In this document: positions 1-64,000 of the stretch, one piece after another | How positions within the stretch are numbered: the first letter of the stretch is position 1 | Layout: each line of letters begins with the position of its first letter | Source: Hyalangium gracile | GTDB lineage: Bacteria; Myxococcota; Myxococcia; Myxococcales; Myxococcaceae | Length of the DNA stretch: 64,000 bases | Assembly (NCBI RefSeq): GCF_020103725.1 | Contig: NZ_JAHXBG010000014.1 | Coordinates: 124,001 to 188,000 of the forward strand | Reading direction: 5' to 3' | The notes under the pieces: model-generated | The model's database searches: none | What the model was told of the DNA's origin: nothing | What the model saw: the letters and a program-made list of their open reading frames with translations, nothing else | Made by a program: the position numbers and the translations under genes

Positions 1-122
1 GCCAGCACCAGATCCACGGGCCTACCGCGCGCCGCTTCCAGCGCATCCATCCACGCCTCCACCCGGTGGAAGCGCCCATGGATGTCTCCCACGCCGACCA
101 CGAGCTGGGATTCTGGAGGCAT
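1..122 (-). CDS. metallophosphoesterase, N-terminal 40 residues (cut by window edge)
   Basis: Only the beginning of this gene lies in the window. From an ATG at 122 the peptide reads MPPESQLVVGVGDIHGRFHR. The GDIHG block is the first metal-binding motif of calcineurin-like phosphoesterases, where Asp and His bind the dinuclear metal centre. No signal peptide precedes the motif, so a cytoplasmic enzyme is likely. The substrate cannot be judged from this fragment; PrpE/ApaH-like and general phosphoesterases all begin this way. The gene reads away from the window on the minus strand. Confidence 0.75.
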   Translation of the reverse strand, partial: MPPESQLVVGVGDIHGRFHRVEAWMDALEAARGRPVDLVL

Positions 123-265
123 CGTCCGCCCTTGAACCTGCCGCGCGCGAACTCCCATGTCGAGCGGGAATTCCCTCAGGTGTACAGAAACAGTGAAAAG
201 CGAAAATAACGATGGGGACGCCCCGGTTGGGACGCCCCCACCTCACCGCCCGTTCCAGACCCGCG

Positions 266-3232
266 CTAGCAACCCAGCGGGTAGTTCACCTCGACGAAGG
301 CCCCCGGCGGGGGCGCGGCCCCCATGTCGAAGAGGACGGAGTTGGTGGCCGCGTCGTAGCGCCACTGGGAGGCGACCTCCACGCCGTTCACCCGCACCGT
401 GATGGCCGCCGGGTCCGCCGGCACGTCCGAGAGCGGGAAGCTGCGCTTGGGGCCGAAGGTGCTGTCCGACAGCTTCTTGAGCGAGCTGGCCCAGTTCGGC
501 GTGCAGATGCTCTCCACGACGCCGCCAGTGGCCTCGGCCAGCTGGATGTAGCGGCTGCCCGAGCTGCTCGCGGTGGCGCAGGAGGACAGGTCCCGAGGAC
601 CGACGATGGCGGAGACGCTCAGCTTGCTGGAGTCATTGTCCTTCAGCGACTTGAAGTACGTCTCGTAGAAGGACACCGGCTGCGAGGAGAAGTCCTCCTC
701 GTCCGACACGAAGATGAGGGCCAGGCGCGCGTCCGAGCGGAGGAAGCCGCCGTTGCCGTCCGAGGCCTGCGGCGTGCGCGGATCATCGACGCTGTGCATC
801 AGCGGCTCCGAGAGGGCGCGGTAGGCGCCGTCCAGGCCCTGCTCGTTCCAGTGGCACACGCCCACCTGGGTGTTGTGCGCGAAGACGCTGGCCGCGTTCG
901 CGGTGAGCGGGGTGATGACGCGCGGCGCCGAGCCGTTCACCGGGAAGAGCCGGCCGTTCTCGCCGCCCTCCGCGCCCCCCGGGCACTGGGACCAGCCGCC
1001 CGAGGAGGGGTCCAGGCCCGTGGTGGTGACGCCGATGTGGTAGTCCACGTCGGACTCGAGCGCCGAGCTCATGAAGGCCGCGAAGTTGGCACCCAGGCTC
1101 TGCTGCTCCTCCATCATGGAGCCCGAGTTGTCGATGACGAAGAGCACGTCGACCTTGGCCCCGGACTCCTGGAGGAAGGTGTCCGTCTTGTCGGTGTTCT
1201 CGGAGGCCTCGCCCACCAGGCTGGCCGTGTAGAGGGAGCCCTGGCCCAGATCGAAGCGCAGCGCCGCCAGGTCCACGCCCTCATCCACGGGGTCGTACTT
1301 CGCCGTCACGCGGAACTGCGCCCCGGCCGCCAGCGTCAGCGGGAACGCGGGAGCGTCGGTCACCTGGAACTCCTGGCTGACGCGCTCCACCGTCATGCCG
1401 TGCACCGTGACGGGGCCCACGCAGTTGTTGTAGGCGACGAGCTCCCGGGTGCGCGGCTCGCACGTGAGCTTGGTGAGGCCGAACGCCAGGTGGGTGGGCT
1501 GCACGGCGAAGCAGCCCTGCACGCCCTTGCCCTGCACGACGACCGTGGGGTGGCCGTAGGTCGGGTGGTTCACCCACGTCTCCGCCAGGCCCCCGTAGGA
1601 AGCCTCCGCCTCCGGCTTGAAGCGCACGAGCATCGTGGCGTGCTGCCCCGGCTGGAGCACCCGGTTCTCCACCCGCGAGGAGGTGAACACCTCATCCGTG
1701 CCCGTCGCCAGCTGCATGGAGGCCAGGTAGCAGGCCGAGGAGCCGGTGTTGCGCAGGGACACCCCGAGCACCACCTCCGCGCCCACCGGCACCTGGCCGA
1801 AGTCGAGCGCCTGCGGCGACAGCGCGTACTGGCACGGCGGGAAGACCTTGCCCACCCCGGACAGCGCCACCCCGTCCGTCGCGACGGCGGTGCCCAGGCG
1901 CGTCGTCACCGCCAGCTGGCCCACGGCCTCGCCGGCCCCGGAGCGCGGGGTGAAGGTGATGCCCACGAGGGTGGAACTGCCCGGCTCGAGCGGCTGGCTG
2001 GCCGGCGCCTGCGCCAGCGTGAAGAAGCCACCGCGCGTGGTGTTGAGGTTGAGATCGCTCAGCAGCACCTGCTCACGGCAGCGGTTGATGACCTCCACCT
2101 GACGGGTGGCCGACATGCCCTCGGCCACCTCGCCGAAGTTGACGAGCCGCGGCTGCACCGCGATGCAGGACGAGCCACCGGCCCCCACCATGGCCACCTT
2201 GGGCCCGGGCGCCGTGGAGTTGGCGGCGCGGACCTGGATCTCCACGCGACCCTCGGGCACCTGGCCCTGGGCCAGCGGCGAGAAGGCCACCCGGACCTCG
2301 GCGGACTCGCCCGGCTTCAGGGTGTTGTTCGGCGGCACCTGCGCGCTCACCACCCGGAAGGTGCCGTTGCCGTTGGCGATGAGGTTGGCCCCCGTGTAGC
2401 TCATCGGCTCGGTGCCCTGGTTGCGCACCATGATGCGCTCCTCGGCGGTGGCGCCCACGGCCACCCGGCCGAAGTCCACGCGCACCGGAGAGATCTCCAG
2501 CTGGGACGCGATGCCCATGCCCGTGAGCGCGACGACGGCGGGCGCACAGCCCTCGCACACCGCCACGCGCACCTCCGCCATCGCCGTGCCCAGCCGCGTC
2601 GGCTTGAAGGCGAAGGGAATGGCCCAGTCCTGGCCCGCTTCCAGCATCACGTCCTTGTGGCTCACGCTCGAGGAGAACAGGTCGGCGTCCGCCCCCACCA
2701 CCTCCAGGCGCACCGGGCTGGCCACCTTCGTGGGGTTGTGCAACACCAGGTTGCGGATCTCCACGGTGTCCAGCTGCACGTTGCCGAACTCGAGCGCCTG
2801 GCTCTTCACCTCGACCCAGGCCTTCACCCCCTGGCCCGAGAAGGCCACCTGCGAGCCCTTCCCGTCCGACTCCGCGTCGGTGAAGATCTCCACCACGCCC
2901 TGGACCGCACCCTCCACGTCGGGAGAGAAGCGCACCTCCACCTCATGCTCGCCACCCGCGCTCAGCGTGAAGGGCTCGAAGGGCAGCACCTCCACGTTGG
3001 GGACGCTGACCGTGGCGCCCTCCACCCGCAGGGTGGCGCGGCCCTCGTTGGCCAGCTTCAGCTTCACCGTCTTGGCGGAGCCCAACGCCGCCGGGCCAAA
3101 CTCGAGCACCTCGGGGCGCGCCGCGAACGCGGTCCGTGCGCCTCGGTTGCTCGAGCTCGGCCGATCACACCCCGCCGCCGCCGCCGCCACGCACGCCCAC
3201 GCCGCCAGGAAACACCACCGCCGTCCCCACAT
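266..3232 (-). CDS. large surface lipoprotein with HYDIN-type Ig repeats and a VWA domain
   Basis: The frame opens at 3274, but the ATG at 3232 is preferred. It follows a GGAG and gives a clean lipoprotein signal (MWGRRW, hydrophobic core, then AAAAGC as lipobox). The mature protein (about 965 aa) has at least five repeats of the ASH/SPD-2/HYDIN or choice-of-anchor D type, seen as recurring 'LEFG', 'VDFGRVAVG', 'LVNFGEVAEG' and 'LDFGQVPVG' strands. After roughly residue 650 comes a von Willebrand A domain with an intact MIDAS start (DVLFVIDNSGSM) and a later FVSDEEDF segment. Ig repeats plus a metal-binding VWA fold suggest an adhesin or scaffold on the outer membrane. This is inferred; no partner gene is adjacent. 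The C-terminus ends in a lone Cys (YPLGC). Confidence 0.85.
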   Translation of the reverse strand: MWGRRWCFLAAWACVAAAAAGCDRPSSSNRGARTAFAARPEVLEFGPAALGSAKTVKLKLANEGRATLRVEGATVSVPNVEVLPFEPFTLSAGGEHEVEVRFSPDVEGAVQGVVEIFTDAESDGKGSQVAFSGQGVKAWVEVKSQALEFGNVQLDTVEIRNLVLHNPTKVASPVRLEVVGADADLFSSSVSHKDVMLEAGQDWAIPFAFKPTRLGTAMAEVRVAVCEGCAPAVVALTGMGIASQLEISPVRVDFGRVAVGATAEERIMVRNQGTEPMSYTGANLIANGNGTFRVVSAQVPPNNTLKPGESAEVRVAFSPLAQGQVPEGRVEIQVRAANSTAPGPKVAMVGAGGSSCIAVQPRLVNFGEVAEGMSATRQVEVINRCREQVLLSDLNLNTTRGGFFTLAQAPASQPLEPGSSTLVGITFTPRSGAGEAVGQLAVTTRLGTAVATDGVALSGVGKVFPPCQYALSPQALDFGQVPVGAEVVLGVSLRNTGSSACYLASMQLATGTDEVFTSSRVENRVLQPGQHATMLVRFKPEAEASYGGLAETWVNHPTYGHPTVVVQGKGVQGCFAVQPTHLAFGLTKLTCEPRTRELVAYNNCVGPVTVHGMTVERVSQEFQVTDAPAFPLTLAAGAQFRVTAKYDPVDEGVDLAALRFDLGQGSLYTASLVGEASENTDKTDTFLQESGAKVDVLFVIDNSGSMMEEQQSLGANFAAFMSSALESDVDYHIGVTTTGLDPSSGGWSQCPGGAEGGENGRLFPVNGSAPRVITPLTANAASVFAHNTQVGVCHWNEQGLDGAYRALSEPLMHSVDDPRTPQASDGNGGFLRSDARLALIFVSDEEDFSSQPVSFYETYFKSLKDNDSSKLSVSAIVGPRDLSSCATASSSGSRYIQLAEATGGVVESICTPNWASSLKKLSDSTFGPKRSFPLSDVPADPAAITVRVNGVEVASQWRYDAATNSVLFDMGAAPPPGAFVEVNYPLGC

Positions 3233-3389
3233 AAGCTCCGCCTCCCAGGACATCGACGGAGGCGACCTCTGCAACCGGAGTGCCCAGCCTGAGAAGCCGA
3301 GGAGTCAACGGGGCAAACACGCCGGCCGACGTGGGCAAAAACCCGGACTTGGGGTGGAAAGAAAGTGCCCTGTACGGAGGTCTCTGAAA

Positions 3390-3424
3390 TTTCTTCCGGA
3401 GTGCCCGGAGGAGCACGGAAGAAA
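3390..3424 (-). terminator. hairpin downstream of the DMT exporter gene
   Basis: TTTCTTCCG (3390-3398) and CGGAAGAAA (3416-3424) form a perfect 9-bp inverted repeat with a 17-nt loop that can pair further (TGC/GCA). It lies about 12 nt after the stop of the minus-strand exporter gene. In that direction it is followed by a short T-containing stretch (TTTC), so an intrinsic terminator for that gene is the simplest reading. Confidence 0.5.
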
Positions 3425-3435
3425 GCGCCCCTGTT

Positions 3436-4350
3436 TTACGGGATGGGCCGCCCTGACGGCTTGGGTGCCGCGCTGCCCCATCGCCCGAGGATCCCCGTTC
3501 CCCAGAGCACACCCACCACGCACACCACCGCACCGAGCAGGGCCAGCGGCGCCACCGGCTCCGCGAGGAAGAGGGCCCCCAGCACCCAGGAGAAGGCCGG
3601 CGTCAGCTGCGAGCCCACCCCCCCCATGGCGGTGGTGACGTAGCCCATGGCGTAGGTGAACAGCATCTGGCCGGCCACCGAGGCCAGCCCCACGCCGACC
3701 AGGAGCAGCCCCGTATGCGGGGTGAGGGGCCGCCAGTCGGCCAGTGCGAAGGGCAGGCCGAACAGCAGCCCGAAGGCGCAGAAGGAGAGGAAGACGGTGG
3801 CCGCGTCCGTGTGGTGGCGCAGGGCACGCATGGCCACCACGGCCGCGCCGCTGAAGACGGCGGACAGCATGCCCGCCCACGCGCCCACTCCAAAGGAGAG
3901 CGCCGGCGTCTCCATCGAGGTGCCCCAGATGACGAGCCCCGCGCCCACCGTGGCGGCGATGAGCCCGCCCAGCAGGTGTCCGCTGACGCGCTCGTTCAGG
4001 AAGAAGAAGCCGAGCACGGATCCATAGATGGGCCAGCACGCGTTGAGCAGCACGGCGGGCCCCACGGCGAGCCGATCGATGCAGACGAAGTAGAGGTAGA
4101 CGGAGGCCCCACCGAAGATGCCGCGCATGGCCCACAGACTGAAGCTGCCGAAGCGGGGCTTGCGGCGCAGGAGGGGGAAGTAGCCAGCCAGGAACACCAG
4201 GCCCACGGCGAACCGGCCGCACACCACCTGGCCCACGGACAGCTGGCCCGAGAGCATCCGGGCGAACAGCGCCATCAGCGCGAACATCAGACTGGCGAGC
4301 AGCAGCAGCGGCATGCCCCGCCAGCGCTCGGGGAGGATGAAGCCCTTCAT
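3436..4350 (-). CDS. EamA/DMT-superfamily small-molecule exporter
   Basis: This is a hydrophobic protein of about 304 aa with roughly ten predicted membrane helices arranged as two EamA halves, the usual size of a drug/metabolite transporter. The second half contains a paired Gly/Ala-rich region (GWLLGALFLAEPV-like). The reading frame extends to 4467, but its first 39 residues are polar and Pro/Gly-rich. The Met at 4350 (MKGFILPERWRG) places the first helix normally, although no strong ribosome site is visible. Substrates of EamA proteins (amino acids, nucleotides, toxic metabolites) cannot be told from sequence. The gene is divergent from uvrA. Confidence 0.8.
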   Translation of the reverse strand: MKGFILPERWRGMPLLLLASLMFALMALFARMLSGQLSVGQVVCGRFAVGLVFLAGYFPLLRRKPRFGSFSLWAMRGIFGGASVYLYFVCIDRLAVGPAVLLNACWPIYGSVLGFFFLNERVSGHLLGGLIAATVGAGLVIWGTSMETPALSFGVGAWAGMLSAVFSGAAVVAMRALRHHTDAATVFLSFCAFGLLFGLPFALADWRPLTPHTGLLLVGVGLASVAGQMLFTYAMGYVTTAMGGVGSQLTPAFSWVLGALFLAEPVAPLALLGAVVCVVGVLWGTGILGRWGSAAPKPSGRPIP

Positions 4351-4533
4351 CGAAGTGGGCGGCACCGTAATGCAGAACGGCCCGGCACCCCAGCACCCCT
4401 TGTAAGGGCGGCCTGCCTGGCCCCTCGGGGTGGAAATCACCTTGAAATCCAGGATGTTCAGGAACACTCACGCCACAAAGGGCAGAAAGTCCGCTACCGG
4501 AACGCCCTTTCAGTGCTAGACCGCGCGCCCATT

Positions 4534-7443
4534 ATGTCCGAGCCCGACGTCATCACCATTCGCGGAGCCAAGGAGCACAACCTCAAGAACGTCTCGCTGG
4601 AGATCCCGAAGAAGAAGCTCGTGGTCTTCACCGGGGTGTCCGGTTCGGGGAAGAGCTCGTTGGCGTTCGATACCCTCTACGCCGAGGGCCAGCGTCGCTA
4701 CGTGGAGAGCCTCTCGGCCTATGCCCGGCAGTTCCTGGGGCAGATGGAGAAGCCCAAGTACGACACGCTGAGGGGACTGTCTCCCACCATCTCCATCGAG
4801 CAGAAGGCGGCCAGCAACAACCCGCGCTCGACGGTAGGCACCGTCACCGAGGTGCATGACTACCTGCGCGTGCTCTACGCCTCGGTGGGCGTGCAGCACT
4901 GCCCCAACTGCGGGCGCAAGGTGGGCAAGCAGAGCGCGCAGCAGATCGTCGACGAGATCCTCAAGGCCCCGGCCGGCTCCAAGGTGCAGCTGCTGGCGCC
5001 GCTGGTGATCAACCGCAAGGGCGAGCACAAGGATCTGCTCACCGAGGCGCAGAAGAAAGGATTCTCCCGCGCGCGCATCGACGGGAAGCTGAAGAACCTC
5101 GAGGAGAAGATCGAGCTGGACAAGAAGTCCAAGCACGACATCGCGCTGATCATCGATCGCCTGGTGCTGAAGGCGGACCTGCGCAACCGGCTGACGGACT
5201 CGGTGGAGACGGCGCTGCGCGAGGGCAAGGGCACGCTGATCGTCACCGAGGATCCGGAGACGCTCAGCGCGGACCGGGTGATGAGCGAGCTGAACGCGTG
5301 CCACGCCTGCGGCCTGTCGTTCGGCGAGCTGACGCCGGCCTCGTTCTCCTTCAACAACCCGCTGGGCATGTGCACGGACTGCAACGGCCTGGGGACGAAG
5401 GCGGAGATGGACCCGGACCGCATCGTCCCGGATCCGGGGCGGAGCGTGCGGGACGGGGCCATCGAGCCGTGGGCCAGCGGGATGAACAAGGGCGAGGGCT
5501 GGACGGCGGACTTCGTGGAGAGCCTGGCCAAGGCGTTCAAGATCGACCTGGACGTGCCCTACGGGAAGCTGTCCGAGCGGGAGAAGAAGACGCTGATGTA
5601 CGGCTCGGACGGGAAGACGTTCACCGTCGAGTGGGGCGAGGGCGGCAAGTACAAGATGGAGTGGGAGGGGCTGGTCCACAAGCTGATGCGCAGCTTCAAG
5701 ACGACCACCTCCGAGTCCATGCGGACGTACTACCAGAAGTTCTTCAGCGACAAGCCGTGCCCCACGTGCAAGGGCGATCGCCTGAAGCCGGAGAGCCGTG
5801 CGGTGAAGGTGCACGGGAACTCGCTGGTGGAGCTGAGCAAGCAGACCATCTCCGAGGCGCTGCGCTTCCTGTCCGAGCTGAAGCTGTCGGAGAACGAGCG
5901 GAAGATCGCCACGGAGCTGCTGAAGGAGATCCGCAGTCGGCTGTCGTTCCTGGTGGACGTGGGGCTGGGGTACCTGACGTTGGACCGGACGGCGTCCACG
6001 CTGTCGGGCGGAGAGAGCCAGCGCATCCGGCTGGCCTCGCAGATGGGCAGCGAGCTGACGGGCGTCATCTACATCCTGGACGAGCCCTCCATCGGCCTGC
6101 ACCAGCGAGACAACGGCAAGCTGCTGGGCACGCTCAAGCGGCTGCGAGACCTGGGTAACTCCGTCATCGTCGTGGAGCACGACGAGGAGACGATGGAGGA
6201 GGCGGACTGGCTGGTGGACTTCGGGCCTGGGGCGGGCGAGCTGGGCGGCCAGGTGGTGGCGCAGGGCACTCCGGCGCAGGTGATGAAGGACGAGCACAGC
6301 CTCACGGGGGCGTACCTGTCCGGGCGCAAGGAGATCGAGATCCCGGAGCAGCGGCGCAAGCCTGGCAAGCAGAAGATCGTCATCCAGGGGGCTCGGGAGA
6401 ACAACCTGAAGGACCTGGACGTGGACATCCCGCTGGGCGTGCTGACGGCGGTGACGGGGGTGTCGGGGGCGGGCAAGTCGACGCTGATCAACGAGATCCT
6501 CTACCCGGCGCTGGCGCGGCACCTGTACGAGAGCCGGGAGATTCCAGGCCGGCACAAGTCGATCCAGGGGATGGAGCACCTGGACAAGGTGATCGACATC
6601 GACCAGCGGCCGATCGGGAGGACGCCGCGGAGCAACCCGGCGACGTACACGAAGGTGTTCGACTCGATCCGCGAGGTGTTCGCGCTGACGCAGGAGGCGC
6701 GAGCGTTCGGCTACACGTCGGGGCGCTTCTCGTTCAACATCAAGGGCGGGCGCTGCGAGTCGTGCGAGGGCGACGGCGTGAAGCTGGTGGAGATGCACTT
6801 CCTGGCGGACGTGTACGTGCCGTGCGAGGTGTGCCAGGGCAAGCGCTTCAACGAGGCGACGCTGCGGGTGCGCTACAAGGGGAAGAACATCGCCGAGGTG
6901 CTGGAGATGAGCGTGCGCGAGGCGATCCAGCACTTCGGGGCGCACAAGGACATCATGCGCGTGCTCCAGACGCTGGAGGACGTGGGGCTGGGGTACATCC
7001 GGCTGGGGCAGAGCTCGCCGACGCTGTCGGGCGGCGAGGCGCAGCGCATCAAGCTGGCGAGAGAGCTGGCGCGAGTGGCCACGGGGCGCACGCTGTACAT
7101 CCTGGACGAGCCGACGACGGGCCTGCACTTCGAGGACATCCGCAAGCTGCTGCTGGTGCTGAACCGGCTGGTGGAGGCGGGAAACTCGGTGCTGGTGATC
7201 GAGCACAACCTGGACGTGATCAAGAGCGCGGACTGGGTGATCGATCTGGGGCCGGAGGGAGGCTCGGGCGGCGGCAAGCTGCTGGCGGTGGGCACGCCGG
7301 AGGAAGTGGCCAAGGTGGAGGCGAGCCACACCGGGCGCTACCTGGCGCACGTGCTGAAGAAGGCACGGCGGCAGCGAGTGGGTCAGCGGGTGGAGACGGT
7401 GAGCCCCCTGCCCTCCTGGAGCGCGGACGGGGCGACGGCGTAG
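4534..7443 (+). CDS. uvrA: excinuclease ABC subunit A
   Basis: UvrA is the damage-sensing ABC ATPase dimer of nucleotide excision repair; it loads UvrB on lesions. The 969-aa length is normal. Visible in order: Walker A GVSGSGKSS (about 34-42), zinc-type CPNC (about 123), a second Cys cluster near 255-280, CPTC (about 409), ABC signature LSGGESQR (about 489), Walker B ILDEPSIGLH (about 511), second Walker A GVSGAGKST (about 641), CESC/CEVC zinc module (about 739-767), LSGGEAQR (about 830) and ILDEPTTGLH (about 854). The frame runs far upstream, but the ATG at 4534 gives the standard start (MSEPDVITIRGAKEHNL). No clear LexA box could be identified upstream. Confidence 0.97.
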   Translation: MSEPDVITIRGAKEHNLKNVSLEIPKKKLVVFTGVSGSGKSSLAFDTLYAEGQRRYVESLSAYARQFLGQMEKPKYDTLRGLSPTISIEQKAASNNPRSTVGTVTEVHDYLRVLYASVGVQHCPNCGRKVGKQSAQQIVDEILKAPAGSKVQLLAPLVINRKGEHKDLLTEAQKKGFSRARIDGKLKNLEEKIELDKKSKHDIALIIDRLVLKADLRNRLTDSVETALREGKGTLIVTEDPETLSADRVMSELNACHACGLSFGELTPASFSFNNPLGMCTDCNGLGTKAEMDPDRIVPDPGRSVRDGAIEPWASGMNKGEGWTADFVESLAKAFKIDLDVPYGKLSEREKKTLMYGSDGKTFTVEWGEGGKYKMEWEGLVHKLMRSFKTTTSESMRTYYQKFFSDKPCPTCKGDRLKPESRAVKVHGNSLVELSKQTISEALRFLSELKLSENERKIATELLKEIRSRLSFLVDVGLGYLTLDRTASTLSGGESQRIRLASQMGSELTGVIYILDEPSIGLHQRDNGKLLGTLKRLRDLGNSVIVVEHDEETMEEADWLVDFGPGAGELGGQVVAQGTPAQVMKDEHSLTGAYLSGRKEIEIPEQRRKPGKQKIVIQGARENNLKDLDVDIPLGVLTAVTGVSGAGKSTLINEILYPALARHLYESREIPGRHKSIQGMEHLDKVIDIDQRPIGRTPRSNPATYTKVFDSIREVFALTQEARAFGYTSGRFSFNIKGGRCESCEGDGVKLVEMHFLADVYVPCEVCQGKRFNEATLRVRYKGKNIAEVLEMSVREAIQHFGAHKDIMRVLQTLEDVGLGYIRLGQSSPTLSGGEAQRIKLARELARVATGRTLYILDEPTTGLHFEDIRKLLLVLNRLVEAGNSVLVIEHNLDVIKSADWVIDLGPEGGSGGGKLLAVGTPEEVAKVEASHTGRYLAHVLKKARRQRVGQRVETVSPLPSWSADGATA

Positions 7444-7453
7444 GAGGGCTAGC

Positions 7454-8035
7454 TCAGGCGAAGAGCTCAGCCACCTGCAGGGCCAGGCCGGGCAGAGCGG
7501 GCGACCCCAGGGGCTCGCCCGCGGCGACCGTGCGGATGCCGAGGTAGCGGCCCTGGGAGGTATCGGGCGCGATGTAGACCTCGACCGCGCGACCGGCCAC
7601 ATCCACCACCCAGTACTCGGGGATGCCGGCGCGGGCATACAGCCGGCCCTTGAGCATCCGGTCCACGCGCAGCGAGTCCACCGCCACCTCCACGACCAGC
7701 AGGGCGGTGCTCGGATGCTCCTGGGCGTGCTCCTCTTCCTCGCGAGTCACCACCGCGAGATCCGGCTCGGGCTCGCTGTCGGTGCCGAGCGAGAGCGGGA
7801 GCTGGACACGCACCCGGCAATCGGGCCTGCGCGCGGCCATGAAGGACTCGGACATGCGTGAAATCACCAGCGCGTGAGGCCGGCCCTGCGGTGCCATGTC
7901 GACGATGAGCCCCTCCAACAGCTCGACGTGCTCATCCTCCCCGAGCACTCCGACATGAAGCAGGCGGCGGTACTCCTCGAGCGTGAAGCGCCTTGGGACG
8001 ATCAGGCTGGACTCGAGCGCATCCAGGGAACGCAT
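7454..8035 (-). CDS. Uma2-family (DUF820) PD-(D/E)XK-fold protein
   Basis: A 193-aa protein with the Uma2 pattern: FTLEEYRRLLHVGVLGEDEHVELLEGLIV at the N-terminus, then EPEPDLAVV and LLVVEVAVDS. The PD and later Glu residues match the nuclease core, and YARAGIPEYWVVD is the typical family segment. The start at 8035 is backed by AGGAG seven bases upstream; the longer frame to 8128 has no such site. Family members are usually called putative restriction-type endonucleases, but their biological role is unknown. There is no methyltransferase beside it. The gene converges with uvrA with a 10-nt gap. Confidence 0.85.
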   Translation of the reverse strand: MRSLDALESSLIVPRRFTLEEYRRLLHVGVLGEDEHVELLEGLIVDMAPQGRPHALVISRMSESFMAARRPDCRVRVQLPLSLGTDSEPEPDLAVVTREEEEHAQEHPSTALLVVEVAVDSLRVDRMLKGRLYARAGIPEYWVVDVAGRAVEVYIAPDTSQGRYLGIRTVAAGEPLGSPALPGLALQVAELFA

Positions 8036-8135
8036 GGCGGGACTCCTCGCTCGAAGAACGTAGCCCTGGGCCTTGGGCCGGGTCCATCTCGTCGGCTGAC
8101 CGCTGAGGAGTAGCTGGCAACCAGGCAAGCCCGTG

Positions 8136-8161
8136 TTCCCCTGCCCTTTGTCAAAGGGGAA
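8136..8161. promoter_or_regulatory. nested palindrome between uma2-like and vanY-like genes
   Basis: CCCTTTG (8144-8150) and CAAAGGG (8152-8158) form an almost continuous palindrome around one central T. An alternative outer pairing is TTCCCC (8136-8141) with GGGGAA (8156-8161). It sits in the divergent gap, about 45 nt before the peptidase start. An operator or a transcribed hairpin is possible; no T-run follows, so a terminator is less likely. Confidence 0.35.
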
Positions 8162-8206
8162 TAGATGCGAGAGACACGATTCCTGCCCTCTTGTTCAGGA
8201 GACGAG

Positions 8207-8794
8207 ATGCCGTTCTCGCTGCTCCGCTGGAGCATCGCGATCCTCATGCTGTGCCTGCTCGTCCCGTCGGTCTCGGTGGGAGCGGAGCTGCGGAAGCGTG
8301 CCGCCAAGGTGGCGAAGAAGAAGGCGCCGCCGAGGCGGCTCATCAATCCGAAGAAGCTCGTCCGCATCTCGGGTGGGAAGCAGCTTCGCCACGACGCTGC
8401 GGCAGCCTTCGAGCGGATGTACTCGGAGGCGCGTGACGCGGGGCTGTGGCTCTGGGTGATCAGCGGGCACCGCTCGTGGAAGCAGCAGAAGTACCTGTAC
8501 CGCCTCTACCGGAAGGGGCTGGGTGCGCGGGCGGCACGACCTGGCAGGTCGAACCACCAGCGGGGCACAGCGGTGGACATCTCCGTGGGCAGCATGAACA
8601 CGCTGACGTACGAGTGGCTCGCGGCGAACGCGTGCCGGTTCGGATTCCGGCGCACGGTGCCCTCGGAGCCGTGGCACTGGGAGTACCGGCCGCGCACCAC
8701 TCGGGCACCAGACCTGGGAGAGGACTGCCTGGGTCGGCCTGTGGAGCCCGCGAACGGGGCGTCTCCAGGAGTCGCCACGCCCAGCCCGAGCTGA
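8207..8794 (+). CDS. VanY/M15-type D-alanyl-D-alanine carboxypeptidase, exported
   Basis: M15 peptidases trim the terminal D-Ala of peptidoglycan stem peptides in the periplasm. The protein (195 aa) starts at ATG 8207 behind AGGAG. It has a signal peptide (MPFSLLRWSIAILMLCLL to VGA), a short Lys-rich linker and the catalytic domain. The family motifs are complete: SGHRSWKQQ, SNHQRGTAVDIS (zinc His and Asp) and EPWHWEY (catalytic Glu/second zinc His). The C-terminal tail of about 30 residues is Pro/Ser-rich. It converges on the Cys-repeat lipoprotein gene with a 10-nt gap. Confidence 0.9.
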   Translation: MPFSLLRWSIAILMLCLLVPSVSVGAELRKRAAKVAKKKAPPRRLINPKKLVRISGGKQLRHDAAAAFERMYSEARDAGLWLWVISGHRSWKQQKYLYRLYRKGLGARAARPGRSNHQRGTAVDISVGSMNTLTYEWLAANACRFGFRRTVPSEPWHWEYRPRTTRAPDLGEDCLGRPVEPANGASPGVATPSPS

Positions 8795-8804
8795 GCATTC
8801 TTCG

Positions 8805-10550
8805 CTACTGTGTCGAAGCTGGTGACGAAGGTCCCTGACAGACGCCTTCGACACACGCGAGGCCTGGAGCACAATCAGCACCCACCGTGCACCCAGAGTC
8901 CAGTGGACAGTCTCCTGCTCTTCCTCCTGCCATCCCCGCGAAGAGGAATGTGCCATGGCCGATGAATTCGCGTATGGCCTTGTTGCCCAAAGACGTAGAG
9001 AAGTCATGCTCAAGCCTGACTAGATCATCTTCCTCCTCATCAACCTTAGCGTTGATGGTAAGGTAAACTTGGGCATTGATCTTCTCCTTGATGGCGATGG
9101 CAAGATCAGAGGCTGTTCCAGTGATGCGAATGAACTTGCGATCTTCCTCGTCAGACCTTGTCCAATTGGCCGGAACAAATTCGAAGATGATGGGGGAGTT
9201 GATACCATCATTGAGAATGAACCTCTCTCCGCTGTCCAAATCGCCTGGGGCGCCAATCTCGATCCTTCCCGTGGCCTTCGCCGCGCTGCGCTCAGCAGTG
9301 CACCATGCATTGCAACTGCCGCAAGCGCTGGCATTTCTATCGTCACAGACTTCGCCTGCCTTGGCATTGATGTAGCCATCGCCACATCGCGAAATGCGGC
9401 ACAGTTTTGTGCACTTGGCGGTCTCGCCCCTCGTGTCGCACTCCTCTCCAGCGGAGGCATTCACGAGTCCATCACCACACTCACGCAACGTACAGTCAAG
9501 GTCGCAGGTTGCTGACTCGCCCCCGGTATCGCACTGCTCAGGACGTGAGGCCTGTGTGGCAACGACTCCGTCCCCACACCGCGCCCGCTTACAAGTATTC
9601 AGACAATCATCTGCATCGTCGACATTGCCGTCATCACACTCCTCGCGTGGATCCAATTGACCGTCCCCACAGTCATCGTCCGTGGCAGTACAGTCGGCAC
9701 TGCACCCATCGCCGCCCGTGCGATTTCCATCATCGCACTTTTCGCCTGGGTCCCGAATTCCGTTGCCACACGTCTCATCAGAACGACAATTCGCGCTACA
9801 GCCATCCCCACCCATCGCATTGCCATCGTCACACACCTCACCCTCGGTGATGTCGATATAGCTATTGCCACACACCTCTACTGACTTGCAGTCTCCACTG
9901 CAGCCGTCCCCACTGGAGGTGTTACCGTCGTCACAGACCTCGCCCTTGGCAACGTCCACATATCTGTTACCGCAGTCTTCCGTCGACTTGCAATCCGCGC
10001 TACAGCCGTCTGCGCTGACGTTGTTACCGTCGTCGCACTGCTCACCCTTGACGGCATCTAAATACTTGTTGCCGCAGACCTCTGTCGACTTACAATCAAC
10101 GCTACAGCCATCCCCGCTAATTGCGTTACCATCGTCACAGACCTCACTCGAGACAACATCTTGGTATTTATTTCCACACACTTCAGTCGACTTACAGTCC
10201 GCGCTGCATCGATCTCCGCTCGCGTTATTGCCATCGTCACATTCTTCACCCGAGTCCAGCGTGTTGTTGCCGCAACGCTCGTCAGAAGTGCAGTCCTCGC
10301 TGCACCCATCATCACCTTCGACATTCCCGTCATCGCACGACTCTCCCCTGTCGACGACTCCGTCGCCACATGAAGTGCTGATGCAGATGTCCTGAGCGAG
10401 AGCACACCTCAGTCCGGGAGGGCAGATACGCCCCAGAGAGCAGATCTCGCTTTCCGCCTCGACACAGGACACGAGAGGAAAAACCATCAACGCAAGCATG
10501 GACAGAATGCGGGGGCCGCGAGCACTTAGAATCATCATTTCTCGTCTCAT
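8805..10550 (-). CDS. lipoprotein with eleven Myxococcus-type Cys-rich (DUF4215-like) repeats
   Basis: The frame opens at a TTG at 10562, but ATG 10550 has GAGG six bases upstream and leaves a good lipoprotein signal ending FPLVSC. After a short Cys-rich head come eleven repeats of about 31 aa: CGN/CGDG, then E-x-CDDGN, then DGCSxDC. The last three are degenerate (CDTGG, CDTRG, CDDRN). Such repeats are predicted small disulfide modules of secreted myxobacterial proteins. A non-repetitive C-terminal domain of about 130 aa follows, with a final Cys cluster (CPLDSGC). The gene is third in an operon after a kinase-nSTAND fusion and a TPR/PEGA protein, 8 nt after the latter. It is visibly richer in A/T-ending codons than its neighbours. 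Confidence 0.88.
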
Positions 10551-10558
10551 CCGGAACC

Positions 10559-11575
10559 TCAAAACTGGATAGACATCACGAGTTCAGTCGTCCCACGCCC
10601 CAAATGGATCGCGACACGACTCTCCTGATCACATTCATCAGGGGTAAGCCGATATGGCTGGGCACGGTTGATGAAGGCAAACACCCCCCCTGCGACTGCC
10701 AGCGCTCCTCCCGCACCGGAGATAACTATTCCCACCTTCTGAAGGCGCTCCCCTCGACTGCTCAGTTTAGCGAACGTAGGAGTCCCTGTGCAGCCACCAG
10801 AACCGCACTCCTTAGCTCGCGTATCGAAGGCGTGAATATCCCTGCGCCCTAGCAGAGTCATCGCGGCCCCCCCAGCTACGAGCCCCGCTCCTGCGCTAAA
10901 CGCCGCCCACGGCTTCCACGTCGGCCACTTCCGGCGATACCGAGTGAGCGCACTGTCGTCATACAGATTGGAGATGTGGAGTCGGATCTCCTCGCCCTCA
11001 CGAGGCGTTCGGATCCTCTCGTTGGGAGGGTACCCCTCCTTAACGACGACGAAGACATGCGAGCCCGGTAGCACCCAGCCCTTGAAGTGGTCCGGCCCCG
11101 TGAACAGCACCCGCCCATCCATCATTACCGAGGCCCCAGGGACATCGCAGGAGACGTCGACCCGAACAAGTTGCTTCTCGATGAAGGCCCTGAGCTTGCT
11201 GGCATGTTCCAGCATCTTCTTGTCCAGCGGCGCTTCTCCGTAGCGCATGGCCGCTTCCAGATGCTCACGAAGTTCCAGCTTCAAGCCAGAGTCCATCAAC
11301 GCCAGCGAGAGATTGTAGTGAATGGCAGGGTGATCCCAGCGTTTGAGCGATCTCCGATACAGGTCGGCGGCCTTCAGGAAGAGGCCCTGCTCGTAATATC
11401 CGTTGCCCTCCTGGAACAGCGCAGCAGCTGCGCCCTGGTCTTCCTGAGAGACTCCCTGGGACCAAGGGCTACGAGTGCTGGTGTTGAGTTGCTGATGCAG
11501 CGGCTGCGCGGCGGCCAGAGGGGCAATGAGCAGTAGCCCAAGCGCGATGCCGAATATGGTCCGAGACATTCCCAT
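10559..11575 (-). CDS. exported TPR/PEGA-domain protein with C-terminal membrane spans
   Basis: Start ATG 11575 is set by GGAGG six bases upstream and yields a signal peptide ([24 protein letters not shown]). Residues about 40-120 look like two TPR units ([23 protein letters not shown]). Residues about 130-190 form a PEGA-like beta domain ([16 protein letters not shown]...[13 protein letters not shown]), a module common in myxobacterial kinase systems. Two Gly/Ala-rich membrane segments follow near 215-240 and 265-290. Eleven nt separate it from the kinase gene upstream and 8 nt from the lipoprotein downstream, so the three are probably one transcript. Function is unknown; a periplasmic partner of the kinase is inferred. 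Confidence 0.8.
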
Positions 11576-11586
11576 GCGATTCCTCC

Positions 11587-14430
<2,844 letters not shown>

Positions 14431-14647
14431 TTCCGCTTCGTCTCTGGACGCAATGGCTTCCCAATTCAGGGAAAGCGCGAACGTCCAATCAGATACATCC
14501 ACGCGCGCAGACGCGGCTGTACCCCTCCAGGCGACTACCCCGACGCGGGCAGCCAGGAGTCATCCCAGGTTGTCTTGAGCCTCATCCATGCGGTAGGGAC
14601 AGAGGGCTGATCGTTGGAGTCCCACCCTCCCGCCGAGACGCCCCCGA

Positions 14648-16111
14648 ATGGCCGAGACCACCCCCGCGTCGAACAACCGCTTCCCTCCGCAGATCCCCTT
14701 CATCATCGGCAACGAGATCTGCGAGCGCTTCAGCTTCTACGGGATGCGCAACATCCTCATGGTGTTCCTCATGGACTACCTCCTGAGGAACGTGAACCCG
14801 GACCCGGCCATCCGGGAGGCGACCGCCAAGTCGCACTTCCACCTGTTCATGTCCGGGGTCTACTTCTTCCCCCTCTTCGGCGGGTACCTGGCGGACCGCT
14901 TCCTCGGCAAGTACCGCGTCATCCTCTGGCTGAGCCTCCTGTACTGCGTGGGCCAGTTCTCCCTCGCCCTCTTCGTGGACAACAAGTACGGCTTCTACAC
15001 CGGCCTGCTGCTCATCTCGCTGGGCTCGGGCGGCATCAAGCCGTGCGTCTCCGCCATGGTGGGCGATCAGTTCACCGCCGAGAACAAGCACCTGGTGAAG
15101 AAGGTCTTCGCCATCTTCTACTGGTCCATCAACTTCGGCTCGTTCTTCGCCTCTCTCTTCATCCCGCTGGCGCTCAAGCACCTGGGCCCCGCCATCGCCT
15201 TTGGCATCCCGGGCGTGCTGATGCTCATCGCCACCATCATCTACTGGGCCGGCCGGCGCCACTACGTCATGGTCCCCCCCACGGGCCAGAACCCGCACTC
15301 GTTCCTCAAGGTCGTCTTCTCCGCGCTGGGCAACCTCAAGGAGCGCAAGCCTGGCGAAGGCTGGCTCTCCGCCGCCCGCAAGCAGCACCCCGAGGAGGCC
15401 ATCGAGGGCGTGCGCGCCGTCTTCCGCATCAACCTGCTGCTGATGCCCACCATCCCCTTCTTCTGGATGCTCTTCGATCAGAAGGCTTCCACCTGGGTGG
15501 TGCAGGCCAAGGCCATGGATCCCCAGGTGGGCTCGTTCACCTTCCAGGCCAGCCAGATGCAGTTCGTCAACCCGGCCCTGGTGATGATCCTCATCCCGGT
15601 GCTCGCCGCCGTCGTCTACCCCGCCTTCCAGAAGGGCGGCTGGGAGCTCACCCCGCTGCGCCGCATGCCGCTGGGCCTGGTGATCGGCGCGCTCTCGTAC
15701 GTCGTCGCCGGCTACTACCAGGTGGTCATCGAGGGCGGCACCCAGCTCAACATCGCCTGGCAGATCCTCCCGTACATCGTGCTCACCATCGCGGAGATCC
15801 TCGTGTCCACCACGGGGCTGGAGTTCGCCTACACCCAGGCCCCCCGCGAGATGAAGAGCGTGGTGCAGAGCCTGTGGCTGCTCAACTCCACCCTGGCCAA
15901 CGTGGCGGTGGCCATCGCCGCCCAGCTCAACATCTTCACCGGCTCGGCCCAGTTCTTCTTCTACGCGGGCCTGGCAGCCCTGGCCGGCGTGGGCATGGCC
16001 CTCATGGCGCGCGGCTACAAGGTGCGCGACTACTACCAGGAGACGCAGCCGCCCATCCCCGTGGGCGAGCACGCCGCGCCCAAGCTGGCCACCGTCACCA
16101 AGAGCGCCTGA
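14648..16111 (+). CDS. POT/PTR2-family proton-coupled oligopeptide transporter
   Basis: A 487-aa membrane protein with about 12-14 helices. The first helix carries the POT signature ExxERFxxYG (NEICERFSFYGMRNIL), and a second PTR2 segment reads FYWSINFGSF. It would import di- and tripeptides (or exchange them) with protons across the inner membrane. The start (MAETTPASNN) is the only reasonable one, though no strong ribosome site precedes it. A longer paralogue follows 81 nt downstream on the same strand. A predatory, amino-acid-using lifestyle fits such duplication. Confidence 0.9.
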   Translation: MAETTPASNNRFPPQIPFIIGNEICERFSFYGMRNILMVFLMDYLLRNVNPDPAIREATAKSHFHLFMSGVYFFPLFGGYLADRFLGKYRVILWLSLLYCVGQFSLALFVDNKYGFYTGLLLISLGSGGIKPCVSAMVGDQFTAENKHLVKKVFAIFYWSINFGSFFASLFIPLALKHLGPAIAFGIPGVLMLIATIIYWAGRRHYVMVPPTGQNPHSFLKVVFSALGNLKERKPGEGWLSAARKQHPEEAIEGVRAVFRINLLLMPTIPFFWMLFDQKASTWVVQAKAMDPQVGSFTFQASQMQFVNPALVMILIPVLAAVVYPAFQKGGWELTPLRRMPLGLVIGALSYVVAGYYQVVIEGGTQLNIAWQILPYIVLTIAEILVSTTGLEFAYTQAPREMKSVVQSLWLLNSTLANVAVAIAAQLNIFTGSAQFFFYAGLAALAGVGMALMARGYKVRDYYQETQPPIPVGEHAAPKLATVTKSA

Positions 16112-16192
16112 GCGGCCGCGCACTCGGAGTGCGCGTGGCGTGGCGAGCAGCGCTTGACAGGGGTGTGAGCGGACCGATTCGATGCGGCATCC

Positions 16193-18227
<2,035 letters not shown>

Positions 18228-18229
<2 letters not shown>

Positions 18230-18248
18230 CCGCCCGCCGCGCGGCGGC

Positions 18249-18249
<1 letters not shown>
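18228..18249. terminator. shared hairpin across two convergent stop codons
   Basis: AGCCGCC (18228-18234) and GGCGGCT (18243-18249) form a perfect 7-bp stem with an 8-nt GC loop. The stem overlaps the stop codons of both converging genes. It is symmetric and lacks a T-run, so it could pause or protect the 3' ends of both transcripts. Confidence 0.4.
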
Positions 18250-21151
<2,902 letters not shown>

Positions 21152-21152
<1 letters not shown>

Positions 21153-21946
21153 TACTGCTTTTGCCCTTCCGTGATCAGAAGGACAGAATACTTCAGAGTG
21201 TCTGGATCGCCCAGCATCGCCAGGTAGCGGCGGGCGAACTCCTGGTAGGCAGCCAGGCTCCCGAAAGCGGGCGCGGCGATGGGCTCCAGCGCCTTGAAGC
21301 GGGTCGCCCAGTCCTCCATCTGCCGGGCGTCCGCCGCTCCAGCCACCACATACAGCGGCGCCAGGTGCACGCGGATCTGGCTCAGGCCCGCGCGCCGGAA
21401 CAGGTGGAACATCTTCCGGCCCACCTGCACGTCCACCCCCGCGGCGGCCTTGGCGGCGGCGGCGAGCTTCTGGATGCCTTCGCGGAGCTCCTCCGGAAAC
21501 GGCCAACCCAGATCTCCCGGACCATCCACGTCCGCCACCACCACCCGCCCACCGGGGCGCGTCACCCGCAGCAGCTCCGCCAGGCCTTCCTCGGGAGCCG
21601 GCAGATACTCGAAGACGAACTGGCTCCACACGTAGTCAAACGCGTTCGCCGGCAGCTCCGTCTTGCGCACATCCGCCTGCACGAAGCGACACTGCTTCAG
21701 TCCCGAGCACAACGAGCGGGCCTCGGCCAGGCGTTTGTCGCTCGAGTCCAGGCCCACGACGCTCCCACCTGGGCCTACCACGTCGGCCATCACGGCGGTG
21801 ATGAGCCCGGGTCCGCAGCCGGCATCGAGCGCCGCCATGCCTGGGGCCAGCCCGGTGTTCAGCAGGTGGCCGCGGACGGGCAAGGCGCGGGCCTGCTCCA
21901 GCAGCCGCCGCGTCTCCCCCTCGGACTCCATCACGTAGGCGCTCAC
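21152..21946 (-). CDS. class I SAM-dependent methyltransferase
   Basis: A 264-aa Rossmann-fold methyltransferase. Motif I is LDAGCGPGLITAVMA, motif II region VVGLDSSDKRL, and VRKTELPANAFDYVWSQFVFEYL marks motif IV and the following strand, as in UbiE/arsenite-methyltransferase-like proteins. The substrate is unknown. The GTG start at 21946 overlaps the upstream gene's TGA (GTGA), and its own TAA overlaps the kinase ATG, so the three genes are translated as a unit. This context suggests a regulatory modification role rather than metabolism, but that is inference. Confidence 0.85.
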
Positions 21947-24360
21947 GCCGCCGCGTCCTCTTCCTCCTGCTGGGACAGGCGCACCGAGCGCGTCTGGAGG
22001 CGCTCGAAGACGGCGGCCATCAGCATCTGCCAGGTCCGGGCGGTGCTGCGGTGGAAGGTGTGCTCGCAGACGCGGCCGAACCAGGCGAAGCCCATGGAGA
22101 TGAGGGCCTCCACCTCGTCATCCTGCACGAGCGCCAGCGCCGAGGGCTTGCCCTGCTCCCAGGCGAGCTCGATGCAGCGGGCGGCGAGCGCCTCACGCGC
22201 CGCGGCGGCCTGGGGGTGGAGGGGATCCGGCACGATGAAGCAGAAGGCGTTGTTCATCTCCGGCCAGCTCAGGCCCCGGGTGGCATCCTCGGCGAGCGCG
22301 ATGGCCAGCGGCCCGTGCTCTCCATCCACCACGAAGATGGAGCGCTCGCGCTTGAGCCCGTAGTTGGCGAAGCGAGCGCCGATCGTGGGCATCCGCGCCT
22401 CGGAGGCCACCAGATCATCCGCCATCAGCCGCACCACCTCGCCGCGCGAGCGCAGGTAGCCCTCGATCCACTGGAGATCCGCCTCCACCGCGGGCCGCAC
22501 CGGCAGCAGCCCACGCCGCGGCCGTGGCGCCTCGGAGAGCGGCAGGCGCATGTAGTTCAGCGTCCGCAGGCTCGTGAGGCCGTCCAGGTGCATGCTGCGG
22601 GCGATCCAGCCGAAGACGCGATCCGGCCACTTGTTCTGGATGCGCCAGTAGACGCGCACGTAGTTCACGTCCTCGAGGGACTCGGCGTAGTCCACGCTGA
22701 GCGCGGACAGGTCCCGCGAGATGCTCTCGCCCCGGCGCACCGAGGGCAGCACCATGAGGTGCTGGAGCATCCAGGTGCGCGAGTACGTCCGCACCCCGGA
22801 CGCGTGGCCGATGAGCTGCAGCCCGTCGCGGTAGACGAACGAGCGGGCGATCTCGTCGCTGGCGGCGGCCAGCTTGCGGTGGGTGTCCTCCAGCACGTCC
22901 AGGTGCGGCCCATCCTCGAACGGGTAGTCGGGATAGACGTGGCGCACCGTGCGGACGATCTCCCAGATGTTCCGGAAGGGCTCGTTGGAGCCGTCCCACA
23001 CCTGCGGGCAGCGGGCCTGGACGAAGGCGTTGGTGACGGCCTGGCGCGCCTCGGGCTGCACGTGGAGCAGCCGCACCCCACAGCGGAAGGGCCGGGCCAT
23101 GCCGCCGGCGGTGTGATCCAGCAGCGGCGCGTTGTCGCGCACCTCGGCGCTGCAGGGCGCTCGCATCCCATCCGGCAGCACGAGGGTGAAGTCATGGATG
23201 GCCAGCCCGACCGGGAGCACCTCGCGGGCCGCGTCGTAGACGAAGGACAGCCCCACCGCGTTCAGGTCCATCACCGGGTGCTCGAGGCGCTCGCCGGTGA
23301 TGGGGGACACGAAGGAGATGGCGAAGGGCTGCTCCTCTCCCGCGCGGAACCGCGCGCTGTTGCGCCGGTGGTACATGGAGAGGCTGCGCGGCACCGACAG
23401 GACCATCCCCCCATCCTCGATGCGAAGGACGGAGGCCCAGCCGCTGTAGCTCTTGCCGCTCAGATCGAAGGCCACCCGAACCACGTCTCCCCTGTTGGGG
23501 GACCAGTGCTGGGGGAGCGAGCAGCGCAGCTCGGGGTGGTAGTGCTCGCCATCCTCCACGAGCGTTGCCGTCAGCTCCTCCTGCGTCCGCACGCCCTGCA
23601 CCAGGGAGCACTGGAGCACCGCGTGCTGACGCAGCGCGCGCCGCAGCACCGCGAGCACACGGACGATGTCATCCAGCGTGGCCAGCTCCACGTAGCCGAT
23701 GCTGGCGCCCGCGCGCTCGATCTGGACGCCGACGCGGAAGAAGGCATCTTCCCGCGTGCGCTCCAGCCCGATGTGCCGCACGAAGCCGCCGCCGGCGCGC
23801 AGGATGACCTGGCCGGCGCGCTCCAGCCGGAAGTCGAAGAGCCGGGTGCCGGGCGGTAGCCGCTCGATGGGGGCATCCACCGGCAGCCTCAGCAGGAAGC
23901 CCTCATTGCCCACATTCAGGCACCGGGTATGCAGCTGCTGCCCGTCCACGGTGAACGAGGCCTCCAGCCCCACCGTGGGGACGCGGCGGGAGGAGCGCTG
24001 ACGCATCAGCTCGCCCAGGCTTCGCGTCATCTCCTCCACGGGGATGGTGGGGTCCACGGTGTGGAACTCGTGGCCCTCGGCCGCAACGTCCACCAGTTCA
24101 CGCATGGCCTCCGTCTGGGACTTGGGACACAGGAAGACGCGAAGCGCCCGTGGCGCCAGCCGATCGAGATCCCGGATGAACCGCCGCGCCTCCATGGCAT
24201 CCGCGAGCACCACATCCGGCACCCGCTCCGCCAGGGTGCGCGCCGCGTCATCCCGGGAGGACACCGCGACGATCTGCCGGGGGGACAATGCCGCCACCAG
24301 CCCGGCGCGCAGCACCGGATCCGGATGGACGATCAACACCGACTGCTCTTGCGCGACCAT
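21943..24360 (-). CDS. receiver-like/PilZ-like/GNAT-like multidomain protein
   Basis: An 805-aa protein starting at ATG 24360, five bases after AGGAGG. The N-terminus (SVLIVHPDPVLRAGLVAALS, VPDVVLAD) has a receiver-like fold. Two central beta-rich regions resemble PilZ/YcgR modules; the second has HRRNSARFRAGEEQPFAISF, like the c-di-GMP RxxxR region, though the D/NxSxxG partner motif is not clear. The last 250 residues look like a GNAT acetyltransferase fold (LLPVRPAVEADLQWIEGYLRSR ... ALVQDDEVEALISMGF). It is the first gene of a coupled operon with a methyltransferase and a double kinase. A c-di-GMP-linked role is plausible but unproven. Confidence 0.7.
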   Translation of the reverse strand: MVAQEQSVLIVHPDPVLRAGLVAALSPRQIVAVSSRDDAARTLAERVPDVVLADAMEARRFIRDLDRLAPRALRVFLCPKSQTEAMRELVDVAAEGHEFHTVDPTIPVEEMTRSLGELMRQRSSRRVPTVGLEASFTVDGQQLHTRCLNVGNEGFLLRLPVDAPIERLPPGTRLFDFRLERAGQVILRAGGGFVRHIGLERTREDAFFRVGVQIERAGASIGYVELATLDDIVRVLAVLRRALRQHAVLQCSLVQGVRTQEELTATLVEDGEHYHPELRCSLPQHWSPNRGDVVRVAFDLSGKSYSGWASVLRIEDGGMVLSVPRSLSMYHRRNSARFRAGEEQPFAISFVSPITGERLEHPVMDLNAVGLSFVYDAAREVLPVGLAIHDFTLVLPDGMRAPCSAEVRDNAPLLDHTAGGMARPFRCGVRLLHVQPEARQAVTNAFVQARCPQVWDGSNEPFRNIWEIVRTVRHVYPDYPFEDGPHLDVLEDTHRKLAAASDEIARSFVYRDGLQLIGHASGVRTYSRTWMLQHLMVLPSVRRGESISRDLSALSVDYAESLEDVNYVRVYWRIQNKWPDRVFGWIARSMHLDGLTSLRTLNYMRLPLSEAPRPRRGLLPVRPAVEADLQWIEGYLRSRGEVVRLMADDLVASEARMPTIGARFANYGLKRERSIFVVDGEHGPLAIALAEDATRGLSWPEMNNAFCFIVPDPLHPQAAAAREALAARCIELAWEQGKPSALALVQDDEVEALISMGFAWFGRVCEHTFHRSTARTWQMLMAAVFERLQTRSVRLSQQEEEDAAA

Positions 24361-24692
24361 CAGCACCTCCTGCAGCGCGCGCCTTCGGTGCTCTGCCGGG
24401 CCTGCATCATCACAGCCTCTCCATGCGCGCCAGGGAGCGCCCCGACCGCTGCCAGAGGCGCGAGCCAGGGAGCGAAGTCAGCGAAACAAAAAGGTAACCG
24501 CTTTCCTGAGTGAAGAAAAGTTGCCCCGATGGGTTCTGCCATGGAGCGGAATGAACGGAGTTGTTCCGGCTCACCCGCCTAGACGCGTCTTCCTGAAACA
24601 ACCGGAGGTGTCGGTTCGTCAGAGAGAGCCCCGCTTACGGACGTTGGCCACATCCCGAAGGACCGATTAAATGAATCATGTGAGGAGGGCCG
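24361..24692. other. 332-base divergent intergenic region
   Basis: This is the only gene-free stretch above 300 bases. It separates the minus-strand PilZ-like operon from nadA and is lower in GC than its flanks, as expected of promoters. A plausible nadA promoter is TTGGCC at 24644-24649 and ATTAAA at 24666-24671, with a 16-base spacer. The nadA ribosome site GGAGGG lies at its right edge and AGGAGG for the other operon at its left. No RNA gene or strong hairpin was recognised. A NadR/NrtR-type operator could not be confirmed. Confidence 0.4.
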
Positions 24693-25622
24693 ATGGGCGA
24701 CGAAACCGACTACGAGGCCAGGATCCAGGAGCTGAAGAAGTCTCTCAACGCTGTCATCCTGGCGCACTATTACCAGGAGAGTGAAATACAGGACGTTGCG
24801 GACTTCGTGGGGGACAGCCTGGCGCTGGCCCAGGCGGCGGCGAAGACGACGGCGGACGTCATCGTCTTCTGCGGCGTGCACTTCATGGCGGAGACGGCGA
24901 AGATCCTCAACCCGACGAAGCAGGTGCTGCTGCCGGATCTGAAGGCGGGGTGCTCGCTGTCGGACCGGTGCCCGCCGGCGGCCTTCAAGGCCTTCAAGGA
25001 GAAGCACCCGGACGCCTTCGTGGTGAGCTACGTGAACAGCTCGGCGGCGGTGAAGGCGATGAGCGACGTCATCTGCACGTCCTCCAACGCGGTGAAGATC
25101 GTCAACCAGGCGCCCAGGGATCGGCAGATCCTCTTCGCGCCGGATCAGCACCTGGGCCGGCACGTGATGAAGCAGACGGGCCGGGACATGGTGCTGTGGC
25201 CGGGCAGCTGCATCGTCCACGAGATCTTCAGCGAGAAGAAGCTGGTGCAGCTCAAGGTGGAGCACCCGGACGCGGAGGTGGTCGCCCACCCGGAGTGCGA
25301 GCAGGCGGTGCTGCGGCACGCCGACTTCATCGGCTCCACCAAGGGCATCCTGGACTACGTGGTGGCCAGCCCGAAGCAGAAGTTCATCGTGGTGACGGAG
25401 GCGGGCATCATCCACCAGATGGAGCTCAAGGCGCCGGGCAAGACGTACATCCCGGCTCCGCCGGACAACGGGTGCGCGTGCAACGAGTGCCCGTACATGC
25501 GGCTCAACACGATGGAGAAGCTCTACCGCTGCATGAGGGACCGGACGCCGGAGCTCATCCTTCCGCTGGATCTCCAGGCGGCCGCGCGAGCGCCACTCCA
25601 GCGCATGCTGGAGTGGTCCTGA
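24693..25622 (+). CDS. nadA: quinolinate synthase A
   Basis: NadA condenses iminoaspartate with dihydroxyacetone phosphate to quinolinate in de novo NAD synthesis, using one [4Fe-4S] cluster. At 309 aa it is of the short, archaeal/Thermotoga-like form. Substrate and cluster motifs are visible: [36 protein letters not shown] (cluster Cys near 86), WPGSCIVHE (near 172) and CACNECPYM (near 260). The spacing matches the three-Cys ligation of the family. The ATG is four bases after GGAGGG. nadB and nadC are not adjacent, so the pathway is scattered. Confidence 0.96.
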
Positions 25623-25714
25623 CGCGCGGCGTCGACGCGCCCGGAGTGTCAGCCAGCGCAGCAAAGCCGAACTCGCAGCTTGCACCGGGAAGGCCGGGGT
25701 GAGATGGAGCACAC

Positions 25715-26323
25715 GTGGGCTTTCGATTCCTAGCCGTCCCCGGTCACCGCCTCGTTGATCACCCGCGTGCGCTGCCGGATGAAGATCGCCTCGAGCCGGA
25801 GCTTCCTCCCATCCCGGAGGCCGTGGAGCGCGCCCTCGCGAGCGCCGAGTTCCGCGACATCCGCGCCCGAGACAAGCTGCGCTCGCTGCTGCAGAGTGAC
25901 CGGCCGCCGAAGCTGGGCTCGCCGGGCGCGGGCTTTGGCCCCTCGGCCGTCTTCGCGCAGCCGCCGCAGGATCTGCCGGCGCTGCTGCGGCTGGCGGACG
26001 AGCTGGAGACGCTCGCGCGCCGCGAGGCGGGTGAGCGCGCGCTGGTGTGGAAGTGCACCGAGTGCGGTGCGCGCTACGCCGTGCCCGTGGCGCTGGTGAG
26101 GCCGGTGTCCATCCGCTGCGAGCGGTGTGGCAGCCCGGTGGAGCTCAGCGCCCCGCGCAGCCTGGGCGAGGAGGCGCTGATCGATCCGTTCCTCGGAGCG
26201 GTGAACCAGTGCCGCCGGGAGCTGGCGGCGTTCTTCCGCGAGGCGATGGCGCGCGGCTGGCCCGTGCTGGTGGCCGCGGGAGAGCGGCCGTCCATGGCGG
26301 GCGGCGAGCCGGCGCGAGAGTGA
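25715..26323 (+). CDS. zinc-ribbon protein of unknown function
   Basis: A 202-aa protein with a GTG start at 25715 preceded by GGAG; the ATG a few bases earlier is out of frame and stops at once. The N-terminal half is Pro/Leu/Arg-rich with charged helices. A zinc ribbon lies near residues 113-142: CTECGARYAVP, 20-odd residues, then CERCGSPV. A short helical tail follows. Its position 92 nt after nadA suggests at most loose co-expression. I do not recognise the family beyond the ribbon. Confidence 0.6.
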   Translation: MGFRFLAVPGHRLVDHPRALPDEDRLEPELPPIPEAVERALASAEFRDIRARDKLRSLLQSDRPPKLGSPGAGFGPSAVFAQPPQDLPALLRLADELETLARREAGERALVWKCTECGARYAVPVALVRPVSIRCERCGSPVELSAPRSLGEEALIDPFLGAVNQCRRELAAFFREAMARGWPVLVAAGERPSMAGGEPARE

Positions 26324-26341
26324 CAGCCGTCCGCGGGTGCT

Positions 26342-26710
26342 TCAGATGAAGACGCCGGCGGACGCGTCGTAGCGCGCGTCCTCCAGCTTGAGCGCCGGGG
26401 CCTGCTTGCGCAGGGCATCCATCACCTGGCGCTTGCCGCCCTTGCACTTGGAGCACTCGCACTGGCCCTTCTTGCAGGTGCAGTCGGCCTTGCTGTCGCA
26501 CTGGCACTTGGCCGTGAGCAGCTCGTCCACTTCCTTGAGCGGGTTCTGCGCCGGGCGCGCCTGGGTGTCCCCGTCCTTCTTAGCGGGGGGAGTGGACGCC
26601 TGGCCCTTGGCGGCGTGGCCATGGGCCTCGCAGGCCTGCCCCACGCTCGGTGCCAGCAGCACGCCGCCCGCCATGCACAGGGCAGCCACCGTCATACCGA
26701 TGCGCTTCAT
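26342..26710 (-). CDS. small exported Cys-rich, metallothionein-like protein
   Basis: A 122-aa protein starting at ATG 26710 with GGAGG at ideal spacing; the frame continues to 26761 without support. A signal peptide (MKRIGMTVAALCMAGGVLLA to GQA) is followed by CEAHGHAAKGQ, a Lys/Pro-rich linker and a dense Cys block near residues 70-92: C-x-C, C-x-C, C-x-C-x2-C. Nine Cys in about 24 residues, plus His at the N-terminus, suggest metal binding (copper or zinc) outside the cytoplasm. No metal transporter or regulator is adjacent. The fold is unassigned. Confidence 0.7.
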   Translation of the reverse strand: MKRIGMTVAALCMAGGVLLAPSVGQACEAHGHAAKGQASTPPAKKDGDTQARPAQNPLKEVDELLTAKCQCDSKADCTCKKGQCECSKCKGGKRQVMDALRKQAPALKLEDARYDASAGVFI

Positions 26711-26861
26711 CTGCTTCCTCCTTCGGGCACAGCCTGCAACAGCCCGCGACAACATGAACACACGAGTCGGGGGCGCCTATACCCCAGCCCCTCGTCTCTG
26801 CCAAGCACCTTATCACACTTCCGCCCACCCCGCAGCGTATACCCTGGCGGACTGGTAGCGG

Positions 26862-28469
26862 TTGCTCGCGGTGGAGAGGCGTGCCGCATACAGTCCGCCG
26901 GCGCCTGTGCCCGAACGAACCGACCGCGTCCTGTATGCCGTGGCCCTGCTGCTGGGAGTGGCGCCGCTCTGGGTAGCGCGCTCGCTGCCCATGGTGGATC
27001 TGCCGCAGCACCTCCACCTGATCTCCGTGCTGCACCGGTTGGAGGATCCGACCACGCTGTACCCGGAGTTCTTCGCGGCTCGGGGCGGGTTCACGCCGTA
27101 CCTGGGCTACTACTACCTGGTCAGCGCGTTGAACTGGCTGCTGCCGCTGGAGCTGGCCAACCGCGTCTTCCTCAGCGCCTACGTGGTGGGGCTGCCGCTG
27201 TCGCTCGCCTTCCTGCTGCGCGCGCTGGGGAGGCCCGCCTGGCCGTCACTGCTCGCGCTGCCGTTCGCCTATGGGGACAGCTTCGCGTGGGGCTTCGTGA
27301 ACTACTGCGCGTCGCTGCCGCTGGCCATCCTGTGCTGCGGCCTCTTCGTGCGGACGCTGACCGATGCGCCCCGGCGTCGTTCCTGGGCAGCGGGACTGGC
27401 GGTGTGCCTCGTGGGAGTGCTCGTCTTCCATGTGCAGGCCTTCTTCTTCCTGGCGCTGGGGCTGCCCTGGCTGCTGCTCACCACGCGCGTGCCCGAGGAC
27501 GGTGACGCTCGGAGCTTCCGGGCCCGGCTGAGCCCGCGGCTGCCGGCGCTGGCGGGGGTGGCGCCGGGCGTGGCCCTCTTCCTGGGGTGGGCGGCGCTGC
27601 GACTGGGCCAGCCCTCGGAGATCGCGCCCGGGCAGCCGTGGAAGGCGTGGGGACCGCTCTTTTCTCCAGAGAACCTGGCCTACAAGTCCTTCGAGCAGAA
27701 CCGTGACGAGTTCCTCCAGGTGCTCGCCAACCTCTTCCACGATGGCTCGGACCGGTGGCCGCTCTACGCGGTGGGTGCCGTAGCTGTCGCGGGGTTGGTG
27801 CTGGGCCTGGCGTCCGGTGGGCTTCGACCCGAGGGGCCCGTGGCCCGGTTCCGGATGCTCGGGCTGGGGCTGATCGCGCTCGCCCTGTTCTTCGCGCTGC
27901 CGTTCGACATCCGCGGCTACATCTATTACCTCAACACGCGCTACGCGCACCTGGCGGCCGCGCTCCTCATCGCCAGCGTGCCTGTCACGAAGCGTGAGCA
28001 CCATCGCGTGCTGCTGTGGGCGAGCGTCGGGTGCGCGCTGCTGCTCGGTGGGGTGCTGGGCCGAGGCTTCCGCGCCTTCTCCCGCGAAGCCGCGGAGTGG
28101 GACAAGCTCGTGGCGGCCACCGCCCCGAAGCCTCGGGTGATGGGCCTTATCTTCGAGACGCGCTCCTTCGTGGTGCGCTTCCCGGTGTTCCTCCACGGCG
28201 CCGCGGTGCTCGCGAGGGCGCGAGGTGGGGTGACCAACTTCAGCTTCGCCCTGACGCCCCACTCTCCCCTGCGGTACGTGGACACGCCGCCCCCGACGTT
28301 TCCCTCCGAGTGGCGACCGCAGGAGTTCCACTACGCCTCGATGGGTGCCTTCTACGATCACTTCCTGCTGAGAGGCGTCCACCCCACCCAGGTCTTCGGG
28401 GCCCGCCTCGAGACGGAATTGGCAGTGGTGGCCCACGTAGGTGACAGCTGGCTCGTGCGGCGGCGCTGA
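26862..28469 (+). CDS. polytopic membrane protein, GT-C-like
   Basis: About 535 aa with roughly 10-12 hydrophobic helices and a C-terminal soluble part of about 120 residues. The first periplasmic loop has MVDLPQHLHL, where an Asp after helix 1 recalls the catalytic loop of GT-C glycosyltransferases such as PMT/ArnT. DLPQHL plus FFAARGGFTPYLGYYYLVS is common in myxobacterial proteins of unknown function. The start is uncertain: TTG 26862 or GTG 26871, neither with a good ribosome site. A lipid-linked sugar transferase is a possibility, not a call. Confidence 0.6.
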   Translation: MLAVERRAAYSPPAPVPERTDRVLYAVALLLGVAPLWVARSLPMVDLPQHLHLISVLHRLEDPTTLYPEFFAARGGFTPYLGYYYLVSALNWLLPLELANRVFLSAYVVGLPLSLAFLLRALGRPAWPSLLALPFAYGDSFAWGFVNYCASLPLAILCCGLFVRTLTDAPRRRSWAAGLAVCLVGVLVFHVQAFFFLALGLPWLLLTTRVPEDGDARSFRARLSPRLPALAGVAPGVALFLGWAALRLGQPSEIAPGQPWKAWGPLFSPENLAYKSFEQNRDEFLQVLANLFHDGSDRWPLYAVGAVAVAGLVLGLASGGLRPEGPVARFRMLGLGLIALALFFALPFDIRGYIYYLNTRYAHLAAALLIASVPVTKREHHRVLLWASVGCALLLGGVLGRGFRAFSREAAEWDKLVAATAPKPRVMGLIFETRSFVVRFPVFLHGAAVLARARGGVTNFSFALTPHSPLRYVDTPPPTFPSEWRPQEFHYASMGAFYDHFLLRGVHPTQVFGARLETELAVVAHVGDSWLVRRR

Positions 28470-28730
28470 CGCGGGCCAACCTGTCCGACCAGCATACCGG
28501 TTCGGCCGAAGAGAGCCCGGAGTCCCTCCCGTAGGTCGGCGAATCCGAGCCGTGGATCCCGAGAGAGCGGGACGGCCGGCGCGGGAGGACCCATCCGCTG
28601 ATGGGGGGACCCGCGCCGAGACGAGGGACCCGCGACCTGCGTCCCCAGAACGTGGACCCGTGCACAGAGCGCCCCCGTCACCCGGTCCCATTCGCGCGTC
28701 CCGCTGACGGTGAGCTAGAAGGAGCGCCCT

Positions 28731-29933
28731 ATGCCCAATGCCCACGAGGCCCGTCCCCTGCTGGACGCACTCCGCTCCGGCGCGCCGCTCACCGGCTTCG
28801 CTCCTGAAGCCGTGGACCAGGCCCGCGCCCTGGCGAAGGACCCGGCCGCCGCCACGCTCGCCGCCGTCGAGTCCCTCCCCGCCCCGCTCGCCGAGGCCAT
28901 CCTCGAGGGCGCCGTCCTCGCCGGTAGCCCCACGCTGGCCGAGGCCCTCTCCCAGTCGAGCGTGAAGCCGCTGGCCAAGGCGGCGAAGAAGGCGCTCTAC
29001 CGCCTGCGCTCCAAGGGAGTCGCCGTCGCCGAGGCCCCGCGCCCCGCTCCAGAGCCCCTCCGCGTGCCCGAGCCCGAGGCCGTGTCCAGCCTCATCACCA
29101 GCGTCACGGGAGAGGGCAAGCGCGGCCTGATCATCGGCCGTCCCCTCCGTGGCGGAGGCATCGAGACGGCCCAGATCATCTTCTCGGACGAACAGGGCGT
29201 GCTGGAGGTCACCCTCAATGAGGTGACGCGTGGCACCTACCGCCGGCGCATCAAGGAAGCAACCGAGCCCCGGTATGCCATCGAGATCTCCCGCGAGGAG
29301 GCAGCGACCCTGCTCAGCGAGGCGGCCGCCCTCAACCTGAGCTCGCGCACCCCGTTCCCCAAGGATCTGGAGCCGGCCATGCGCCACCACGGCGTGCGGC
29401 CCGCCACCACCCAGCCCTCCGTGCCCGCGCCCGAGCCCGACGACGTGAAGGGAGTTCTGGAGGGCCACACCCTCCACGAGACGGAGGAGATCGGCGACTG
29501 GATGCCGCCCGAGGCCGAGCTGCGCAAGCTCGTGCAGAAGGTGGACGAGATCGCCCACAGCCCCCTGGCCCTCTCGGGTGCCCAGCGCGAGGAGCAGACC
29601 CTGCAGGCCGTGCGTGCCCAGGCCCGCGCCTTCTTCACTCCCGAGCGGCGCCGGCTCTATGCCCTGCGGCTCTGGAGGATGGCGGACTTCTTCGAGCGGA
29701 CCGACCGGGCCTCCGCCGCCCGCGTGGCCCGCGCCGAGGCCCGCAGGCTCTTCCACGGACCCGAGGAGCCCTTCTCCCGGTTCGCCGAAGCCTTCTTCGA
29801 GAAGGCCCTCCGGCTCTCAGCCGCCCCGGCCCCGGCGCCAGGGGCTCCCAGTGGAGCCCACTCCGCCCAGCCTAGCTCGCCTGCTCCCGCCGCCACGGAG
29901 CGGCGCAGCCCCGGCGGCCTCATCCTCCCGTGA
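28731..29933 (+). CDS. conserved-looking hypothetical protein, helical, no known domain
   Basis: A 400-aa protein with AAGGAG six bases before the ATG. It is Ala/Glu/Pro-rich. Residues 1-100 look alpha-helical and HEAT-like (LLDALRSG, AEAILEGAVLAGSPTLAEAL, ALYRLRSKGV). A beta-rich core (VTGEGKRGLIIGRPLRGGGIETAQIIFSDEQGVLEV) is reminiscent of a small regulatory or binding domain. The region near 300-365 is again helical (REEQTLQAVRAQARAFFTPERRRLYALRLW), and the tail is disordered. There is no signal or membrane segment, so it is cytoplasmic. I cannot name the family. Confidence 0.55.
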   Translation: MPNAHEARPLLDALRSGAPLTGFAPEAVDQARALAKDPAAATLAAVESLPAPLAEAILEGAVLAGSPTLAEALSQSSVKPLAKAAKKALYRLRSKGVAVAEAPRPAPEPLRVPEPEAVSSLITSVTGEGKRGLIIGRPLRGGGIETAQIIFSDEQGVLEVTLNEVTRGTYRRRIKEATEPRYAIEISREEAATLLSEAAALNLSSRTPFPKDLEPAMRHHGVRPATTQPSVPAPEPDDVKGVLEGHTLHETEEIGDWMPPEAELRKLVQKVDEIAHSPLALSGAQREEQTLQAVRAQARAFFTPERRRLYALRLWRMADFFERTDRASAARVARAEARRLFHGPEEPFSRFAEAFFEKALRLSAAPAPAPGAPSGAHSAQPSSPAPAATERRSPGGLILP

Positions 29934-29953
29934 TCCGAGGCTGACGCCCCGCG

Positions 29954-30748
29954 TCACGACTCGATGCGGGCGCGCAGCAGCAGATCCAGGTTCTCGTCCT
30001 CCCAGGCCTGAGCGCGCTTGAAGTCGTGGAAGCGCCGCTCGTGCTCCACGAACTCGGGCGGGTGCACGCACCGCCGCCCGTCCTCGCCCCGCCGCGCCCG
30101 GTACACGTGGTGCAGCATCTCGTGGAAGACGATCCACTCGACGAAGTAGCGCGGCACCACCGGCTGATCCAGCGCCGGGTGGATCCGGATCACCTTCGAG
30201 TCCGCCGAGTACGAGCCCATCTTGATGCTCTTGCGCGGCCCCTTCACCCGGGGCGCCGGCCCGTACGTGATCGCCGCGGTGATCCGACTCTGGAAGTAGC
30301 GCTCGTTCAGCCGCTCGAAGATCCGCCCCAGGTCGTGGTGGCGCCCCACCGGCTCCAGCCGCAGGCGCTTGCGCATCTGCGCCGGAGACACCCGGCGGAT
30401 ATACGCCTTGTTGCGCTCGATGAACCTGTCCAGCCGCACGCTGGCGTCCGCATCACCCATGCGCACGAAGTCCGCCAGCGCCTGGAGCACATCGTCCGGC
30501 GCCGCCAGGAACATGTGGTGCAGCCTCAGCCGGAACAACGCCCGCTGACGCTGGAACGTGAGCATCGTGTGCGTGTTGTCGTGGATCTCGATCGCTACCT
30601 TCGCCCGCAGCCGCGTGCGCAGACGCCGCTCCAACACGCGACGCCACACCTTGAGCAACCGGTTCGGCTCCGCATCCACCGGCTGCTGCCGCGCAAGCCG
30701 CGGGTAACTCCGCCTGCTGACTACGTTTTTCTTGTTCTGGCGCGCCAT
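29954..30748 (-). CDS. SprT-like zinc metalloprotein
   Basis: A 264-aa basic protein with the zinc motif HEMLHH in FVEWIVFHEMLHHVYRA (about residue 210), followed by HPPEFVEHERRF, where a third His would complete the site. This resembles SprT/Spartan-like peptidases, which in eukaryotes act on DNA-protein crosslinks. The N-terminal 100 residues are Arg-rich and could bind nucleic acid. The start at ATG 30748 has no strong ribosome site. No partner gene is adjacent. Proteolytic activity is inferred from the motif only. Confidence 0.75.
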   Translation of the reverse strand: MARQNKKNVVSRRSYPRLARQQPVDAEPNRLLKVWRRVLERRLRTRLRAKVAIEIHDNTHTMLTFQRQRALFRLRLHHMFLAAPDDVLQALADFVRMGDADASVRLDRFIERNKAYIRRVSPAQMRKRLRLEPVGRHHDLGRIFERLNERYFQSRITAAITYGPAPRVKGPRKSIKMGSYSADSKVIRIHPALDQPVVPRYFVEWIVFHEMLHHVYRARRGEDGRRCVHPPEFVEHERRFHDFKRAQAWEDENLDLLLRARIES

Positions 30749-30906
30749 AGGTCAGCGCGGGATTCTAAGAGCCGGTCTGACACCGTGTAAACGGAAGGTG
30801 CGGAGCGGAAATCCTAGGAATTCCAACGACTTAGAGCCACTCAAACGCACCAGGGCCCACTTGTCCGGCGCTGGGGCAGCCCGGCAGATACGCGTGCAAG
30901 TCCGCG

Positions 30907-33519
30907 TTATCTGGTGCTTTTCCTACATCGGATCTCGTAGACGTACGGTTCCTTCCGTCCGGCCTTCAGGCGCTTGATGTCGCTCCCTTCCCTCCTCCTC
31001 TTGGGTGGACACGACCACTCGACCGTGATCCTGCCCGGGGGAAAGGTCAGCACCTTGTTGGGCTCGATCTTCGTACCGTCCACCCGGATCGAAGCGGTGG
31101 TCGTCTTGAAGATGACCTCCACCTCCGGGCCCTTGGGAGGATCCTCGGCCGCGGCTGTCTTCGTCGACGGCGGCGGATCCGGGTAGGCCAGCGTCCCCGT
31201 GTCATCCTCTTCCCCGGCGGCTCCAGCAGGAGCCGGCGTCCCGACCGCGTTCGCCGCGACAGCCGTCTCCCCCGTGCCGGCCGCCCCACCCGGGGAGTTG
31301 CCCGGCGGCGTCTCGGCGGTAGGACCTGGCGCCTCCGGCTTGCCCGTCTCGGCAGCGGCATTCTCGCCACCGGCCGCGGCCACCACCTCCGAGCCGTTGG
31401 CCGGCGGGGGCGCGGGGGGCGGAGGCGCGGGAGGCGGAGGCTCGACCTTGGGCGCGGGGGGGACGACCTGCGTGGGAGTCGCGCCCTTGGGAGGAAGGAT
31501 GGGACCGTCCGGCTGCGTGGGCGCCACGGGCTCGCCGGAGCTCAGCGCCCAGAACAGCCCCAACCCGAGCACGAGCAGCACCGCCACCGCCACCACGGCC
31601 ATGATCAGCCCGCGGTTGGGCATGGTGGAGGCCGGGGCCTCCTGCTCGTAGCCGGCGGTGGACTCATCGTCCTCCGCATCCGTCCGGATGCCCTCCGTGG
31701 GATCGGCATCCTCGTCGAGCTCGGAGAGCAGCCCGGAGTCGGTCTGGACCGGCGGATCCTCGTCCTGCACGGCCTTGCGCTGCCGGGAGGAGCGCTGATT
31801 CACCGTGGGCTGCGTCAGCGAGGGGGACTCGGAGGGCTCTTCCACGAAGCGCCGCCGCTGCCCCGTCGTGGAGGGGGCCACGGCGGGCGACGGGACGGGC
31901 GGCTCCGAGTAGCGCCGCCGCTGGCCCGTGGTGGGAGGCGTCACCGAGACGGACTCGGCCGCCTCGTCGCCCTCACCCTCATCGAACGCCTCTTCTTCCT
32001 CCTCCTCCTCGCGGCGCGGGCGCTGGTTGAGCGTCGGCTGCGTCAACGAGATGGACTGGGAGGAATCATCGTCCTCGGTGAGCGGACGGCGCGACGGCGG
32101 CGTGTGCGGCCGGCGAGCGCGCGGCTCGGTGTCCCGATCGAGAGGAGGCGCGGGAGGCGTGGCGCGCCGCGCCGGGAGCGCCGTCGACGCAGGAGAGGAC
32201 GGAACACGCCCGCGGCCTCGCTCCTGCACCGTGGACTCGCCGGGCTCGGGCCGGAAGCCGGCAGGCATGGTGCCGACCGCGGTGCGCTCCTCGAACTCTT
32301 CCTCCTCCTCCACCTCGTGCGTCCGGTCGGCCTCCTCGGTATCGACGGGCTCCGTCACCCGGGTGGGCAGCTCCCGCGGACGGGCCATCTGCGTGGGCGG
32401 CTCCGGCTCGCTGGCGTAGTCCGGCGCCGCGGCCGCGCCCTCGCCCGTGGGGCGACGCGTGGGCCGGGCCGTGAGCCCCGGAGACATCGCCAGCGTGGCC
32501 TCCTTGCGCCCGGCCGGCTTGGCCACGGGGATGTGGAGGACGGTGCGCTCCTCCTCCTCGCCCATGAGCCGCGCGATGTACTCCGGAATGTCCGTGCTCT
32601 GCCTGATGACTCCGGAGGCGAGGAAGACCTCCAGGTCCGCCTGCACCTCCGAGGCGCGCTGGTAGCGCAGCGAGCGGTCCTTCACCAGGCAGCGCATGAT
32701 GATGCGCGACAGCTCGGTGGGGTAGTCGTCCTTGAGCAGGTGCGGCGGCGACGGATCCTCCGAGCGAATGGCGTAGAGGATGCCCTCCGTCGTGGGCTTG
32801 GCGAACGGGCTCTTCCCGGTGGTGATCTCGTACATCATCGTGCCGAGCGCGAAGATGTCGGCGCGGTGATCCAGCTTCTCCTGCGCCACCTGCTCCGGGG
32901 ACAGGTAGAGGAACTTGCCCTTGATGACGCCGGGCTTGCTGCGGTTGACGAGCGCGCCGGCCTTGGCGATGCCGAAGTCGACGATCTTCACCCGCCCGTC
33001 GTAGGCGATCATCACGTTCTGCGGGCTGATGTCGCGGTGGATGAGCTCGAGCGGACGGCCGTCCACGCCCTTGGAGAAGTGCGCGTAGTCCAGCCCCGCG
33101 GACACCTGCGAGCAGATGGCGGCGGCGACGCCATAGGGCACGGTGGCGCCGAACTTGGACTCCTCCTGCATCACCCGACGCAGGTCCACGCCCTCGACGA
33201 ACTCCATCGCGATGAAGATGGTGTTGTCGAGCTTCCCCAGCTCGTACACCTGCACGATGTTGGGGTGGTGCATCTGCGCGGCGATGCGCGCCTCGTCCAG
33301 GAACATCTGGAGGAACTCCGGCTCCTCCGAGAGGTAAGGCAGGATGCGCTTGAGGACCACCAGCTCCGGCTTGGGCGGCTCCTGCGCGAGGAAGAGCTCC
33401 GCCATTCCCCCCACCGCGAGCCGCTTGATGAGGAGGTACTTGCCGAACGGGATGGCAGTCTGGGGAGAGGTGGTGGAAATGGGCGTCTCGCCGTGGCTGG
33501 ATCGAGAAGGTTGGCTCAG
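30907..33519 (-). CDS. eukaryotic-like Ser/Thr kinase with membrane anchor; probable non-ATG start
   Basis: The kinase core is clear: VGGMAELFLA glycine loop, LVVLKRILP, HRDISPQNVM (about 158) and DFGIAK (about 181). An acidic/Pro-rich disordered middle, one membrane helix (AVVAVAVLLVLGLGLFW, about 632-656) and a small C-terminal beta domain follow (870 aa). The first ATG/GTG in frame, GTG 33414, would cut off kinase strand 1. In-frame sequence upstream reads TAIPFGKYLLIKRLA, the normal kinase beginning, and only CTG 33519, ATT or ATC could start it before a TGA. CTG 33519 is used here. A one-base sequencing error after the out-of-frame ATG at 33526 is the alternative. Confidence 0.8.
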   Translation of the reverse strand: MSQPSRSSHGETPISTTSPQTAIPFGKYLLIKRLAVGGMAELFLAQEPPKPELVVLKRILPYLSEEPEFLQMFLDEARIAAQMHHPNIVQVYELGKLDNTIFIAMEFVEGVDLRRVMQEESKFGATVPYGVAAAICSQVSAGLDYAHFSKGVDGRPLELIHRDISPQNVMIAYDGRVKIVDFGIAKAGALVNRSKPGVIKGKFLYLSPEQVAQEKLDHRADIFALGTMMYEITTGKSPFAKPTTEGILYAIRSEDPSPPHLLKDDYPTELSRIIMRCLVKDRSLRYQRASEVQADLEVFLASGVIRQSTDIPEYIARLMGEEEERTVLHIPVAKPAGRKEATLAMSPGLTARPTRRPTGEGAAAAPDYASEPEPPTQMARPRELPTRVTEPVDTEEADRTHEVEEEEEFEERTAVGTMPAGFRPEPGESTVQERGRGRVPSSPASTALPARRATPPAPPLDRDTEPRARRPHTPPSRRPLTEDDDSSQSISLTQPTLNQRPRREEEEEEEAFDEGEGDEAAESVSVTPPTTGQRRRYSEPPVPSPAVAPSTTGQRRRFVEEPSESPSLTQPTVNQRSSRQRKAVQDEDPPVQTDSGLLSELDEDADPTEGIRTDAEDDESTAGYEQEAPASTMPNRGLIMAVVAVAVLLVLGLGLFWALSSGEPVAPTQPDGPILPPKGATPTQVVPPAPKVEPPPPAPPPPAPPPANGSEVVAAAGGENAAAETGKPEAPGPTAETPPGNSPGGAAGTGETAVAANAVGTPAPAGAAGEEDDTGTLAYPDPPPSTKTAAAEDPPKGPEVEVIFKTTTASIRVDGTKIEPNKVLTFPPGRITVEWSCPPKRRREGSDIKRLKAGRKEPYVYEIRCRKSTR

Positions 33520-33622
33520 GTCTCATCCGACCCGAGGTTTCCGGAGCTTACCCGCAAAAACGAGCTTCGTGGAGCCACTGAGGAGAAGGTGGGAGATCAG
33601 CCGTGGCCACCGGCGGGACAGG

Positions 33623-33647
33623 CCCCCTCCCCAGGTTGGGGAGGGGG
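33623..33647 (-). terminator. 11-bp GC hairpin after the 33.7-34.8 kb lipoprotein gene
   Basis: CCCCCTCCCCA (33623-33633) pairs perfectly with TGGGGAGGGGG (33637-33647) around a 3-nt loop. It lies about 25 nt beyond the stop of the minus-strand lipoprotein gene and about 100 nt before the next minus-strand gene. A strong stem without a U-tract fits a GC-rich terminator. Confidence 0.5.
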
Positions 33648-33672
33648 GTGAGACAAGGTAACCCCTGGGGAG

Positions 33673-34779
33673 CTACGGAGTCGCCACACCCGGCAGGTCG
33701 TTCGCGCAGTCCTGCGGGTAGAGGATGTAGGTGTAGGGGTTGTTGGTGCCGGGGATGGCGCCGGCGTCCCGGGACGAGAAGGTGCAGCTGGAGTAGGTGC
33801 CGCCATCGTTCGGGTTGGTGAAGCCGCCATCCGCGCAGCCCACGAGGCTGTAGGTATCCCACACGCCGCGGATGCCGTTGGGGAAGCTGACGGTGCCGCC
33901 GTCATTGACGACGTTGCGCCAGTCGCAGCGCGGGGTGCCGCCGTCGAACGTCACGCCGAAGGTCTTGTAGTTGCTGACCAGGACGCCGCCCGACACCTCG
34001 AAGCCCAGGTGGATGGAGCTGTCCGGGTTCTCAGGGCGCTGCTTGAGGGCCGGCGGGTTGGCGTTGGTGATGGTGAGGGGGCCCGGGATGTGGATGCGGG
34101 CGCCGCCGTACTCGGGGTTGGGCTGGGCCGTGCCGCCGGCCGCGTTGCCGAAGCCCGCCGGGACGGTGCTGTCCGGCGGAACCGGCGCGGTGCCCGTCTT
34201 GGTGACGATCAGGCTGCCCTTGATGTTGGGATCACCGATCTGGAAGGCGCTCTTGAGGGACGGGCGGTACGCGTTGCGCGTCTTCTCCTGGGCGTTCGAG
34301 CTGGTGGTGTTGACGTCCGAGCCGATGGGGTTGATGCGGCGGAAGAGGCCCTCGATCGACACCGTGTCACCCACGGCCGCCGCGTAGTTCTTGGTGACGT
34401 CCGTGTAGTACTTGTCGACCCAGATGCCCTCCTTCGGGAAGCACGGATCCACCACCCAGAACTGGGAGATGTAGTCGCCCTGGCCGCCCCGGGTGTTGTC
34501 ATCCACCGCGGTGACGACCACGTAGTCCAGCTTCACCGCGTCGCCCTGCTTCCCGTTGGCGCGCAGCTGCCCGATGGGGCCTCGGCCCTGGCTGTCCGCC
34601 GCCGGGCAGACGCGCGGACCGGCATCCGCCCCACCGTCCGTGCCGCCATCGTTCTGGTTGCACACGCCGGTGCAACCGTTGGGGCCGCCGTCCGGCGTGG
34701 GCTCCTCGTCGCGACCGGAACACCCCACCACCGCGACGGCCATCAGGGCCACCGCGCCCAGTGTCTTGCGCAGATGCAT
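33673..34779 (-). CDS. secreted lipoprotein of unknown function
   Basis: A 368-aa protein from ATG 34779, seven bases after AGGAG. The signal MHLRKTLGAVALMAVAVVGC has a good lipobox. A Gly/Asp/Asn-rich linker (DGGTDGGADAG) precedes a soluble domain with several Cys and an OB-like strand (VKLDYVVVTAVDDNTRGGQGDYISQFWVVDP, VGDTVSIEGLFRRIN). The Cys in the tail (CSFTFSS region, CADGG) suggest disulfides. Such proteins are common in myxobacterial genomes and are thought to sit on the outer membrane. It is divergent from the alcohol dehydrogenase gene. Confidence 0.75.
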   Translation of the reverse strand: MHLRKTLGAVALMAVAVVGCSGRDEEPTPDGGPNGCTGVCNQNDGGTDGGADAGPRVCPAADSQGRGPIGQLRANGKQGDAVKLDYVVVTAVDDNTRGGQGDYISQFWVVDPCFPKEGIWVDKYYTDVTKNYAAAVGDTVSIEGLFRRINPIGSDVNTTSSNAQEKTRNAYRPSLKSAFQIGDPNIKGSLIVTKTGTAPVPPDSTVPAGFGNAAGGTAQPNPEYGGARIHIPGPLTITNANPPALKQRPENPDSSIHLGFEVSGGVLVSNYKTFGVTFDGGTPRCDWRNVVNDGGTVSFPNGIRGVWDTYSLVGCADGGFTNPNDGGTYSSCTFSSRDAGAIPGTNNPYTYILYPQDCANDLPGVATP

Positions 34780-34936
34780 CACCTTTTCTCCTATGGATCT
34801 TCTGGCACCGGGCTCCGTAGAGTCCGGCACCTCCGGCCTGATACTTGATATCGGGCCTTATACCGGGGGGGTACGCGGGCCGGCAAGGAAGCCCGACCGT
34901 CCCACCGGTGACACACTCGTGAAATCCGAGGCGCGC

Positions 34937-35965
34937 ATGAAGGCGGTGGTGTTCCACCAGCACGGAGACGAGGGAGTCCTGCAACTCGCGGAGCACCCCG
35001 AGCCCACCGTAGGCGCACGGGATGTGTTGGTGCGGGTGAAGGCCGTGGCCCTCAATCACCTGGACATCTGGACGCGCAAGGGCTGGCCGGGGCTGAAGCT
35101 GGAGTTGCCCCACATCCTGGGCAGCGACGTGGCGGGCGTGGTGGAGCGCGTGGGCGCCGAGGTGAAGGACCTGGCTCCCGGTACCGAGGTCGTCGTGAAC
35201 CCGGGCCTGTCCTGCGGGGCGTGCGCGCGCTGCCTGAGCGGTGAGGACAACCTCTGCCGGAGCTACCGGATCATCGGCGAGCACGTGCGCGGGGGCTACG
35301 CGGAGCTGCTCTCCGTGCCCCGGCAGAACATCCTGCCCAAGCCCTCGCGAATCACCTTCGCCGAGGCGGCCTGCCTGCCCCTCACCTACCTCACGGCGTG
35401 GACGATGCTGGTGCGCCGCGCGGACGTGAAGCCGGGCGAGACGGTGCTGGTGCACGCGGCGGGCTCGGGCGTGGGCAGCGCGGCGGTGCAGATCTGCAAG
35501 CTGCTGGGGGCCACCGTCATCGCCACCGCGTCCACCGAGGACAAGCTCCAGCGCGCCCGGCAGCTCGGGGCCGACCACACCATCAACTACGTGGAGAAGG
35601 ACTTCCTGGAGGAGGTGAAGCGCATCACCCAGCGCAAGCTGGTGGATGTCGTCTTCGAGCACGTGGGCGCCGCCACCTTCGAGAAGAGCGTGGCCTGCCT
35701 GCCCTACGGCGGGCGGCTCGTCACCTGCGGGGCCACCACGGGCCACGAGGTGAAGCTGGACCTGCGGGTCCTCTTCTACAAGCGCATCTCCCTGCTGGGC
35801 TCCACCATGGGCAGCAAGGGGGACCTGTTCCGCGTCCTCCAACTGGTGGAAGAAGGCAGGCTCAAGCCGGTGTTGGATCGGACGCTGCCGCTGGCGGACG
35901 CGGCCCTGGCCCACCGGCTGCTCAAGGATCGAGCGCAGTTCGGCAACGTCGTGCTGATTCCGTGA
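34937..35965 (+). CDS. zinc-binding MDR-type alcohol dehydrogenase / quinone oxidoreductase
   Basis: A 342-aa medium-chain dehydrogenase/reductase. It has the N-terminal GroES-like half (ALNHLDIWTRKGWPG, GSDVAGVV), structural-zinc cysteines in SCGACARCLSGEDNLC, and the nucleotide-binding loop AAGSGVGSAAVQICK. NHLD replaces the Cys-containing catalytic zinc motif of classical ADHs, as in zinc-binding quinone-oxidoreductase-like members. The substrate is unknown. ATG 34937 follows GAGG at five bases. The glycerophosphodiesterase gene begins 5 nt after its stop, so they are probably co-transcribed. Confidence 0.9.
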   Translation: MKAVVFHQHGDEGVLQLAEHPEPTVGARDVLVRVKAVALNHLDIWTRKGWPGLKLELPHILGSDVAGVVERVGAEVKDLAPGTEVVVNPGLSCGACARCLSGEDNLCRSYRIIGEHVRGGYAELLSVPRQNILPKPSRITFAEAACLPLTYLTAWTMLVRRADVKPGETVLVHAAGSGVGSAAVQICKLLGATVIATASTEDKLQRARQLGADHTINYVEKDFLEEVKRITQRKLVDVVFEHVGAATFEKSVACLPYGGRLVTCGATTGHEVKLDLRVLFYKRISLLGSTMGSKGDLFRVLQLVEEGRLKPVLDRTLPLADAALAHRLLKDRAQFGNVVLIP

Positions 35966-35970
35966 TCGCG

Positions 35971-36783
35971 ATGCTCCCCAGGTTCCTTCAAGGCCTCCAG
36001 CCCACCCTCCACATCTCCCACCGCGGCGGCGCCCTGCTGGCGCCGGAGAACACCCTCCCCGCCTTCCGCATGGCCGTGGAGCGCTACCGCACGCAGATGC
36101 TGGAGCTGGACGTCCACCTCACCCGCGACGGCGAGGTCGTCGTCGCCCACGACTCCACCCTTGAGCGCTGCACCGACGCCACCGGCCCCATCGCCGCCCT
36201 CTCCCTGGCCGAGCTGCGGCGCGTCAACGCCGGCTTCCGCTTCACCCCCGACGCGGGCCGCACCTTCCCCTTCCGGGATCAACACGTCTCCATCCCCACC
36301 CTGCGCGAGGTGCTGCGCGCCTTCCCCGGCCTGCGCATCAACCTGGAGATGAAGCCAGAGGCGCCCGGCACCGAGGACGTCCTCCACCAGGTGCTGCGCG
36401 AGGAGGGCGCCCTCGACCACGTGTGCATGGGCAGCGAGCACGACTCCGTGGCCGAGCGGCTCGTGGCCCGCATGCCGGACGCCTGCCACTTCTACCCGCG
36501 CGATGCCCTCACCGCGTACGTACTCTCCGTGCGAGGCGGTGAAACACCCCCGGTGGATCCGCGCTACACCGTCATCGACATGCCCCTGTACTTCGGCGAG
36601 GTGCGGCTGGTGGACGAGGAATTCCTGCGCGCCACCGCCCACCACGGCAAGTGGGTCAATGTCTGGACCGTGGATGATCCAGAGGAGATGCGGCGCCTCG
36701 TGTCCGAGCGCGTCGGCGGTATCATGACGGACCGTCCGGATCTGCTGCGTCGGATCCTGGATGAGGCCCCTCACGCGCAGTAG
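35971..36783 (+). CDS. glycerophosphodiester phosphodiesterase
   Basis: GDPD enzymes hydrolyse glycerophosphodiesters to glycerol-3-phosphate plus an alcohol. In 270 aa the family motifs are clear: ISHRGGALLAPENTLPAF (catalytic His and Glu), LELDVHLTRDGEVVVAHDSTLERC and INLEMKPE, ending with VNVWTVDDPEEMRRLVSERVGGIMTDRPD. There is no signal peptide, so it is a cytoplasmic (UgpQ-like) form. Start ATG 35971 is five bases after the dehydrogenase stop; GTG 35962, overlapping that stop, is the alternative. The next gene begins 11 nt downstream. Confidence 0.92.
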   Translation: MLPRFLQGLQPTLHISHRGGALLAPENTLPAFRMAVERYRTQMLELDVHLTRDGEVVVAHDSTLERCTDATGPIAALSLAELRRVNAGFRFTPDAGRTFPFRDQHVSIPTLREVLRAFPGLRINLEMKPEAPGTEDVLHQVLREEGALDHVCMGSEHDSVAERLVARMPDACHFYPRDALTAYVLSVRGGETPPVDPRYTVIDMPLYFGEVRLVDEEFLRATAHHGKWVNVWTVDDPEEMRRLVSERVGGIMTDRPDLLRRILDEAPHAQ

Positions 36784-36794
36784 TCCGAGAGCCC

Positions 36795-37577
36795 ATGCCC
36801 CGCCACGTCTCGCGCAAGCGCCCCACGCCCGCCGCTCCCGCCTCCGAGCCCGTCGCCCCCGTCACGGAGCCCGCCGCCGCTCCGGATCCCGTCCAGGCCT
36901 CCCCTGCCACCGGCTCCAAGGCCTCGCGCAACACGCTGCGCGCCCGCCTGCCCAAGGCCAAGCGCTTCGTGGCCCTGGCCGGCAACATCGGCGCCGGGAA
37001 GACGACGGCCGCCAAGCTCATCAGCCAGGCCTTCGGCTTCGAGCTCTTCGACGAGCCCGTCATCGACAACCGCTTCCTCAAGGACTACTACGCCGACATG
37101 CGGCGCTGGAGCTTCACCCTCCAGCTCGAGTTCCTCATCCGCCGCGTGGAGCACCACGAGCTCATCCACTCGGTGAAGAAGAGCTGCGTGCAGGACCGCA
37201 CCCTCTACGAGGACCCGGAGATCTTCGCCAAGTACCTGCACGGCCTGGGGCACATGTCGAACAAGGAGCTGGACCTCTACTACGAGTACTTCCAGCGCCT
37301 GACCCGCAGCATCAACCCGCCGGACAAGGTCATCTGCTTCTCGGTGGGCTCGGTGGAAGTGCTGCTCGATCGCATCCGCACGCGCGGCCGCCAGGAGGAG
37401 CGCGGCATCCAGAGCCAGTTCCTCCTCGGCCTCAACGGCTACTACACCAGCTTCCCGCACGTCCTTCAGGAGAAGTACGGCGTGGACTGCCTCACCCTGG
37501 ACGTCTCCAGCCAGGACATCCGCCGCGGCCGGGGACGCGAGGAGTTCCTCGATCGCATCTCCACCTTCCTGGCCTGA
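36795..37577 (+). CDS. deoxynucleoside kinase (dNK/dGK family)
   Basis: This enzyme would phosphorylate deoxynucleosides for salvage. The 260-aa protein has P-loop GNIGAGKTT (63-71), EPV (87-89), the DR motif as DRTLYED (134-140) and an Arg-rich lid RIRTRGRQEER (193-203). The family usually starts close to the P-loop; here about 50 residues of Ala/Pro-rich sequence precede it, which look disordered. The base specificity cannot be read. It is the third gene of a run with the dehydrogenase and the phosphodiesterase. Confidence 0.88.
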   Translation: MPRHVSRKRPTPAAPASEPVAPVTEPAAAPDPVQASPATGSKASRNTLRARLPKAKRFVALAGNIGAGKTTAAKLISQAFGFELFDEPVIDNRFLKDYYADMRRWSFTLQLEFLIRRVEHHELIHSVKKSCVQDRTLYEDPEIFAKYLHGLGHMSNKELDLYYEYFQRLTRSINPPDKVICFSVGSVEVLLDRIRTRGRQEERGIQSQFLLGLNGYYTSFPHVLQEKYGVDCLTLDVSSQDIRRGRGREEFLDRISTFLA

Positions 37578-37598
37578 GCCGCCCCTGGCCCCAAGGGC

Positions 37599-38042
37599 TC
37601 AGCGGTCGGCCTTCGGCGGCGGCGTCACCGACGTCTGCGAGATGAGCACCCACACCGAGTCCGTCTTCTCGCTGTAGAACAGGGTGATGGCCACGTTGCG
37701 CCAGCCATGGTCGAACTTGAAGACGAAGCCGAACGTCTCGTAGAGCGAGCGCTCGCGCAGCCCCTGCACGAAGCGGCCGTAGAACTCCTTCACCTTCGTG
37801 CAGGGCGCCACTTCGTCGAAGAAGTTGAGGCCGATCTGCCGCTCGCGGTTGATCCGCGCCAGCCGCGCCTCGGTCTGGTTGAACTTCAGGATGCGCCCCG
37901 AGCGGTCCAGCTGGATGAGCCCGAACGGCAGCGTGTCCAGGTCCTGCTCCATCAGCTGGTCGACCTGCCGCAGCAGCTCATCGGGAGTCTGTGTCGGGGA
38001 AAGAGCGCTCTGCGGCAGTGGAGCGGCGAAAGGGGGCGCCAT
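37599..38042 (-). CDS. photoactive-yellow-protein-like PAS protein
   Basis: A 147-aa single PAS protein. The core LPFGLIQLDRSGRILKFN, then GLNFFDEVAPCTKVKEFYG, aligns without gaps to Halorhodospira photoactive yellow protein from memory. The chromophore Cys69 corresponds to C81 (in APCT), Glu46 to E58 and Tyr42 to F54, with identical spacing. PYPs bind p-coumaric acid through that Cys and sense blue light. Phe at the Tyr42 position would alter, but need not abolish, chromophore binding. A short Pro-rich tail and head flank the PAS. ATG 38042 has GGAGG four bases upstream. No tyrosine ammonia-lyase or coumaryl ligase gene is adjacent. Confidence 0.8.
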   Translation of the reverse strand: MAPPFAAPLPQSALSPTQTPDELLRQVDQLMEQDLDTLPFGLIQLDRSGRILKFNQTEARLARINRERQIGLNFFDEVAPCTKVKEFYGRFVQGLRERSLYETFGFVFKFDHGWRNVAITLFYSEKTDSVWVLISQTSVTPPPKADR

Positions 38043-38198
38043 GGGTCCTCCAAGGGGGCAATCAGGCTCACAGACTGATAGGGAGTCAGCACGCACCAGG
38101 CAACCTGTAACCCGAAAACCCCGACCAAAGGGTCATCCTCAGTATCCAGCGGCGGACACATGCCCCCGCCCACCCCACCCGAGCACAGGAGCGTTGCA

Positions 38199-38705
38199 GT
38201 GGAAGACACAGCGGCCAAGAACCCTCGAGACTCCGAAGTGGTGATGACCCAGCTCATCCTGCCGTCGGATGCCAACAACCTGAACTCAGCCTTCGGCGGC
38301 AAGGTGATGGAGTGGATCGACATCTGCGGCGCCGTGGCCGCCCAGCGGCACTGCCGCCAGGTGGTGGTGACGGCCTCGATCGACGATCTGCACTTCCACT
38401 CACCCATCCGCGTGGGGTGGATCGCCCAGCTGCGCGCGCGCGTGCTGGCGGCCTTCCGCACCTCCATGGAGGTGGGCGTCACGGTGCACGCGGAGAACCC
38501 GCTGACGGGCGAGCGCTCCCTCACCACGAGCGCGGTGATGACGTTCGTGGCGCTCAACAAGGACGGGGGCCGGGTGATGGTGCCCCCGCTCAAGCTGGAG
38601 ACGGAGGCGGAGCGCGGCGCGGCGCGCGAGGCCGAGGAGCGGCGCGGTCAGCGCCTGGCTCGCCGCAAGGAGGCCCAGGCCTGGCTGCGCGTCATGCCCG
38701 ACTGA
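38199..38705 (+). CDS. hot-dog acyl-CoA thioesterase (YciA/BACH-like)
   Basis: About 168 aa with the acyl-CoA hydrolase hot-dog pattern: NNLNSAFGGKVMEWIDICGAVAA (catalytic Asp region), VVTASIDDLHFHSPIRVGW and TTSAVMTFVALNKDG. It hydrolyses acyl-CoA to free CoA and acid in the cytoplasm. The frame begins at ATG 38160, but GTG 38199 has AGGAG seven bases upstream and gives a compact start (MEDTAAKN). A charged Arg/Glu helix follows the fold. It is divergent from the PYP-like gene. Confidence 0.87.
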   Translation: MEDTAAKNPRDSEVVMTQLILPSDANNLNSAFGGKVMEWIDICGAVAAQRHCRQVVVTASIDDLHFHSPIRVGWIAQLRARVLAAFRTSMEVGVTVHAENPLTGERSLTTSAVMTFVALNKDGGRVMVPPLKLETEAERGAAREAEERRGQRLARRKEAQAWLRVMPD

Positions 38706-38730
38706 GCCGCCCGGCGCCTGGCGCCCTCAC

Positions 38731-39636
38731 CTATGCGGCTCCGAGCGTCACCTCCGGCCCCATGGCCGACAGGGAGCCCGGGCGCTTGAACAGCACCGCG
38801 TGGTCTCGCGCGAACTGGCTGAAGGTGCGCGGGGTCCTGCCCAGCAGAGCCCCCGTCTCGCCCCGAACCTCCGAGGCGACGCCCTTGTCCACGAGATCGA
38901 AGAAGCGCACCGCGTCCAGCGCCTGCCAGGGCGGAACCCCCGACGCCAGCAGCCCCTCCTGGTACTCGGAGTAGGAGCGGGTCAAGAAGCGCACGCGGCG
39001 GTTGATGGCCAGCGAGAGCTGCTCCGCCGCGTCGTGGAAGGTGAGCGCCTCCGCGCCGCTGAGGGTGTACGCGCACCCGAGGTGGTTGCCCTGGGTGAGC
39101 ACCCGCGCCGCGACGGTGGCCACATCCCGCGCATCGATCATGGAGAGCCGTGCTCCGCCCACCGGCGCGGAGAAGCTGCTGTACGCGCGGATGTCCGCAG
39201 CGAAGCGCAGCATGTTCTGCATGAAGAACAGCGGCCGCAGGAACGTGAACGGAACCCTGGAGCCGCGAATCATCTCCTCGGACTCCCAGTGCCAGCGAGA
39301 GCCCGTCAGCCCCCACATCGGCCCGATCAGCGACGTCGACAGCTTCACGATGTGCTGGACGCCCGAGGCCGCCGCCGCGGCCACCATGTTCCGATCCTTC
39401 TCCACCATCCCCTGCTCGAGCGGACTCGAGAGGAACACCCGCTCGACGCCGTCCATGGCCGCCAACACCTGATGCCGGTCGGAGGGGTCACCCTGGACGA
39501 GCTCGACTCCCAGTGCCTCCAGGTGGGCCATCCGTCCAGGGTCCCTCACGAACAGGCGCACGGGTGCTCTCAGCATCCGCAGCTCCTGCACAAGGGTGTA
39601 GCCAACGGCGCTCGTGGCCCCCGTAACCAGAATCAT
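38731..39636 (-). CDS. NmrA-like NAD(P)-binding Rossmann protein
   Basis: A 301-aa atypical short-chain dehydrogenase. MILVTGATSAVGYTLVQELR is the dinucleotide loop (GATSAVG), followed by VELVQGDPSDR and MIDARDVATVAARVL. It lacks a clear YxxxK pair, as in NmrA-type redox sensors and QOR2-like enzymes. ATG 39636 gives the exact family start. It could be a quinone reductase or regulator; the context (PYP-like gene, Fe-S carrier) does not decide. Confidence 0.85.
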   Translation of the reverse strand: MILVTGATSAVGYTLVQELRMLRAPVRLFVRDPGRMAHLEALGVELVQGDPSDRHQVLAAMDGVERVFLSSPLEQGMVEKDRNMVAAAAASGVQHIVKLSTSLIGPMWGLTGSRWHWESEEMIRGSRVPFTFLRPLFFMQNMLRFAADIRAYSSFSAPVGGARLSMIDARDVATVAARVLTQGNHLGCAYTLSGAEALTFHDAAEQLSLAINRRVRFLTRSYSEYQEGLLASGVPPWQALDAVRFFDLVDKGVASEVRGETGALLGRTPRTFSQFARDHAVLFKRPGSLSAMGPEVTLGAA

Positions 39637-39788
39637 GTCTGCCCCCAGCCGCGGGTATGGACTGCGAGCCGGCCCCGACGCCGGCTCAACCCAGAGCGTA
39701 GAGCTTTCTCGGGCAAAGGAACATCTCGCCGTGTCGACTTCGTCGCGTGGCGGGTGGCAGCGGTTACCGCTGCAGCGAAGATACTTGG

Positions 39789-39837
39789 GTCCACTACAGC
39801 GCGGGGCCAGCAATGCCCTCACACGGCTGTAGTGGAC
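39789..39837. promoter_or_regulatory. 11-bp inverted repeat plus a third half-site
   Basis: GTCCACTACAG (39789-39799) and CTGTAGTGGAC (39827-39837) are perfect inverted copies 27 nt apart, and a further CACTACAG follows at 39841-39848. The element lies after the A-type carrier gene and before the NmrA-like gene, both read on the minus strand. Three half-sites suggest an operator; a terminator is less likely with such a long loop. Confidence 0.4.
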
Positions 39838-39861
39838 GAAGCACTACAGAGGCACGGTACG

Positions 39862-40257
39862 TCAGGTCGTGAACGAGGTGCCGCAGCCGCAGGAGGACTT
39901 GGCGTTCGGGTTCTCGAACTTGAAGCCCGCGCCCGTCACCGTCGTGACGTAGTCCACCGTGGTGCCCAGCAGGTACTTGCTGCTCAGCGCGTCCGTGGTG
40001 ATGCGCACCCCGTCCTGCTCCCACGTGAGATCGTTCTGCTTCGACTCCTTCACGAGGTTCAAGTCGTAGCCCAGGCCGCTGCAGCCGGCGGGGACCACGC
40101 GGATGGAGAAGGAGTAGCCCTCGAAGCCCTGGGCCTTGATGACCTCCTTCACCTGCTTCACGGCGGCCTCACTGAGGCGAACGGGGATGTGCGGCGTGGC
40201 CTCCCAGGCCGGAGCGGTCGTGGTAGCAGGCGTCTGGGGGGTCGTCGTGGTGTCCAT
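39862..40257 (-). CDS. A-type iron-sulfur carrier (HesB/IscA/ErpA family)
   Basis: A-type carriers deliver Fe-S clusters to apoproteins. The 131-aa protein has the three invariant cysteines: PAGCSGLGYDL and the C-terminal SCGCGTSF. The first 25 residues are Thr/Pro-rich and disordered. ATG 40257 is used because AAGGAG lies ten bases upstream; the frame extends to 40359 without support. It is divergent from the MoeB-rhodanese gene, so this region handles sulfur transfer in general. Confidence 0.93.
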   Translation of the reverse strand: MDTTTTPQTPATTTAPAWEATPHIPVRLSEAAVKQVKEVIKAQGFEGYSFSIRVVPAGCSGLGYDLNLVKESKQNDLTWEQDGVRITTDALSSKYLLGTTVDYVTTVTGAGFKFENPNAKSSCGCGTSFTT

Positions 40258-40379
40258 GTGCGTCTGTCTCCTTGCTCGGGGCCTTATAACGCCGACCCTG
40301 TCAAAATCCATCAGAGCCCACTGTCGGGCAAGCCTCCGAGGCAACAAACCGGCCGGCACCGGGTTATACCCAGGCCTAC

Positions 40380-41540
40380 ATGGCCACCACCTTCCGAGAG
40401 CTGCTGTCGAGCGTGAAGCAGGAGATCCGGGAGATCTCCACCGAGGAGCTCAAGCGCCTGCTGGACGCTCGCTCCCCGGTGAAGCTCATCGATGTGCGTG
40501 AGGCGGACGAGCATGCGGCCGGCCGGCTCCCCGGCGCCCTGCACATCCCCCGCGGCTACCTGGAGCTGCGCATCGAGGAGCGGGCCCAGCGAGAGGAGGA
40601 GCTCGTCGTCTATTGCGCGGGCGGCACCCGCTCGGCGCTGGCGGTCCGGACGCTGCGGGAGATGGGCTACACACGCGTGGCCTCCCTGGCGGGCGGCTAC
40701 AACCGGTGGAGCGACGCGGCCTACCCCGTGGAGAAGCCCTTCGTGCTCACCGCCGAGCAGAAGGAGCGCTACCGCCGCCACCTCATCATCCCCGAGGTGG
40801 GCGAGGCCGGGCAGGAGAAGCTGCTCGAGGCCCGGGTGCTGCTGCTGGGGGCGGGCGGGCTCGGCTCGCCGGCGGCGCTGTACCTGGCCGCCGCGGGCGT
40901 GGGCACGCTGGGCATCGTCGACATGGACGTGGTGGACCTGAGCAACCTCCAGCGCCAGGTCATCCACACCCGCGAGCGCCAGGGCCAGCCCAAGGTGGAG
41001 AGCGCCCGGGCCACCATCGAGGCCCTCAACCCCGACGTGAAGGTGGTGCCCTTCGCCGAGCGCCTCACGTCCCAGAACGTCCTGCGCATCCTCGAGGGCT
41101 TCGACATGGTGCTGGACGGCGGGGACAACTTCCCCACCCGCTACCTGCTCAACGACGCGTGCGTGGTGACACGCAAGCCCAACATCCACGGCTCCATCTT
41201 CCGCTTCGAGGGCCAGGTCACCACCTTCGTCCCCGGCCAGGGCCCCTGCTACCGCTGCCTCTACCCTGCTCCGCCCCCGCCGGAGCTGGCGCCCTCGTGC
41301 GCGGAGGCCGGCGTGCTGGGCGTGCTCCCCGGCATCATCGGGCTCATGCAGGCCAACGAGGCCCTCAAGCTCATCCTCGGCAAGGGCGAGCCGCTCATCG
41401 GCCGGCTGCTCACCTTCGACGCGCTCGGCACGCGCTTCCAGGAGCTCAAGCTGCGCCGCGATCCCAAGTGCCCCGTGTGCGCGGACGGCGCGAAGGTGGA
41501 GTTCATCGACTACGAGCAGTTCTGCGGCACCGCCGCCTGA
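40380..41540 (+). CDS. moeB: MoeB/ThiF-type adenylyltransferase with N-terminal rhodanese domain
   Basis: E1-like enzymes adenylate the C-terminal Gly-Gly of sulfur carriers such as MoaD or ThiS. In 386 aa a rhodanese domain comes first (about 15-115, active Cys79 in CAGGTRS). The ThiF domain follows from 130 with nucleotide loop GAGGLGSPAALYLAAAGVG, IVDMDVVDLSNLQRQ and DGGDNFPTRYLLND. Zinc Cys pairs are CYRCLYP and CPVCADG. In most MOCS3-like fusions the rhodanese is C-terminal; here it is N-terminal. A separate rhodanese follows at 11 nt. Confidence 0.92.
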   Translation: MATTFRELLSSVKQEIREISTEELKRLLDARSPVKLIDVREADEHAAGRLPGALHIPRGYLELRIEERAQREEELVVYCAGGTRSALAVRTLREMGYTRVASLAGGYNRWSDAAYPVEKPFVLTAEQKERYRRHLIIPEVGEAGQEKLLEARVLLLGAGGLGSPAALYLAAAGVGTLGIVDMDVVDLSNLQRQVIHTRERQGQPKVESARATIEALNPDVKVVPFAERLTSQNVLRILEGFDMVLDGGDNFPTRYLLNDACVVTRKPNIHGSIFRFEGQVTTFVPGQGPCYRCLYPAPPPPELAPSCAEAGVLGVLPGIIGLMQANEALKLILGKGEPLIGRLLTFDALGTRFQELKLRRDPKCPVCADGAKVEFIDYEQFCGTAA

Positions 41541-41551
41541 GAGGCTCCGCC

Positions 41552-41884
41552 ATGCCCGTCCCGGAGATCTCCCCCGAGGAACTCGCCGACCTGCTCGCGG
41601 GCCCCGCCGAGTCGCGCCCCGTCCTGCTCGACGTGCGCTACCCCGATGAGAACGCCTACGTGGCGCTGCCGGACTCGGTGCTCATCCCCCTGCCCGAGCT
41701 GGAGGAGCGCGCCGACGAGCTGGAGGCCTTCCGCGGCCGCCCCGTCGTCGTCTACTGCCACCACGGCGTGCGCAGCCTGCACGGCGCGGCCTGGCTGCGC
41801 TCGCTGGGGCTGGAGGCGTCATCGCTCCAGGGCGGCATCGATCTGTACTCGCGGCTCGTGGATCCGAGCCTGCCGCAGTACTGA
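41552..41884 (+). CDS. single-domain rhodanese-like protein
   Basis: A 110-aa rhodanese (PspE/GlpE size). The start helix is ISPEELADLLAG, then VLLDVRYPDENAYVALP and the active loop CHHGVRS with catalytic Cys, ending LQGGIDLYSR. It lies 11 nt after the MoeB-rhodanese gene and converges at 5 nt with the kinase gene. It probably passes sulfane sulfur in the same pathway; this is inferred from adjacency. Confidence 0.9.
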   Translation: MPVPEISPEELADLLAGPAESRPVLLDVRYPDENAYVALPDSVLIPLPELEERADELEAFRGRPVVVYCHHGVRSLHGAAWLRSLGLEASSLQGGIDLYSRLVDPSLPQY

Positions 41885-41889
41885 CGCGA

Positions 41890-44271
41890 CTACTGCGCCA
41901 GCTCCTTGGAGACGTCCACCACCGTCTCCACGGTGTTGCCGGCCTTCACGGTGACCTCGACGGGCACCGGGCCCTTGAGCTGATCGCCCCGGAGCTCGAG
42001 GGTGTGGGTGCCCTCCATCAGCTCCAGGTTGATCCCCGTCCCGCCCAGCTCCTGGCCTTCACGTAGGACCTTCAGCTGGCTGGTACGCGCGGGCTTCACC
42101 TTGAGCTTGACGTAGCCCATCCTGAACTCGCGCTTGATGATCTTCGTCTCGCCGGGCTCGCCGAAGCGCAGCGCCTCCTCCTCCTCGGCGTAGACGCCCT
42201 GCTCCTTGTTCTCGAGGATGAGGGTGTCCTGGATGTGCGCGCCCGCCATGCCGCGGATCGGCGTCATGCCCAGCTCGGTGAAGGGCTCGGGGCTGCCGCA
42301 CTTGTCGCTGTGGCGCACCCGCACGTTCACCTTCGGGTTGGTGTCCACCGTCACGAAGACGCCCATGCCGTCGATGGGCTTCTTCGAGAGGTTGGGCCAG
42401 AAGAGCACCATCAGGACAGCCACCGTGACGGCGGCCAGCCCCATGACGACCTTCTTGATGAGCTCCGCCTTGTTGACCGGCGCGCGCATGCGCGGCTGCG
42501 GCCGGCTCTCCACCTCGTCGTCGTCGTCCGGCTCCTCGCGCACCTGTCGCGAAACCGTGGACGCCCTGGGAGGCGGCGCCTCCTTCATCTCCACGCGGCT
42601 GGAGGTGCGCCGACGCGGAGCGGGGGCTGGCGCCTGCTCGGCGGCGGGCTGGATCCGACTGATGTGGCCCGTGCGCCGCCGAGGCGGCTGCGGCAACGTC
42701 TCGTCGAGCGAGGAATCCCGCTCCCGGGGAGGCAGCCGGGTGCGCTCGGGATCGGCGTAGGGATCCTCGTCCGGCCGTGCCCGCGCGTTCACCGCGAGCG
42801 CGCCGGTGCGCGAGGCACGGGCCCGCGTCAGCGAGGGCGGCTCATCCTCGGGCTCCACCTGGAGCGCTCGCGCCGAGGACCGACGCGGCGGCGGAGGAGG
42901 CGGATCCTCCACCTCTTCCTCCTGCTCCTCGTGGTGGATGAACTCCTCGTCGGGATCCGGCTCGGGAGCCCGGCGCATGTCCGAGCGCGAGCTGGTGCGG
43001 CCCACCGCGGTGTTCCCGGCGCTGGTGGCCCGGCGCGGAGACTCCCCGGTGCGGCGGCGCGCCACCTGCGTCCCACCGCCCGCGGGAGCGGCGTACTCCG
43101 CCATCTCCTCGGCCAGTGACATCTGCGGAGAGCCCTGCTCGCGCCCCTTGCCAGCCGCGCGCATGGCGGTGGCGGTGCCCCGGCGCTCGTTGCGCTGGGA
43201 GATCTCTCCCGGAGGCGCCTCCCACTCCATGTCCACCGCGGGCGCCCGACCGGGCCGCTCCTCGGGAGCCGGCGGAGACGAGTTGCCCGAGTGGGCCTCG
43301 GCGTCGGTGTTGGGCTGGAGGTTGCCCGTCTTCTTCTCCTCGGCGAGCCGGTCGGCGAAGAGCGTCTCCATCAGCTCGGAGATCTGCACCGAGCTGGCCA
43401 CCCAGCGCTGGGCGACGAGCGTCTCCTCCAGGGCGATCTGGAACTGGCGCGCGTCCCGGTAGCGATCATCCGCCGCCTTGGCCAGCGCGCTCATCACCAC
43501 CGGATCCAGCTCCGACGGCACGTCGGCCACCTCGGAGGGCGTCTGGATGGCGCACTCGAGCGCCGCCTGGAGCGTGGCCAGCTCCGAGTCCCGCTTGAGC
43601 GGGCGCACGCCGGTGAGCAGCTCGTAGAGCACCAGCCCGATGGCGAAGATGTCCGCGCGGTGGTCCAGCGGCTTGCCCGCGGCCTGCTCGGGCGCCATGT
43701 ACGCGAACTTGCCCTTGATGGCGCCCGACTTCGTCAACCCCACCTGATCGGCCGCCTTGGCGATGCCGAAGTCCACCAGCTTCACCGACCCGTCGAAGCT
43801 GATCAGGATGTTCTGCGGGGAGATGTCGCGGTGGACCACCTTGAGGGGCTTGCCGTTCCCGTCGGTGCGCGTGTGCGCGTAGAACAGGCCCTCGCAGGCG
43901 CTGGCGACGATGCGGATGGCCAGGGGCCGGGCGATCCACTGCCCCGCGCTCCAGGCCTTGCGCATCACCCGGCCCAGGTCCTCGCCGTGGATGTACTCCA
44001 TGGCGATGTAGTAGGTGCCGTTGGCCTCACCGAACTCGTAGACCTGGGCGATGTTCGGGTGGTTGAAGTTCGCGGCGATCAGCGCCTCGTTGCGGAACAT
44101 CTCCACGAACTCGCGATCCTCCGCCAGGTGCGGAAGGATGCGCTTGACGACCACGCTCTTGGCGAAGCCCTCGATTCCGGACTGGCGCGCAAGCCACACC
44201 TCGGCCATGCCGCCCGTGGCGAGCTTCTTCAGAAGCTGGTATTTGCCGAAGGGCTGAGGGTTCGGGTTCAT
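41890..44271 (-). CDS. eukaryotic-like Ser/Thr kinase with membrane anchor and PEGA-like tail
   Basis: A 793-aa kinase from ATG 44271 (MNPNPQPFGKYQLLKKLATGGMAEVWLAR). Catalytic residues are intact: VVVKRILP, HRDISPQNIL (about 145) and DFGIAK (about 165). A disordered acidic/Arg-rich middle (about 290-600), one membrane helix (about 607-629) and a periplasmic beta domain with PEGA-like strands (GYVKLKVKPARTSQLKVL) follow. Members with HRDISPQN are abundant in myxobacteria. Only 33 nt separate its ATG from the divergent GTG of the membrane protein gene, so both promoters must overlap coding sequence or be leaderless. Confidence 0.9.
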   Translation of the reverse strand: MNPNPQPFGKYQLLKKLATGGMAEVWLARQSGIEGFAKSVVVKRILPHLAEDREFVEMFRNEALIAANFNHPNIAQVYEFGEANGTYYIAMEYIHGEDLGRVMRKAWSAGQWIARPLAIRIVASACEGLFYAHTRTDGNGKPLKVVHRDISPQNILISFDGSVKLVDFGIAKAADQVGLTKSGAIKGKFAYMAPEQAAGKPLDHRADIFAIGLVLYELLTGVRPLKRDSELATLQAALECAIQTPSEVADVPSELDPVVMSALAKAADDRYRDARQFQIALEETLVAQRWVASSVQISELMETLFADRLAEEKKTGNLQPNTDAEAHSGNSSPPAPEERPGRAPAVDMEWEAPPGEISQRNERRGTATAMRAAGKGREQGSPQMSLAEEMAEYAAPAGGGTQVARRRTGESPRRATSAGNTAVGRTSSRSDMRRAPEPDPDEEFIHHEEQEEEVEDPPPPPPRRSSARALQVEPEDEPPSLTRARASRTGALAVNARARPDEDPYADPERTRLPPRERDSSLDETLPQPPRRRTGHISRIQPAAEQAPAPAPRRRTSSRVEMKEAPPPRASTVSRQVREEPDDDDEVESRPQPRMRAPVNKAELIKKVVMGLAAVTVAVLMVLFWPNLSKKPIDGMGVFVTVDTNPKVNVRVRHSDKCGSPEPFTELGMTPIRGMAGAHIQDTLILENKEQGVYAEEEEALRFGEPGETKIIKREFRMGYVKLKVKPARTSQLKVLREGQELGGTGINLELMEGTHTLELRGDQLKGPVPVEVTVKAGNTVETVVDVSKELAQ

Positions 44272-44304
44272 CCCGGGGACAGACGCCGGGGGGAGAATGC
44301 TCGA

Positions 44305-45039
44305 GTGGTAGGCGTCAGTACAAACCATCTTAGGCGACGGACCCTGCCGAGGCAAAGCAGTCTCCGCGCCCTCTGGACGCTCGCCCTCTGTGCCAGTCTG
44401 CTCGCTGGGCGGACGGCCGGAGCCGATGATCACTCGCTCTTCGGTCAGGCGGATCGGATCCGGGTCGAGCGGCGCAATGACGTGCTGGAGCTGGCCTGGT
44501 CCGACACCGAGGAGCGCCTGCAGGGCAGCCTGCACCCTGACACACCGCGTGAGGGCGTTCCCCTCCGGGTCCGCGTCCACGTGGGGAGCTTCGCCGGAGA
44601 GGACTTCGAGGGTCCCGTCACCCTCACCTTGCGCGAGGTGGGCGCCACGCACGGGCAGACGGCGACGGTGACGCGGGCCAAGGGCGAGGTGAACTGGGTA
44701 GCCGAGTTCACCCCCGAGAAGACGGGCCCCCACCAGCTGGACGTGAGCTTCCGCACCACCCGGCTCAAGGTGCTCCACGCGGACATCGACGTGGTGGACC
44801 GCCCCATCCCCCGCTTCTTCCTGTGGGCAATCGTAGGCCTGGCTGCGACGCTGGCGCTGGCGTACGGAATCCGGAGCGTGGTGCGCAAGGAAGCGCCCGC
44901 CGCGCCCCACCCGATCCTGGACGAGGAGCCCACGGTACCGCAGGCCGCCCCTTCGGCCCTGACCGAGGACACGAGCCCGAACAGTGCGCCCACGGACACG
45001 CCGTCCTCCACCCCGCCGGAGAAGCCGTCGACGCTGTAA
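44305..45039 (+). CDS. exported single-span protein with Ig-like domain
   Basis: A 244-aa protein from GTG 44305, nine bases after GGGGAG. The signal segment (SLRALWTLALCASLLAGRTAGA) is followed by a beta-rich, Ig/FixG-like domain (about 55-165) with FEGPVTLTLREVGATHGQTATV and KTGPHQLDVSFRTTRL. A membrane helix (FFLWAIVGLAATLALAYGIRSVV) and an acidic Pro/Ser-rich cytoplasmic tail end it. It resembles the periplasmic sensor halves found near kinases, and its divergence from a Ser/Thr kinase supports a partnership, but this is inference. Confidence 0.7.
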   Translation: MVGVSTNHLRRRTLPRQSSLRALWTLALCASLLAGRTAGADDHSLFGQADRIRVERRNDVLELAWSDTEERLQGSLHPDTPREGVPLRVRVHVGSFAGEDFEGPVTLTLREVGATHGQTATVTRAKGEVNWVAEFTPEKTGPHQLDVSFRTTRLKVLHADIDVVDRPIPRFFLWAIVGLAATLALAYGIRSVVRKEAPAAPHPILDEEPTVPQAAPSALTEDTSPNSAPTDTPSSTPPEKPSTL

Positions 45040-45218
45040 CCCTGTAAGGAGGGGTGCCTCCCCGGTGAGGAAAATTCCTTCCCTCGGAAGGAAAAGAACG
45101 TCCCGTTGACAGCGGCTCCCGAGCGAGCGCCTCCGCCGCTGCGTCCTGTTCCGGACACCCTCCCCCCGGGCATCCTCGTTGCAGAAGCTCCACGCGGGCT
45201 GCGGCGTGGAGGCGGGGC

Positions 45219-46403
45219 ATGGGCGGATGGCATGGGGCGGAATGGAATTGGCGGGGCCTCCTCGCCGCGGTCCTATTGAGCGCGCCAGCACTGGCGCAGC
45301 AGCAGGTGGCGGAAGCGGAGGCGGACACCTCCTCCGAGGATCCCGTGGTGGCCACGGCCTCGACGGGGATCTCCACGGCTGGAATCTCCGCGGCTGGCGT
45401 CTCGGCGCCCGCGGTGCCCGCGCCTGGGGCTGCCGCCGAGGCCCCGGCCAAGAAGGAGAAGAAGAAGGCCAAGGCCGAGCCGCTGGGCGAGAACCCCGAC
45501 GCGGTGGACGACAACACGGAGGAGGAGCGCTCGCTGCGCGTCTTCGGCCGTGTCTTCGCGCGGGCCAGCGCGGACGGGCGTGAGGAGTACTCGCGCTCGC
45601 TGTCGCTGCCGTCGGCGCGCCTGGGCGTGCAGGCGGAGTTCGGCTACGTCGAGGCGGAGGTGACCGCGGACCTCTCGTCGAGGTCGATGCTCAAGGACGC
45701 CTTCGTCCGGCTCGCGGATGCCGACAAGCGCCTGCGGCTGTACGCCGGCCAGTTCAAGGCGCCCTTCCTGGCGCGCGAGCTGGAGTCCGCGTGGGACCTG
45801 CCGCTGATGCGCCGGGGCCTGGTGAACGACTACGTGACGGAGACGCACCAGCTGGGCGGCCGGCGGATGGGCCTCATGGGCGAGGTGCGGCTCAAGGAGA
45901 CGTGGAACCTGAAGGTGGCCGGCGGCCTGTTCGAGGGCGGCGAGGACGAGCTGGGCCAGCGCACCAGCGAGGACGCCTCGGCGCGCGTGTCCATGCGTCC
46001 CTTCAAGGCGCTCACGGTGGGCGCCAGCACCTACCTCACGCAGGTGATGGAGGGCACCCGGCAGTACGCGGTGGCGACGGATGGGACGCTGAAGCTGGGC
46101 GGGCTGGAGCTGACGGGTGAGCTCGTCACGGGCCAGCTGGGCGTCGGGCCCTTCACCGCGCAGCTCGGGCTGGCCAGCTACCTGCTGCCGCTCGGCAACG
46201 AGTGGGCGCTGCAGCCCGTCGCCGGCGCCGAGGCGATGCAGCTTCGTGGCGAGATGGCCGGGCGCGGCTGGGCGGCCGTGGGGGGCTTCAACCTCCTGTT
46301 CTCGGACACCTTCAAGGCGCAGCTGCAGGTCGAGCGCGCCCTGCGTCCGGGGGACGAGGGCCCGGGGACCGAGTACCTGCTGCAGCTCGCCACCCGCTTC
46401 TAG
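45219..46403 (+). CDS. porin-like outer-membrane beta-barrel (phosphate-porin type)
   Basis: A 394-aa exported protein with signal peptide (MGGWHGAEWNWRGLLAAVLLSAPALA). An Ala/Pro linker with a Lys-rich patch runs to about 95, then a beta-barrel begins at LRVFGRVFARASADGREE. Alternating amphipathic strands end in an aromatic C-terminus (LLQLATRF), the outer-membrane assembly signal. The order of strands resembles OprP/OprO phosphate-selective porins, as far as can be judged by eye. It is the first gene of a tight operon: the VTC-domain gene starts 16 nt downstream, so uptake of phosphate for polyphosphate synthesis is a reasonable guess. Confidence 0.8.
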   Translation: MGGWHGAEWNWRGLLAAVLLSAPALAQQQVAEAEADTSSEDPVVATASTGISTAGISAAGVSAPAVPAPGAAAEAPAKKEKKKAKAEPLGENPDAVDDNTEEERSLRVFGRVFARASADGREEYSRSLSLPSARLGVQAEFGYVEAEVTADLSSRSMLKDAFVRLADADKRLRLYAGQFKAPFLARELESAWDLPLMRRGLVNDYVTETHQLGGRRMGLMGEVRLKETWNLKVAGGLFEGGEDELGQRTSEDASARVSMRPFKALTVGASTYLTQVMEGTRQYAVATDGTLKLGGLELTGELVTGQLGVGPFTAQLGLASYLLPLGNEWALQPVAGAEAMQLRGEMAGRGWAAVGGFNLLFSDTFKAQLQVERALRPGDEGPGTEYLLQLATRF

Positions 46404-46419
46404 GCACGGAGATTCGACG

Positions 46420-47136
46420 ATGCTCTCGTTCGCCGAAGGAGAAGTCACCAAGCTCCGACGTGAGTTCAAGCTCGTGCTCGACGCGGAGGCCCTGGCGGAG
46501 CTGTGCGCACGACTGTCCGCGGAGCTGGGCGGGTACCTTCCTCCGCCCACGCGCATCGTGTCCGTCTACTTCGACAAGCCGGGCTTCCCGCTGGCCCAGC
46601 GCGCCATGCACACGCCGGAGGACTGCCTCAAGATCCGCACCAAGGAGTACTCGCCGGACCTGGGCGCCGCCGGAGTCGAGCGCGTGGTGCTGGAGGTGAA
46701 GCGCGAGCGCAACGGCGTGACGCAGAAGCGCCGGGTGTGGGTGCCCCGCGCGCAGCTGCGCGGCGTGATCCACCGGAGCGCGGGGCTGCTGCCGCTGATC
46801 GCGGGAGGCCGCCTGTTGCCGGTGCTGGCAGTGACTTATCGGCGCCACGTGTACCAGGCCACGCACGCCTGGCGGGTGACGGTGGACCGGGACATCGGCT
46901 TCCACCCCGTCACCCCGCAGCTGGCGCTGTCGGAAGAGACGCTCACCGCCGAGCGGCTGGGGCCGCCGCTGTTCACGGATCGGCGCGTGGTGGTCGAGGT
47001 GAAGCACCTGGGTGAGCAGCTGCCGGCGTGGCTGGCGACGCTGCACCCTGGTGGCAGGAAGCCGGCGTACAGCAAGTTCGCCGAGGGGATGGCGAGGGTT
47101 CACACCTTCGCCGCGGATGGGGTTCTTGGGGGTTAG
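46420..47136 (+). CDS. VTC-domain polyphosphate polymerase-like protein
   Basis: The VTC domain of yeast Vtc4 makes polyphosphate from ATP inside a beta-tunnel lined by basic residues. This 238-aa protein consists of that domain alone. Tunnel strands with alternating basic/acidic residues are visible: RREFKLVLD, IVSVYFDKPGF, LKIRTKEYS, VVLEVKRERNGVTQKRR, VTVDRDIGF and RRVVVEVKHLGEQ. It starts 16 nt after the porin gene; the kinase-repeat gene follows at 6 nt. There is no SPX domain or membrane helix, so anchoring may come from the DUF4956 protein. Confidence 0.85.
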   Translation: MLSFAEGEVTKLRREFKLVLDAEALAELCARLSAELGGYLPPPTRIVSVYFDKPGFPLAQRAMHTPEDCLKIRTKEYSPDLGAAGVERVVLEVKRERNGVTQKRRVWVPRAQLRGVIHRSAGLLPLIAGGRLLPVLAVTYRRHVYQATHAWRVTVDRDIGFHPVTPQLALSEETLTAERLGPPLFTDRRVVVEVKHLGEQLPAWLATLHPGGRKPAYSKFAEGMARVHTFAADGVLGG

Positions 47137-47142
47137 GGCACC

Positions 47143-48840
47143 GTGTTCATCGACTTCGAAGGCATCGACGGCAGCGGCAAGACAACGCTCTCCAACCTCC
47201 TGGCCGCGCGGCTGCGCCGGCTGGGCTACAAGGTGGCGCACGCGCGCGAGGGAGGCGAGCTGCAGGCACCCATCGCGCGGCGCATTCGCGAGCTGACGCG
47301 CGACTCGAAGCTGCTGGAGATGGGGGCGCGCACCGAGTTCTTCCTCAACGTGGCGCGGGACGCGCAGCAGCTCGAGGAGGTCATCGCGCCCGCGCTCTCG
47401 CGAGGCGAGGTGTGCATCAGCGATCGCTACCTGTACTCGCAGCTGGCGCTCAGCGGCGGGGGCCGCGGCCTGCCCATGGCGGAGCTGGAGCCCGTGTGCA
47501 ACCTGGCCTCGCACGGCATCTGGCCGGACCTCGTGGTGCTGGTGGACGTGGAGCCGGACCTGGCGCGGCTGCGCAAGCGGCTGGGCAAGCTCAAGGAGGG
47601 GCGCACCTCGGACAGCGACAGCCGCAAGGGGCTGGCGGGCGCGGGGCTCGCGGTGCGGGTGCGCGAGGCGTTCCTGGCCATGGCGCGCAAGGATCCGACG
47701 CGCTGGCTCATCATCGAGAACAATGATCAGCCGCTGTGGGTGCTCGAGCAGCGCATCGTGGACGCGGTGGTGGCGCGGCTGCAGGGGCGCGAGCCGCAGG
47801 TGCAGCGCATCGTCCCGCAGAGCGCCGCGACGGTTCCGAGCACCGTGACGGTGGACAGCGTGGAGGAGCGCTTCTTCCAGGGGCTGGACTCGCTGGAGGC
47901 GCGCGAGCCGGCCCTGGCGGTGTGGATGCTGGGAGGCCTGCCCGGACTGGCCGCGCACCAGCGGCGGCTGGCGGCCGTGGAGCGCTTCCCCGGGCTGGCC
48001 GTGCGCACCCTCGTGGGGCTGGAGGACGAGGCCTCGTGGGCGCTGCGCGAGCTGCTGGCGAAGGTGGTGCCGGTGGACGTGGCGGCGAGCCTCGGGACGA
48101 GCCCGTCTCCGCGTGCCATGGCGCTGCGCACCCACTTGTACGCCCAGGCGCCCGCGGAGGTGCTGGCGGGCCTCAAGCGCAACGACAGCGCTGCGGCCTG
48201 GGCCCTGCGCCAGCAGGCCCTGAGGGACCGGCGGCTGGGGGACGTGCTGCTGAGCCTGGCGGGCGTGGACGACGACACGGCGTGGTCCATCCGCGAGCTG
48301 GGCGTGCAGAAGAAGCTGTACTCGGAGGTGGCGCGCAGCCTCACGGGCCTGAGCGGCGAGCGTACGGATGCGCTGCGCGAGGCGCTCCTGAAGCACGATC
48401 GGCTCGCGGTGCTGCGCAGCGTCACCGGGCTGGACTCGCCGTTCGCCAACGGCCTGCGCGAGCAGCTGGCGGACAAGGCGATGAAGCTGGTGCTGCGCTC
48501 GCTCACCGGCCTCACCACGGACGAGGCCTTCGCGCTGCGCGAGCGGGGCGCCACCCTGACCAAGGAGGCCATCGACTCGCTGGACGGGCTGGATGAGCCC
48601 CGCGCCTGGGAGCTGCGCGAGGCCTTCGCGGAGCGCTGGCCGGCCACCGTGCTGTCCTCGCTCAAGGGGCTGCCGATGACGGCTCGGGCCGAGGCCCTCA
48701 TCACGCGCATCCTGAGCGCCGCGCCCGGCCGGCTGCCGCTGCTGCGCAACGCCTACTGCGTCATCGCCACGGCCCAGGAGGCCCCCGCGGAGCGGAGCGT
48801 GCGTCCGGTGGCCAGCGCCGAGTCCCAGGTCTCGCTCTAG
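47143..48840 (+). CDS. thymidylate-kinase-like domain fused to about nine helical repeats
   Basis: A 565-aa fusion. Residues 1-215 are a TMK-type P-loop kinase: IDFEGIDGSGKTTLS (Walker A 7-14), AREGGELQAPIARRIREL where TMKs have the REPGG segment, ISDRYLYSQLALSG (DR motif 94-96) and a lid RTSDSDSRKG. Residues about 265-545 are repeats of 26-28 aa with consensus SLxGLDxxxAWxLRE-x9-VL, at least eight clear. They look like alpha-helical solenoid units, not named HEAT or TPR. The GTG start is 6 nt after the VTC gene. Housekeeping TMKs are about 210 aa and unfused. Polyphosphate-dependent or nucleotide-dependent phosphorylation is inferred from context. Confidence 0.8.
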   Translation: MFIDFEGIDGSGKTTLSNLLAARLRRLGYKVAHAREGGELQAPIARRIRELTRDSKLLEMGARTEFFLNVARDAQQLEEVIAPALSRGEVCISDRYLYSQLALSGGGRGLPMAELEPVCNLASHGIWPDLVVLVDVEPDLARLRKRLGKLKEGRTSDSDSRKGLAGAGLAVRVREAFLAMARKDPTRWLIIENNDQPLWVLEQRIVDAVVARLQGREPQVQRIVPQSAATVPSTVTVDSVEERFFQGLDSLEAREPALAVWMLGGLPGLAAHQRRLAAVERFPGLAVRTLVGLEDEASWALRELLAKVVPVDVAASLGTSPSPRAMALRTHLYAQAPAEVLAGLKRNDSAAAWALRQQALRDRRLGDVLLSLAGVDDDTAWSIRELGVQKKLYSEVARSLTGLSGERTDALREALLKHDRLAVLRSVTGLDSPFANGLREQLADKAMKLVLRSLTGLTTDEAFALRERGATLTKEAIDSLDGLDEPRAWELREAFAERWPATVLSSLKGLPMTARAEALITRILSAAPGRLPLLRNAYCVIATAQEAPAERSVRPVASAESQVSL

Positions 48841-48849
48841 GAACGCGCC

Positions 48850-49554
48850 ATGGAGGCTACCTTCACGGGCATCTTCAGCGGGGTGGAAGAGGAGCTGACC
48901 ACCCTGCACATGGGCGCCATCGTGCCGCGGATGCTGGCGGCGGTGCTCATCGGCGCGGCGCTGTCGCTGAGGCCCTGGCGCCTGCTCATGGGCCGCGCCC
49001 TGCCCAAGTCGGAGATGATCCAGGCCCAGGTGCTGCTGTGCGCCGCGGCCGCCGTCATCACCGTCGTCATCGGCAACAGCGTGGCCAAGGCCTTCGGGCT
49101 GGTGGGCCTGGGCGGCTTCGTGCGCTTCCGCTCGGGGCTCAAGGATCCGCGCGACGCGGCGATCCTCTTCCTGGTGATCGGCCTGGGCATGGCCTGCGGG
49201 CACGGCAGCCTGGGGGTCGCGGCCGTGGGCACGGCGTTCGTCGCGGCGCTGCTGCTGGTCATGGATCTGGTCAACAAGGACGAGGAGAAGGCGCCCAAGC
49301 AGCGCATGGTGCTGTCGGCGCAGGCCGATGACCTGGTGGGGGCGGAGGCCTCGCTGCGCAAGGCGCTCAAGGAGCGCAACGTGATGGTGAAGGGCTGCGC
49401 GCTCGACTTCGACGGGCGCCGGCTGGAGTTGGAAGTGGAGGAGAAGGAACCCGGCTCGCTCGTCTCGGCGCTGAGCAAGACGGAGGGAGCGCCCCTGCGG
49501 GGGTTGAGGTGGACGGCGGTCAGCCCCAAGGGGGCACGGGAGGATCTGGTATGA
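48850..49554 (+). CDS. DUF4956-family membrane protein
   Basis: A 234-aa protein with three to four membrane helices in residues 25-140 and a cytoplasmic alpha/beta domain after 150. The motif VGLGGFVRFRSGLKDPRDAAILFLVIGLGMACG is the hallmark of DUF4956. Such proteins commonly sit beside VTC-domain genes (and CotH), and the same holds here. It may be the membrane platform of the polymerase. The ATG is 9 nt after the kinase-repeat stop, and its TGA overlaps the next ATG (ATGA). Confidence 0.88.
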   Translation: MEATFTGIFSGVEEELTTLHMGAIVPRMLAAVLIGAALSLRPWRLLMGRALPKSEMIQAQVLLCAAAAVITVVIGNSVAKAFGLVGLGGFVRFRSGLKDPRDAAILFLVIGLGMACGHGSLGVAAVGTAFVAALLLVMDLVNKDEEKAPKQRMVLSAQADDLVGAEASLRKALKERNVMVKGCALDFDGRRLELEVEEKEPGSLVSALSKTEGAPLRGLRWTAVSPKGAREDLV

Positions 49555-50267
49555 AGCGAGTGGTCGTGGCCGCGCTGGCGGCCGTGGTGTGGCTGGTGGG
49601 CTGTGGCGGAGGCGCGAGCCTGCCCACGGAGCCGGGACCTCAGAACCCGCAGCTGCCGGAGGAGCCCCTGCAGCCGGGCAATCCGAGCGGCGCCTCGACG
49701 CTCTGGCCTCTCACGCAGGGCTCGACGTGGACCTACCGCATCGATGATCCGCAGAAGGGCGTCTTCGACAAGCGCGTGGAGGTGGTCGGCCAGCAGACGG
49801 TGCCGGGCACGACGATGACGGCCACCGCGGTGCGCAGCGTCCAGCCGTATCTCGAGGAGCTGTCCTGGCAGGTCGAGCTCCAGAGCGGCCTGGTGGTGCG
49901 CCTGCGCGAGGAGGACCTCAAGGACGGCAAGGTCGTCCGGTCGACGACGTGGTCTCCCGCGACGGTGAAGTCGCTCGCGCAGCCCCAGAACGTCGGCTGG
50001 TCCTACTCGTCCTCCATCCAGGAGACCGTGCGGATGGACGACGGCACGGTGGATGAGAAGGACCGGACCTACGTGTGGCGCGTCGTCGCGGTGAATGAGA
50101 CGGTGGTCGTCCCCGCCGGCACCTTCACCAACGCCATCAAGGTCCTGCGCGATCGGCCCGACAAGGCGGGCAAGGAGCGCGTCTACTGGCTCGTGCCGGG
50201 CATCGGGAAGGTGAAGGAGGATGGCGAGCGGCTCGAGGAGCTCACCTCCTACGACGTGAGGAAGTAG
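49551..50267 (+). CDS. lipoprotein, last gene of the VTC operon
   Basis: A 238-aa lipoprotein: MKRVVVAALAAVVWLVGC gives the lipobox, and a Pro-rich linker follows. A beta-rich domain begins at LWPLTQGSTWTYRIDD and ends VYWLVPGIGKVKEDGERLEEL, a pattern seen in many DUF-type outer-membrane lipoproteins that fold like a shallow beta sandwich. The ATG overlaps the DUF4956 stop by four bases, which ties it to the operon. Function unknown. Confidence 0.82.
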   Translation: MKRVVVAALAAVVWLVGCGGGASLPTEPGPQNPQLPEEPLQPGNPSGASTLWPLTQGSTWTYRIDDPQKGVFDKRVEVVGQQTVPGTTMTATAVRSVQPYLEELSWQVELQSGLVVRLREEDLKDGKVVRSTTWSPATVKSLAQPQNVGWSYSSSIQETVRMDDGTVDEKDRTYVWRVVAVNETVVVPAGTFTNAIKVLRDRPDKAGKERVYWLVPGIGKVKEDGERLEELTSYDVRK

Positions 50268-50281
50268 CCAGCCAGGGGGGC

Positions 50282-50326
50282 GCGCTCCTGCGGGAGCGCT
50301 CCTCCCCTCGTACGCACGGCGAGGGG
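50282..50326 (+). terminator. two tandem hairpins closing the VTC operon
   Basis: GCGCTCC (50282-50288)/GGAGCGC (50293-50299) has a 4-nt loop, and CCCCTCG (50304-50310)/CGAGGGG (50320-50326) a 9-nt loop. Both stems are perfect 7-bp pairs starting 14 nt after the lipoprotein stop. GC-rich stems without a T-run are normal for this genome. Confidence 0.55.
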
Positions 50327-50397
50327 CCCGGCTGAATGGGGCCACGCCGTGAACAGTTGAGCCACCGGGCCCGGGATTGTCCGGGTCGGGAGGCTCC

Positions 50398-52014
50398 ATG
50401 CTTTTTTCGAAGTTACCCGCGCCAGGCGCCCTGCTGGCTGCCGCGCTCATGCTGACCGCGGGCGCGGCCCAGGCGGCGACCCTCACGCGTACTCCTTATC
50501 TGCAGCGCGTAGGCCCGGACACGGCAACGATCGCCTTCCGGCTGGACGCCAACTGCGCCGCCGAGGTGCGCTACGGCGCTCGAGGCGCCACGGATCAGGT
50601 GGCCCGCTCGACGGACAGTGGCCGCATCCACGCCGTGGTGCTCGAGGGCCTCACGCCGGGCACCGAGTACAGCTACGAGGTCAGCGCCTGTGGCGGCCGG
50701 ACGCCCATCAAGAGCTTCAGCACCGCCCCGGTCCCGGGGACGCGGTATGTGCACTTCGCGGCCGTGGGAGACTTCGGCACCGGTGGCAATGACGAGAAGC
50801 GGGTCGCCGCCGCCATGCGCGCCGCGCAGCCCGAGCTGTTCATCGCGCTCGGAGACAATGCCTACACGTCCGGCACCGAGGCGGAGATCCAGAACAACCT
50901 CTTCGCGCCCCTGGCGGAGGTGCTCGCCGAGGTGCCCTTCTTCCCCGTGGCCGGCAACCACGAGTACGTCACCAACCAGTCGCAGCCGTACCTGGACAAC
51001 TTCTACCTGCCCACCAGCCCCAGCGGCGGCGAGCGCTACTACTCCTTCGACTGGGGCCACGTGCACTTCGTCGGGCTGGACTCCAGCTGCGCCATCGGCC
51101 TGGCCTCGAAGGAGCGCTGCACGCTTGCGGCGCAGAAGGCCTGGCTGCAGCAGGATCTGGCCGCGAGCAAGGCCCCCTGGAAGGTCGTCTACTTCCACCA
51201 CCCACCCTGGTCGAGCGGCTCTCACGGCTCCCAGCTCCTCATGCGCCGCGAGTTCGGCCCCCTCTTCGAGCAGTACGGGGTGGATCTCGTCCTGACGGGG
51301 CATGACCACAACTACGAGCGCAGCAAGCCCATGCTCGGGGATGCGGTCGCCCCCACGGGCAAGAAGGGCATCCCCTACCTCGTGGTCGGCGGCGGCGGCG
51401 CGAGCCTGCGCGCCTTCAGCGGGGGGGCGCCGGCCTGGAGCGCCTACCGCAACGCCACCGCGCACGGCTTCCTGGACGTCGTGGTCGATGGAGGAACCCT
51501 CACCGCGAAGCTCCTGGGGACCGACGGCAAGACGCTGGACTCCCTCACCCTGAAGAAGGAGCTCGCGCCGCAGGAGCCTCCACCCACCCTGAGCGTGATC
51601 GTGGAGGGTGAGCGGGGCACGGCTCCGCTCCAGGCCTTCTTCCGCGCCACGCCCCCCTCCGCCGACTACACCGTCCGCTGGGACTTCGGGGATGGACAGA
51701 GCGCCGAGGGCACCGAGGTGCGGCACGTCTACGCCCAGCCGGGCGATTACACGGTGACGGCCACCGCCACGTCCGGGGCCTCGAGCGTCACCACCACGAA
51801 GCAGGTCTCCGTCTCGGCGCAGGGGACCGTGGAGACGCCCGGTGAGCCCGTGACGGAGGTGCCTCAGACTCCCGGCTCCCCGGGTGTCTCGCCTGGCCTG
51901 CCGGGCGAGGACGATGCGTCCCCCAGCGCGGGCTGCTCGACCGTGCCTCCGGGCGCCCTCCTCCCGTTCGCCGCGCTGACGCTGGCCGCGCTGCTGCGGC
52001 GCCGTCGACGCTGA
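50398..52014 (+). CDS. secreted purple-acid-phosphatase-like enzyme with PKD domain and MYXO-CTERM tail
   Basis: A 538-aa protein from ATG 50398 (GGAGG four bases upstream) with signal peptide ending AAQA. An FN3-like N-terminal domain (TPYLQRVGPDTATIAFRL) is followed by a metallophosphoesterase with all metal motifs: GDFG, GDNAY, GNHEY, HHPPW and GHDHNYER. A PKD domain (DYTVRWDFGDGQSAEG ... PGDYTVTATA) comes next. The last 30 residues are AGCS, a hydrophobic helix and RRRRR: the MYXO-CTERM sorting signal, cut by myxosortase and probably surface-linked. Phosphatase action on external phosphoesters would supply phosphate, in keeping with the preceding operon. Confidence 0.9.
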   Translation: MLFSKLPAPGALLAAALMLTAGAAQAATLTRTPYLQRVGPDTATIAFRLDANCAAEVRYGARGATDQVARSTDSGRIHAVVLEGLTPGTEYSYEVSACGGRTPIKSFSTAPVPGTRYVHFAAVGDFGTGGNDEKRVAAAMRAAQPELFIALGDNAYTSGTEAEIQNNLFAPLAEVLAEVPFFPVAGNHEYVTNQSQPYLDNFYLPTSPSGGERYYSFDWGHVHFVGLDSSCAIGLASKERCTLAAQKAWLQQDLAASKAPWKVVYFHHPPWSSGSHGSQLLMRREFGPLFEQYGVDLVLTGHDHNYERSKPMLGDAVAPTGKKGIPYLVVGGGGASLRAFSGGAPAWSAYRNATAHGFLDVVVDGGTLTAKLLGTDGKTLDSLTLKKELAPQEPPPTLSVIVEGERGTAPLQAFFRATPPSADYTVRWDFGDGQSAEGTEVRHVYAQPGDYTVTATATSGASSVTTTKQVSVSAQGTVETPGEPVTEVPQTPGSPGVSPGLPGEDDASPSAGCSTVPPGALLPFAALTLAALLRRRRR

Positions 52015-52173
52015 GCCGGACTCCCGGCTCCCCCCGGCCAGGGGCAGGCTCCGCTCTGGAGGTGTCCAGGGAACCCCACCCTGGCCCTTCTCCGCGCTTG
52101 CCACGGGGCTGCCGGGATGCGATGGGCGCCTGCACCGCAGGTTCCCCTCCCTCCCGGGGCCCTGGAGCCCGCC

Positions 52174-53634
52174 ATGAAACGATCCGACCGTCAGGCCTCG
52201 AAGAAGTCGCCCTCGAAGAAGTCGCCCTCGAAGAACAAACCCTCCGCGAAGCCCTCGCGCCCGAAAGACTCCGCCGAGCGGGGCTCTCGCGAGAGCGCCC
52301 GGGCCCACAGCATGCGCCCGCTGCGTGAGGACCTCGTCCTCCAGGCCAGCCTCGAGGCCTACGGCATGGTGCGCCACGAGGGCCGCCTGTCCGATCGGGC
52401 GCTCGACTTCACCCTGCGGCGCAAGGCGCACCTGTACTCGACCGAGCGTCGCGCCGTCGCGGAGCGCGTCTACGCCCTGCTGCGCCGCCAGCGCACGGTG
52501 GACTATCTGCTCTCCCACGCGCGCCCCGGCTTCGAGCAGCTGCAGACCACCCGGCAGGACGTGCTGCGGCTGGCCGCCTCGCGCATCCTCCACGGCGAGG
52601 CCGCGCGGCAGGTGGCCCGGGACTCCGCGCTGACGGGCGCGGATGCCGCGGCGCTGGACGCCCTGCCGGAGGCGGCCGCCGCGCTGGACTCGCTGCCCGC
52701 GAACCAGCGCTTCCCCCTGGCGGCCTCCCTGCCCGACTTCCTGGCGGAGAAGTTCCGGGAGACCTTCGGCGAGGACGCCGAGCGCGCCGCCGAGGCGATG
52801 AACGAGCGCGCTCCCCTGACCGCCCGCGTCAACCTGCTCAAGACCACGCGCGAGGCCCTGCTGGAGCGCCTGAAGGCCGAGGGCGTCGAGTGCCAGCCCA
52901 CGCCGCTGTCCCCCATGGGCGTGTGGCTGGAGACGCGCGTCAACGCCTTCTCGCTGGAGAGCTTCCGGGAGGGGCTCTTCGAGCTGCAGGACGAGGGCAG
53001 CCAGCTGCTCGGCATGCTGGTGGACGCGCCGCCCACGCGGGTGGTGGATGCCTGCGCGGGCGCGGGCGGCAAGACGCTGCAGCTCGCCGCGCAGATGAAG
53101 AACCGGGGCGATCTGCACGCGCTGGACGTGGATGAGGGCCGCATCGACGAGCTGCGCAAGCGCGCCCGCCGCGACGGCGTCCACAACGTCCGCACCCAGG
53201 TCATCCCGCCCGAGGGCCCCACCGCGGACGAGGCCCTGGTACCGCTGAAGGACAAGGCGGACCGGGTGCTGGTGGACGCCCCGTGCAGCGGCACCGGCAC
53301 CTACCGCCGCAAGCCAGACGCGCGCTACCGGCTGGGGCCCGACGAGCTGGCGAACCACGTGGCCCGGCAGAAGGCGCTGCTGGAGCGCTTCTCCACCCTG
53401 GTGAAGCCGGGCGGCCGGCTCATCTACGGCACGTGCAGCATCCTCAGGGAGGAGAACGAGGCGGTGGTGGAGGACTTCCTGGCGCGCCACCCGGACTTCT
53501 CCGTGCGCCCGGTGACGGAGGAGCTGGGCCCGGAGCTGGGGGCGAAGGTGAGCCGTGGCCCCTTCCTGCGGCTGGCCCCTCATCTGCACGGGACGGACGG
53601 GTTCTTCGGGGCCATCCTGGTCCGGGCGAAGTAG
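52174..53634 (+). CDS. RsmB-like 16S rRNA cytosine-C5 methyltransferase
   Basis: A 486-aa RsmB/NOL1-type m5C methyltransferase. The NusB-like N-terminal helical domain (about 55-190) precedes the Rossmann core: VVDACAGAGGKTLQLA (SAM), LDVDEGRIDEL, VLVDAPCSGTGT (catalytic Cys) and IYGTCSILREENEAVV (second Cys). ATG 52174 has GGAG six bases upstream. The first 45 residues are a Lys/Ser/Pro-rich, disordered basic tail encoded partly by a 15-bp tandem repeat. It might methylate C967 of 16S rRNA as in E. coli; the target is not certain. Confidence 0.88.
   Translation: MKRSDRQASKKSPSKKSPSKNKPSAKPSRPKDSAERGSRESARAHSMRPLREDLVLQASLEAYGMVRHEGRLSDRALDFTLRRKAHLYSTERRAVAERVYALLRRQRTVDYLLSHARPGFEQLQTTRQDVLRLAASRILHGEAARQVARDSALTGADAAALDALPEAAAALDSLPANQRFPLAASLPDFLAEKFRETFGEDAERAAEAMNERAPLTARVNLLKTTREALLERLKAEGVECQPTPLSPMGVWLETRVNAFSLESFREGLFELQDEGSQLLGMLVDAPPTRVVDACAGAGGKTLQLAAQMKNRGDLHALDVDEGRIDELRKRARRDGVHNVRTQVIPPEGPTADEALVPLKDKADRVLVDAPCSGTGTYRRKPDARYRLGPDELANHVARQKALLERFSTLVKPGGRLIYGTCSILREENEAVVEDFLARHPDFSVRPVTEELGPELGAKVSRGPFLRLAPHLHGTDGFFGAILVRAK
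52198..52235. repeat. 15-bp tandem duplication inside the RsmB-like gene
   Basis: TCGAAGAAGTCGCCC occurs twice in direct succession (52198-52212, 52213-52227), with an 8-base start of a third copy to 52235. It encodes KKSPS units in the basic head and keeps the frame, so copy number could change by slippage without breaking the gene. Confidence 0.8.
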
Positions 53635-53666
53635 TCTCTCGCAACCCGCACCACGGAGCCTTCGTA

Positions 53667-55436
53667 ATGCCGGAAGCCGTCCAGTATCGCGTCTCGATGC
53701 CCCGCCCGCATTCGCACCTGTTCGAGGTGACGGCCGTCTTCCCCGCGGGCCCCGAGGTACTCGACGCCGTGCTGCCCGTGTGGACGCCGGGCAGCTACCT
53801 GGTCAGGGAGTACGCGCGCCACATCCAGGACGTGACGGCCACGGACTCGCAGGGCGAGCCGCTCCCGGTGCAGCGCGCGGACAAGCGCACCTTCCGCGTC
53901 CGCGCCGGCGGCGAGTCGGTGACGCTGCGCTACCGCGTCTACGCCAACGAGCTGACGGTGCGCACCAGCCACCTGGACGGCTCGCACGGCTACTTCAACG
54001 GCGCCACCCTCTTCCTCTACACGGAGGCCACCCGCAACCTGGAGCACCGTGTCCAGGTGACGGCTCCCGAGGGCTGGCGGGCGTTCAGCGCGTTGGATCA
54101 GAAGAACGGCACCTTCGTGGCGCCGGACTACGACACGCTGGTGGACAGCCCCTTCGAGGTCGGCCCCCACACGCCGCTGACCTTCGTCGCCGCGGGCGTG
54201 CCGCACGAGGTGATCGTCTGGGGCGACACGGTGCCGGATCCGGAGAAGCTGACGGCGGACCTGCAGCGCGTCTGCGAGACGGAGGCGCGGCTGTTCGGCG
54301 GGCTGCCGATGCGGCGCTACGTGTTCCTGGTGTACCTGGCGGACAAGGGGCGCGGCGGGCTGGAGCACCAGGCCTCCACGGCGCTGCTCTTCCCCCGCTC
54401 GGCGCTGCAGAGCACCCGCGGCTGGGAGGACTTCCTCACCCTGGCGGCGCACGAGTACTTCCACCTGTGGAACATCAAGCGCATCAAGCCCCGCGCGCTG
54501 GTGCCCTTCGACTACTCGCAGGAGAACTACACCACCCTGCTCTGGGCCTTCGAGGGGATGACGTCGTACTACGACAACCTCTTCGTGCGCCGGGCGGGCC
54601 TCATGTCCGCCCAGCGCTACCTCACGCGGCTGGGCGAGACGCTCACCACCCTGCACGGCACGCCGGGCCGCCGGGTGCAGACGCTGGCGGACGCGTCGCT
54701 GATGAGCTGGATCAAGCACTACCGGCCGGACGAGAACTCGGCCAACAGCGCCATCTCCTACTACCTCAAGGGCGAGGTGGTGTGCGCGCTGCTGGATCTG
54801 GAGATCCGCCGCGCCACCGGAGACGCCAAGGGCCTGGACGACGTGGTGCGCCTGCTGTGGCAGCGCTACGGGGACGGCTCGGGCGTGCCGGAGAACGGCG
54901 TGGAGGCGGCCGTCAGCGAGGTGGCGGGCAGGGACATGACGGCCTTCTTCGATCGCGCGGTGCGCTCCACGGAGGAGCTGGACTACTCCGTCTTCTCGCA
55001 CGTGGGCCTCGAGGTGGGCTTCCGGGTGCGCGAGTCCACCAGCGACAAGGGCGGCACGCCTCCGCCATCCCGGAAGAGCACCGAGAAGCCCAAGGGCTGG
55101 CTCGGCCTGGGCCTCAAGGGCAGCGCCACGGTGGCCTCGGTGGCGGAAGGCTCGCCCGCGATGGAGGCCGGGCTCTACCCCGAGGACGAGGTGGTGGCGC
55201 TGGACGGCTACAAGGTGGACGGGGCGGGCCTGGTGAGCCGGTGCGAGGACCGACGCCCGGGTGAGACGGTCCGGGTGACGCTGTTCCGCCGCGACAAGCT
55301 GATGGAGCTCGTCGTGGTGCTGGGCCAGAAACCGGCGGACGTGGCGTACCTGACGCGCGCCGACAAGCCCACCGAGGCGCAGAAGGCCGCCTTCCAGGCC
55401 TGGCTGGGCACGGCGTGGGACGACGCAGTCGGTTAG
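53667..55436 (+). CDS. M61 glycyl-aminopeptidase-family protein with PDZ domain
   Basis: M61 peptidases remove N-terminal Gly/Ala residues. The 589-aa protein has the zinc site HEYFHLWNIKRIKPR (near 260), FEGMTSYYDNL downstream and a PDZ domain at about 475-565 (LGLGLKGSATVASVAEGSPAMEAGL ... DGYKV). There is no signal peptide, so it is a cytoplasmic member. GGAG lies nine bases before ATG 53667. It starts 32 nt after the RNA methyltransferase gene and 24 nt before the B-box gene. Confidence 0.9.
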   Translation: MPEAVQYRVSMPRPHSHLFEVTAVFPAGPEVLDAVLPVWTPGSYLVREYARHIQDVTATDSQGEPLPVQRADKRTFRVRAGGESVTLRYRVYANELTVRTSHLDGSHGYFNGATLFLYTEATRNLEHRVQVTAPEGWRAFSALDQKNGTFVAPDYDTLVDSPFEVGPHTPLTFVAAGVPHEVIVWGDTVPDPEKLTADLQRVCETEARLFGGLPMRRYVFLVYLADKGRGGLEHQASTALLFPRSALQSTRGWEDFLTLAAHEYFHLWNIKRIKPRALVPFDYSQENYTTLLWAFEGMTSYYDNLFVRRAGLMSAQRYLTRLGETLTTLHGTPGRRVQTLADASLMSWIKHYRPDENSANSAISYYLKGEVVCALLDLEIRRATGDAKGLDDVVRLLWQRYGDGSGVPENGVEAAVSEVAGRDMTAFFDRAVRSTEELDYSVFSHVGLEVGFRVRESTSDKGGTPPPSRKSTEKPKGWLGLGLKGSATVASVAEGSPAMEAGLYPEDEVVALDGYKVDGAGLVSRCEDRRPGETVRVTLFRRDKLMELVVVLGQKPADVAYLTRADKPTEAQKAAFQAWLGTAWDDAVG

Positions 55437-55460
55437 AATCCCCTCTCCATGAGGGGGACC

Positions 55461-56912
55461 ATGGAGAAGCCCACACCCACCCACTGCCAACGACACCCCG
55501 ACGCCGTGGCGGGTTGGAGCTGCGACAACTGCCAGGCCTTGCTGTGCCCGGACTGCGTCGCGACGCGGCGCTCGCTGTCCACGGAGTACCTCTCCTGCGG
55601 CCTGTGCCAGGGCCGGGCGATGCCCAGGGTCGTCCACCGCTCGCGCACCCCGCTGGCCCAGCGGCTGCGCAAGGCGTGGCGCTATCCGTTCAACCAGACC
55701 GGGATGGCGGTGCTCATCGGGCTCAGCTTCCTGCTGACCGTCTGCCGGTGGGCCGCCGAAGCCACCTTCCTGCTGCTCAAGTTCCTGCCCATGGTGATCG
55801 GGCTGGGGATCTTCTGGGGCGCCTTCTTCCACATCGTCCGCACCACGGCCCGTGGCGAGCACGAGATGGACACGCCGGACTACTCGGAGGTCTTCTCCGA
55901 CTGCGTGGTCCCCGCCATGCGCGGGCTGGTGGGCACGTCGCTGCTGTGGGTGCCCGGGCTGCTCTACCTGCGCTACGTCCGCCGCTGGGACGTGAGCAAG
56001 CCGATGGATGATCTGCTCTCCAAGCCGGCCTTCTACGTCACCGGCGGGCTGCCCCAGCTCGACTGGAGCCAGGTGGTGTGGGATCCGGTCCTCTGGCTGA
56101 TCGTCCTCGCCGGGGCCCTCTACCTGCCCATGGTGCTGCTGCTGTCGGCGGCCGGGAAGAGCGTGTGGACGATGCTCAACCCGCTGGCGGTCCTGGGCGC
56201 CGCGCGCCGCCTGGGCCGGGACTTCCTGCTCACGCTGGGCGCGCTGGCCGTGCTCGCCGTGGCGCTCGTGGTCGGGCAGCTGGTGGCCACGGGCCTGCTG
56301 CGGCTGGAGCTGCCCCTCTTCTCGAGGTGGGCGGCCGAGCTGGTGACGTGCATCGCGCCCTTCCTCATGGCGCACGTGCTCGGGCTGCTCCTGTACAGCC
56401 GCGGGGACGAGCTCGGCTATGGCGCGCCCTCGGACTACCTGGAGCCCGTGCTGGGAGCGACCCGGCCGCGCGTGGAGGCCCCGGCCCTGCGCGTCGCCCC
56501 GGCTGCCCCGGCGGAGCCCGCGCCCGAGGCTTCCGCCTCCCTCACCGAGACGCTGTCCGCGCTGACGCAGGCGGTGGGAGCGCAGGACTCGGGCAAGGCG
56601 CTGGCGCTCTACGCCGGGCTCAGCGAGCCGCGCTTCCTCAAGCAGGTCGAGCCGGCCCACCACCTCTTCGTGGGCCAGGCCGCCGTGGCCCAGGGGCAGT
56701 ACCCGCTGGCCGTGAAGGCGCTGGAGACGGCGGCGGACGTGGCGCCGGATGGCCCGGAGGCCTCGCGGGCGCTGGTGCTGCTGGCGCGCGTCTATGGCGA
56801 GCGGCTGAAGGAGCCCGAGCGCGCCGCGAGCATCTACCGCTACGTCGTTCACCGGTATCCGAACACGGACGCATCGCGGTTCGCGAGCAGGCACCTTTCG
56901 CCGACTTCCTGA
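55461..56912 (+). CDS. B-box zinc finger / DUF4013-like membrane protein with TPR tail
   Basis: About 483 aa. The N-terminal B-box-like finger (CQRHPDAVAGWSCDNCQALLCPDC, then CGLC) precedes about six membrane helices (85-310) resembling DUF4013. The cytoplasmic tail after 360 has TPR-like helices (LSALTQAVGAQDSGKALALYAGL ... YPLAVKALETAADVAPDGPEA). ATG 55461 follows GAGG at six bases; ATG 55449 is the alternative. Such B-box membrane proteins are frequent in myxobacteria; function unknown. Confidence 0.75.
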   Translation: MEKPTPTHCQRHPDAVAGWSCDNCQALLCPDCVATRRSLSTEYLSCGLCQGRAMPRVVHRSRTPLAQRLRKAWRYPFNQTGMAVLIGLSFLLTVCRWAAEATFLLLKFLPMVIGLGIFWGAFFHIVRTTARGEHEMDTPDYSEVFSDCVVPAMRGLVGTSLLWVPGLLYLRYVRRWDVSKPMDDLLSKPAFYVTGGLPQLDWSQVVWDPVLWLIVLAGALYLPMVLLLSAAGKSVWTMLNPLAVLGAARRLGRDFLLTLGALAVLAVALVVGQLVATGLLRLELPLFSRWAAELVTCIAPFLMAHVLGLLLYSRGDELGYGAPSDYLEPVLGATRPRVEAPALRVAPAAPAEPAPEASASLTETLSALTQAVGAQDSGKALALYAGLSEPRFLKQVEPAHHLFVGQAAVAQGQYPLAVKALETAADVAPDGPEASRALVLLARVYGERLKEPERAASIYRYVVHRYPNTDASRFASRHLSPTS

Positions 56913-56957
56913 CGTTGCGTGTTGCCGCGCCGAGGGGCCAGTACCAGCTTCGGAGCC

Positions 56958-57341
56958 ATGCCTCGGTTGAGAATCCTCTCGGTACTGCTGGGCCTCGCCT
57001 GCCTGCCCGCCTGTGACAACAGGCCCGTGGTGGACAGAAGTGGGGGCGTCTGCTCGGAGGGGTTGGTGTCGTTGAAGGTGGAGGTCGTCACGGCGGAGGG
57101 CGTCCGGGTCAAGGGCGCCACCATCACCGCGACGAATGAGGAGACGCTGGAGAGCATCACCGGCATCACCAACGAGCAGGGCTTCAGCAGGGCGGTGAAC
57201 GAGACGCTCGCTCCAGGCGTCACGCGCCTGTACGCCACGGCGGGCTCCAAGGTATCCCCCGCCACCCAGGTGGAGTGGGTGTGCGACGACTGCCACTGTG
57301 AGCCCACTCCGGACACGGTGACGTTGCAGCTCAACCCATAG
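56958..57341 (+). CDS. small lipoprotein with carboxypeptidase-regulatory-like domain
   Basis: A 127-aa protein whose signal (MPRLRILSVLLGLACLPAC) ends in a lipobox followed by Asp. The rest is a transthyretin-like beta fold (LVSLKVEVVTAEGVRVKGATITATNEETLESITG) plus a terminal CDDCHC cluster that could form a disulfide or metal site. It lies between the B-box gene and rnhB. Function unknown. Confidence 0.75.
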   Translation: MPRLRILSVLLGLACLPACDNRPVVDRSGGVCSEGLVSLKVEVVTAEGVRVKGATITATNEETLESITGITNEQGFSRAVNETLAPGVTRLYATAGSKVSPATQVEWVCDDCHCEPTPDTVTLQLNP

Positions 57342-57429
57342 CGTCCACTACCTGTGGGGTAGGCGCTCTGGCGAGCCTCCCAATTCGGAGGTTGTTCGGC
57401 GATCGGTGGGTCGCTAGCCTTCGGGAGTC

Positions 57430-58284
57430 ATGCCGAGCCTGGAAGAACTGCTGCAAACGCCCCTCTCGGAGCTCACCGAGCGCTTCATCGAGCGCTGTCA
57501 GCCGGTGCCGCACGGCCTGCTGGCCGCGCTGGAGGCGGACGGTCGGCAAGGGGCTCGGACGCTCGCTCGCCGCATCCGGGCCCGGCAGGAGAAGAACCGC
57601 TCGGAGGGCCAGCGGCTGCGCCACCTGCTGCGCTACGAGGTGGAGCTGTGGACGCAGGGCATGGAGCGGGTGGCCGGGGTGGATGAGGCGGGGATGGCTC
57701 CGCTGGCGGGCCCGGTGGTGGCCGCGGCGGCCATCCTGCCGAAGAACTACCGACTCAAGGGGTTGGACGACTCGAAGAAGATCCTCGACGAGGAGAAGCG
57801 CGAGGAGCTGGCCGTGGCCATCAAGCGGGACGCGGTGGCCTGGGCGGTGGGCGTGGCGGAGGTGGAGGAGATCGACCGCATCAACATCTACCACGCGGGG
57901 TTGCTGGCCATGCGGCGCGCGGTGCAGGCGCTGACGCTGGCACCGGAGTACGCGCTGGTGGACGCTCGGACGATTCCCGAGTGCCCGTGTCCGCAGAAGG
58001 GCATCGTCCACGGGGACGCGCTGTCGATGAGCATCGCGGCGGCGTCGATCATCGCGAAGACGACGCGGGATCGGATGATGGCGGAGCTGGATGCGCAGTA
58101 CCCGGGCTACGGGCTGGCCTCGCACAAGGGCTACCCGACGCCGCAGCACTTTCAGGCCATCAAGGAGAAGGGCGTGTTGCCGATCCACCGGCGGAGCTTC
58201 GGGCCGGTGCGGGAGGCGCTGGGGCTGGTGCCCCTGCAGGAGGAGCTGTTCCCCCCACCACCGCCGCCTCCTCCCCGTCCGTGA
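57430..58284 (+). CDS. rnhB: ribonuclease HII with altered GRG motif and extended N-terminus
   Basis: RNase HII cuts RNA in DNA hybrids and at single ribonucleotides. The four metal acids are in place: D85 and E86 in [17 protein letters not shown]178 in VDART, and D214 in [12 protein letters not shown]. The usual GRG after DEA reads GMA here (residues 88-90), so the Arg that helps recognise the ribonucleotide is absent. The first 78 residues are a helical extension unlike the ~200-aa family norm. A Pro run ends the protein. Its TGA overlaps the next GTG. Confidence 0.88.
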
Positions 58285-58910
58285 GCGCCGATCGCGATAT
58301 CGACGAGTGGCTGGCAGAGCGAGGCATCACGCCTCCTGACTCCCGTACAAGAGCCCGAGCGGCGCTGGAAGCAGCGAAGATCATCAACCCGAAGAAGGCT
58401 CGCATGAGCGAGCAGAAGCTGGAGCGCGCGGAGGCGGAGCTGGCCGAGCGCTTCTTCCGGGTGTGCAGCGCGGCGGCATGCGCGCAGGTGGCTGGCGCGA
58501 GCGGCCGGGAGCCGCTGTTGGTGGAGCCACGGACGTACTGCGAGAGCTGCGGAGGTTCGAACAACCGGCGCGCGGTGACGGACTTCCTGGAGGCCTGCCA
58601 GCGCAAGGGCGTGAGGCGGGTGGTGATCGTGGGCGGCTCGCCGGCGGTGCGGGAGGAGCTGGAGGATCAGCTCGCCGGGCACGTGGAGCTGCGCATGGTG
58701 GACGGCACGGAGCGACATACGGGAGAGAAGGCCCGGCACAACCTGGAGTGGGCGGACCTGGTGCTGGTGTGGGGCGCCACGGAGCTGCACCACAAGGTGA
58801 GCGCGCACTACACGGGTGGGCCGCCAGCGACGAGCCGCAAGGTGATCCACGTCACCCGTCGCGGCGTCGCCGCGCTGCTGGCCGAGGCCATCACGCACCT
58901 GAAGCGGTGA
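58281..58910 (+). CDS. DUF2325-like protein with zinc finger
   Basis: A 209-aa protein from GTG 58281 overlapping the rnhB stop (GTGA), so translationally coupled. It has a helical head, a C-x2-C site ([10 protein letters not shown]) and a C-terminal alpha/beta domain [18 protein letters not shown] ... [17 protein letters not shown], which matches DUF2325 by pattern (VGG start, D-LV near the end). It is possibly a nucleotide- or RNA-binding accessory to RNase HII; only the coupling supports that. Confidence 0.7.
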
Positions 58911-58915
58911 CTGCC

Positions 58916-59794
58916 ATGGCTCTGACGAGGCCAGCGTCCTTGGTGGTGGGGTTGCTCACTCTAGCGCTGGCCTCCAGCGGCTGCCGGGAGCGTGCGGAGA
59001 AGCCGAAGCAAGGCTCCACGGCCCAGGCAAGCGCCGCGGACAGCGGCTACGCGTTGCTCGAAGGACACAGCGCGCCCTTCACCAAGCCGTCGGTGTTCCT
59101 GGACGGGAAGCCGGACCTGGAGAATCGCTACCCTTCGGTCGTGCAGGTCAAGTCGGGAGCCTCGACATCAGCGCAGGAGTGCAGCGGAGTGCTCATCGCT
59201 CCACGCTTCGTACTCACCGCGGCCCACTGCGTCTGTCGCGCCCATTCAGACTGTGAGTCGACTGCTACGGTGACAGCGGTGGCCTACCTTCCGTCGACAG
59301 ACGATGGAAGCGTGCGATCCCTACGCGAAGTCCACAGCGGCACGGTTCGGCCGCATCCCCAGTTCAAAGTCCCGCGTGGAGAGCCGACTCGTGCCGAGTC
59401 GAGCCATGCGGATCTCGCTGTCATCCTCCTGGATGAACCGGCCAGCTCCGACTTCCCACCCATCACGCTCTCGGACACTGAGCCCGACGCAAGTGAATCT
59501 CTCATCCTGGTGGGCTTCGGCAATGACGAGCGGCGCTTCAGCAAGCACCCGCTTCTGGAACCACTCAACCCGAAGAGCGACCTCATCGTGCTTCAGCCGC
59601 CTGCACGCGCCGCACACCAGGAAGATCTGGGTGGTCCCTGTCTGCGCGAGGCCCATGGACGTCCAGTCCTCGTAGGAATCTCCCGCAGAGGACTTGGCGT
59701 GGAGTCCACCTGCCTCCGCACGCAGACCTACAGGGCATGGCTGAACGAAGAACTCCAGCACGCAACCACAGTGCACCCTCCTCCCCATCCGTAG
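58916..59794 (+). CDS. trypsin-like lipoprotein with catalytic serine replaced (pseudo-protease)
   Basis: A 292-aa S1-family lipoprotein (signal ending ALASSGC). The fold is present: CSGVLIAPRFVLTAAHC gives the catalytic His (H104) and HADLAVILLDE the Asp (D166). The serine loop GDSGGP reads EDLGGP, so the nucleophile is Leu238 (codon CTG, 59627-59629). Activity as a protease is not expected. It may bind substrates or inhibit. It lies 5 nt after the DUF2325-like gene and 36 nt before a paralogue with an intact GDSGGG site. Confidence 0.85.
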   Translation: MALTRPASLVVGLLTLALASSGCRERAEKPKQGSTAQASAADSGYALLEGHSAPFTKPSVFLDGKPDLENRYPSVVQVKSGASTSAQECSGVLIAPRFVLTAAHCVCRAHSDCESTATVTAVAYLPSTDDGSVRSLREVHSGTVRPHPQFKVPRGEPTRAESSHADLAVILLDEPASSDFPPITLSDTEPDASESLILVGFGNDERRFSKHPLLEPLNPKSDLIVLQPPARAAHQEDLGGPCLREAHGRPVLVGISRRGLGVESTCLRTQTYRAWLNEELQHATTVHPPPHP

Positions 59795-59830
59795 AGAACC
59801 AATTACGGCACCCGTGCCTGGAGTGACCTG

Positions 59831-60874
59831 ATGCCTCGTAGCCCGTTGCTGCTAACGTTCAGCTGGTCACTCACCCTCATCCTCTTTCTCTGCGGAGGCT
59901 GCGCCTCCAGCTCCTCCCACTCAGCGACTCAAGCGCACGAACCGTTCATGGAGGCGGGCATCTCCGCTGTCTACCCGGGCCCCAGGGACACCAAGAACCG
60001 CTACCTCTCGAATGTCGCGATCCGCACCAACGCCAAGAAGGAGGACGGTTCCGAGCAGTGCAGTGGGGTGCTCATCAGCCCTCGGCACGTCCTGACAGCG
60101 GGCCATTGCGTGTGCCTGAAGAAGAAGTTCCTACCCACCGCACCCCAGCAGCACATCGCTCAAAGACTCCAGGAAGCCATGCCTTCCACTGGCAAGACCC
60201 GAGAGCAAAGAGCTGTGATCGATGCCGTGCGCAGCCGCATTCTCGAGCATGCCGCCACGATCATCGACCCATCGCTTTGTGCCACGTCTGTCAGCGTCCA
60301 GGTGGTGGAGTATCTCCCGTCAAAAGCCACGGCCAGATCCAGGCTTCTTCAAAGCGAGTACCTGGGGAGGGTCGTCCACCCTCACCCCCGCCTGCTGGTG
60401 CTCGACGACGCCAACGGTGTCTCGTGGTTCAGGGAGGCTGACCTGGCCCTCATCCACCTGGAATCCCCGGTGAGCGAACGCTTTCGCTCCATCAAGCTCC
60501 CGGAGAAGGATGTTCAGGCAGGTCATTCCATCGTCATGGTGGGTCACGGCTTCGGCGAGAACGGTGACACCACCAATGAGTTCGGTGATCGCCACTATGG
60601 GGAGAGCATCATCGACACGGTGGAGCGACTGCCTTCAGGCAGTGTGAAGTTCATTGCCCGTCTCCCGCCGCAGGGCTCCAAGCAAGCCCCCCGCGTCTAT
60701 GGTGGTGACAGCGGCGGGGGAGGCTTCAGCAAGGCCGATGACCGTGTGCTCATTGGAGTCATCAGCGCCATCGGGAAGGATGGCGCGTCCTCCATCTTCA
60801 CCAGCGTCTTTGCCTACGAAGACTGGCTGAAGCAGGAGCTGAACCACGAAGGTGCGGCAACCGTTGCTCCCTGA
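59831..60874 (+). CDS. trypsin-like serine protease lipoprotein, catalytic residues intact
   Basis: A 347-aa S1 protease anchored as lipoprotein (LFLCGGC lipobox). His92 (LTAGHC), Asp204 (READLALIHL) and Ser294 (YGGDSGGGGF) form the triad. About 60 extra residues lie between His and Asp compared with the preceding paralogue, mostly a charged helix. It is exported and likely acts on the cell surface, in line with predatory protein degradation. It converges with acs. Confidence 0.9.
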   Translation: MPRSPLLLTFSWSLTLILFLCGGCASSSSHSATQAHEPFMEAGISAVYPGPRDTKNRYLSNVAIRTNAKKEDGSEQCSGVLISPRHVLTAGHCVCLKKKFLPTAPQQHIAQRLQEAMPSTGKTREQRAVIDAVRSRILEHAATIIDPSLCATSVSVQVVEYLPSKATARSRLLQSEYLGRVVHPHPRLLVLDDANGVSWFREADLALIHLESPVSERFRSIKLPEKDVQAGHSIVMVGHGFGENGDTTNEFGDRHYGESIIDTVERLPSGSVKFIARLPPQGSKQAPRVYGGDSGGGGFSKADDRVLIGVISAIGKDGASSIFTSVFAYEDWLKQELNHEGAATVAP

Positions 60875-60906
60875 TTGCCACACCCGGGTACGCCCTTCGC
60901 CGCGCC

Positions 60907-62868
60907 CTACTCCTCGTCCTGGCGCAGCGTCGCCAGCACGTTGAGGTCCTCGAGCGTCGTCGTGTCCTGGGTCGTCTGCTTGCCAGCGGCCACGTCGCGC
61001 AGCAGCCGGCGCATGATCTTCCCGGAGCGCGTCTTCGGCAGGCCCTCCGCGAACCGGATCTCGTCCGGCCGGGCGATCGCGCCGATCTCCTTCGCCACGT
61101 GCTGCGCCAGCTCCTTCTTCAGCTCCGGCGACGGCGCCGTGCCTTTCTTCAGCGTCACGAAGGCCACCAGCGCCGTGCCCTTCAGCTCGTCCGGGCGCCC
61201 CACCACCGCTGCCTCCGCGATGCGCGGGTGCGCCACCAGCGCGCTCTCCACCTCCGCCGTGCCCAACCGGTGGCCCGCCACGTTCACCACGTCGTCCACC
61301 CGGCCCATCAGCCAGAAGTAGCCGTCCGTGTCCGTGCGCGCCCCGTCGCCCGTGAAGTACTTGCCCGGCAGCTCGCTGAAGTACGTCTTCACGTACCGCT
61401 CCGGATCCCCGTACACCGTGCGCAACATCGAAGGCCACGGCTTCGTCACGAAGAGCAGCCCGCCCTGCCCCTTCGGCACCGCGTTGCCCTGGCGATCCAG
61501 GATCTCCGCGTGGATGCCCGGCAGCGGGAACGTCGCCGAGCCCGGCTTCGTCGGCGTCGCCCCCGGCAACGGCGAGATCATGATCCCCCCCGTCTCCGTC
61601 TGCCACCACGTGTCCACCACCGGGCAGCGCCCACCGCCAATCACCTCCCGGTACCACATCCACGCCTCGGGGTTGATCGGCTCGCCCACCGAGCCCAGCA
61701 GCCGCAGCGAGCTCAAGTCGTGCTTGCGCGGGTGCTCGTCTCCCAGCCGCATGAAGGCGCGGATGGCCGTGGGCGCCGTGTACAGGATCGTCGCCTTGTA
61801 CCGCGCGATGATCTCCCAGAAGCGGTCCGGCCCCGGCTGCGTCGGCGCCCCCTCGTAGATGACCGTCGTCACCCCGTTCATCAGCGGCCCGTACACCACG
61901 TAGCTGTGCCCCGTCACCCAGCCCACGTCCGCCGTGCACCAGTAGACGTCATCCTCCTTCAGGTCGAACACCCACCGCGTCGTCAGCGAGATGACCACCG
62001 CGTAGCCGCCCGTCGTGTGCAGCACGCCCTTCGGCTTCCCCGTCGAGCCCGACGTGTACAGGATGAACAGCGGGTGCTCGCTCTCCACCCACTCCGGCTC
62101 GCACGTCTCGCTCTGCCTGGCGACCAGCTCCTCCCACGACACGTCCTTCGGCCCCAGCGGCCCCGAGTCCCCCGCCCGCTTCAGCACCACCACCTTCTCC
62201 ACCGTGCGCATGTTCGGCAGCGCCGCGTCCACGTTCTTCTTCAGCGGCACCACCGCGCCCTTGCGCCAACCCCCGTCCGCCGTGAGGAGCACCTTCGCCC
62301 CCGCGTCGTTCATGCGCTCCTGCAGCGCCTCCGCCGAGAAGCCTCCGAACACCACCGAGTGCACCGCGCCAATCCGCGCGCAGGCCAGCATCGCCACCGC
62401 CGCCTCGGGCACCATGGGCAGGTAGATGCCCACCCGATCCCCCTTGCGCACCCCCAGCGACTTCAGCCCGTTCGCCAGCCGGTTCACCGCCACGGCCAGC
62501 TCGCCGTACGTCACCTGGCGGCGATCCCCCGGCTCCCCCTCGAAGAGGATGGCCGGCTTGTCCTTCAGCTTCGGCAGGTGCCGATCCAGGCAGTTGTAGG
62601 TCAGGTTGGTGCGACCCTCGACGAACCACCGAGCGTGCGGCGGCTTCCAGTCCAGCACCGTCTGGAACGGCTCCTTCCAGTACAGCTCCTCGCGCCCCCG
62701 AGCCCCCCAGTACGCCTCCGGATCCTTCGCGGCTTCGTCCCACAGCCGCCGGTAGTCCTCCATGCTCCGGATGTGCGCGCGCTGCGAGAACGCCGCGGGT
62801 GGTGGGAAGACTCGGTTCTCCGTGAGGACCGATTGAATCTCTTGCGACGGACGCTGCGGCTCAGCCAT
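60907..62868 (-). CDS. acs: acetyl-CoA synthetase
   Basis: Acs activates acetate with ATP and CoA. The 653-aa length is standard. ATP-binding motif [36 protein letters not shown] and the C-terminal [13 protein letters not shown] are seen; the Lys in SGK is the acetylation site that silences the enzyme. ATG 62868 follows GGAGG at seven bases; the frame extends to 62937 without merit. It is monocistronic by its neighbours' strands. Confidence 0.97.
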
Positions 62869-62933
62869 GGGCAACCCTCCCCAGCAGGACAAGCAAGATG
62901 ATGCCTCCTGTCTAGGTCGCCCCGAGCCCGGGC

Positions 62934-63428
62934 TCAAGGCTGCTCTTCGCAGGTCTCTTCATTCTGAACGGCCTGGAAGTTCGCCCACAGCTCGCAGACG
63001 CACTGGTCCGGACGCCGCGCCTCGTAGCGCACCCGCACCACCCCATCGAACCGGGTGCGACACACCGTGGTCCCCTCCATGTGCACGCTCACCTGGTCCA
63101 GCAGGCAGATCTCCCGGTTGACCTTCACGGTGGCGTTGGCCACGCTGCCGTCCACCGAGAAGCTGTCGCCCGACTCCAGGAAGCGCCCTACCAGCTGCAT
63201 CTCCAGCAGCTCGAAGTCCATGCGCACCACCTGTCCGGTAATGAGCAGAGAGCCATCCCAGAGCGCGTGGGGATCATCATCAACGGACGGAAGCAGGTTG
63301 CAGTCGTCCCGGTAGATCTCGGTGGACTGCAGCGTGTAGTGGCCCTGGTTCTGGGGGAACTCGTTGCAGCTGACACAGAGCCCCACGGAGAGCAGCAGGG
63401 CGGGCAGGAGGAAGCGGCGCGTGGACAC
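62934..63428 (-). CDS. Cys-containing lipoprotein of unknown function
   Basis: A 164-aa lipoprotein; GTG 63428 ([21 protein letters not shown]) gives a clean lipobox, ATG 63455 being the alternative. The mature part is beta-rich with Cys pairs ([32 protein letters not shown]) and likely disulfide-bonded. It lies 65 nt upstream of acs on the same strand but appears unrelated. Function unknown. Confidence 0.7.
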
Positions 63429-63499
63429 GGGGGGACCATAACCAACCCCGCGCATCCGTGCAGTGCCCTTGCTCGGCCCGGGGTAGACTGTCCGGCCCT

Positions 63500-63928
63500 A
63501 TGGCCGAGAAACAGTTCAAGAACCCCACCCCCACGGTGGACTGCATCATCGAGCTGCCCGGAGAGCGCATCGTCCTCATCCGCCGCGCCAACCCGCCCAT
63601 CGGCTGGGCCCTGCCCGGCGGCTTCGTGGACGAGGGAGAGCCCCTCCACGCCGCCGCCGTTCGCGAGGCCAGGGAGGAGACGGGCCTCACCGTGGAGCTC
63701 GTCGAGCAGTTCTTCACCTACTCGGACCCCAAGCGCGATCCGCGCAAGCACACCCTGTCCACCGTCTACATCGGCCGCGCCCAGGGCGAGCCCCAGGGCG
63801 CCGACGATGCCGCCGAGGCCCGCTCCTTCCCCCTCAACGCCCTGCCCCCGGACCTCTGCTTCGACCACGGCACCATCCTCTCCGACTACCTGACCTACAA
63901 GCGCACCGGTCAGCGCCGGAAGCTCTGA
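63500..63928 (+). CDS. Nudix hydrolase
   Basis: A 142-aa Nudix protein with a complete box: [24 protein letters not shown], with the catalytic REAREE. It hydrolyses nucleoside diphosphates linked to other groups. ADP-ribose pyrophosphatase-type activity is suggested by [20 protein letters not shown]. The start ATG 63500 is inside a longer frame that has no ribosome site. The site-2 protease gene begins 12 nt downstream. Confidence 0.9.
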
Positions 63929-63940
63929 AGCACCGCGCGG

Positions 63941-64000
63941 ATGTACGTCCTCCTGGCCCTCCTCGCCCTCGGCCTGCTGCTGGCCGTCCACGAGCTGGGG
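63941..64000 (+). CDS. site-2 protease (M50) start, cut by window end
   Basis: Twenty residues are visible: MYVLLALLALGLLLAVHELG. A first membrane helix running into HELG is the zinc motif HExxH of intramembrane M50 proteases, cut off before the second His. It starts 12 nt after the Nudix gene. Target unknown; RseP-like and other site-2 proteases begin this way. Confidence 0.65.
   Translation, partial: MYVLLALLALGLLLAVHELG

Follow-up and report, generated by a model that had tools for sequence, protein, structure and literature searches.

What does a kinase of the thymidylate kinase (TMK) family do beside a polyphosphate-polymerase-like protein? The question is raised by an operon at 45219-50326 of the window, the 64,000-nucleotide stretch of Hyalangium gracile DNA analysed here. 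In these soil-dwelling myxobacteria the operon unites a former TMK carrying a helical tail with a VTC-domain protein and a membrane protein, and the biochemical problem it poses is a clear one: which acceptor is served by a thymidylate kinase that no longer appears to recognise thymine, and what is the reason for its link with a polyphosphate polymerase?

The operon in the window and its relatives

The five-gene operon is confirmed: the packed genes that the earlier note had described are all present on the + strand, at intergenic distances of 16, 6, 9 and -4 nt. They encode, in order, an outer-membrane porin-like protein resembling OprO/OprP (45219..46403; 394 aa, with a signal-like N-terminus), a VTC-domain, polyphosphate-polymerase-like protein (46420..47136; 238 aa; PF09359, E=1.4e-17), the TMK-repeat protein (47143..48840; 565 aa, GTG start; PF02223, E=3.2e-25), a DUF4956 membrane protein (48850..49554; 234 aa; PF16316, 43.7 bits) and a lipoprotein with a lipobox-like LVGC and a DUF3108-like match below cut-off (49551..50267; 238 aa). 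The nearby secreted phosphatase is also real, a purple-acid-phosphatase-like protein with PKD and MYXO-CTERM regions (50377..52014, + strand; Metallophos E=8.6e-20). The tandem hairpins reported 3' of the operon do fold, but not with stability beyond chance (z=-0.99; an equal or better fold is reached by 30 of 200 shuffles), and immediately after them the window sequence has no run of T; as a signal they are ruled out.

A profile search found 97 TMK-repeat genes spread over 75 of 195 Myxococcota genomes. Sixty-two of these genes, with one Planctomycetota locus (L010), make up the 63 distinct loci examined; a sixty-fourth, L059, shares its contig with L009 and was excluded from counts, while being retained in the profile search of loci and in gap and start measurements. 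VTC, porin, TMK-repeat and DUF4956 genes lie on one strand in 59 of the 63, a linkage exceeding chance, and with start codons chosen by rule the gaps between operon genes are mostly of a few bases. Two arrangements recur. Type A, the window's order (38 loci), includes the lipoprotein in 33 and usually the phosphatase too; type B, differently ordered (19 loci), has CotH in all 19 and the lipoprotein in two. Thus the core four stay together in relatives, as had been supposed of all five, and the lipoprotein does so mainly in type A. In all 35 loci measured, its start, again picked by rule, is at -4 or -1 nt relative to the DUF4956 end. A phosphatase homologue is found within the fetched stretch in 32 of the 38 type A loci, in some on the opposite strand: it is a conserved neighbour of the operon, and possibly linked to it.

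The H. gracile genome holds both types. CotH is absent from the window operon and present in the second, type B operon, together with VTC, porin, TMK-repeat and DUF4956. Since one genome has both, the kinase does not replace CotH, contrary to the suggestion that it sits in CotH's place; the L010 locus, where a TMK-repeat kinase accompanies four CotH genes, likewise rules replacement out.

At E<=1e-6, VTC is found in 69 of the 75 TMK-repeat genomes (Fisher p ~3e-25 over 195 genomes, relatedness uncorrected). A custom profile detects VTC adjoining the kinase in G031, G032, G039 and G125, where that threshold was not reached; in G078, also without VTC at E<=1e-6, the TMK-repeat match begins at base 15 of its contig; and G157 keeps a kinase, with its lid motif lost, and has no VTC match either at E<=1e-6 or by the custom profile. 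The repeat tail, at the same threshold, occurs in exactly the same 75 genomes as the kinase and in 0/23 genomes that have VTC without it. These 23 of the 195 genomes indicate that VTC does not need the kinase, and both they and G157 count against the explanation preferred below. Loci were fetched from 21 of the 23 (G151 and G181 were left out). Among 26 VTC loci where no kinase adjoins, which include two split type B loci, a script placed DUF4956 immediately after VTC in 17; with L151, judged by eye, the count is 18. A search for VTC in plasmids gave no match.

A diverged thymidylate kinase with a helical tail

The TMK-repeat protein comprises a TMK-fold domain (residues ~1-215), a linker and 27-residue two-helix repeats (~237-546). 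PF02223 (Thymidylate_kin) matches residues 5-196 at 89.3 bits, against a cut-off of 27. The dTMP-kinase equivalog TIGR00041 of NCBIfam is also passed, at 98.4 bits against 83.25, a score that counts against our preferred explanation. Walker A (GIDGSGKTT) and the DR motif (94-95) are intact in the window copy, as the earlier note had it, and K13, D94 and R95 are kept in 63/63 loci.

The base-binding pocket is another matter. In Mycobacterium tuberculosis (Mtb) TMK, according to the available text of PMC3619541, Arg74 reads thymine and Phe70 is the stacking aromatic. With the register taken from F-x-x-x-R spacing and a Thermus TMK alignment (Mtb TMK itself lying outside it), the Arg74 equivalent is D or E in 63/63 loci and R in 25/25 canonical TMKs; the Phe70 equivalent is aromatic in 25/25 canonical TMKs, while here Y, the only aromatic seen, occurs in 22/63 and N or L in 41/63. 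YQ is altered in all 63, and the lid is rebuilt, with RKGL in 62. The canonical set is 25 of an original 28; L119, L125 and L130 were dropped as poor fragments, all three having still been included in two earlier comparisons, among them the round of VTC and TMK trees before the final one, and at least two of them in a third. These are quick trees with long branches, in which the TMK-repeat domains form one side against the canonical TMKs (SH-aLRT 99).

The modelled domain superposes on Thermus TMK with Z 23.1 (179 residues, rmsd 1.7 A). It is a diverged thymidylate kinase that has lost its thymine-pocket residues and kept its catalytic motifs; our best reading is of a repurposed accessory acting on an acceptor other than thymidine. 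The name "dTMP kinase" given by the profile may be wrong, even though the equivalog cut-off is passed. That the TMK-repeat protein might be the organism's only TMK is ruled out, as the genome encodes another, canonical family member. An anti-phage role was also considered: PADLOC gives two matches, both confined to the kinase domain (E 1.2e-7 and 5.8e-7), and two thymidylate-kinase families of PHROGs match.

Could the protein nevertheless be a nucleotide kinase for some other base (UMP, CMP, or dTMP after all), supplying nucleotides for envelope polymers? The TMK fold and the equivalog score would agree with this, as would the related Gram-positive cassette of CotH, poly-phosphate polymerase and DUF4956 that accompanies pel genes in streptococci, clostridia and bifidobacteria (PMC7112168, available text). 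The pocket changes described above speak against it, as do the presence of a canonical TMK, the lack of a sugar-nucleotide gene among the five operon genes and the absence of a PelG match (PF16933) in the genome at E<=0.001, PelG alone of the pel genes having been searched; we regard it as unlikely, though worth keeping in view.

PPK2 enzymes share the P-loop kinase fold and superfamily, and a polyphosphate-to-nucleotide step had been called conceivable on that ground. The kinase would then shuttle phosphate between polyphosphate and nucleotide, regaining ATP or GTP from VTC's polymer. Its operon is shared with a polyphosphate-polymerase-like protein, and conserved basic residues (R72, R95 and R172 in 63/63 loci; R108, R161, K162 and R174 in 62/63), with the arginines of the tail, would suit a polyanion. 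Yet PF03976 gives no match to the TMK-repeat protein at E<=1; the domain is TMK-like in structure, TMKs filling the 50 rows listed in each structure comparison, a scope that leaves room for other families further down; and a separate PPK2 (262 bits, on C2) is encoded in the genome. A PPK2-like step is thus weakened to the point where we think it improbable; a polyphosphate-related substrate is still conceivable because the thymine pocket has changed. The genome further carries two PPK1 genes, which with the PPK2 count against our preferred explanation.

In the tail, autocorrelation over lags 10-69 peaks at 27 (z 5.3), and the model has 11 helix pairs (mean pLDDT 91). An arginine recurs every 26-28 residues from R275 to R492, and seven tail arginines are conserved in 63/63 loci. 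A conserved Asp-Arg ladder is a feature of HEAT repeats, so the ladder here, which may be structural, is not counted as proof of polyanion binding. Proteasome chains occupy ranks 1-32 of a VIA-align comparison with the tail model (Z 13.1-15.6, rmsd 4.3-5.4 A, at best 315 residues aligned); some rows name PSMD2/RPN1, and the other chains we take to be Rpn1 or Rpn2. The likeness to these toroids reaches Z 15.6, though helical repeats often score high; the tail may form a closed ring of this kind. A PDB search with the repeat profile gave at best E=0.26.

So strongly conserved a solenoid would also fit a kinase domain acting as a regulatory ATP-binding switch or scaffold, ATP changing the solenoid's hold on VTC and DUF4956. 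VTC without kinase in 23 genomes is what an accessory regulator would produce, and a HEAT-repeat protein also occurs in a Clostridium perfringens VTC-CotH locus (PMC2879425, available text). Against this, the P-loop Lys, DR and the basic residues of the lid are all kept, and in a pure scaffold they would be superfluous; we think this reading, too, has little chance of being right.

A candidate cell-envelope polyphosphate system

The VTC protein scores 64.4 bits against a cut-off of 23. A profile from five of its relatives matches yeast Vtc4 (3g3q; E=6.6e-7), the best solved match, and the two have in common YFD, LR, ExK, KxR, YxR, RxxxD, ExK and SKF. Several of these shared residues line the polymerase tunnel of Vtc4. 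Hydropathy suggests a mostly soluble protein with one marginal segment, 121-139. Like other triphosphate-tunnel enzymes, it might perform a phosphate transfer other than polyphosphate synthesis: there is a CYTH match beside VTC, type A and type B VTC share a median identity of only 21%, and the available texts of the literature yielded no assay in which the VTC protein came from a cassette of this kind. The CYTH match is weak (E=0.19), however, the VTC model is far stronger, and the residues held in common with Vtc4 point the same way, so that we consider this doubtful.

The window's DUF4956 (43.7 bits against 30.6; E=3.2e-11) has hydrophobic segments within 16-141, a polar C-terminal part and a weak MgtC likeness below cut-off (E=0.0065). 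The type B copy of the same genome, at 27.4 bits, falls below the Pfam cut-off, which counts against our preferred explanation. The window's porin matches Porin_O_P (PF07396) at E=0.0069 and 16.1 bits, below the cut-off of 20.9 that the type B homologue passes (24.1 bits); porin-profile matches occur in 60/63 distinct loci, and a PDB search with the porin profile gave no sequence match. A crude lipobox pattern fits 33/37 lipoproteins and 18/30 CotH proteins, and is too rough to establish that CotH is extracellular at each locus.

Gene content and order, their conservation, the changed thymine pocket beside kept catalytic motifs, and the modelled fold are best explained, with a probability of about 0.45, by a cell-envelope polyphosphate system to which a repurposed kinase has been added. 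VTC would build polyphosphate from ATP on the cytosolic side of the inner membrane, with DUF4956 as its membrane partner and the likeliest export route, filling the role that the membrane portion plays in the eukaryotic VTC complex. The TMK-repeat protein, a cytosolic P-loop kinase of thymidylate-kinase descent, would now phosphorylate another, probably anionic acceptor, docked by its solenoid, perhaps a closed ring, on the polymerase or its product. Porin, lipoprotein, phosphatase and, in type B, CotH would handle phosphate or product outside. A much bolder version, in which VTC polymerises, the arginine-bearing ring grips or threads the chain, the kinase caps, primes or hands on phosphate, DUF4956 conducts, and exported polyphosphate serves as phosphate store or donor for exported partners such as a CotH-type kinase, which would find no ATP outside the cell, strikes us as very improbable.

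Comparison with known systems

The Gram-positive Pel-locus cassette (PMC7112168, PMC12345266) shares VTC and DUF4956 with the operons described here, and CotH with type B and L010. The authors of PMC12345266, in the text available, found the trio together nowhere outside Pel loci; here CotH, VTC and DUF4956 share an operon in a genome without a PelG match, so that the myxobacteria offer this setting without PelG and in two natural versions. They differ further in having the TMK-repeat kinase and the porin, and the window copy in lacking CotH and having the lipoprotein and a phosphatase neighbour. All three families were also detected in two controls, Corynebacterium glutamicum and Methanosarcina acetivorans; they co-occur in distant organisms. 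Mutants of the trio were found in the literature for a streptococcus only: in Streptococcus intermedius, deletion of the CotH gene or of a gene for a four-TM, ACT-domain protein, which we equate with DUF4956, reduced aggregation; for the VTC gene the available text (PMC12345266) mentions no comparable effect. These phenotypes fit poorly with a simple line of export from VTC to DUF4956. Our literature searches found no paper naming the VTC domain together with DUF4956, and only unrelated items linking thymidylate kinase with CotH.

Closest in another respect is C. perfringens NELoc-2, where, in the available text of PMC2879425, VTC, CotH, a HEAT-repeat protein and a glycosyltransferase gene lie in one locus; VTC, CotH and helical repeats are alike, but the HEAT protein there has its own gene and is not fused to a kinase.

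With thymidylate kinase (TIGR00041, PF02223) the TMK-repeat protein has fold, Walker A and DR in common, and differs in its replaced thymine pocket and lid, its long helical tail and its occurrence beside a canonical TMK. With PPK2 (PF03976) it shares a polyphosphate setting, not sequence. Its modelled tail likewise has the ~11 helix pairs of the PC-repeat toroid of Rpn1/Rpn2, but only ~10% identity, with no Foldseek match at E<=0.001 and no match to PC-repeat Pfam models in the protein. Vtc4 has SPX and a fused transmembrane part, both absent from the VTC protein here. What the operon holds in common with the eukaryotic VTC complex (Vtc4, PDB 3g3q; 7ytj, 8i6v) is the VTC domain with its conserved residues, and DUF4956, here a separate gene, would be the partner of that domain.

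Organization and conservation of the operon

The five genes, all on the forward strand, lie where the earlier note had placed them: porin (45219-46403), VTC (46420-47136), TMK-repeat (TMKrep; 47143-48840), DUF4956 (48850-49554) and lipoprotein (49551-50267), with gaps confirmed as 16, 6, 9 and -4 nt. The secreted phosphatase noticed nearby (50377-52014; PKD + MYXO-CTERM) is also real, starting 109 nt past the operon as measured to its first possible start. The tandem hairpins proposed 3' of the operon fold no better than shuffled controls (z=-0.99). Just 3' of the phosphatase is an RsmB-like rRNA methyltransferase gene (52117-53634), with homologues found in three of the eight loci searched (L060, L076, L083). 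The host genome is myxobacterial, of 11.7 Mb, the window occupying C14:124001-188000; among named relatives, the closest one found was Hyalangium versicolor (kinase identity 88%). The same genome also carries seven CotH matches, two PPK1, one PPK2 and two VTC genes.

A profile made from six full-length TMK-repeat proteins was run against 195 Myxococcota genomes. The scores are bimodal, none falling between 91.6 and 224.7 bits, and ordinary TMKs form the lower group; the 98 rows of the upper group correspond to 97 TMK-repeat genes, one being split over two contigs, in 75 of the genomes. Sixty of these regions were fetched and annotated together with the window and loci L009, L010 and L011, using profiles of the operon's own proteins, and removal of one duplicate contig left 63 distinct loci. 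VTC, porin, TMK-repeat and DUF4956 are on one strand in 59 of the 63, so that these four genes do stay together in relatives; the lipoprotein usually does so in one gene order but rarely in the other. In type A, the window's order (porin-VTC-TMKrep-DUF4956; 38 loci), lipoprotein is present in 33, phosphatase in 32 and CotH in 4, and in type B (VTC-porin-TMKrep-DUF4956; 19 loci) CotH is present in all 19 and lipoprotein in 2, these three genes being counted anywhere in the fetched stretch and lying on the opposite strand in some loci. Two further loci were scored as porin-VTC-DUF4956-TMKrep, possibly an artefact, since order was set by open-frame midpoints. With starts picked by rule, the median gap is 6 nt from VTC to kinase (42 loci) and 5 nt from kinase to DUF4956 (63 loci), and DUF4956 and lipoprotein are separated by -4 or -1 nt (35 loci). 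Both types occur in the window's genome, type B on contig C4 as CotH-VTC-porin-TMKrep-DUF4956. When proteins of the two types are compared, the kinases are 40% identical (median), with medians of 37% for DUF4956, 27% for porin and 21% for VTC.

The full set is missing from four loci: L010, L083, L094 and L101. VTC is elsewhere in the genome for L094 and L101 (at L161 and L160 respectively). L010, one of four loci from a scan of named genomes, belongs to a Planctomycetota assembly and gave no match to the porin profile; there VTC, TMK-repeat and DUF4956 are followed by four tandem CotH genes (6505-11885) and then by a gene that is porin-like by eye, without a Pfam porin match.

The kinase domain and its helical tail

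The kinase domain is a TMK by sequence and by modelled fold (Z 23.1, rmsd 1.7 A over 179 residues against Thermus TMK with ADP and TMP). When aligned with 25 canonical TMKs from the phylum, all 63 TMK-repeat domains keep Lys13 and Thr14 of Walker A as well as Asp94 and Arg95. The thymine pocket and the lid differ, the lid reading RKGL in 62 of 63 and having Gly166 and Gly168 in all 63. Arg74 of Mtb TMK hydrogen-bonds the thymine ring (PMC3619541); its presumed equivalent, placed by the spacing of motifs and by alignment to Thermus TMK, is Arg in 25/25 canonical TMKs vs Asp or Glu in 63/63 TMK-repeat domains. The stacking aromatic, Phe or Tyr in all 25, is Asn in 40, Tyr in 22 and Leu in one; YQ, likewise canonical in 25/25, is altered in 63/63; and Arg72 and Gln75 are new invariant residues next to the old pocket. 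In the tree, the TMK-repeat domains all fall on one side (SH-aLRT 99), a branch with support 0 in a run still including three poor rows. The kept and changed residues suggest an active kinase with a different, rather anionic acceptor; that the window kinase scores above NCBIfam's dTMP-kinase equivalog threshold counts against this reading. Separately, in 22 of the 25 canonical TMKs Thr replaces the Walker A Lys (e.g. GAGTTTQ, L001 1456-2118), which TMK-repeat proteins keep.

The tail, with its repeat unit of 27 residues, was modelled alone by AlphaFold2 as 11 helix pairs (mean pLDDT 91, pTM 0.84). The model suggests a ring, perhaps closed, resembling the Rpn1/Rpn2 toroid, because proteasome chains occupy VIA-align ranks 1-32 (Z 13.1-15.6, scores that helical repeats by nature inflate; rmsd 4.3-5.4 A, best 315 residues) and the other solenoids among the matches listed align at 6.4 to 20.2 A; Foldseek gave no match to it at E<=0.001. 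Arginines at 275, 302, 329, 356, 384, 412, 439, 466 and 492 recur every 26-28 residues, seven of them in 63/63 proteins, R275 in 62 and R329 in 61. HEAT repeats possess a structural ladder, and the arginines could be either such a ladder or a polyanion track.

VTC and kinase apart

VTC was found in 92 of the 195 genomes (E<=1e-6), 23 of them without TMK-repeat kinase. The helical tail (E<=1e-6) was found in exactly the 75 genomes that have the kinase. DUF4956 directly follows VTC in 17 of 26 VTC loci without adjacent kinase (two of the 26 being split type B loci) by script, or 18 counting L151 by eye; several have CotH matches, some weak, or porin-profile matches upstream. Since DUF4956 follows VTC in most of these loci, VTC and DUF4956 look like a constant core, and the kinase like an extra component added in part of the phylum. 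On the VTC tree, two switches between having and lacking the kinase are required, a weak result given a quick tree with long branches. One relative has a third VTC gene (L162, G100:C4:298500-313500) with no TMK-repeat adjoining, about 2 kb from an opposite-strand homologue of the operon lipoprotein.

Conversely, a TMK-repeat open frame in genome G157 (L083 5609-7726), its lid motif RKGL lost, lacks VTC, DUF4956 and porin, and the genome has no VTC match at E<=1e-6. It may be a remnant after loss of the other operon genes, because the gene on its 3' side is a homologue (E=9e-129) of the RsmB-like gene that lies 3' of the window operon. G157 counts against an absolute need of the kinase for VTC.

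Relation to known cassettes

Conserved residues are common to the operon VTC and Vtc4, and several of them line the Vtc4 tunnel. Eukaryotic VTC is described as coupling synthesis with translocation (PMC9911596). The operon's presumed link to polyphosphate comes from the families to which its proteins belong; what the kinase acts on, the step of export and what the operon is for are our inferences. By hydropathy, the window's DUF4956 has hydrophobic segments inside 16-141 and a polar end, a layout resembling that given for streptococcal SIR_1592 (MgtC membrane part + ACT domain; PMC12345266), itself probably a DUF4956 protein; DUF4956 is a putative export route.

According to PMC7112168, the pel genes of streptococci, clostridia and bifidobacteria occur together with CotH, a poly-phosphate polymerase and DUF4956; C. 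perfringens NELoc-2 is said to contain VTC, CotH and a HEAT protein (PMC2879425). As PMC12345266 reports, all four accessory mutants of S. intermedius still made Pel; deletion of SIR_1592 raised Pel and lowered aggregation, that of SIR_1594 (CotH) lowered both, and no such effect is told of SIR_1593, the VTC gene. Its authors also state that they found no such CotH-VTC-DUF4956 arrangement outside Pel loci. The window's genome, in which a search for PelG gave no match, has these three genes in a single operon, its type B copy, where porin and kinase separate VTC from DUF4956. No paper on a TMK-repeat fusion was found among the open-literature matches listed, and the papers searched do not describe this variant. 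The system is real: a conserved form of the CotH-VTC-DUF4956 cassette that includes a thymidylate-kinase paralogue, now repurposed.
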